Translations under genes and position numbers: made by a program
Notes under the pieces: generated by a model
Databases searched by the model: none
What the model was told of the DNA's origin: nothing
The model's input: only the letters and a program-made list of their open reading frames with translations
In this document: positions 1-36,226 of the stretch, one piece after another
Numbering within the stretch: position 1 is the stretch's first letter
How the letters are laid out: every line of letters starts with the position of its first letter
Source: an uncultured Sphingomonadales bacterium
GTDB taxonomy: Bacteria > Pseudomonadota > Alphaproteobacteria > Sphingomonadales > Sphingomonadaceae
NCBI GenBank assembly: GCA_903911985.1
Contig: CAIWFP010000043.1
Location: forward strand, 1 to 36,226
DNA: 36,226 bases
Reading direction: 5' to 3'

Positions 1-4
1 GAGC

Positions 5-25
5 GCGAGGGGGTAACCCCCTCGC
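5..25 (-). terminator. Hairpin downstream of uvrC, possible terminator
   Basis: Perfect 9-bp stem GCGAGGGGG-TAA-CCCCCTCGC just after the uvrC stop (minus strand); no clear T-tract visible. Confidence 0.45.
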
Positions 26-48
26 ACCTATCCCTTCACCTTCCCCGC

Positions 49-2115
49 TCACCCCCCCGGATGATAAAAATCATACACCGCCCGCGCCACCGCCTCGCTC
101 ACCCCGGGGGTACGCGCCAGATCCTCCAGCGAGGCGGCGCGCACCCGGCTGGCGGTGCCGAAATGCAGCAGCAGCGCCCGTTTGCGCGCCGGGCCCACGC
201 CGGGGATCTCGTCGAGCGGCGAGGCGGTGATGGCGCGGCTGCGCTTGTCGCGGTGGGCGCCGATGGCGAAGCGGTGCACCTCGTCGCGCAGGCGCTGGAG
301 GTAGAACAGCACGGGCGAATTGGTCGGCAGGCTCTTCTCGCGCCCATCGGGGAAGTGGAATATCTCGCGCCCCTCGCGGCCATGGTGCGGTCCCTTGGCG
401 ATGCCGACCACGGCCAGGTCCTCGACGCCGATCTCCTCCAGCGCCGCCATCACCGCGCTGATCTGACCCTTGCCGCCATCGATGAGGACGAGGTCGGGCC
501 AGACGGCGCCATCCTTGCCTTGCCCCTCTTTCCCCGAGGCGCCGCGCTCGGGGTCATCCTCCACGGCGCCCTCGTTCAACAATCTGCCGAAGCGGCGGGT
601 CATCACCTCGCGCATCATGGCGAAGTCGTCATTGGTGTCGGCCTGCCTGATGTTCCACTTGCGATATTGGCCTTTCACAAAGCCCTCCGGCCCGGCCACC
701 ACCATCGCGCCCAGCGCATGGGCCCCCTGAATATGCGAGTTGTCGTAAATCTCGATCCGCTGCGGCACTTCCGCCAGTTCGAGGAACTCGGCAAGGTCGC
801 GCAGGGTCCGCGCCTTGGTGCCGGATTCGGCAAGCCGCCGCTCCAGCGCCTCGGTGGCGTTGCGGCTGGCCTGCTCGACGAGGCGTTTGCGCTCTCCCCG
901 CTGCGGGCACAGGATCTCGACCTTGCCGCCCCCGGTATTATTGGCCCCCTCCTTCAGCGCCTCGGCCAGCAGCTCCGCCTCGGGCAGGTCGCGGTCGAGC
1001 AGAATGACGCGCGGTGGCGGCACCTCCTCATAGAATTGCGCGAGGAAGGCCTGCAGCACCTCGCCCTCGTCCAGCCCCCCCTCAATCAAACCTTGCGTAT
1101 GGCTGGGGAAGAAGGCGCGGTGGCCCCAGTTCTGCCCACCACGGATAAAGAAGGCCTGGATCGCCACCTGCCCGCCCTGCGTGGCCATGGCGAAGATGTC
1201 GCCATTGGGCAGCCCCTCCGCGTTGATCGCCTGCGAGCCCTGAATGAAGGTCGCCGCGCGCAGCCGGTCACGCAGCATGGCGGCGCGCTCGAAATCGAGA
1301 GCCTCGGCGGCGGCGCTCATCTCGCCCTCGATCTCGCGCTGCACATTCTGCGATTTGCCGCCAAGAAAATCCTTCGCCTGCCGCACCAGATCGCCATAGG
1401 CCCCCTCGTCGATCCGCCCAACGCAGGGGGCCGAACACCGCTTGATCTGATAAAGCAGGCAGGGGCGGTCCCGGCGGCTCATGAAACTGTCGGTGCAACT
1501 GCGCAGCAGGAAGAGCTTTTGTAACGCGTTGATGGTGGTGTTCACGCTGCCCGCGCTGGCAAAGGGGCCATAATAATTGCCCCGCTCCCGCCGCGCCCCG
1601 CGATGTTTCATCAACCGGGGAAAGGCGGCATCATCGCGCAGCAGGATGAAGGGGAAGCTTTTGTCATCGCGCAGCAGCACATTGTAGGGCGGGCGATACC
1701 GCTTGATCAGCTGCGCCTCCAGCAGCAGCGCCTCGGCCTCTGAATTGGTGGTGACGATGGTCATCGAGCGGCACTGGCTGACCATGCGCTGTAGCCTCGG
1801 CGGCAGCCGCTCCACCTGGGTGTAATTCGCCACCCGGTTGCGCAGCGCCCGCGCCTTGCCAACATAGAGCACATCGCCCCGCGCGTCCTGCATGCGATAG
1901 ACGCCGGGGCGCAGGGGCAGCGTGGCCTGCACCTCGCGGATGGCGGCAACACCCAGTTCCAGATCCGGCGCGGAATTGCCGCGCAGGGTGGATGTGGCCC
2001 GGTCCTCGTGAAACCGCTCGTCCGAAGCGCGATCAGGGGGCACCGGATTGACCGGCGGCACAGCGGTGCCCGGGGGGGCTGGCGGAGTTCCGGAAGAAGG
2101 GGGCTTGCGGGCCAT
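49..2115 (-). CDS. uvrC: Excinuclease ABC subunit C
   Basis: Translation has LPLRPGVYRMQDARGDVLYVGKARALRNRVANY (GIY-YIG domain), UVR-like DFERAAMLRDRL, IEIYDNSHIQG and a C-terminal HhH region IPGVGPARKRALLLHFG. Start chosen at MARKPP (2115); the ORF is open to 2163. Confidence 0.96.
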   Translation of the reverse strand: MARKPPSSGTPPAPPGTAVPPVNPVPPDRASDERFHEDRATSTLRGNSAPDLELGVAAIREVQATLPLRPGVYRMQDARGDVLYVGKARALRNRVANYTQVERLPPRLQRMVSQCRSMTIVTTNSEAEALLLEAQLIKRYRPPYNVLLRDDKSFPFILLRDDAAFPRLMKHRGARRERGNYYGPFASAGSVNTTINALQKLFLLRSCTDSFMSRRDRPCLLYQIKRCSAPCVGRIDEGAYGDLVRQAKDFLGGKSQNVQREIEGEMSAAAEALDFERAAMLRDRLRAATFIQGSQAINAEGLPNGDIFAMATQGGQVAIQAFFIRGGQNWGHRAFFPSHTQGLIEGGLDEGEVLQAFLAQFYEEVPPPRVILLDRDLPEAELLAEALKEGANNTGGGKVEILCPQRGERKRLVEQASRNATEALERRLAESGTKARTLRDLAEFLELAEVPQRIEIYDNSHIQGAHALGAMVVAGPEGFVKGQYRKWNIRQADTNDDFAMMREVMTRRFGRLLNEGAVEDDPERGASGKEGQGKDGAVWPDLVLIDGGKGQISAVMAALEEIGVEDLAVVGIAKGPHHGREGREIFHFPDGREKSLPTNSPVLFYLQRLRDEVHRFAIGAHRDKRSRAITASPLDEIPGVGPARKRALLLHFGTASRVRAASLEDLARTPGVSEAVARAVYDFYHPGG

Positions 2116-2201
2116 CGGCGCGGGATAGGCGATGTGTGCCCCCAAGGGGAAGCGGGAAAACACCGAGCCCCGCCTTCCCCCGCCCCCCTAGCTGGCCAGC
2201 C

Positions 2202-4811
2202 TCAGAAGGTCTTGCGCAGCTCCAGCGCCAACACCCGGCCCAGCGGATCGAGCAGGTCGGGCTGATAGGCCTGCGGCGTGGCACCGGTGCCATCGGTCAC
2301 GCGCTGGCGGGAATCGAGCAGATTGTTCGCCTTGAGTGTCAGCCGCGCGCCCTTGAGCACCGGCGCCGCCTTCACCAGCGATGGCCGCTGGTCAAAATCG
2401 ACAAAGGCCCGCAGGTTGAACTTGGCCAGCGCGCCAAAGCGCAGATTCGCGGCCGCCGTCGCGCCGATGGGGTCCACATGGGTGGGCGCGCTCCAGCTGC
2501 CGCCAAGGCGCAGGCCCAGCCCGCTGTAATAGAGGCCGCCATCCACCTCGATGCTCTGCCGGGCCACGCCGCCGGTATCGCCGGTGGCATCGCCGCGCAA
2601 CAGGTCGAGGCTGGGCCCGCCCTGCGCCACCAGCACCCGGTCAACGAATTGCACGGTGTGATAGATCGCCAGATTCCAGCGCCCGGGATAGTTTCCACCC
2701 CTGCCCTGCCCACCCGATGGGGCACCGGGGCGACCCGGAGGGGCCTTGGCGCGCGCCCCTTTCATTCCACCAACAGCCGCATACATCGCCCCATAGCGGC
2801 CCGCACCGGGCGGCAGGGGCTGGCCAAGGGTGCCAAACAGGTTGAAACCCCAGCGCAGCCGCGTCTCGTGCTGGCTGGCCAGATTGACCGGCCGCTCGTC
2901 AATGCTGATGATCGCCCCGTCGCTGCCGCGCGTCACCCGCCCGGGAAATGCCGCCTCGATCGCCGGGGTCAGCAAGGGAAAGCCCGAGGAGACATTGTCC
3001 GAACGATTGTCGAAATATTCCGCGATCAGGTTGGAATTGGCCAGAAACGGCAGCGTCCAGTTCACCCCCAGCTTGATGTCGTGCTCGCGCGTGGCGTGCA
3101 GCGCCGGATTGCCGCCGGTGATCATCGTCACAAGTTCGGTCTTGCCGGTGGTGAAATCGAATACCGGCTGGTTATAGTTGAACAGCTGCGGATCGCCCAG
3201 ATTGATAAAACTGGGCGCGGCCTCGCTGGTGATGAAACTGCCCTGCAGGCTCAGCTTTGGCGTTGGGTCCCAGGTTAAACCCGCGCTCCAGTTGGTCAGC
3301 CAGCCGAAATCGGAGAGCTGGTCGCCCCCGAGGCTGAGATCGAGGGTGATATCGCCCAAGGCAGCGCCAAACACCTCCTTGCGGCTGGTGATGGGCAGCA
3401 CGACATTGACCCCCACGGAGGCATCGCCGCGCTTCAGGCTCGGCACGGGGATACCGGCAGGGCCCACACCCAACTGCGAGGTGGCGCCGGTCTGGTTGCT
3501 CCAGGCGAACCCCGCCTTCACCGTCAGCGAGCTTTCGCCCGCCGGCAGGCGAATCGGATGGCCGATCAGCGTGACAAGGCTGGTCAGGCTGTTGGCATCG
3601 GTTACGGCATGCACAATTCCGGCGGGCGCCAGCGCGGGCAGCTGGCCATCGATGGCCAGCGCACCACTGGCCGCGGCACTTGCCAGCCCGGAGGTATCGG
3701 CCCGGTTGGCGCTCTCGGTAAGCACAAAGGAATGGTTGCCATCCACCGTCGCGGCCAATTGCCACAGGCCCAGCGGCTGGTTCAGCGCGGCCCCGCCCTG
3801 CACGGTGTCGGTGCGGGTAAAGCGGGTGAGCCCGCCCGGCAAGGTCCGCACCATGGATACGTTGGACGGATCGGTCAGGGTGACGGTGTTCAACCCTTCG
3901 AGGCTGTTGCCATCGGCGCGCGAGGCGGCGGCGTTGACCGTCAGCGTGCCGGGCGCGACGCCATGGCCCACCGGCATGGTCAGCGTGGCATTGCCGGAAT
4001 AATCGGCGGCACGCGCGACCAGCGTGCGATAGGCGGCGGGGTCGGGGTCACTCGCCACGCCCGGCTCGGTGCCGGAAAGCTGCGTCACATGGCGCCGCGC
4101 CTCGGTGAGCGGGCTGGTGCGGTCGGCCTTGAGATCGAGGCTGAAGCGGCGGGTCTTCATGATCCGCAGATAGCGCGCCTCCACCTTCTCGGTATCGGTA
4201 CCACCACGATCGGGCATGGAACCCTCCACCTCGATGGAGCGGCTGTTGAAGTTGTTTTTCAGAATGAAATTCACCACCCGCTGGTCGGGCGAATAGCCAT
4301 ATTTCAGCGCCACCTCCTCCGGCAGCACCTCCACCTTGCTGATCGATTCGGGCGGATAGTCGCGCAATTCGCGGAAAGAGGCGATCCGCTGGCCATTGAC
4401 CAGAATGACCGGCATGGAACCGCCCCGTCCCCGGCCGCTGTTGATTTCCGGCGCGATGGCGGCAAGCAGATCGGCAACGGAACTGACGCCGTAAGCGCCG
4501 ATATCGGCCTCTTCAAAGGTGGTGACCGGCGCCTGCGCCGCCTGCACCTGCCCCGGCATCCTGTCGCCATGAACGACGATCTCCGGCCCGGTGCCACGCT
4601 CCGCCCGCGCAATGGCATCGGCCTCGTCAGCCGCCGATGGCGGGACCGCAGCCATTGCCGCCCCCGCATCCGCCGCCGCCGCATTCACCGCCACCGAGCC
4701 GGCCAGCACCGGAGCCGTAATCGCCCCCAGACCAACACCCGACGCGCAGACCAACGCCAGATACGAAGCAAATCCGCACAGTTTCGACTTGGCATTCAAT
4801 CGACGGGTCAT
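2202..4811 (-). CDS. TonB-dependent receptor-like outer membrane protein
   Basis: Signal-like N-terminus (MTRRLNAKSK...), plug-like segment VTTFEEADIGAYGVSSVADLLAAIAPEINSGRGRGGSMPVILVNGQRI, C-terminal beta strand ending ...LALELRKTF. Confidence 0.8.
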   Translation of the reverse strand: MTRRLNAKSKLCGFASYLALVCASGVGLGAITAPVLAGSVAVNAAAADAGAAMAAVPPSAADEADAIARAERGTGPEIVVHGDRMPGQVQAAQAPVTTFEEADIGAYGVSSVADLLAAIAPEINSGRGRGGSMPVILVNGQRIASFRELRDYPPESISKVEVLPEEVALKYGYSPDQRVVNFILKNNFNSRSIEVEGSMPDRGGTDTEKVEARYLRIMKTRRFSLDLKADRTSPLTEARRHVTQLSGTEPGVASDPDPAAYRTLVARAADYSGNATLTMPVGHGVAPGTLTVNAAASRADGNSLEGLNTVTLTDPSNVSMVRTLPGGLTRFTRTDTVQGGAALNQPLGLWQLAATVDGNHSFVLTESANRADTSGLASAAASGALAIDGQLPALAPAGIVHAVTDANSLTSLVTLIGHPIRLPAGESSLTVKAGFAWSNQTGATSQLGVGPAGIPVPSLKRGDASVGVNVVLPITSRKEVFGAALGDITLDLSLGGDQLSDFGWLTNWSAGLTWDPTPKLSLQGSFITSEAAPSFINLGDPQLFNYNQPVFDFTTGKTELVTMITGGNPALHATREHDIKLGVNWTLPFLANSNLIAEYFDNRSDNVSSGFPLLTPAIEAAFPGRVTRGSDGAIISIDERPVNLASQHETRLRWGFNLFGTLGQPLPPGAGRYGAMYAAVGGMKGARAKAPPGRPGAPSGGQGRGGNYPGRWNLAIYHTVQFVDRVLVAQGGPSLDLLRGDATGDTGGVARQSIEVDGGLYYSGLGLRLGGSWSAPTHVDPIGATAAANLRFGALAKFNLRAFVDFDQRPSLVKAAPVLKGARLTLKANNLLDSRQRVTDGTGATPQAYQPDLLDPLGRVLALELRKTF

Positions 4812-5065
4812 GGGAAACCTTTTCAGGACTTGGTGCCCCGCCGTGGCGCAGGCCGCGCTCCGTGGCAATCCCGGCACGGGTAACATTTTGTCGCCGGCGC
4901 ATGACAGCCTCGGGACGAAAACGCCAAAGTGCATGGCGCATCGCGGCGATTACGCCAAGTCTTTCCTTTTTCGCGATCGCCCGCTATGGGCCTCCCGCGA
5001 AACCCATATTTTGGCCCCCCAGTTACTGGCCTCCCACTTAACTGGCAAAGAACCGAACAGGCGGA

Positions 5066-5314
5066 ATGGCAAAAGAAGAACTGCTAGAGATGCGCGGCAC
5101 GGTGGTCGAACTCCTGCCCAACGCGATGTTTCGCGTGCGGCTGGAGAATGATCACGAGATCCTCGGCCACACTGCCGGCAAGATGCGCAAGAATCGCATC
5201 CGCGTGCTGGTGGGCGATGAAGTCCTCGTGGAGCTGACCCCCTACGACCTGACCAAGGGCCGCATCACCTATCGCTTCATGCCCGGTCGCGGCGGGCCCG
5301 GACAATTTGGGTGA
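5066..5314 (+). CDS. infA: Translation initiation factor IF-1
   Basis: 82 aa [70 protein letters not shown], full-length IF-1. Confidence 0.98.
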
Positions 5315-5348
5315 TGGGACAATTCGGTTGATGGGCCAGTTTGGATGA
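5300..5348 (+). repeat. Three imperfect 17-bp tandem units spanning the infA stop and maf start
   Basis: GGACAATTTGGGTGATG / GGACAATTCGGTTGATG / GGCCAGTTTGGATGA. Unit 1 holds the infA TGA; unit 3 holds the maf ATG. Confidence 0.8.
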
Positions 5349-5950
5349 CCGCACCAGAGGCACCTACCCCCCTGCTGGTGCCGCTTCTGGTTCTGGCCTC
5401 ATCCTCGCCCCGCCGGGCCGAATTGCTCGCCCGTCTGGGGCTTGTTCCCCATCGCGTCGCCAGCCCCGATATCGACGAGACCCCGCTCCCGCGCGAGGTG
5501 CCACGCGCCTATGCCCTGCGGCTGGCCGAAGAAAAGGCGCGGGCGGTGGATCGGGCCCCGGGCGAAGTGGTGCTGGCGGGCGATACCACCGTGGCGCTGG
5601 GCCGCCGCATTCTCGCCAAGGCCGAGAGCGAGGCCGATGTCGCGGCCATGGTCAGCCAGCTTTCCGGGCGCCGCCACTGCTGCATTTCGGCGGTGGCCAC
5701 CATTGATGCCACCGGACAGCTGCGCAGCCGGGTGAGCGAAACGATCGTCGCGTTCAAGCCGCTCTCGGCCGAGGAAATCGCCACCTATGTCGCCAGCGGC
5801 GAGGGGCTGGGCAAGGCCGGTGGCTATGCCATTCAGGGCAGGGCCGAGGCGCTGGTCCGCTTCATCTCCGGCAGCCATTCCGGCGTCATGGGCCTGCCCC
5901 TGTTTGAAACCCGCGCCCTGCTGCGCGCCTCGGGCCTGCCGCTTGGCTGA
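5345..5950 (+). CDS. maf: Maf-family nucleotide pyrophosphatase
   Basis: [87 protein letters not shown] are Maf signatures. Confidence 0.95.
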
Positions 5951-7028
5951 TCCCGCCCCGCCCGATTCCCTGCCCCTTGGCCCGCCCTTTGGCCCGCCCT
6001 TTGGCCCGCCCACCGGCCCGCCCCCTGGATTTGAATGGCAGATCGAGGAGGGCATCGGCGAGGATCGCGCCCTGTTGATCCACCATGGCGAGGCGATTGC
6101 CGCCCGGCTCGACTGGCCCGGCGGCCTGAGTGCGGGGCAGGTCGAGGACGCGCGCCTCATCTCCCGCGCCGCCGGGGCTACGCGCGGCACCATGCGCTTT
6201 GCCTCTGGCGAGGAGGCGCTGGTCGACAGCCTGCCCCGCGACGCCAGCGAGGGGGCACCGCTGCGCGTCATCGTCACCCGCTCGGCGATTCGCGAAGGCG
6301 GCGCCCATGGCCCGGCCCGCAACAAGCTGGCCCATTGCCGCCCCACAAAGGAGGCGCCGTGCCCCGCCCCGTCCCTCGCCCGGCAGCTGCGGACCGCTGG
6401 CCTTGCCCGCAATATTCCGGCGCGGGTGGTGCGGCGCTTTGCCCCCGGCCTGTGGGACGATGTCTTTGCCGAGGCATGGGATGGCACCACAGGTTTTTCC
6501 GGCGGCGGGCTGATCGTCAGCCCCACGCCCGGCATGGTGGTCATCGATATCGACGGCACCCTGCCCCCCCGCGCCTTGACCCTTGCCGCTGTGCCGGCGC
6601 TGGCCCTGACGATTGGCCGGATGGACCTTTCCGGCCCCATCGCCATCGACTTTCCCACCCTTGCCGACAAGGCCGACCGCCGCGCGGTGGATGAGGCATT
6701 GGCGAAAGCTTTGGCCCATTTTCCCCACGAGCGCACCGCGATGAACGGCTTTGGCCTGGTGCAGATCGTGGCGCGGCAAACCGGGCCGTCGCTGCCCGCG
6801 CGCATCCGGGCCAACCGCGAAGCCGCCGCCGCCCGCGCCCTGTTGCGCCGCGCCGAAGGGGTTGGCGAGGCGGGTGTGCTGCTACTCACCGCGCCGCCCG
6901 CCGTCCGCGCCGCCATCCGGCCCGAGTGGGAGGCCGATCTGGCCCGTCGCACGGGGCGGATTTTGCGCTGGCGGGATGATGCCACCCTTGCGCTGAACGG
7001 CGGATTCGCGCAGGCCATCGCCCCATGA
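5943..7028 (+). CDS. Ribonuclease E/G-family protein
   Basis: In-frame TTG start (5943) overlapping the maf stop; [43 protein letters not shown] resemble RNase E/G-type proteins of alphaproteobacteria. The ORF track start (5787) would overlap maf extensively. Confidence 0.75.
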
Positions 7029-7228
7029 CCCGAGCCACCAGAACCTGCCCGATCTGCGGCAAACCGCGCCTTGCGGAACACACCCCCTTCTGCTCCACCC
7101 GCTGCCGCGACCGCGACCTGCTGCAATGGCTGGACGGCGGCTATGCCCTGCCCGGCCCCGCCCCGGATCCGATGGGCGATCCGGATGCGATAGAGGGGCT
7201 GCATGATCGCGGCCAGAATGATGACTAG
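7025..7228 (+). CDS. yacG: DNA gyrase inhibitor YacG
   Basis: Short zinc-binding protein [40 protein letters not shown] overlaps the upstream stop (ATGA). Confidence 0.93.
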
Positions 7229-7273
7229 CTAATGATGACTAGCTGATGATGACTAGCTGATGATGACTGGCTG
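7218..7273 (+). repeat. Four tandem 14-bp units at the yacG stop
   Basis: ATGATGACTAGCTA / ATGATGACTAGCTG / ATGATGACTAGCTG / ATGATGACTGGCTG; unit 1 contains the yacG stop codon (TAG). Confidence 0.9.
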
Positions 7274-7360
7274 ATTCCCGCTTGCCAAGCCGCCCCGCCT
7301 TCGCCATAGGCGCGCGACCAACCGCACGGACCGCGCCTTACATGGCACGGACGCGCAAAT

Positions 7361-7436
7361 GCCCGGGTAGCTCAGTTGGTAGAGCACGTGACTGAAAATC
7401 ACGGTGTCGGCGGTTCGATCCCGTCCCCGGGCACCA
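7361..7436 (+). tRNA. tRNA-Phe (anticodon GAA)
   Basis: GCCCGGGTAGCTCAGTTGGTAGAGCACGTGACTGAAAATCACGGTGTCGGCGGTTCGATCCCGTCCCCGGGCACCA folds as a cloverleaf: acceptor GCCCGGG/CCCGGGC, anticodon loop CTGAAAA, GGTTCGATCC T-arm, encoded CCA. Confidence 0.98.
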
Positions 7437-7498
7437 TTTTTCTTCAATAGAAACAATGGTTTAATTCTTCGGTTGACCCCTAGCAGCTCTGGAAACAA

Positions 7499-7603
7499 GC
7501 TAGCACAGTGCTAGCTCAGTCGCGCTACGCTGTCCCAAGGCTTTCATGAGCTTAACGATTTATCGATGCAGCGCTGCTACCCGGTTTAGCACATTTCTAG
7601 CAC
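7499..7603. promoter_or_regulatory. Cluster of TAGCAC/GTGCTA motifs between tRNA-Phe and integrase (candidate recombinase arm sites or promoter elements)
   Basis: GCTAGCACAGTGCTAGC (near-perfect 17-nt palindrome, 7499-7515), then TTTAGCACATTTCTAGCAC around 7585-7603. Confidence 0.3.
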
Positions 7604-7661
7604 TGACCGGGCACCCCGTAGACGCTGGGTGCGCGACGAAGTTTAGGGGTATGCAAGCAGC

Positions 7662-8705
7662 ATGAATGCGACCGCATCAGCGGCAAACGAGCCTTTCCAA
7701 CTGTTTAAGCGCGCTGGCAGCGCCAAATGGTGGGTCAGGTTCAGCGTCAAGGGGCAAGGCCAGATCAGACTGAGCCTCGCCACCGACGACGAGGCGCAGG
7801 CCCGACGCAAAGCCCAGGAACAGTGGTTCGAAGCGAACTATCGGGCAAAGCAGGGCATCACTGCCGTCGGCAAAAACTTCGCGCAGGTAGCCGAGGAATT
7901 TATCGAACAGGTTGAGCGCGAGGCCGAACGCGGCGAGCGCACCAAGGATCAAGGACAACGCTTCCCGGCGTTGATCCGGCGCTACTTCATCCCCTTCTTC
8001 GGCAACCGACCCGTCGATGCGATCACGGATAAGGATGTTTATCGCTATCAGGAGTGGCGCAAATCGTACTGGACCACCGGCCCCGGCAAGGACATCCAGT
8101 TCATCGAATACAAGCGCGGCGGCAAAATGCTCCGCCGCCCGGTCGGTGACATGCGCCGCCTGTCCAGCCTCAGCAGCCAGCGCAGCGAAGCCGTCGTACT
8201 GCGCCAGCTCTTCCGACAAGCCGCTCGTTGGGGGCACATCAAGCAAAGCTCGATCCCGGAAGTTGATGCGCCGAAGGTGCCACCCTCTGCCCGGCCCAGC
8301 TTCGATTACGAAGAATTCCAGCGCCTCAGCGAAATCAGCCTCAAGCGTTTGGCCGATACCGATGTGAATGGCCACGTTCGCCGCGACCGAACGGTTCTGC
8401 ATTGCTTCATGATGATCGCCGTGTTCACCGGGATGCGCCCAACCGAACTCAAGCGTTTGTGTTGGGGAAATCTTCGCGGCTATCGCGAAACACGCCAGCG
8501 CCCGATTGGCGAGCGCGACATCACCATCCGCGCACATGGCAAGGGCAAGTCGCGTGAATTTATCCCGCAGCAAGGCTGCATCCCGTGGTTCGACATGCTC
8601 TGGCAACTCTGGATCGAAGCGCAAGGCGTTGAGCCGACTGATGACGACGCCGTGTTCGCTGGCGAGGACGGCAAGCGCATCGGCACCTTTCGCAAGGGCC
8701 TGTGA
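7662..8705 (+). pseudogene. Tyrosine recombinase (phage-type integrase), 3'-truncated by an IS
   Basis: Core-binding-like N-terminus and VFTGMRPTELKRL (catalytic Arg I region), then ITIRAHGKGKSREFIP (Lys region). The ORF ends before any H-x-x-R box or catalytic Tyr; its TGA stop coincides with the start of the IS end sequence TGAAGTGGCCC at 8703. Confidence 0.85.
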
Positions 8706-8760
8706 AGTGGCCCGGTATTTCCGACAGGTTGGCGGCTGAAATAAGCTCTCCAGCCTGATG

Positions 8761-9408
8761 TTACGCCGCCAGTTTGGTTTTCAGATCAGGTGGGGCATGC
8801 CCCACCTGATCTGAAAAATCGATTTGCTCATATGCCTCGGTAGGGGTTCGTCCCGCAAGGGTCGAATGTGGACGGTGGTTGTTGTAATAATCAAACCATC
8901 GACCCACCCCGTTGCGCAGGTCGGAGCCGGTCTCGAAATCGTTCAGGTAGACGCACTCGTACTTGAGCGATCGCCACAGCCGCTCGATGAAGACGTTGTC
9001 CATCCAGCGGCCACGACCATCCATGCTGATCTTGATATTGGCGGCCTGCAGTACGCCTGTAAACGCGAAACCGGTGAATTGACTGCCTTGATCGGTGTTG
9101 AAAATCTCTGGCTTGCCGTAGCGTGCTAGGGCCTCCTTCAGTGCCTCCACGCAAAAGCCGACATCCATCGTATTCGACACCCGCCAGGCTAGAACTTTGC
9201 GGGTGGCCCAGTCCATGATCGCGACCAAATAGAGAAATCCCCGCCGCATGGGCAGGTACGTAATGTCGGTACACCAGACGTGGTTAGGCCGCGTGATCGC
9301 CAATTTACGCAGCAAATACGGGTAGATCCGGTGCTCCGGGTGCGGATCGCTGGTCCGTGGGCGCTGATAAATCGCCGCAAGACCCATCTTGGCCATCAAG
9401 CGTCGCAC
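8761..9408 (-). pseudogene. IS3-family transposase OrfB (DDE), N-terminally truncated
   Basis: HRIYPYLLRKLAITRPNHVWCTDITYLPM, FNTDQGSQFTG, DNVFIERLWRSLKYE, YNNHRPHSTLAGRTPTEAY: rve-type integrase core with the DDE residues. Confidence 0.9.
8778..8817. repeat. Perfect 40-bp palindrome inside the OrfB 3' end
   Basis: TTTTCAGATCAGGTGGGGCATGCCCCACCTGATCTGAAAA equals its own reverse complement, centred between 8797 and 8798. Confidence 0.95.
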
Positions 9409-9434
9409 GCGGTGGCGACCAACCTCATTGGACT

Positions 9435-9729
9435 TGTGACGGTTTTGTGCCGGTCACCTATTTCACTATGCCACCTTGGCTTCGAATGCGAGCGGGCTGA
9501 TGCCGCCCAGATATGAATGGCGCCTACGCGGATTGTAGAAGCCGTTGATGTACTGAAAGATGGCGGTCTCGGCCTGGCGGCGGGTTGGCCAATTCTGGCG
9601 CCAGAGCACTTCGGCCTTCAGACTTTTGAAGAACGTCTCGACCGCTGCATTGTCATAGCAGTTGCCCTTGCCTGACATGGACGGGACCAGCTTGTGGGCC
9701 TGCAGCTTCTTCTGGAAGTCGTAGGCGGC
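9435..9729 (-). mobile_element. Second IS3-family remnant (C-terminal transposase fragment)
   Basis: Minus-strand AAYDFQKKLQAHKLVPSMSGKGNCYDNAAVETFFKSLKAEVLWRQNWPTRRQAETAIFQYINGFYNPRRRHSYLGGISPLAFEAKVA*; homology stops near 9729, where nirB-like coding starts on the plus strand. Boundaries approximate. Confidence 0.8.
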
Positions 9730-10080
9730 AATGGCGGGATCAAGCTGCGCGGCACCGACCTGTTGTGCAAAGTCGTTACCGAGGCCGAGGTGTTGGAGGT
9801 GTGCACCGCATTCATCCAGCTTTACCGCGAACAGGCCTATTATCTGGAACGCACCGCGCCGTGGATTGAACGGGTCGGGCTGGAAACGGTCAAGGCGGCG
9901 CTGTTCGAAGATGCCGGGTCGGTGGCACGGCTGGCCGCCGCGTTTCGCCATTCGCAAAGTTTCATGCAACACGATCCGTGGGCCCGGCTCGCCGCCGGGG
10001 CAGACGCCGAACTGCACCAGCATCTGGCCGAGGTGCGACCCAATCCTGCATCCGCCGTCATCATGGATGGCGCCAAGTGA
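9730..10080 (+). pseudogene. nirB: 3' fragment of nitrite reductase large subunit
   Basis: NGGIKLRGTDLLCKVVTEAEVLEVCTAFIQLYREQAYYLERTAPWIERVGLETVKAALFEDAG resembles the NirB C-terminus; immediately followed by nirD. The rest of nirB is absent and replaced by IS sequence. Confidence 0.8.
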
Positions 10081-10457
10081 TCGGCGACTGGCTTGACATC
10101 GGCCCGGTGGGTCAGATCAGTCCCGGCATTGCGCGCACGCTGCCCGTTCGTGGATCCGATGGCAAGCTCGTCCACGAAATCACCATTTTCCATACCATCG
10201 ACAACCATTTCTATACGTTGATCAACCACTGCCGGCACAAGGCCGGGCCGCTCAGCCAGGGCATTGTCCACGGCGCGGTGGTCACCTGCCCGCTGCACGG
10301 CTGGAACATCTCGCTCAAATCGGGTGAGGCGCTGGGCGAAGACAAGGGCTGCGTGCCGACCATCCCGCTGAAAGTGGATGCCGGGCGCATTTACCTGCTG
10401 CGCTATGCGGTGATGGGGACACACCCGCGTGCGCCCCACCCGACCGATGTAGACTGA
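10077..10457 (+). CDS. nirD: Nitrite reductase small subunit (Rieske-type)
   Basis: GTG start overlaps the nirB stop (GTGA). FYTLINHCRHKAGPLSQGIVHGAVVTCPLHGWNISLKSGEA has the CxH...CxxH Rieske pattern typical of NirD. Confidence 0.85.
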   Translation: MIGDWLDIGPVGQISPGIARTLPVRGSDGKLVHEITIFHTIDNHFYTLINHCRHKAGPLSQGIVHGAVVTCPLHGWNISLKSGEALGEDKGCVPTIPLKVDAGRIYLLRYAVMGTHPRAPHPTDVD

Positions 10458-10488
10458 GGTGGAGCGCCGGGCCTGAACCGCCCCACCT
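10457..10488. terminator. Hairpin after nirD, possible terminator for nirD and/or the convergent TonB receptor
   Basis: AGGTGGAGCG...CCGCCCCACCT, about 10-bp stem with one mismatch, lying between convergent genes; no strong T-tract. Confidence 0.35.
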
Positions 10489-10559
10489 GCCAATTTCGCG
10501 CTCACAAGACCTGCAAATGCGCGCAACCGGCCCGATAAAATCGCGGCGCGCGCGCGGCG

Positions 10560-13025
10560 TCAGCGGACCTTGAAACTGACCGTTACACCATACGTGGCAG
10601 GCAGGCCGGCGTAGCGCGATGTAAAGTCGAAGCCGGTGCGGACGTTATTCCAGTAATATTTGTTGAGCACGTTCTTGCCCCAGAACAGCACCCTCCAGCT
10701 TTCATCCTCGGGCCCATAGCCAAGCCGCGCATCAAGCGTGGCATAAGCGTTGGTGGTAAACGGATGGACCAGCCCCGGCAGGACACGGTTGGCAGGCGAT
10801 GCGGGAACAACGATGCCCGCTCCACCCGGGGTGGTGTCGGATTGCGAACGGCCCGCTACGGTGAACCCGACGAACGGCCCGCCGCGCGCCTTGCCATTCA
10901 ATCGGTAATCGGCACTGAAAGTGTAATTCCAGTGCGGTGCAAACGGCAACGCACTGCCAGCGAAATTGGTTTGCTGGCCCAGGGTGTCGGTGCCGGTATA
11001 TTCGGTGACCTTCGTATCAAGATAGGTGACTGCCGCGTTCAGCGCCAGGCCGGGGGTCGGCCGGACCGACAGGTCACCCTCCAATCCGAAGATATGCGAT
11101 TTTGGCACGTTGGTCAGCACGTCGAGCGTGCCAAACACCGGGTCCTGCAATTTGCCCAGCACCTGCTTGTTGCCATAGTCATAATAGAACACTGCCGCGT
11201 TCAACTGCGCCTTTTTGTCCCACAGGCCGAGCTTTACGCCGCCTTCAAACGCCAGCACGGTTTCCTGCCGGGCGGGCGCATATTGCGATGTCGTCGATGC
11301 CGCAAGATTGGGAAAGCTGCCCGCCTTGTACCCGCGCGATGCATTGACATAGACCAGCGCGTTGCTGTCGATGCTGTAATTGGCACCTGCGGTCCAACTG
11401 AGGTTGTGTTCGTCAAGCGTCCCCTGTGTCGGGGCCAGGCTGGGCTGGAATCCGGTCAGAACGCCGCCGGTAAAGGCCGGCGTTTCGGCATAGCAGCGCT
11501 GGTTATAGGGTGCGCCACCGGCCGCCGCGTTGGCCAGCCAATGGGCATTGCCACCACCGCTGAAAGCATTGGTCAGCGCGCCGCCAAGCCAATCGAACAG
11601 CGTGTTGATCAACCCGTCACCATCATCAAATCCGCAGATGCCGGCATTGTTTTTGCTTTGTGTATAGCGCAGGCCGCCTTTCAGCGTGAATTCTGGCGTC
11701 ACCTTGTATTCGGTATTGCCGAAAACCGCATAGTTTACGATTTTCTGTGTTTCGATCGTTGCGCCACGGGTGATGTTGAAAAACCCTGGGTTGCTGTTGG
11801 AATCATCGGCGTAGGTGTTGTCCTGAATTTCAAAGGTCTTGCTGTTTTCATAGTTGCCGCCGACGATCCAGTGCAGCGCCGAACCATTGGTGTTGGCCAC
11901 GCGCAATTCCTGGTTGAACGACCGGATCGTGCCGTTGTTGACCGCGATGTCAGCGACATTCAGCGACGACCCATCCGAATCGACTATCTGCGACTGCTTG
12001 AAATCGATGTACGACGTCAGCGAAGTGACCGTGATCGCGTCGGTCAGCTTAAGGTCTGTGCGCAGCGCCGCCTGATAGAACGTGCGGCTGCTTTGCGGCG
12101 CAGTGGCAGAGGTCCAGTCGGCCGAGCGTGGATTGGCATCCGGGAATGGATAGGCCAGTTCCTGCGCCTTCACGTTGGCGGGGCTTTGCGGGAACAGCGC
12201 GATGAATTGGCCGGCCTGCGGCTGCGATGAATCGTGCCATGCGTTCAGGTTCAGCGCAAATTTCAGAGTCGAGCTGGCATCCCAGTCAAGCAGCAGGCGG
12301 CCTGCGACATAGCTGGTTTTGCCATTGCGGTCCTGCGGGTGGGTCTTTGCAATCTGCCAGCCGTCGGAATTTTCACCATCGACCGCGACCCGCGCGCGCA
12401 ACGTGGTGGACAGGGGCACGTTGATATAGGCGTTGGCGTGGATATCGCTGAAACGGCCGAGCGACAGATTGCCGCCGGTTTCAAAATGATCCACCGGTTT
12501 GGCGGCGATGTTGTTGATCGCACCCCCGGTCGAATTTTCGCCAAAGAGAGTCCCCTGCGGCCCCTTCAGCACTTCGATCTGCTGCAGGTCATACGACGAA
12601 TGGCTTGCCAGCACCGGAAACGGCAGCGGCACCTGGTCGATATACACGCTGACTGCCGGATAAACGCCCAGCGAGCTGTCGTTGTAGCCGACGCCGCGCA
12701 GCGTGAGAATCGGAGTGTTGGTCGACGAATGGGCGAATTCCAGGCCGGGCACCGCTGCGGCGATATCCTGGATAGTGTTGATCCCGCGCGATCTGATAGC
12801 GTCACCGGACAGGGCGGTAATGGTTGACCCGACTTTGTTGAGTCGTTCTTCGCGCTTGTTGGCGGTGACGATGATTTCAGCCGGGCTGTTTGCTGATGCA
12901 TCAGCCGGTTGTGCCTCCGTGCCGGCTGCTGCGGCCTGGGCATGGGCGTCAACCGCCAGCAGAGGTGAAGACAGTGTTACAGACGTTGCACAAAGCAATG
13001 CAACCTTCACAAAACCAGCATTCAT
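10560..13025 (-). CDS. TonB-dependent receptor (island copy 1)
   Basis: Signal peptide MNAGFVKVALLCATSVTLSSPLLAVDAHAQ, TonB-box region EIIVTANKREERLNKVG, plug QIEVLKGPQGTLFGENSTGGAINNIAAKP, C-terminal beta strand ...YAGLPATYGVTVSFKVR. Confidence 0.95.
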   Translation of the reverse strand: MNAGFVKVALLCATSVTLSSPLLAVDAHAQAAAAGTEAQPADASANSPAEIIVTANKREERLNKVGSTITALSGDAIRSRGINTIQDIAAAVPGLEFAHSSTNTPILTLRGVGYNDSSLGVYPAVSVYIDQVPLPFPVLASHSSYDLQQIEVLKGPQGTLFGENSTGGAINNIAAKPVDHFETGGNLSLGRFSDIHANAYINVPLSTTLRARVAVDGENSDGWQIAKTHPQDRNGKTSYVAGRLLLDWDASSTLKFALNLNAWHDSSQPQAGQFIALFPQSPANVKAQELAYPFPDANPRSADWTSATAPQSSRTFYQAALRTDLKLTDAITVTSLTSYIDFKQSQIVDSDGSSLNVADIAVNNGTIRSFNQELRVANTNGSALHWIVGGNYENSKTFEIQDNTYADDSNSNPGFFNITRGATIETQKIVNYAVFGNTEYKVTPEFTLKGGLRYTQSKNNAGICGFDDGDGLINTLFDWLGGALTNAFSGGGNAHWLANAAAGGAPYNQRCYAETPAFTGGVLTGFQPSLAPTQGTLDEHNLSWTAGANYSIDSNALVYVNASRGYKAGSFPNLAASTTSQYAPARQETVLAFEGGVKLGLWDKKAQLNAAVFYYDYGNKQVLGKLQDPVFGTLDVLTNVPKSHIFGLEGDLSVRPTPGLALNAAVTYLDTKVTEYTGTDTLGQQTNFAGSALPFAPHWNYTFSADYRLNGKARGGPFVGFTVAGRSQSDTTPGGAGIVVPASPANRVLPGLVHPFTTNAYATLDARLGYGPEDESWRVLFWGKNVLNKYYWNNVRTGFDFTSRYAGLPATYGVTVSFKVR

Positions 13026-13118
13026 TTGGTAATCCCCCAGCAAATTTCTTTATTTCGGCGTAAGCGCAAGACATAAGCTGCAAACGCATACCCAACTGTG
13101 CGCAATAATAGAGCGTTG

Positions 13119-13171
13119 AATTATCCTGACTATCAGATGTTTTAAATGAATTGATCTGTTAAATTGATCAA
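13119..13171. promoter_or_regulatory. Candidate regulator-binding region in the divergent TonB receptor / lyase promoter
   Basis: Interrupted palindrome TTGATC-N9-GATCAA (13151-13171), plus AATTATCC and TTTTAAATGAATTG that recur at 33869-33894. Confidence 0.35.
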
Positions 13172-13430
13172 TAATGTCGAATTTTAGCGCAGGACGCGAC
13201 CGCGGAATCCGTCTCTCTGCCCGGGCCGTGCGGCGGCATTGTTTTCGGGCCATAGCCGACAACATCGGCCTGAGAGGCTTGCGCAATGCCGTTTTGATGT
13301 CGCTGCGATGGCCTGGTCACCGGCACGGGGTCGGATCGCTGATTTATAGAAAATATCGATAGATACGTTCAGACTTCGCCATTGTTTGAAGCGCGCGGGT
13401 CAGTGAAAGAACAGCGGACCAAACAGAGGT

Positions 13431-14393
13431 ATGCTGACAATGTCTGATAAATCCATGGGATCTGATGCTGGCACTCGGTTCCGGCTGCAACGATCAGAGC
13501 TCGCGGTACCAGCAACGTCCCTGCCTTTTTTCGAAAAGGCGGCACGCGGGCCGGCGGATTCGCTGTTTCTGGATTTGGAGGACGCGGTCGCGCCACAGCG
13601 CCGGGATGAGGCGCGCGAAAATGCAGTGCGTGCGCTTAATGATATCGATTGGGGAACCAAGACGGTGTCGGTCCGGGTCAATGGCTTGGGCACTCGCTGG
13701 GCCCTTGCCGATATTCTGGCGGTGGCGCGCTGCCCGCGGCTGGACATGATCCTGCTGCCCAAAGTGGAAACCGCCGGCGACGTGGTGTTTCTTGACCGGC
13801 TGTTGACCGGGCTGGAACTGGAACTGCCGCGCCAGCGCCCGCTCGGCATCGAAATCCTGATCGAGACCACCAAGGGCCTCGCCAATGTAGAGGCAATCGC
13901 CGCCTCTTCGCCCCGGCTGGAAGGGATCATTTTTGGCGTGGGCGATTATTCGATCGAGCTGGAAAATTTTGACACTGTGTTCGGTGCGCCCAACCCCGAA
14001 TACCAGGTCGCAGGCGCACAGGGTGACCAGTGGCACTTTGCGCTGGCACGGATCGCCAATGCCTGCCGCGCCTATGGCTTGCGCCCGATCGACGGGCCAT
14101 TCACCAACTATGGCGATCCCGATGCCTATCGCGCCAGCGCCATCCGCGCGCGCGCACTGGGTTTCGAAGGCAAATGGGCGATCCACCCCAGCCAGGTGGC
14201 GATCGCCAACGACGTGTTCACGCCCAGCGCTGCGCAAATCGCCTGGGCACGCGATATCGCGGCCAAAATGGATGCGGCGGCCGAAGAGGGCAAAGGCGCC
14301 ATCGGCTTTGAAGGCGTGCTGATCGATCGGGCTCACGTCCTGCTTTCGGGCAAGATCCTGCGCCGCGCGCGGCTTGCCGGGCTGGAGTCCTGA
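13431..14393 (+). CDS. HpcH/HpaI aldolase / citrate lyase beta family; malyl-CoA / beta-methylmalyl-CoA-lyase-like
   Basis: FRLQRSELAVPATSLPFFEKAARGPADSLFLDLEDAVAPQRRDEAR, SVRVNGLGTRW, IEILIETTKGLANVEAIAASSPRLEGIIFGVGDYS, KWAIHPSQ. Start may be 13431 or 13440. Confidence 0.9.
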   Translation: MLTMSDKSMGSDAGTRFRLQRSELAVPATSLPFFEKAARGPADSLFLDLEDAVAPQRRDEARENAVRALNDIDWGTKTVSVRVNGLGTRWALADILAVARCPRLDMILLPKVETAGDVVFLDRLLTGLELELPRQRPLGIEILIETTKGLANVEAIAASSPRLEGIIFGVGDYSIELENFDTVFGAPNPEYQVAGAQGDQWHFALARIANACRAYGLRPIDGPFTNYGDPDAYRASAIRARALGFEGKWAIHPSQVAIANDVFTPSAAQIAWARDIAAKMDAAAEEGKGAIGFEGVLIDRAHVLLSGKILRRARLAGLES

Positions 14394-14395
14394 TC

Positions 14396-15592
14396 ATGGC
14401 CGGGCCGCTTGAAGGTATTCGCGTGCTCGACATCGCCACGTTTGTGGCTGCGCCGTTCTGCGGCACGATCATGGCCGAATTTGGTGCCGAGGTGATCAAG
14501 ATCGAACAGCCGGGCGAAGGCGATTCACTGCGCCGGTTCGGCACGATGACCGACAGCGGCGACACGCTGGTGTGGCTGAGCGAGGCGCGCAACAAGAAAT
14601 CGGTAACGCTGGACTTGCGCACCCCCGAAGGCGCCGCCATGTTCCGCCAGTTGGTGGCAAAGGCGGACGTGGTGCTGGAAAATTTCCGGCCGGGCACGAT
14701 GGAAAAATGGGGCCTGGGCTATGCCGCGCTGGCCGAAATCAACCCCCGGCTGGTGATGCTGCAGGTCAGTGCCTATGGCCAGACCGGTCCGCTGCGTGAC
14801 AAGCCCGGGTTTGCCCGCATCGCCCATGCGTTCAGCGGCCTGGCCTATCTGGCGGGTGAACCCGGCCGACCGCCGGTGGTGCCGGGATCGACCTCGCTCG
14901 CCGATTACATGTCGGGGCTGTTTGGCGCGGTGGGCGTGCTGATGGCATTGCGCCATGCCGAACGCACCGGCGAAGGCCAGTCGATCGACATTGCGCTGTA
15001 TGAATCAATCTTTCGCGTGCTGGATGAACTGGCGCCGGCCTATGACAAGTTCGGGTATCAGCGCGAACGCATGGGGCCCGATACCGTCAACGTCGTCCCG
15101 CACAGCCATTACGAAACCCGCGACGGCGCCTGGGTGGCGCTGGCCTGTTCCAACGAACGGATGTGGGAACGGCTGTGCAAGGCCATGGCCCGGCCCGACC
15201 TGATCACCGATCCGCGTTATGCCAGCACGCGCCAGCGCGACGCTCACCGTGCCGAGGTCAACGGCATCGTCGCCGACTGGGCGCGCAGCATGGACGCCGA
15301 TGCCCTGTTGGCGGTGTGCGATGCCAACGACGCACCCGCGTCAAAGCTGCTGAACATCGCGGACATTTTTGAAAACCCGCAATATGCCGCGCGCGAAAAC
15401 CTGCGCACGATCGACGACCCGCGGGTTGGCCGGCTGGTGGTGCCGGGGCCGCTGCCGCGCATGTCGCGCACCCCGTCGGAATTGCGCACGGCCGGGCCGG
15501 AACTGGGCAGTTCGAACGCAGACATTTACGGCGAACTGCTCGGCATCGATGCCGACATGCTGGCCGACCTCAAACAACGCCGGATCATCTGA
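14396..15592 (+). CDS. CaiB/BaiF family (class III) CoA-transferase
   Basis: PLEGIRVLDIATFVAAPFCGTIMAEFGAEVIKIEQPGEGDSLRRFG, RNKKSVTLDLRTPEG, ADVVLENFRPGTMEKWGLGY, CoA-transferase III signatures. Confidence 0.95.
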   Translation: MAGPLEGIRVLDIATFVAAPFCGTIMAEFGAEVIKIEQPGEGDSLRRFGTMTDSGDTLVWLSEARNKKSVTLDLRTPEGAAMFRQLVAKADVVLENFRPGTMEKWGLGYAALAEINPRLVMLQVSAYGQTGPLRDKPGFARIAHAFSGLAYLAGEPGRPPVVPGSTSLADYMSGLFGAVGVLMALRHAERTGEGQSIDIALYESIFRVLDELAPAYDKFGYQRERMGPDTVNVVPHSHYETRDGAWVALACSNERMWERLCKAMARPDLITDPRYASTRQRDAHRAEVNGIVADWARSMDADALLAVCDANDAPASKLLNIADIFENPQYAARENLRTIDDPRVGRLVVPGPLPRMSRTPSELRTAGPELGSSNADIYGELLGIDADMLADLKQRRII

Positions 15593-15618
15593 CCAGGCCC
15601 ATTACGGAGAGTTCACCC

Positions 15619-16956
15619 ATGACAACCGGTCGCCAGATGGCGCTTGTCGCATTCCTGCAGGCACAAAACTGCACCAACTTTCCCGCATCGTGGCGGCACC
15701 CGGCGGCGGTATCGGATTTTCTGACGCCCGAATATTATCGGCGGCTGGGCCGCACGCTGGAAGACGGCGCGTTCCATCTGGCGTTCTTTGACGACCGCCT
15801 GGCCATTCCCGATGTCTATGCCGACGATTTTTCGGTGACGATGCGCGAAGGCATCCGCGCGGTGAAGCTGGATCCGATGCTGTGCGCGATGACGCTGGGC
15901 AATGCGACCGAGCGGCTTGGCGTCGGGGTGACCTATTCGACCACGTATTACGAGCCGTTCCATGTGGCGCGGACGTTTGCCACCCTGGACCAACTGACCA
16001 AGGGCCGCGCGGCGTGGAATGTCGTGACCTCGCTCAACAGTTCGGAAGCGGCCAACATGGGCGCGCGCAGCGTGCTGGAACATGATCTGCGCTATGATCG
16101 CGCCGAGGAATTTCTGACCGTCGTGCGCGGTCACTGGCGCGGCTGGGATGATGATGCGCTGATCCTCGACAAGCAAGGCCTGTTTGCCGATCCTGATCGG
16201 GTGCGGCGGCTGGATCACAAGGGCGAATGGTTCCAATCGCGCGGGCCGTTCACCGTGCCGCGGTCGCCGCAGGGCGAACCGATCCTGATCCAGGCCGGGC
16301 AAAGCGGACGCGGGCGCCAGTTTGCCGCCAAATGGGGCGATCTGGTGTTCGTGATCTATCCCAACCTGAAAGTCGGCCAGAAATCCTACGCCGAATTCAA
16401 AGATGAGCTGGAAAAGCAGGGCCGCCCGCGCGATTCAGTGCGGATCGCCCCTGCGGTCTATACCGTTGTCGGCGAAACCCAGGCCCAGGCCGAAGACCGC
16501 CGCGCGGTGATCGATGCGTTGGTCAAGCCGATCGATGGACTGGTGCTGCTGTCCGAAGTGCTGAATTTCGACTTCGCCGCCAAAGGCTATGATGATCCCT
16601 TCACACCAGAGGAAATGGACGGGATTTCGGGCATCCAGGCGTTTCGTGACCGCGTCGTCACGCTGAGCGGCCGGTCCAATCCCAGCCCGCGCGATTTTGT
16701 GGAATTTACCCGGCGCGGCACGCTGGACGAATTTCCGGTGTTCATGGGTTCACCCAAACAGATCGCGGACCAGATGGAAGAATGGTTCGGCACGGCCTGC
16801 GACGGCTTTGTGCTGGCCGGCAGCGTTGCGCCCGGTGCCTATGAAGATTTTGTGCGGCTGGTGGTTCCCGAATTGCGCCGGCGCGGGCTGTTCCACAAGG
16901 GTTATGAAGGCGCGACCTTGCGCGAAAATCTGGGTATCCCCAAGCCGGTCTTTTGA
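15619..16956 (+). CDS. NtaA/SnaA/DszA-type FMNH2-dependent monooxygenase (LLM superfamily)
   Basis: CTNFPASWRHP, TYSTTYYEPFHVARTFATLDQLTKGRAAWNVVTSLNSSEAANMG, EPILIQAGQSGRGRQFAAKWGDLVF are typical of this two-component family. Confidence 0.93.
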   Translation: MTTGRQMALVAFLQAQNCTNFPASWRHPAAVSDFLTPEYYRRLGRTLEDGAFHLAFFDDRLAIPDVYADDFSVTMREGIRAVKLDPMLCAMTLGNATERLGVGVTYSTTYYEPFHVARTFATLDQLTKGRAAWNVVTSLNSSEAANMGARSVLEHDLRYDRAEEFLTVVRGHWRGWDDDALILDKQGLFADPDRVRRLDHKGEWFQSRGPFTVPRSPQGEPILIQAGQSGRGRQFAAKWGDLVFVIYPNLKVGQKSYAEFKDELEKQGRPRDSVRIAPAVYTVVGETQAQAEDRRAVIDALVKPIDGLVLLSEVLNFDFAAKGYDDPFTPEEMDGISGIQAFRDRVVTLSGRSNPSPRDFVEFTRRGTLDEFPVFMGSPKQIADQMEEWFGTACDGFVLAGSVAPGAYEDFVRLVVPELRRRGLFHKGYEGATLRENLGIPKPVF

Positions 16957-16968
16957 AGCACCAGCGCG

Positions 16969-17886
16969 ATGGCCAAAATCAATCTGAAGCTGCTGCGCGC
17001 ATTCGAGGCGGTTGCCCGCAACCGGTCGTTCACCGCGGCTGCCGGTGAGTTGCAGCGATCACAGGCGACCATCAGCAGCCAGGTCAGTGTGCTGGAACAA
17101 CAGTTGGGCGTGCCTTTGGTCGAACGGACATCGCGGCGGGTATCGCCAACCACTGCCGGCGCGGATCTGGCCGGCCTGCTTGCGCAGGCATTCACATTGA
17201 TTGATGATGGCATCGCTGCGGCGCGCAGCCATGCGGATGATCGGCGCAGGCGGATCGTGGTCGCCTGTGTGCCATCGTTGTCGGGCGTGCTGATGCCCGG
17301 CTTGCTGGCCGCTTATCGCACCAAAGACACGACGACGCGGATCGATCTGGAAGAGCTGACATCGACCGAGATTGTCGCCGCGCTGCTGGCTGATCGGGTC
17401 GATTTTGGCATCGGACCCTGCGCCACGCCGCTGCCCGCCGGCATTGCCTTTGCCGCTGCCATCGAAGAACCACTGCATGTACTGCTGTCGGCGCAGCATG
17501 TGCCGGCCGGGGCGACCGCAATGCCGTTCGCAAAGCTGGTGTCGCTGCCGCTGATTACCTTGTCAGGTTCGGTGCTGCTGCAGCGTGAACTGGAACAGGC
17601 GGCGGCGGCGCGCGGATTGCGGTTAAGCTCCCACAGCGAAGTGCGCCATGTGCAGACCGCGATCGGCATGGTTCAGGCCGGCGTTGGTGCGGCGGTGGTA
17701 CCACGGCTTGCCCTGCCCGCCAGTTTGAGCGCGGGACTGGTTGCGCTGCCGGTCAGCGATCCGGCAATGCTGCGCACGATCGGTATCATCACCCGCCATG
17801 GCACGCCGCTGCGATCGGCGGCGGCGCGTCTCGCCCGCTATGTTCGCAGTGCGCTTGCCGCAAAAAGCATGATCCCGCCGGCATGA
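16969..17886 (+). CDS. LysR-family transcriptional regulator 1
   Basis: N-terminal HTH LKLLRAFEAVARNRSFTAAAGELQRSQATISSQVSVLEQQLGVPLVERTSRRVSPTTAG. Confidence 0.95.
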   Translation: MAKINLKLLRAFEAVARNRSFTAAAGELQRSQATISSQVSVLEQQLGVPLVERTSRRVSPTTAGADLAGLLAQAFTLIDDGIAAARSHADDRRRRIVVACVPSLSGVLMPGLLAAYRTKDTTTRIDLEELTSTEIVAALLADRVDFGIGPCATPLPAGIAFAAAIEEPLHVLLSAQHVPAGATAMPFAKLVSLPLITLSGSVLLQRELEQAAAARGLRLSSHSEVRHVQTAIGMVQAGVGAAVVPRLALPASLSAGLVALPVSDPAMLRTIGIITRHGTPLRSAAARLARYVRSALAAKSMIPPA

Positions 17887-18755
17887 CCGGCATGCCCGTG
17901 ACCAAAGGACCCGCCATGACCCACCGCCCCCGCCGCAGCGCGCTTTATCTGCCCGCATCCAACGCCAAAGCGATTGCCAAGGCGCGCACGCTGCCCTGCG
18001 ATGTCGTGATTCTTGATCTGGAGGATGCCGTCGCGCCCGATGCCAAGGCCATGGCGCGCGATCAGGCGGTGGCCGCCGTGAACGAAGGCGGTTTCGGGCC
18101 GCGCGAGATTGTAGTGCGGGTCAACGCGCTGGACACCGAATGGGGTGCGGACGATCTGGCGGCGCTGCATCTCTGCAGCCCCGATGCGGTGCTGGTGCCC
18201 AAGGTCATGCACGCGGGTGATGTTGATCACTATGCCCGGCACATGGCCGCAACGACGCCGATCTGGGCGATGATCGAAACCACCGCTTCACTGTTTCGGC
18301 TGGATACGATCGCCGGTGCTGAGCGGCTGACCGCGCTGGTGATGGGCACCAACGATCTGGCCAAGGAAACGGGCGCGCAACCGGGGCGCGATCGCCTGCC
18401 CTTTGTCGGCGCGCTGGGCCTGGCGGTGGTGGCGGCACGATTGCACGGCCGGGTGATTCTCGATGGCGTGTTCAACGGGATCGACGATGATGAAGGGTTC
18501 AGCGCGCAGGCGCGGCAGGCGGTTGAATTCGGCTTTGATGGCAAGACGCTGATCCATCCGCGCCAGATTGATCCATGCAATGCCGCGTTTCTGCCCGATG
18601 CGGCCGAACTGGCCTGGTCGCGGCAGATTATCGAAGCGTTTGATCGCCCTGAAAACCAGCAAAAGGGGGCGATCCGGGTCGATGGCAAAATGGTCGAACG
18701 GCTGCACCTGCACCAGGCGCACCGGGTGATTGCCGCAGCACTCCAGCCGGGGTGA
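17883..18755 (+). CDS. HpcH/CitE-family lyase 2
   Basis: RRSALYLPASNAKAIAKARTLPCDVVILDLEDAVAPDAKAMARD, IVVRVNALDTEWG, IWAMIETTASLF, KTLIHPRQI. ATG overlaps the lysR stop; alternative start MTHRPRR at 17916. Confidence 0.92.
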   Translation: MTGMPVTKGPAMTHRPRRSALYLPASNAKAIAKARTLPCDVVILDLEDAVAPDAKAMARDQAVAAVNEGGFGPREIVVRVNALDTEWGADDLAALHLCSPDAVLVPKVMHAGDVDHYARHMAATTPIWAMIETTASLFRLDTIAGAERLTALVMGTNDLAKETGAQPGRDRLPFVGALGLAVVAARLHGRVILDGVFNGIDDDEGFSAQARQAVEFGFDGKTLIHPRQIDPCNAAFLPDAAELAWSRQIIEAFDRPENQQKGAIRVDGKMVERLHLHQAHRVIAAALQPG

Positions 18756-18779
18756 GTGGACTGGCTGCGGCGCTGCGGA

Positions 18780-19451
18780 TCAGACGATCTTTTCGACCAG
18801 ATCGAACATGCGCGGGCCGGTCGCGTGCACCGATGGTCGGTCGCGGTGGTGCGCTTCAAACCGCACCAGATTGGGATAGAGCGTGGTCCATGGCGCGATG
18901 GCAGGATCGAATTGCTGCCACGCGGGGATCATCTGCGCCTCTGCCATCGTGTCCAGCGCGCCCAGCATGGCAATGACCGCGATATCGGCAAGGCCAAAGC
19001 GATCCCCCACCATGTATTCGAGGGTGCCGGCGCGCCGGTCGAGATCGGCCAGCCCGCCCCTGACCTTGCGCAGCTGGCGCCGGGTCCATTCGGCGCTGAT
19101 CACATCGCGCTGCATTTCCCAGAACAGCAGCACAAGCGCATCGACCACGCCTTCGGCAATGACATGCACCAGCCGCGCGGTCATCGCCAGATCGGGGTCG
19201 GCGGGCAGCATCGAGACTTGCGGGTATCTGTATTCCAGCCAATCCATCAGATAGGTCGATTCGAACACCGGATCGCCGTCGTCAGGGATCAGAATCGGCA
19301 GTTGTTCCAGCGGGTTATAGCGCGGTGTTAAAGTGTCTGCATGCCACGGCACTTCGTTCTGAACAACGAAGTCCACCCCCTTTTCGATCATCGCGATCCG
19401 CACTTTGCGTGCAAACGGGCTAGGGGTCGCGCTGATCAGGGTCAGGGTCAT
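18780..19451 (-). CDS. Glutathione S-transferase family protein
   Basis: MTLTLISATPSPFARKVRIAMIEKGVDFVVQNEVPWHADTLTPRYNPLEQLPILIPDDGDPVFESTYLMDWLEYRYP, thioredoxin-fold GST N-domain; start chosen at 19451. Confidence 0.92.
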   Translation of the reverse strand: MTLTLISATPSPFARKVRIAMIEKGVDFVVQNEVPWHADTLTPRYNPLEQLPILIPDDGDPVFESTYLMDWLEYRYPQVSMLPADPDLAMTARLVHVIAEGVVDALVLLFWEMQRDVISAEWTRRQLRKVRGGLADLDRRAGTLEYMVGDRFGLADIAVIAMLGALDTMAEAQMIPAWQQFDPAIAPWTTLYPNLVRFEAHHRDRPSVHATGPRMFDLVEKIV

Positions 19452-19482
19452 GTCGCCTCCGGTTGTTCGGGATCGGTCTACC

Positions 19483-19516
19483 GTGGCCCGATACCCGCAG
19501 GCGGGCATCGGGCCAC
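19483..19516 (-). terminator. Hairpin between TonB receptor 2 and GST
   Basis: GTGGCCCGAT-A-CCCGC-AG-GCGGG-C-ATCGGGCCAC: 10-bp + 5-bp stem with one mismatch; no T-tract, so it could be a processing or attenuation structure. Confidence 0.4.
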
Positions 19517-19525
19517 TGCCAGTCA

Positions 19526-21952
19526 CTACATGGTAAAGCCGACGGTCAGGCCATAGGTGGCGGGCTTGCCAGCATAGCGGGCAGAGACATCGGATGTCGT
19601 GACAACGTTGGTCCAGTAATAAGTGTTGAGCAGGTTCTTTGCCCAGACCATTACCCTCCATCGCCCGTCCGGTCCTTCGTAGCCAATCCGGCCATCGACT
19701 GTGGCATAGGCCTTGGTCACAAACGGATTGATGAGGCCCGGCAGGATGCGGGTGGTCGGCGCGGGGGCTACAGTGATCGAGCTGCCCCCGGGGACGGTAT
19801 CCGATTTGGAATGCCCGTTGACGCTGACGCCAATAAAGGGCGCGCCACCGTTTTCAAGGCGGTGACGGTATTCCGCATTGATGCCATAATTCCAGCGCGG
19901 CGCGAACGGCAGGGCCTGGCCAGCAAAATTGCGGTTTGCCCCAATATAATCGACGCCGTTGTAGGTATCGATTTTCGCTTCGAGATAGGTCAGCGAGCCG
20001 CTGAGCGTCAGGTCGGGCGAGGCCTTGACCACCACATCGCCTTCAACGCCGAACACGTGGCTTTTGGGGATGTTGCGCAGCACGTCGAGCACACCGAACA
20101 CCGGGTCAACCGCCTTGGTCAGTACCTGCTTGTCGGCATATTTGTAATAAAACACCGCGCTGTTGAACTGAACCTTGCGGTCCATCAGGCTGGCCTTCAC
20201 ACCGCCTTCATAAGCGGTGACCGCCTCTTGCGTCACCGGCGTGTATTGTGATGTTGTCGCCGCCGCCAGAATGGGGAAGCTGCCCGCCTTGTACCCGCGT
20301 GACACGTTGATATAAAGCAACGCTTCCGGATTGAGCCTGTAATCGAGGCCAGCGCGCCACGACACGTTGCTTTGTGACAAAGTCTGTTTGACTTCATCGC
20401 GGTTGGGCACGTTCTGCGCGTTCAGCGGGTAACAGCGCCCCGCGACCGGGCCTGTCGAACCGATCGGGGTAAAGGTGGTGGTGCCGAGCACCCCGCCCAG
20501 AATGTTGAACAGCGTGGCCAGCCGGCCGTCGCCCGCATCAACTGCGCAGATTGTCGCGGCATCCCTGGTGTTGGTATAACGAATCGCCCCCTTCAGCGTC
20601 AGTTCCGGGGTCAGATCGTATTCGCCATTGGCAAAGAACGCATAGTTGCGGATCGATTGGCGGTTGAGCGCCACCGCCTGGAAAAAGTTGTTCAGCGGCG
20701 CGCTGTTGTTGGAATCGTTTAAAAAGGCCAGCCACTGCAATTCGCTGGTCGTGCTCTTTTCCAGATTGGCACCCAGCACCCAGCGAAATGCCGACTTGGC
20801 GATGTTGGACAGACGTAGTTCCTGGTTGAACGAGGTGATCCGCCCGTTGTCTTCCTGAAGGTCCGAGATCAGCAGCGCCGACCCGTCGTTGTCAGAGGTC
20901 TGCTTCTGGTCAAAGTGGTCATACGATGTCAGCGAGGTCAGCTGGATATCGCTGGCCACATTGATGTCGGCGCGGAACGCGATCTGGTAGAATTTGCGAT
21001 CGCTGCGCGGGGTATTGATGCCGGTAGCCCAATCGGCCGCCCGTGCGTTACCGGATGTGAACGGCACCAGCAGCTCTTCAGGGCGCACCGTTGACGGGGT
21101 CTGCGGTTGCAGCAGGATGAATTGCGCCGCCTGGGGCTGCGACGTGTCGTGCCAGCCGTTGACGTTCAGTGCCACATGCACTGCACTGCCCAGATCGCCA
21201 TCGATCAGAAAGCGGCCCGCGAGATAGCTTTGTTTGCCATTGCGGTCGGTCGGGCGGGTGTCGCTGATCTGCCAGCCATCCGAATTGAGCCCGGTGACCG
21301 CGACCCGCGCACGGAAGGAATTGCTGAGCGGACCACTGATATAGGCATTGCCTTCAACCTGGTTGAACCGGCCAAAGCTGACATCGCCGCCGGCTGCAAA
21401 GACCTTGGTCGGCTTAGCCGCGATGTAGTTGATCGCACCACCGGTAGAGTTCTGCCCGAACAGCGTGCCCTGTGGGCCTTTGAGCACTTCGATGCGTTCA
21501 AGGTCATAAGCAGAATGGCTGGCCAGCACCGGAAACGGCAACGGCGCCTGATCGACATAGACACTGACCGCGGGATAGACGCCCAGCGAGCTTTCGTTGA
21601 AGCCGACGCCGCGCAAGGTCAGGATCGGTGTGTTGTTGACGCTGGGGGCAAAGGCCAGCCCGGGCACGACTGCGGCAACATCCTGCAGCGAGGTGATCTT
21701 GCGCTCGTTAAGGTCTTTGCCCGACAGCACCGACACGGTCAGGCCGACCTTGTTCAGCCGTTCCTCACGCTTGTTGGCGGTGACGATGATTTCGCCAGGC
21801 TGGTTGTTGCTGTCCGCGTCGGCAGCGGGTTTGGGCGCCGCTGCGGCCGGGGACGCCGTTTGCGCGACTGCCGTTGAGGCGACGCACAGTGCAGTGGCAA
21901 GGCCAAGTAACCCGCCAGAGCTTCGAACATCCCGCAAGATGGATTTTGTCAT
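19526..21952 (-). CDS. TonB-dependent receptor (island copy 2)
   Basis: EIIVTANKREERLNKVGLTVSVLSGKDL, IEVLKGPQGTLFGQNSTGGAINYIAAKP, C-terminus YAGKPATYGLTVGFTM; obvious paralogue of 10560-13025. Start at MTKSILRD (21952). Confidence 0.95.
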   Translation of the reverse strand: MTKSILRDVRSSGGLLGLATALCVASTAVAQTASPAAAAPKPAADADSNNQPGEIIVTANKREERLNKVGLTVSVLSGKDLNERKITSLQDVAAVVPGLAFAPSVNNTPILTLRGVGFNESSLGVYPAVSVYVDQAPLPFPVLASHSAYDLERIEVLKGPQGTLFGQNSTGGAINYIAAKPTKVFAAGGDVSFGRFNQVEGNAYISGPLSNSFRARVAVTGLNSDGWQISDTRPTDRNGKQSYLAGRFLIDGDLGSAVHVALNVNGWHDTSQPQAAQFILLQPQTPSTVRPEELLVPFTSGNARAADWATGINTPRSDRKFYQIAFRADINVASDIQLTSLTSYDHFDQKQTSDNDGSALLISDLQEDNGRITSFNQELRLSNIAKSAFRWVLGANLEKSTTSELQWLAFLNDSNNSAPLNNFFQAVALNRQSIRNYAFFANGEYDLTPELTLKGAIRYTNTRDAATICAVDAGDGRLATLFNILGGVLGTTTFTPIGSTGPVAGRCYPLNAQNVPNRDEVKQTLSQSNVSWRAGLDYRLNPEALLYINVSRGYKAGSFPILAAATTSQYTPVTQEAVTAYEGGVKASLMDRKVQFNSAVFYYKYADKQVLTKAVDPVFGVLDVLRNIPKSHVFGVEGDVVVKASPDLTLSGSLTYLEAKIDTYNGVDYIGANRNFAGQALPFAPRWNYGINAEYRHRLENGGAPFIGVSVNGHSKSDTVPGGSSITVAPAPTTRILPGLINPFVTKAYATVDGRIGYEGPDGRWRVMVWAKNLLNTYYWTNVVTTSDVSARYAGKPATYGLTVGFTM

Positions 21953-22289
21953 GATTTTGCTCTCCCATTCGGGCCAGACCCGACTTTTCGTCGGGAACGC
22001 CACCGTTTCCCCATTTTTTCCGACGCTAACGGCCCCCATAAATCTATCAAGCGCGATTATCTGAAGAATTGATTGGAAAAAGGGATTTATCGTTGGGCGG
22101 GGAATGCGGTCGATGGCGGCACTTTGGCGCGGCCGGAACCGGCATGGCCGATTATGTTGCTAATTGAATTAATCATTGAGATAAATCTACTTGCCCGCGT
22201 AACGTGCGCTTCTTAAGTTTTTGCATCGGGCCAAGCCGCTTGCTGTGCCCCAGTGCGCCACATCCACTCTTTCGCCTCGGAACGTCTCG

Positions 22290-23774
22290 ATGAAAAATTA
22301 TGGCAATTACATCGACGGGCAATGGGTGCCACCGGTCAGCGGTCTGCATATCGAGACCGAAAATCCTTTTACGCGAAAGACCTGGGCCACGATTGCGCGC
22401 AGCGGACCAGAGGATGTGGAGCGTGCGGTCGCGGCCGCATCGGCCGCGTTCGAACAGGGCCCGTGGAGCAGGATGAGCGCGTCGGCCCGGGGCAAATTGC
22501 TGTGGCGGATGGGCGATCTGCTTGAGGCTAATGTGGAACGGCTCGCGCTGATGGAGACCAGCGACAATGGCCGCACATTGTCCGATATGCGCGGCATTGT
22601 GCGCGCGCTGGCAGACAATTTCCGCTATTTCGCCGGGCTGGCCGACAAAGTCGAAGGCGCGGTGCCGCCGATCGAAAAGGCGGACTATTTCAATTACACC
22701 CGCCACGAACCCTATGGCGTGGTGGCCGCGATCACCCCATGGAACAGCCCGCTGTTGCTGGTGGTGTGGAAACTGGCGCCGGGCCTTGCGGCCGGCTGCA
22801 CATTTGTCATCAAACCACACGAAGTTGCCTCGGTCGGCACGCTGGAACTGGCCGCACTGTTTGGCGAGGCCGGCTTTCCCGATGGCGTTGTCAATGTCGT
22901 TACCGGCACCGGTGCGGAAGTGGGTGAGGCGCTGGTATCGCACCCGAAGGTGCGCAAGATCGCCTTTACCGGCGGCGATGTTGCCGGGCGCGCGATTTAC
23001 CAGTCCGCTGCGCGCGATTTCAAACCAGTCACATTGGAGCTTGGCGGCAAATCACCCAACATCGTGTTTGACGATGCCAATCTGGATAACGCCGCCAAGG
23101 GCAGCGTGCTGGGCATGTTCAACACATCGGGTCAGGCCTGCATCGCCTGTTCGCGCGTGCTGGTACAGGACAGCATTTACGACGCCTTTATCGAAAAGCT
23201 GATCGCGCACACGGCCGTGGCGCGGTTGGGTGATCCGACCGACCCGGCAACCGAAATGGGGCCGATGGGTTGCCGCCAGCATTTCGACAAAGTGATGGGC
23301 TATCTCGACATTGCCCGCGACGAAGGTGCGACAGTGCTGCTGGGCGGAACCGCGGCACGGCGTCCCGGGCTGGAAGGCGGCTATTTCGTCGAACCCACCA
23401 TCCTGGGCGATGTCAGCAACACCATGCGCGTGGCGCGTGAGGAGATCTTTGGCCCGATCATGGCCGTGATCCGTTTCAAGGATGAAGCAGACGCCATCGC
23501 CATCGCCAATGACAGCGATTACGGGCTGGGTGCGGGCGTGTGGACCGAAAACATGCGCCGCGCCATCCGCGTCGCGCATCAGCTGGCAGCCGGGTCGGTC
23601 TATGTCAATTCCTACCGCGTGGTCAGCTATATGTCGCCGTTTGGCGGATACAAGAGCAGCGGGCTGGGCCGCGAAAACGGCGTCGAGGCCATCCGCGAAT
23701 ATCTGCAGACCAAAAGCGTGTGGTTTTCATTGAACGAAACGGCGCCACCCCCGTTTGGCAAGCCTTACGGCTGA
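22290..23774 (+). CDS. NAD(P)-dependent aldehyde dehydrogenase
   Basis: AITPWNSPLLLVVWKLAPGLAAGCTFVIKP, VTLELGGKSPNIVFDDANLD, MFNTSGQACIACSRVLVQ (catalytic Cys), EEIFGPIMAVIRFKDEADAIAIANDSDYGLGAGVWT. Confidence 0.95.
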   Translation: MKNYGNYIDGQWVPPVSGLHIETENPFTRKTWATIARSGPEDVERAVAAASAAFEQGPWSRMSASARGKLLWRMGDLLEANVERLALMETSDNGRTLSDMRGIVRALADNFRYFAGLADKVEGAVPPIEKADYFNYTRHEPYGVVAAITPWNSPLLLVVWKLAPGLAAGCTFVIKPHEVASVGTLELAALFGEAGFPDGVVNVVTGTGAEVGEALVSHPKVRKIAFTGGDVAGRAIYQSAARDFKPVTLELGGKSPNIVFDDANLDNAAKGSVLGMFNTSGQACIACSRVLVQDSIYDAFIEKLIAHTAVARLGDPTDPATEMGPMGCRQHFDKVMGYLDIARDEGATVLLGGTAARRPGLEGGYFVEPTILGDVSNTMRVAREEIFGPIMAVIRFKDEADAIAIANDSDYGLGAGVWTENMRRAIRVAHQLAAGSVYVNSYRVVSYMSPFGGYKSSGLGRENGVEAIREYLQTKSVWFSLNETAPPPFGKPYG

Positions 23775-23820
23775 GTACCCGCGGGGCGTCGACGATAAAA
23801 ATCATGTGGGAGAGTGTGAA

Positions 23821-25059
23821 ATGACAGAGTCTGCTGCAGTTCGGCATCCTCCGCGTCCAAGGATCAGGTTCGGTGTGTTCATGCCACCGATGCATCCGAC
23901 CAACGAAGACCCGACACTCGCGATCCACCGCGATTTTGAACTGATGGAGTTGCTCGACGACCTTGATTATCACGAGGCGTGGATTGGCGAACATCATTCC
24001 GGCGGCTGGGAAATTCACGGCAGCCCGGAACTGTTCATAGCCGCTGCTGCGCAGCGCACGCGCAACATCCGCTTTGGCACCGGGGTGGTGTCGACGCCTT
24101 ATCACCATCCCTATATGGTGGCGGAACGCATCCGCAATCTGGATCATATCACGCGTGGCCGGCTGATGTTTGGCATGGGCCCGGGATCGCTGCCATCCGA
24201 TGCGCATATGCTGGGCGTCGACACGGCCAAGGTGCGCGATCTGCTGGAGGAATCGATCGATCCGATCGCGCGGTTGCTGAACGGCGAGACGGTCACCCAG
24301 AAAAGCGACTGGTTCACGCTGCAGGACGCCCGGCTGCATTTTCTGTCGTACAAGGAAGATGGCGTCGAAATGGCGGTCGCCAGCCAGGTTTCGCCGACTG
24401 GTGCGCGGCTTGCCGGCAAATACGGCATGGGGCTGCTCTCGCTGGGCGCGACCTCGATCGCGGGGTTCAATGCGCTGGCGTCCAATTGGGCGATCGCCGA
24501 GGAATCTGCGCGCGATCATGGCAAGACAATGAACCGCGCCGGCTGGCGGCTGGTCGGACCAATGCACATCGCCGAAACCCGCGAACAGGCGCGCAAGGAT
24601 GTCGAATGGGGGTTCCACCGCTGGGTCGATTATTACCGCCATGTCGCCACCCTGCCGCTGGCGCCTGATGGCGTCGATCCGATCCAGGCGATGGTCGATT
24701 CGGGCTTTGCCGTCGTCGGTACGCCAGAAGATGCGGTCGAACAGATCGAACGGCTGATCGAGGTTTCGGGCGGTTTCGGCGCGTTTCTGCATCTGTCCGG
24801 CAATTGGGCGGATACCGCGCCAACCAAACGGTCCTATGAACTGTTCGCGCGGTACGTTGCCCCCATGATCAATCGCGTCAACGTCAACCGCGTTGAATCC
24901 GAGGCATTTTTGCGCGCCAACCATGGGCAGTTCGCGGCCGCGATGAAATCGGCGGTGGGTGCCAAGATCGACCAGTACATGGCCGAAAAGGGCCAGGACA
25001 ATGTCGCGCCGGTGTTCCAGGAGGTGTTTTCGAAAATCCATCCCGAGGCAGCAGAATGA
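23821..25059 (+). CDS. LLM-class flavin-dependent oxidoreductase (bacterial luciferase / limonene-monooxygenase-like subgroup)
   Basis: IRFGVFMPPMHPTNEDPTLAIHRDFELMELLDDLDYHEAWIGEHHSGGWEIHGSPELFIAAAAQRTRNIRFGTGVVSTPYHHPYMVAERIRNLDHITRGRLMFGMGPGSLPSDAHMLG. Subgroup assignment is tentative. Confidence 0.9.
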   Translation: MTESAAVRHPPRPRIRFGVFMPPMHPTNEDPTLAIHRDFELMELLDDLDYHEAWIGEHHSGGWEIHGSPELFIAAAAQRTRNIRFGTGVVSTPYHHPYMVAERIRNLDHITRGRLMFGMGPGSLPSDAHMLGVDTAKVRDLLEESIDPIARLLNGETVTQKSDWFTLQDARLHFLSYKEDGVEMAVASQVSPTGARLAGKYGMGLLSLGATSIAGFNALASNWAIAEESARDHGKTMNRAGWRLVGPMHIAETREQARKDVEWGFHRWVDYYRHVATLPLAPDGVDPIQAMVDSGFAVVGTPEDAVEQIERLIEVSGGFGAFLHLSGNWADTAPTKRSYELFARYVAPMINRVNVNRVESEAFLRANHGQFAAAMKSAVGAKIDQYMAEKGQDNVAPVFQEVFSKIHPEAAE

Positions 25060-26723
25060 CCACCGTTGCTGCTGCCAGTCCGACCGTGGCGCCCGAACCG
25101 GAACAGTTTGACGCGGTGATCGTCGGCGCCGGGTTTGCCGGACTGTATCTGTTTCACACCTTGCGCGGCAAAGGTATGCGGGTACGGGTGATCGATGCTG
25201 CCGATGGCGTGGGCGGCACGTGGTACTGGAACCGCTATCCGGGCGCGCGGTGCGACGTGCTGAGCGTGGATTATTCGTTTTCGTTTTCCGAAGAGATCCA
25301 GCAAGCCTGGGTCTGGACCGAAAAATACGCGGCCCAGCCCGAAATCCTGCGCTATCTGGAATTTGTGGCCGATCGGCTCGATTTGCGCCGCGACATCCGG
25401 TTTTCCACCCGCGTCGAGGCGGCGATCTATGACGATGCCACCGCCAGCTGGTTGGTCCGCACCGATGATGGCCTGACGTGCACCGCGCGGTTCTGCATCA
25501 TGGCGACAGGCTGTCTGTCGATCCCGAAAGAGCCGGACATACCCGGGCTGGCGGCGTTTACCGGCCCGGTCTATTTCACCTCACGCTGGCCACAGCAGCA
25601 TACCGATTTTGCCGGCCAGACCGTAGGGCTGATCGGCACGGGATCGTCGGGTATTCAGGCTGGGCCTGAAATCGCCAAAACGGCCGAACGCCTGCTGGTG
25701 TTTCAACGCACGCCCAGCTTTACCATTCCGGCGCGCAATATCCCGCTAGCTGATGATTTCATGAACGAAATCAAGGCGGACTACGCCGCACGGCGCCAGG
25801 CTGCGCGCAGGCATCCGGCCGGGCACCTGCGGCCGATCACCCGGCGCACGACGTTCAGCTATGACGACAAGGAACGCCGCGAAGCGTTTGAAGGGGCATG
25901 GCAGCGCGGCGGGCAGGACTTGTTCGGCGTATTTGGCGACCTGATCGTCGACGAGGCCGCCAACGCCGAAATCGCCCGGATGATCTATGACAAGATCGAC
26001 GAGGCCGTCGCCGATCCGGCCACTGCAGCAGCACTGAAACCGCGCGGCGCACCGTTGGGCGGGCGGCGCATCTGTCTCGACACCGATTATTACGCGATGT
26101 TCAACCGCAGCAACGTTACGCTGGTCGATGTGCTGGCCGATCCGATCACCACCGTGGTGGCGGATGGTGTGCAGACGCACGGCGCGCATTACCGGCTCGA
26201 TGCGCTGGTGCTGGCCACCGGGTTTGATGCGATGACTGGCGCCTTGTTGAACATCGATATTCGCGGCCGAAACGGGACACCACTGCGCGAAAAGTGGAGC
26301 CACGGCCCGGTTTCCTATCTCGGCATTGCGATCGCGGGCTTTCCCAACCTGTTCACGATTACCGGACCGGGCAGCCCTTCGGTGCTGTCCAATGTCGTCG
26401 CATCAATCGAACAGCATGTCGAATGGCTGGCAGACTTGTTTGACCACATGGACGCCCACGGGTTGCGGGTGGCCGAGGCCGATGCCGATGCCGAGCAGGC
26501 ATGGGTACGCCACGTCTATGATCTGGCTGCACCCACGCTGATGATCAAGGCGAATTCGTGGTACCTGGGCGCCAATGTGCCCGGTAAACCGCGGGTATTC
26601 ATGCCTTATGTCGGCGGACTGGATGTGTATCGCGACAAGGCGGATGCGATTGCACATGATGGCTATCGCGGGTTTCATTTCGACGCAGAAACACCAAACG
26701 TGCGGGCTACGCACGCGGCCTGA
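25056..26723 (+). CDS. Flavin-containing monooxygenase, Baeyer-Villiger (type I)-like
   Basis: Rossmann VIVGAGFAGLYLFHTLR; GGTWYWNRYPGARCDV (BVMO-associated motif); FTGPVYFTSRWP (degenerate BVMO fingerprint); second Rossmann VGLIGTGSSGIQ; ATGA overlap with the upstream LLM gene. Confidence 0.9.
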   Translation: MTTVAAASPTVAPEPEQFDAVIVGAGFAGLYLFHTLRGKGMRVRVIDAADGVGGTWYWNRYPGARCDVLSVDYSFSFSEEIQQAWVWTEKYAAQPEILRYLEFVADRLDLRRDIRFSTRVEAAIYDDATASWLVRTDDGLTCTARFCIMATGCLSIPKEPDIPGLAAFTGPVYFTSRWPQQHTDFAGQTVGLIGTGSSGIQAGPEIAKTAERLLVFQRTPSFTIPARNIPLADDFMNEIKADYAARRQAARRHPAGHLRPITRRTTFSYDDKERREAFEGAWQRGGQDLFGVFGDLIVDEAANAEIARMIYDKIDEAVADPATAAALKPRGAPLGGRRICLDTDYYAMFNRSNVTLVDVLADPITTVVADGVQTHGAHYRLDALVLATGFDAMTGALLNIDIRGRNGTPLREKWSHGPVSYLGIAIAGFPNLFTITGPGSPSVLSNVVASIEQHVEWLADLFDHMDAHGLRVAEADADAEQAWVRHVYDLAAPTLMIKANSWYLGANVPGKPRVFMPYVGGLDVYRDKADAIAHDGYRGFHFDAETPNVRATHAA

Positions 26724-26746
26724 TACCAAGTCGCGCCAAGCGCAGC

Positions 26747-26811
26747 TCATACCGCCCCACCCGACCACCACAGCATGATGGTATCATTGGTGGTCGGGTG
26801 GGGCGGTATGA
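26747..26811. terminator. Long perfect inverted repeat between convergent genes (bidirectional terminator or extragenic palindrome)
   Basis: TCATACCGCCCCACCCGACCACCA ... TGGTGGTCGGGTGGGGCGGTATGA, 24-bp perfect arms; the 17-nt loop itself contains ATGAT-GGT-ATCAT. Confidence 0.75.
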
Positions 26812-26853
26812 CTGAACGTCAGTGCAACCCCATATGAACCTGAGCCGCGCCGA

Positions 26854-27771
26854 TCAGGCCACCAAATTGTCAAGCGCGCTGCGGAACCGGTCGACAATCA
26901 ACCCGGTCAGCTCAATCGCGGCGGGCGACAGCGAATTGCCCTTTAGCGTGATCAGGCACAGATTGCGTTCCAGCACCGGATCGACAATCGGCAATGCCTG
27001 CAGTGTCGCGTCCATCGGTTGCGGGATCATGATCCTGGGCAGGATCGCCACGCCCAGCCCCGCCTGTGCAAAGGCCAGCATTGTCTGCACCTGGATTACT
27101 TCGAACGAATTGGTGATTTCCAGCCCGCGCAGCGCCAGTTCGCGGTTGAGCCGGTTGCGCAGCGCGGCAGATGATGACGCCAGGACCACCGGCAATTCTG
27201 CCAGGTCCGCCAGTGTAATCGACGTTAAATCGGGCTTCCAATAGGCTTGCGGCAGCAGGGCATAGATCGGTTCAACCCCGATCAGGGCAAAATCGAAATC
27301 ACTGGTGTCTTCAACCTCGGGACCGATTCCGAACGAAATTTCCTGGCGCGCCACTGCTTGCAGCAATTGCTCCGACGCCAGTTCGCGCAATTCCAGCCGG
27401 ATGCCGCCGCGCTTGCGCTGAAATTCGGCGAGCACACCGGGCAGCACGGTCGCGGCGATGCTGGGCACACAGCCGATCGAGATATGGCCCTGCTGGATGT
27501 TGGCAGCTTCACGAATTTCGCGCAGGCCCTGTTCAAGCGAGGCGACAGCGCGTTGCGCATGGCCCAGCAACTGCACGCCCTCGGCCGTCAATTGCACGCG
27601 CCGGGTGGTGCGGTGAAACAGCGAAACGCCGATCTGTTCTTCTAGCAAACGTATTTGTGTGCTGACCGCAGATTGCGACCGATGCAGCAATTCAGCTGCC
27701 TTGCGAAAGCTGCAGGTTTCCGCAACCACCACAAAGATTTGAATAGCCCTGAGATTGTACATCATTATCAA
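26854..27771 (-). CDS. LysR-family transcriptional regulator 2
   Basis: YNLRAIQIFVVVAETCSFRKAAELLHRSQSAVSTQIRLLEEQIGVSLFHRTTRRVQLTAEG, LysR HTH. Confidence 0.95.
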   Translation of the reverse strand: MIMMYNLRAIQIFVVVAETCSFRKAAELLHRSQSAVSTQIRLLEEQIGVSLFHRTTRRVQLTAEGVQLLGHAQRAVASLEQGLREIREAANIQQGHISIGCVPSIAATVLPGVLAEFQRKRGGIRLELRELASEQLLQAVARQEISFGIGPEVEDTSDFDFALIGVEPIYALLPQAYWKPDLTSITLADLAELPVVLASSSAALRNRLNRELALRGLEITNSFEVIQVQTMLAFAQAGLGVAILPRIMIPQPMDATLQALPIVDPVLERNLCLITLKGNSLSPAAIELTGLIVDRFRSALDNLVA

Positions 27772-27875
27772 TTAACCCTGGGACCAGATGCCCGGCCGGT
27801 TCGCCAGCGGGCATGGCCAACCATCGTGACATGACCCGATGGCGTCAACGTCTGATTGCGCTTTGCTAGCCCGAA

Positions 27876-28874
27876 TTATGATGCAACAAGCGCGCGCCGA
27901 AAAGCATCAAGCGAATCGTGTTCAAAACGCTGTGCCACGGCGGCCCTGGTGATCAGCGTAAAGCCATGGTAGGCGCCGGGATAGACGTGGAGCTCGGTCG
28001 GCACCCCCGATCGCATCAGCGCTTGCGCAAAGGCAATGTCTTCATCGGCAAACAAGTCGATGGCGCCGGCGGCGATGAATGTCGGTGGCAGCCCGGCCAA
28101 GTCCTGCGCGCGTGCCGGCGCGGCATAGACCGGCACCGGTTCGATCCCGGCCAGATAGCTGGACCAGGCAAAGCGATTGGCCGCGATTGGCCAGACGTAA
28201 GTGCCGGCAACCGGATGCGGCCCGGTGCGATCGTCCAGCATCGGATAGACAAGCGACAGAAACGCAATGGCAGGTCCGTGATGGTCACGGGCATGGAGAG
28301 CCAGACCGGCGGCCAGCCCCCCGCCGGCGCTGACGCCGCGCACCGCGATGCGGGCGCGATCAATCGTCAGAGTATCGGTTTGATCATGCAGCCAGCGCAA
28401 CGCAGCAACGGCATCGTACAGCGCGCCGGGATACGGCGTTTCGGGGGCCAGACGGTAATCGATGGTCAAAATCACGGCATTCAGCGCAACCGCAAGCGCG
28501 CGCATTGCGCCATCCTCGCGCTCTGCCGTCCCGGCCACGAACCCGCCGCCATGCAGGTTCAAAATCGCCGGGTGCGGCCCCGCGCTGGCCGGGCGATGCA
28601 ACAATCCGCTGATCGCGGGCCCATCGGCGCCTGATGGCAGCCAAACCCGTTCCACTGTCAGGCCGACCGGCGGGTCGAGCGGTGGTGTTCGCGCCAGCGT
28701 GTCACGGATTGCAGGCAGATTCGCCAGCGACAGCCCGCCCAAATCCGGCAACACCGCCAGCGCGGGGCGCAGATCGGAATCGACCAGGTGTTCGCCGGAT
28801 GGCGCTGTCACGGCGTGCCCGGGGTGAGGCACGTGCGCGTCGGACCACGCATCATTGTGCGGTATATCCGCCAT
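27876..28874 (-). CDS. Alpha/beta hydrolase, HSL family (esterase/lactonase-like)
   Basis: ILNLHGGGFVAG oxyanion motif, VRGVSAGGGLAAG nucleophile elbow, GAIDLFADED and VYPGAYHGF for catalytic Asp/His. Confidence 0.93.
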   Translation of the reverse strand: MADIPHNDAWSDAHVPHPGHAVTAPSGEHLVDSDLRPALAVLPDLGGLSLANLPAIRDTLARTPPLDPPVGLTVERVWLPSGADGPAISGLLHRPASAGPHPAILNLHGGGFVAGTAEREDGAMRALAVALNAVILTIDYRLAPETPYPGALYDAVAALRWLHDQTDTLTIDRARIAVRGVSAGGGLAAGLALHARDHHGPAIAFLSLVYPMLDDRTGPHPVAGTYVWPIAANRFAWSSYLAGIEPVPVYAAPARAQDLAGLPPTFIAAGAIDLFADEDIAFAQALMRSGVPTELHVYPGAYHGFTLITRAAVAQRFEHDSLDAFRRALVAS

Positions 28875-29634
28875 CGATCACGAGTTCCGCGCCGGTGACA
28901 AACCGGGATTCGTCAGAGGCAAGGTACAGCGCGCCCATGGCGATATCTTCGGGTTCGCCAAGATGGCCGATCGGTTGCAGATTGTCGTAGAACACCCGCC
29001 CGGCCTCGGCATCGCCATACCGGCGGATAGATTGTTCGAGCAACGGTGTGCGGATGAAACCGGGGTGGATGGTATTGACCCGCACGTTGATGCGCTCTTT
29101 GGCGCACGAGAGCGCGACCGATTTGCTGTAGAGCCGCACACCGCCTTTGGACGCATTGTAGGCTGCGATTCCGGGCTGGCCGACGATGCCCAGCACCGAC
29201 GAAATGTTGATGATCGATCCGATCACCGGGCTGGTTTCCATCATCAAGGCAAGCTCGTGCTTGGTCGCAAGGAACGTACCATCCAGATTGACGCTGTTGA
29301 TCCGGCGCCATTCGTCAATCGTGGTCTGGGTCGGAAAGGTAAGCTCGGTAACCGAGGTCCCGGCGCAGTTGACCGCAATATTCAGCCCGCCGAATGTCGC
29401 CTTGATATGCGCCATCAAGGCAATCCAGGCCTGTTCATCGACAACATTGTGATGGACATATTCGGCCGTCCCGCCAGCGACGCGGATGTCGTCAACCACG
29501 CCCTGACCCAGATCATCGTTGAGGTCGACCAGCATCACCTGTGCGCCCTGTCTGGCCAGCAAACGCGCGCAGGCAGCGCCAATCCCGCTTGCAGCGCCCG
29601 AAACCAGCGCAATCTTTCCGGCAACCCGATCCAT
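28852..29634 (-). CDS. Short-chain dehydrogenase/reductase 1
   Basis: KIALVSGAASGIGAACARLLARQGAQVMLVDLND, NCAGT, SVLGIVGQPGIAAYNASKGGV, ITGAE-like tail VTGAELVIDGGYTAQ. Start chosen at MDRVAGK. Confidence 0.94.
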   Translation of the reverse strand: MDRVAGKIALVSGAASGIGAACARLLARQGAQVMLVDLNDDLGQGVVDDIRVAGGTAEYVHHNVVDEQAWIALMAHIKATFGGLNIAVNCAGTSVTELTFPTQTTIDEWRRINSVNLDGTFLATKHELALMMETSPVIGSIINISSVLGIVGQPGIAAYNASKGGVRLYSKSVALSCAKERINVRVNTIHPGFIRTPLLEQSIRRYGDAEAGRVFYDNLQPIGHLGEPEDIAMGALYLASDESRFVTGAELVIDGGYTAQ

Positions 29635-29923
29635 GCGTCCATCCTTATCATCGCTGCGTTGCGCAGCTTGGCCCGTCCGGCATGGCTTGATCGACTGCAC
29701 GAGCCGATCTGCCGGGCCATTTCACATAGCGTAGAGCGCACGCGGTAAACGCTCAATCGGATAATTTCAATTGATTGTTCTGATTGGCGAATGAGTGACA
29801 AATTGCGATCGAGCGCTGATAAATCTGTAAATCGAAATAGTCGTGTCGATTTGTCCGATTGTTGTACCACTCGAAGGTGCATATCCCTTTTCCGCTAATG
29901 ACCGATTATACGAGGCACAAAAG

Positions 29924-31129
29924 ATGACCGCACCACTGGAAGGGATGCTGGTTCTTGACCTGACCCGCAACCTTGCGGGACCGTTCTGCACGATGATCCT
30001 GGGCGACCTGGGCGCGCGCGTGATCAAGGTTGAACGCCCGGGCACGGGTGATGACACGCGCGACTGGCAACCACCCAGCTGGGCCGGTCGCAGTTCGCTG
30101 TTTGTTGCCACCAACCGCAACAAGGAAAGCATTGCGATCGACATCGATACCCCCGACGGTGCCGAGGCAATCCGCCGGCTGGCGGCCAAGGCCGACATCG
30201 TGGTCGAATCGTTTCGCGGCGGCAGCCTGGAAAAGAAAGGCTTTGGCTTTGACGATCTGAAGCAGATCAACCCGCGGCTGGTCTATTGTTCGCTAAGTGC
30301 ATTTGGCGCGCGTGGCCCCCATCGCGATCGGCCTGGGTATGACGCGCTGATTCAGGCCTATTCGGGCATCATGAGCATTACCGGGGAACCGGGCCGGTCG
30401 GCGGTGCGCGTCGGGCCGTCGATCATCGACATGGGATCGGCACATTGGGCGGCGATCGGCATTCTGGCGGCGCTGCGCATCCGCGATCAGACGGGTGAGG
30501 CTCAGCATGTTGAAACCAGCCTGCTGGAAACCGGGGTGGCGTGGATGTCCTATTTCGCGGCCGGCTATTTTGCCGACGGATCGGTCGCGGGGCCAAGCGG
30601 TACGCGCCACAGTGTGATGGCGCCATACGAGGATTTTGCAGCGAGCGATGGCCTGCTTTATATCGCGGCCCCGAACCAAAGCTTGTTTGTTTCGCTGTGC
30701 CGGGTGATCGGCAAGCCCGAATTGATCGACGATCCGCGTTTTTCCAGCAATCCGATGCGCCTGACCAATCGCGACGCGCTGCACAATCTGATCGAAGATC
30801 GGCTGCGACAGGATGATTGCACGACCTGGGAAAACCTGATGCTGGAACATGGCATCCCGTGTTCGCGGCTGCAGACGATCGACGAGGTGGTGAAGGATCC
30901 GCAGGTCGTGGCGCTCGATCTCATTCGCAATTTCAACCACCCCGATATTCCCGATTACCGGCTGGTCGATCACCCGATATCCTACAATGGCAACCGCGCC
31001 TTTCGGCTCGACCCAGCGCCTGAACTGGGCCAGCATACCGACGCTGTGCTGCGCTCGCTCGGCTTTGACGATGATGCGATCGAGGCTGCGCGCGGCGGAA
31101 CCCGGGCCGCCCGCACGGCTGCGGACTGA
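29924..31129 (+). CDS. CaiB/BaiF family CoA-transferase 2
   Basis: APLEGMLVLDLTRNLAGPFCTMILGDLGARVIKVERPGTGDDTRDWQPP, RNKESIAIDIDTPDG, ADIVVESFRGGSLEKKGFGFDDL. Start chosen at 29924. Confidence 0.95.
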   Translation: MTAPLEGMLVLDLTRNLAGPFCTMILGDLGARVIKVERPGTGDDTRDWQPPSWAGRSSLFVATNRNKESIAIDIDTPDGAEAIRRLAAKADIVVESFRGGSLEKKGFGFDDLKQINPRLVYCSLSAFGARGPHRDRPGYDALIQAYSGIMSITGEPGRSAVRVGPSIIDMGSAHWAAIGILAALRIRDQTGEAQHVETSLLETGVAWMSYFAAGYFADGSVAGPSGTRHSVMAPYEDFAASDGLLYIAAPNQSLFVSLCRVIGKPELIDDPRFSSNPMRLTNRDALHNLIEDRLRQDDCTTWENLMLEHGIPCSRLQTIDEVVKDPQVVALDLIRNFNHPDIPDYRLVDHPISYNGNRAFRLDPAPELGQHTDAVLRSLGFDDDAIEAARGGTRAARTAAD

Positions 31130-31140
31130 CAGGAGCAAAC

Positions 31141-32085
31141 GTGTCCTCCACCCCTTCCCTCGGCGTCTATCCCGGCCCGATCATCGACACGTTCCTGCAT
31201 GGGCCATGGATCGGGCAGCCTTCGGGTGCGGCGGTGCGCGCCGATCGGGTGGAATGGATTGGCGACCGGCGGTTGCGCCGGGTGATGACAACGTTCCGGC
31301 ATGATGTCCGCGCAGGTGACGGCATCACCTATCTTGCGATACCTGATCTGCTGGCGGCGATGGATGAGGCAAGCGTGGCGCGCGGCATTCTGGCCACCAA
31401 AGTCTATTATCCCGCGCCCGCCGATGCGGTGATTGCGCTCAATCGCGACTTTGCCGCGATGAGCGCAGCCAGCGGCGGCCGGCTGAAATGGATCGCATCG
31501 GCGATCCCCCCCGAACTGGGCGGATCAAGTTATTGGGACGTCATGCAGAATTCGCGTCTGATCGATGCGATCTTCGCTGATCCCGGCTTGTGCGGCATCC
31601 ATCTGACCCCGTCGCCGTGGGGCATTTTGCCCAGCGACCGCTGGTTCTATCCGCTTTACGCCAAATGCGTCGAATATGGCCTGCCGGTGTTTACTTATGT
31701 CGGCGCACCCGGCCCGTTGTGGCCGATGGATCTGAACAACCCTGCGCACCTGGACGAGGTTGCGCTGGCCTTTCCCGATCTGACCATCATCGCGCACCAT
31801 ATCGGCGATCCGTGGACCGACATGGCGGTGCGGCTCGCCGCCCGCCACGAACATTTCTACATCTGCACATCGGCCTGGTCGCCAAAGGCCTATCCCGCTG
31901 CGCTGATGCAATTTCTGGCAGGCAGGTGGCACGGCGTGCGCGGCTGCGACAAGGTTATTTTTGCGTCAGATTATCCGCTGCTCGATCTCGCCATCACCAC
32001 GCGTAATGCCCGCGCGCTGGCGCTTGAACCCGAACGACTGGAAAAATTCCTGTTTGCCAACGCAGACCGGCTGTTCTGGTCATGA
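31141..32085 (+). CDS. Amidohydrolase-2 (ACMSD-like) family protein
   Basis: GTG start; IIDTFLHGPW at the N-terminus, LTIIAHHIGDPW, C-terminal KVIFASDYPLLDL...LFANADRLF typical of amidohydrolase_2. Confidence 0.82.
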   Translation: MSSTPSLGVYPGPIIDTFLHGPWIGQPSGAAVRADRVEWIGDRRLRRVMTTFRHDVRAGDGITYLAIPDLLAAMDEASVARGILATKVYYPAPADAVIALNRDFAAMSAASGGRLKWIASAIPPELGGSSYWDVMQNSRLIDAIFADPGLCGIHLTPSPWGILPSDRWFYPLYAKCVEYGLPVFTYVGAPGPLWPMDLNNPAHLDEVALAFPDLTIIAHHIGDPWTDMAVRLAARHEHFYICTSAWSPKAYPAALMQFLAGRWHGVRGCDKVIFASDYPLLDLAITTRNARALALEPERLEKFLFANADRLFWS

Positions 32086-32101
32086 GCCCAAAGGTAACGA
32101 C

Positions 32102-32890
32102 ATGCATTCGATAAAGACCGACATCGCGTGGAGCGCGCCGGATTCGATCACGGCGTTTGGCCGCGATTTGCCCAGCGAAATCCTTGGACATGTCAGCTTT
32201 GGCGACATGGCGTTTCTGGAAATAACCCGGCGCATTCCGGATGCGAATGAATCGCGTATGTTCAACGCCATGCTGGTCACGCTGGTCGAACACGGGCTGA
32301 CGCCCAGCACAATTGCCGCGCGCCTGACCTATCTTGGCGCGCCCGAAGCGATGCAGGCCGCCGTTGCTGCCGGGCTGTCGGGGCTTGGCAGCGTGTTCGT
32401 CGGCAGCGTCGAAGGCACCGCACAGATGCTGTATGAAGTGATGCCGGCGCCCGATGCCGCGGCCGACCTGCCAGCGCTGGCGCAGGACATCGTGGAGCGG
32501 TTCGCGGCGCGCAAGGCGATCCTGCCGGGCATTGGCCATCCGTTTCACAAACCGATCGACCCCCGCACCCCGCGCCTGATCGCGATTGCCACAGAAACCG
32601 GGTTTGCCGGGCCGTATATCGCCCTGGTGCAGCAAGTTGCCGCAGAGGCCGAGCGGCAAAAGGGCAAATCGCTGCCCGTCAATGCCACCGGCATTCTGGG
32701 CGCGCTGTGCTGCGAAATGGGGTTCGATTGGCGGGTCTGTCGCGGCATTGGCGTGATGGCGCGAGCGGTTGGCCTGGTCGGGCATATCCTGGAAGAGGCG
32801 CGCAACCCGATCGCACGGCAGATCTGGCTGCAGGCCGAGCAGGCAGCGACCGAACATTTTCGCGCAGATCCAGCGGCCACTACGGGTTGA
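32102..32890 (+). CDS. Citrate synthase-superfamily protein, citryl-CoA-lyase-like
   Basis: LPGIGHPFHKPIDPRTPRLIAIA and NATGILGALCCEMGFDWRVCRGIGVMARAVGLVGHILEE match citrate synthase/citryl-CoA lyase motifs; 262 aa, shorter than citrate synthase. Start at MHSIKTD. Confidence 0.85.
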   Translation: MHSIKTDIAWSAPDSITAFGRDLPSEILGHVSFGDMAFLEITRRIPDANESRMFNAMLVTLVEHGLTPSTIAARLTYLGAPEAMQAAVAAGLSGLGSVFVGSVEGTAQMLYEVMPAPDAAADLPALAQDIVERFAARKAILPGIGHPFHKPIDPRTPRLIAIATETGFAGPYIALVQQVAAEAERQKGKSLPVNATGILGALCCEMGFDWRVCRGIGVMARAVGLVGHILEEARNPIARQIWLQAEQAATEHFRADPAATTG

Positions 32891-32924
32891 GCGAATACAA
32901 TTGTCAGACGGAAAGACGCAAAAA

Positions 32925-33830
32925 ATGTTGAAAGACAAAGTCATCATCGTCACCGGCGCGGGGCGCGGGATCGGGCGGGAGATCGCGCTGGAACTGGGGC
33001 GACTGGGTGCGAGCGTGGTGGTCAACGACCTGGGCACATCGATTTCGGGCGAAGGCGCAAGTTCCGAACCGGCGCAGGAGGTGGTGGATGAAATCATCGC
33101 CGCCGGTGGCGCGGCGGTCGCCAATGGCGCCAGCGTTGCCGACTGGGATTCGGCACAATCCATCGTCGCGACCGCGGTCGAGCATTTCGGGCGTGTTGAC
33201 GGCGTAGTCAACAATGCCGGCATCCTGCGCGACCGGTTCTTTCACAATATGGACCCGGATGAATGGCGGCTGGTCATTGATGTTCACCTCAATGGCAGCT
33301 TTTACGTCAGCCGCGCGGCGGCACCGGTGTTCCGTGCGCAGAATTCGGGCGCTTATGTCCACATGGTGTCAACCTCTGGCCTGATCGGCAATTTTGGCCA
33401 GGCCAACTATTCGGCGGCCAAACTGGGGCTGGCTGCGCTGTCAAAATCGATCGCCATGGACATGTCGCGGTTCAATGTGCGGTCCAACTGCATATCGCCC
33501 TTTGCGTTCAGCCGGATGATCGGATCGATCCCGACTGAAACGCCGGAACAGCAAGCGCGAGTCGAACGCCTGAAGGTAATGGAGCCGGCCAAGATCGCAC
33601 CGCTGGCGGCCTATCTGGTCAGCGACGCGGCGAACGATGTCAGCGGACAGATTTTCGCGGTGCGGGCGAACGAGATTTTCCTGATGAGCCAAAGCCGCCC
33701 GCTGCGCGCCATGCAGACCAGCGAAGGATGGACTGCCGAAACCATCGCCAGCCGGGCCATGCCGGCATTCCGGGGCAGTTTTTATCCGCTCGACCGGTCG
33801 CAGGACGTGTTCAACTGGGACCCGGTCTGA
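32925..33830 (+). CDS. Short-chain dehydrogenase 2 (MFE-2-type 3-hydroxyacyl-CoA dehydrogenase-like)
   Basis: MLKDKVIIVTGAGRGIGREIALELGRLGASVVVNDLGTSISGEGASSEPAQEVVDEI; VVNNAGILRDRFFHNM; NYSAAKLGLAALSKS. Confidence 0.92.
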   Translation: MLKDKVIIVTGAGRGIGREIALELGRLGASVVVNDLGTSISGEGASSEPAQEVVDEIIAAGGAAVANGASVADWDSAQSIVATAVEHFGRVDGVVNNAGILRDRFFHNMDPDEWRLVIDVHLNGSFYVSRAAAPVFRAQNSGAYVHMVSTSGLIGNFGQANYSAAKLGLAALSKSIAMDMSRFNVRSNCISPFAFSRMIGSIPTETPEQQARVERLKVMEPAKIAPLAAYLVSDAANDVSGQIFAVRANEIFLMSQSRPLRAMQTSEGWTAETIASRAMPAFRGSFYPLDRSQDVFNWDPV

Positions 33831-33991
33831 CCGCCGGTCGCACTCTGCGCACCGTCGCAACATCTCCTAATTATCCAGTATTTTGAATGAATTGTTTTTA
33901 TAAATCGGTTTTTATTCAAATCAGAATCGCGGTAATCCTTGCACTATGCCGGGGCGGATTCGCCTCGGCCGACACTGGCGGGTTTTGCAAC

Positions 33992-34756
33992 ATGGGGCGG
34001 CTGGAAGGTAAAGTTGCAATAGTTACCGGCGCGGCCTCGACCATGGGGATCGGTTTTGCCACGGCGCATCTGTTTGCACGCGAAGGCGCCCGGGTACTGC
34101 TGACCGATATCAAGGGCGATGTGGTAGCGATGCGCGCGCAATCGTTGCGCGATGCGGGCTTTGCGGCATCGGCGACGGCACATGACGTTACACTGCAGTA
34201 CGATTGGGGCCGGGTTCGCGATCACGTCCTGACTGAACATGGCCGGATCGATATCCTGGTCAACAATGCCGGGATCGCGCTGCCGGGTGGGATTGGTGAG
34301 GCAACGCTGGACGACTGGAACCGGCACCTTGCCGTCAACCTGACCAGTGCGTTTCTGGGGTGCCAGATGGCGGTGCGTCAGATGCGCGCACAAGGCGGCG
34401 GCGGTGCGATCGTGAACATCTCGTCCAGCGCCGGTCTGTCGGCATTTGCCAATCTGGCCGCCTATTGCGCCAGCAAGGGCGGTGTGCGGCTGCTGACAAA
34501 GGCCGCCGCGCTCGATGTGGCGGCAGAGGGTATCCGGATCAATTCGGTGCATCCTGGCCACCTGGATACCGACATGATCGCCGGCGCGCGCGCCGTCGCC
34601 CCGGCTATGGTCGCCGCGATGGAGGCCAATGTACCGATGACGTTCCTGGGGGTGCCCGATGATGCCGCTGCCATGATCCTGTTTCTGGCCAGCGATGAAG
34701 CGCGGTACATCACCGGGGCGGAATTTGTGGTCGATGGCGGACTGACCGCCAAATGA
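33992..34756 (+). CDS. Short-chain dehydrogenase/reductase 3
   Basis: MGRLEGKVAIVTGAASTMGIGFATAHLFAREGARVLLTDI, NNAGIALPGG, YCASKGGVRLLTKAAALD, ITGAEFVVDGGLTAK. Confidence 0.94.
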   Translation: MGRLEGKVAIVTGAASTMGIGFATAHLFAREGARVLLTDIKGDVVAMRAQSLRDAGFAASATAHDVTLQYDWGRVRDHVLTEHGRIDILVNNAGIALPGGIGEATLDDWNRHLAVNLTSAFLGCQMAVRQMRAQGGGGAIVNISSSAGLSAFANLAAYCASKGGVRLLTKAAALDVAAEGIRINSVHPGHLDTDMIAGARAVAPAMVAAMEANVPMTFLGVPDDAAAMILFLASDEARYITGAEFVVDGGLTAK

Positions 34757-34901
34757 GGCAAGGTGCAAGCGCGATCGGCGATCAGACGGGCGTAGGCAGC
34801 AGTTCCGAATTCGAATTTAGCAATATAATGAATGATCGTTATTTTCACAAAAAACGCAATCAGCCAGCCAGGCGAATGGCATCGGAAGAGGATGGACCGT
34901 C

Positions 34902-36226
34902 ATGCATGATATCGTAATCCGCAATGGAACCGTGGTCGATGGCACTGGCGCGCCGCGCCGGGTGGCCGATGTAGCGATCGACGGCAACGTGATCACCGCA
35001 GTCGGCGTGGTGCCGGGCGCTGGAGCCCGTGAAGTCGATGCCACTGGCCTGCTGGTCACGCCGGGCTGGGTCGACATTCACACCCACTACGATGGCCAGG
35101 TCAGCTGGGACCCGTTCCTTTCGCCCTCGTGCTGGCACGGCGTGACCACGGTCGTCATGGGCAATTGCGGCGTGGGCTTTGCCCCGGTCAAACCCGATTT
35201 TCACGATCGCCTGATCAACATCATGGAAGGCGTGGAGGACATCCCCGGCACCGCGCTGACCGAAGGCATCACGTGGGAATGGGAAACCTATCCCGAATAC
35301 CTCGACGCGCTGTCGAAAAAATCGTTTGCGATGGATGTCTGTTCGCAAGTCCCGCACGCCGCCGTGCGCACGTATGTGATGGGCGAACGCGGCGGCGACA
35401 ACGAACAGGCCACGCCGCAGGAAATCGCGCAGATGTCGGCGCTGGTCAGCGAAGCGCTCGATGCCGGCGCGTTCGGTTTTTCGTCGTCGCGGATTACGGC
35501 GCACCGCACCGCCGACGGCAAAGTCGTGCCCGGCACGCAAGTCAGCATCGATGAAATGGAAGGGTTTGGCAGCGCGCTCTCCAAGGCCGGCCACGGCGTG
35601 TTCGAAGTGGTGTCCGACATCAATTTTGACGGCATTCCCGGTAGCCTGACCGCCGAGGAAGAAATCGCCTGGATGTCAGAAATGTCGCGCCGCCAGGATA
35701 TCAAGTTCACCTATCTGCTGTTTCAAAACCCGGGCAACCCCGACAAATGGCGCAGCATCATCGAAATGACGCGCAAGGAACAGGCCGATGGCGCGGTGTT
35801 GTATCCGCAGATCAGCATGCGCCCGACCGGCATTGTCATGGGGCTGCAAAGCAGCTTTCACATGTTCATGGGCCGCCCGTCGTATGATGCGATCGCCGCA
35901 TTGCCGTTTGCACAGCAGGTCGAAAAGATGCGCGATCCGGCCATTCGCGCGGCGATCCTGGCGGAAAAGTCCGACAAGCTGCCGTTTGAAGGGACCACGC
36001 TGCGCTATGACATGATGTTCCGGCTGGAACAGGCGGATGGCTGGCTGGACTATGAACCATCGCGCGAATCGAGCGTGCAGGAACTGGCCAAGGCGGCCGG
36101 AATTTCCGAAGAAGCCATGCTGTACGACATGATGATGGAAAACGACGGCCAGGGCTTCATCTATGTCATCCTGGTCAACTATGGCGATTACAACCTGAAT
36201 TTCCTGCACGAACTGATGGACAACCC
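34902..36226 (+). CDS. N-acyl-D-amino-acid deacylase-like amidohydrolase (amidohydrolase family 3), partial, continues beyond window
   Basis: Own translation from ATG 34902: MHDIVIRNGTVVDGTGAPRRVADVAIDGNVITAVG...VTPGWVDIHTHYDGQVSWDPFLSPSCWHGVTTVVMGNCGVGFAPVKP...AGAFGFSSSRI; no stop before the edge, so absent from the supplied ORF track. Confidence 0.92.
   Translation, partial: MHDIVIRNGTVVDGTGAPRRVADVAIDGNVITAVGVVPGAGAREVDATGLLVTPGWVDIHTHYDGQVSWDPFLSPSCWHGVTTVVMGNCGVGFAPVKPDFHDRLINIMEGVEDIPGTALTEGITWEWETYPEYLDALSKKSFAMDVCSQVPHAAVRTYVMGERGGDNEQATPQEIAQMSALVSEALDAGAFGFSSSRITAHRTADGKVVPGTQVSIDEMEGFGSALSKAGHGVFEVVSDINFDGIPGSLTAEEEIAWMSEMSRRQDIKFTYLLFQNPGNPDKWRSIIEMTRKEQADGAVLYPQISMRPTGIVMGLQSSFHMFMGRPSYDAIAALPFAQQVEKMRDPAIRAAILAEKSDKLPFEGTTLRYDMMFRLEQADGWLDYEPSRESSVQELAKAAGISEEAMLYDMMMENDGQGFIYVILVNYGDYNLNFLHELMDN

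Follow-up and report, generated by a model that had tools for sequence, protein, structure and literature searches.

The window analysed here, a stretch of 36,226 nucleotides from an uncultured Sphingomonadales bacterium, carries a gene for a class B flavoprotein monooxygenase resembling type I Baeyer-Villiger monooxygenases (BVMOs), set among the following genes:

13431..18755, + strand: CitE-like lyase, CoA-transferase III, NtaA/DmoA-family FMN monooxygenase, LysR gene and a further CitE-like lyase
22287..23774, + strand: aldehyde dehydrogenase, upstream of the BVMO gene and in the same direction (PF00171, E 9e-176)
23821..25059, + strand: luciferase-like monooxygenase (LLM; PF00296, E 2.5e-39)
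25056..26723, + strand: BVMO gene of the PAMO/STMO type, 555 aa (phmmer, AF2, Foldseek)
26854..27771, - strand: LysR-type regulator facing the BVMO gene; its orthologue adjoins a Ser-type BVMO in locus L156
27876..28874, - strand: hormone-sensitive-lipase-like esterase (PF07859, E 1e-56; heroin esterase 1lzk, E 6.5e-53)
28852..29634, - strand: short-chain dehydrogenase (SDR; PF13561/PF00106)
29843..32085, + strand: CoA-transferase III and amidohydrolase, also part of this gene cluster

The BVMO gene contained no stop and no frameshift. Its product was matched by phmmer to PAMO of Thermobifida fusca (1w4x; E 1.4e-186, 625 bits) and to steroid monooxygenase (4ap3; E 5e-174), with 52-53% identity to PAMO over the full length and 49% to STMO of Rhodococcus rhodochrous (4aos), a protein of the same clade and fold from another organism. 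An AlphaFold (AF2) model built on a 66-sequence alignment reached a pLDDT of 93.5 and a pTM of 0.91, and Foldseek superimposed it on NADP-bound PAMO (2ylr among the PAMO entries) with an rmsd of 0.9-1.1 Å and a TM(target) of 0.98-0.99. Full-length homology and the common fold of PAMO, STMO and CHMO were thus both found. Within the reading frame the following sites were located:

25125..25142, + strand: FAD-binding Rossmann motif GAGFAG, residues 24-29, in invariant or near-invariant columns
25212..25256, + strand: first BVMO fingerprint GGTWYWNRYPGARCD, residues 53-67, with catalytic Asp67 (PAMO D66)
25557..25592, + strand: second BVMO fingerprint region FTGPVYFTSRWP, residues 168-179; consensus FxGxxxHxxxW[P/D] (PMC4498894)
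25575..25577, + strand: codon TTC for Phe174, in the place of PAMO His173
25635..25652, + strand: NADPH-binding Rossmann motif GTGSSG, residues 194-199
26067..26069, + strand: catalytic Arg338 (PAMO R337), placed by alignment

The protein shares with PAMO its fold, the catalytic Asp/Arg pair (D67 and R338), the two GxGxx[G/A] Rossmann motifs that flank the fingerprints, and the first fingerprint [A/G]GxWxxxx[F/Y]P[G/M]xxxD. The NADPH-site residues Arg218 and Thr219 are kept, as is Trp502, and at none of the 95 columns conserved in at least 93% of 284 homologues does the protein depart from the consensus. It differs from PAMO at His173 (Phe174 here), Gly175 (Ser176), Lys336 (Arg337) and Gln152 (Cys153). 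The first of these changes breaks the strict second fingerprint, of which FTGPVYFTSRWP retains four of the five specified positions. Phe174 paired with His173 without gaps both in the HMMER alignment to 1w4x and in MAFFT. The original prediction, made for positions 25540-25602, which enclose the motif, had named this Phe-for-His change and an otherwise intact signature; the codons, the frame and the remaining motifs were all exactly as it described. The flavin-containing monooxygenase (FMO) motif FxGxxxHxxx[Y/F] without BVMO fingerprints does not describe the protein, which has Trp at position 11 of the motif and carries the first BVMO fingerprint. Reassignment to the FMOs was rejected, the match to PF00743 being weak (34 bits) against 625 bits to PAMO.

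An error of sequencing, which the original prediction had raised as a way in which it could fail, or of assembly at the His codon was ruled out. An overlapping contig of a separate assembly (G118:C14, equal to L007/L087) differs from the window at three codons across the BVMO gene and at none in the motif. Two diverged relatives also lack the His: the BVMO of locus L008 (62% identical) likewise has Phe (FRGEVYFTSRWP), and that of L090 (63% identical) has Ser (FRGEVYSTSSWP). With no point in its favour, such an error has a practically negligible probability. The gene is genuine and so is its Phe174 substitution, which a small clade has kept.

To see how often relatives lose the His, homologues were picked by overall similarity and never by the motif. 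The His was absent from 58 of 284 readable rows, its replacements being Gln (15), Phe (13), Tyr (10), Val (6), Arg (5), Ile (3), Ser (2), Leu (2) and Thr (2). It was missing from 29 of 72 homologues in genomes of the genus and order (40%) and from 17 of 130 in an even class-wide draw of 385 genomes (13%); these sets favour relatives of the query, so that the percentages apply to PAMO-type proteins and not to BVMOs as a whole. The strict second fingerprint as a whole was failed by 30 of the 130 class-wide homologues. Arg337 and Arg217 were present in all 58 non-His homologues and Asp66 in all 57 that could be read at that position.

Parsimony placed 12 changes at the His position on 155-row trees made without the motif columns and 21 on the 284-row tree. 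Phe alone accounted for five changes on the former and seven on the latter. The trees, from FastTree and quick IQ-TREE runs, contain many weak forks, and the safe figure is eight: on the 155-row trees at least eight changes could be placed on paths sharing no well-supported branch. The query, its G118:C14 copy and the BVMOs of L008 and L090 grouped together in a single clade (support 100 and 99), with the His-type enzyme of L075, from the actinobacterium Klenkia, as sister (support 94 and 88). In terms of sequence the idea of an atypical BVMO subgroup is correct, since there is a small, supported Phe/Ser clade, but the His has been replaced separately many times and this clade is just one such case. 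Judged from these alignments and trees, the His is not a conserved column in the PAMO-type clade and has been replaced many separate times.

The original prediction had also proposed that the enzyme might do other chemistry. Under this hypothesis loss of the His, with Phe altering domain motion, would lead to NADPH oxidase-like uncoupling, heteroatom oxidation or hydroxylation. Published mutagenesis gives it some ground, engineered mutants at the His having been less efficient in the case of CHMO and inactive in that of HAPMO (as cited in PMC3762062); tolerance of Phe at this position is accordingly not guaranteed. A second point is the NADPH-site residue K336 (PAMO numbering), which is Arg in the query, in 14 of 41 non-His proteins and in only 8 of 113 His proteins. 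This association was not shown to be independent of descent: among eight independent pairs K336R and His loss went the same way in 1.5 and the other way in 0.1, which is not significant. When all columns were screened against His loss, further strong raw associations appeared, e.g. Pro at PAMO position 156, Lys at 157 and Ser at 175 besides Arg at 336, and in the descent-aware test none of those listed was significant; with eight independent pairs only, the test is underpowered rather than negative. Against other chemistry stand the intact first fingerprint, fold and remaining catalytic and cofactor residues, a PAMO-like gene context common to His and non-His versions, and BVMOAf1 of Aspergillus fumigatus, a natural H173Q enzyme that is an active and stereoselective BVMO (PMC3762062). 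We consider other chemistry unsupported and improbable. A related idea, that the non-His versions (Phe, aliphatic, Gln, Tyr) represent lineages with a retuned linker between the FAD and NADPH domains and an altered NADPH/NADP+ exchange or coupling, is doubtful, if somewhat less so. If true, the His-less BVMOs would be functionally distinct enzymes that motif-based mining systematically leaves out.

BVMOAf1 resembles the present enzyme as a natural BVMO with the fingerprint His replaced. It differs in having Gln rather than Phe, in being fungal, in its fusion to a second domain and in its 42% identity to PAMO (PMC3762062). The literature searched yielded no characterised Phe-type BVMO, so an ordinary BVMO with the same Phe, a finding by which the original prediction could be refuted, is matched by analogy only, through the Gln of BVMOAf1. 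Rhodococcal BVMOs without the fully conserved motif have also been noted (PMC3762062). Taken together, the CHMO and HAPMO mutants on one side and BVMOAf1 and the rhodococcal enzymes on the other indicate that the His is important in some backgrounds and dispensable in others. The motif has been placed in a linker rather than strictly within the active site, and described as one that may "eventually be degenerated" (data not shown there; PMC9044951).

The gene neighbourhood bears on function in two ways. The end of the LLM gene overlaps the start of the BVMO gene by 4 bp (ATGA), and the nearest solved chain to the LLM is the type II BVMO 3,6-diketocamphane monooxygenase (4uwm, E 2.9e-23). It could thus be supposed that the LLM carries out the Baeyer-Villiger step and that the BVMO is decaying, with Phe174 as an early sign of relaxed constraint. 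There is a precedent for such redundancy in the Sphingomonadales, as in the pdc cluster of Caenibius tardaugens a neighbouring BVMO and LLM both oxidise progesterone by Baeyer-Villiger reaction and are functionally redundant (PMC12239570). In an anthraquinone degrader, a type I BVMO has an LLM-type one in its close vicinity (PMC9836352). However, the gene described here is free of stops and frameshifts and departs from none of the conserved columns, and the L008 BVMO keeps the Phe with the rest of the site intact. L008, moreover, has an LLM too and yet retains its BVMO. Decay of the BVMO therefore seems quite improbable to us. The pdc system, one of the closest known, differs in some respects: its BVMO is described as carrying a transmembrane segment and sharing 30% identity with STMO, and the cluster has TetR and LuxR regulators, unlike the one here. 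The pdc BVMO of N. aromaticivorans was not recognised in the annotation of three stretches (45-185 kb) of pNL2.

Comparison of clusters points the other way, towards a working enzyme. The Phe-type cluster of L008 has in common with the window two CitE-like lyases, a CoA-transferase, an NtaA/DmoA-family monooxygenase, an LLM, an esterase, an SDR and a citrate-synthase-like gene (43-81% identity); the RipC/CitE-like lyases, CoA-transferase and FMN monooxygenase of 13431..18755 are kept there at 57-81%, and the esterase at 54%. Beside the Ser enzyme of L156 stand the LysR and citrate-synthase-like genes. In L075 the His-type sister enzyme is accompanied by amidohydrolase, CoA-transferase, aldehyde dehydrogenase and esterase genes, the CoA-transferase III and amidohydrolase being 58% and 56% identical to those of the window. 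A partly similar cluster with a His-type BVMO occurs on plasmid pHR1a of N. resinovorum (LLM 68%, esterase 50% identical). That the Phe, Ser and His versions all sit in overlapping catabolic clusters argues for the same reaction in all of them.

Because its descent, fold, catalytic residues and gene context match those of PAMO, the product of ORF 25056-26723 is probably a functional, FAD- and NADPH-dependent Baeyer-Villiger monooxygenase of the PAMO/steroid monooxygenase clade, a reading that draws on sequence comparison and the structure model. The catalytic cycle is established for PAMO and CHMO, and in the present enzyme it would run as follows. NADPH would reduce FAD, and O2 would then give a C4a-peroxyflavin stabilised by Arg338 and NADP+, with Asp67 holding Arg338 in the active state. 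Attack of the peroxyflavin on the substrate ketone would yield an ester or lactone, which the neighbouring esterase would probably hydrolyse. In this lineage Phe (Ser in one member) fills the His position of an otherwise intact enzyme.

The best reading places the type I-like BVMO in a ketone-degradation pathway. We infer its activity, its substrate and the role of the esterase; as judged from gene content only, the substrate would be a ketone of cyclic, aryl or terpenoid type that the SDR produces and the esterase opens. The SDR (28852..29634) is a candidate for the alcohol-to-ketone step and the esterase (27876..28874) a candidate hydrolase of the BVMO product, and the 13431-18755 block, kept in L008, suggests that the pathway has a second arm for oxygenation and C-C cleavage. 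The product of 31961-32890 matches citrate synthase over the C-terminal domain alone; it is conserved close to the BVMO in L156 (68%) as well as within the L008 cluster (43%), and perhaps performs a citryl-CoA-lyase-like step. A ribBA riboflavin-synthesis gene lies directly upstream of the Phe-type BVMO in L008 (6716-7903), inside that flavin-monooxygenase cluster.

The second fingerprint is the gatekeeper for type I BVMO calls (PMC4498894, PMC7570161, PMC9044951) and has been named a "super-hallmark" (PMC9044951). Surveys have used it as their entry criterion, by PHI-BLAST with the motif and motif curation (PMC4498894, PMC7570161) or by strict pattern matching (PMC9044951). Because members were admitted by the motif, the published conservation of its His is partly circular. 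With 30 of 130 class homologues failing the strict motif and the H173Q enzyme BVMOAf1 active, the His is a poor class criterion. We class the 555-aa protein as a fingerprint variant of the PAMO/STMO clade, which the strict type I definition (PMC9044951) would exclude; judging by its relatives, the enzyme with Phe174 is most likely an ordinary BVMO. In the genome samples used here, requiring the His would by itself drop 13% of PAMO-type proteins class-wide and 40% in the genus and order, and the excluded proteins keep the Asp/Arg pair wherever it is readable. Searches that rely on the fingerprint thus miss a sizeable share of PAMO-type enzymes and skip a reservoir of candidate biocatalysts, and the repeated natural replacements offer a ready set for probing what the His does.

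Several further features were recorded around the cluster. Fragments of an integrase-core (rve) transposase lie at 8761-10023, to the left of the catabolic block. Two TonB-dependent receptor genes (10560-13043 and 19526-22039, - strand) lie on either side of the first gene block. Their products share 54% identity, and the pair suggests uptake of a bulky hydrophobic substrate. Positions 36086-36226 of the window are an exact overlap with positions 1-141 of another contig of the same genome (G000:C14), the two together spanning about 80 kb. That contig encodes at least five further class B flavoprotein monooxygenases: one with a Tyr-type motif (3570-5147), two of the His type (10650-12248 and 21647-23251), a distant member (32047-33411) and an FMO-like one near 13195.
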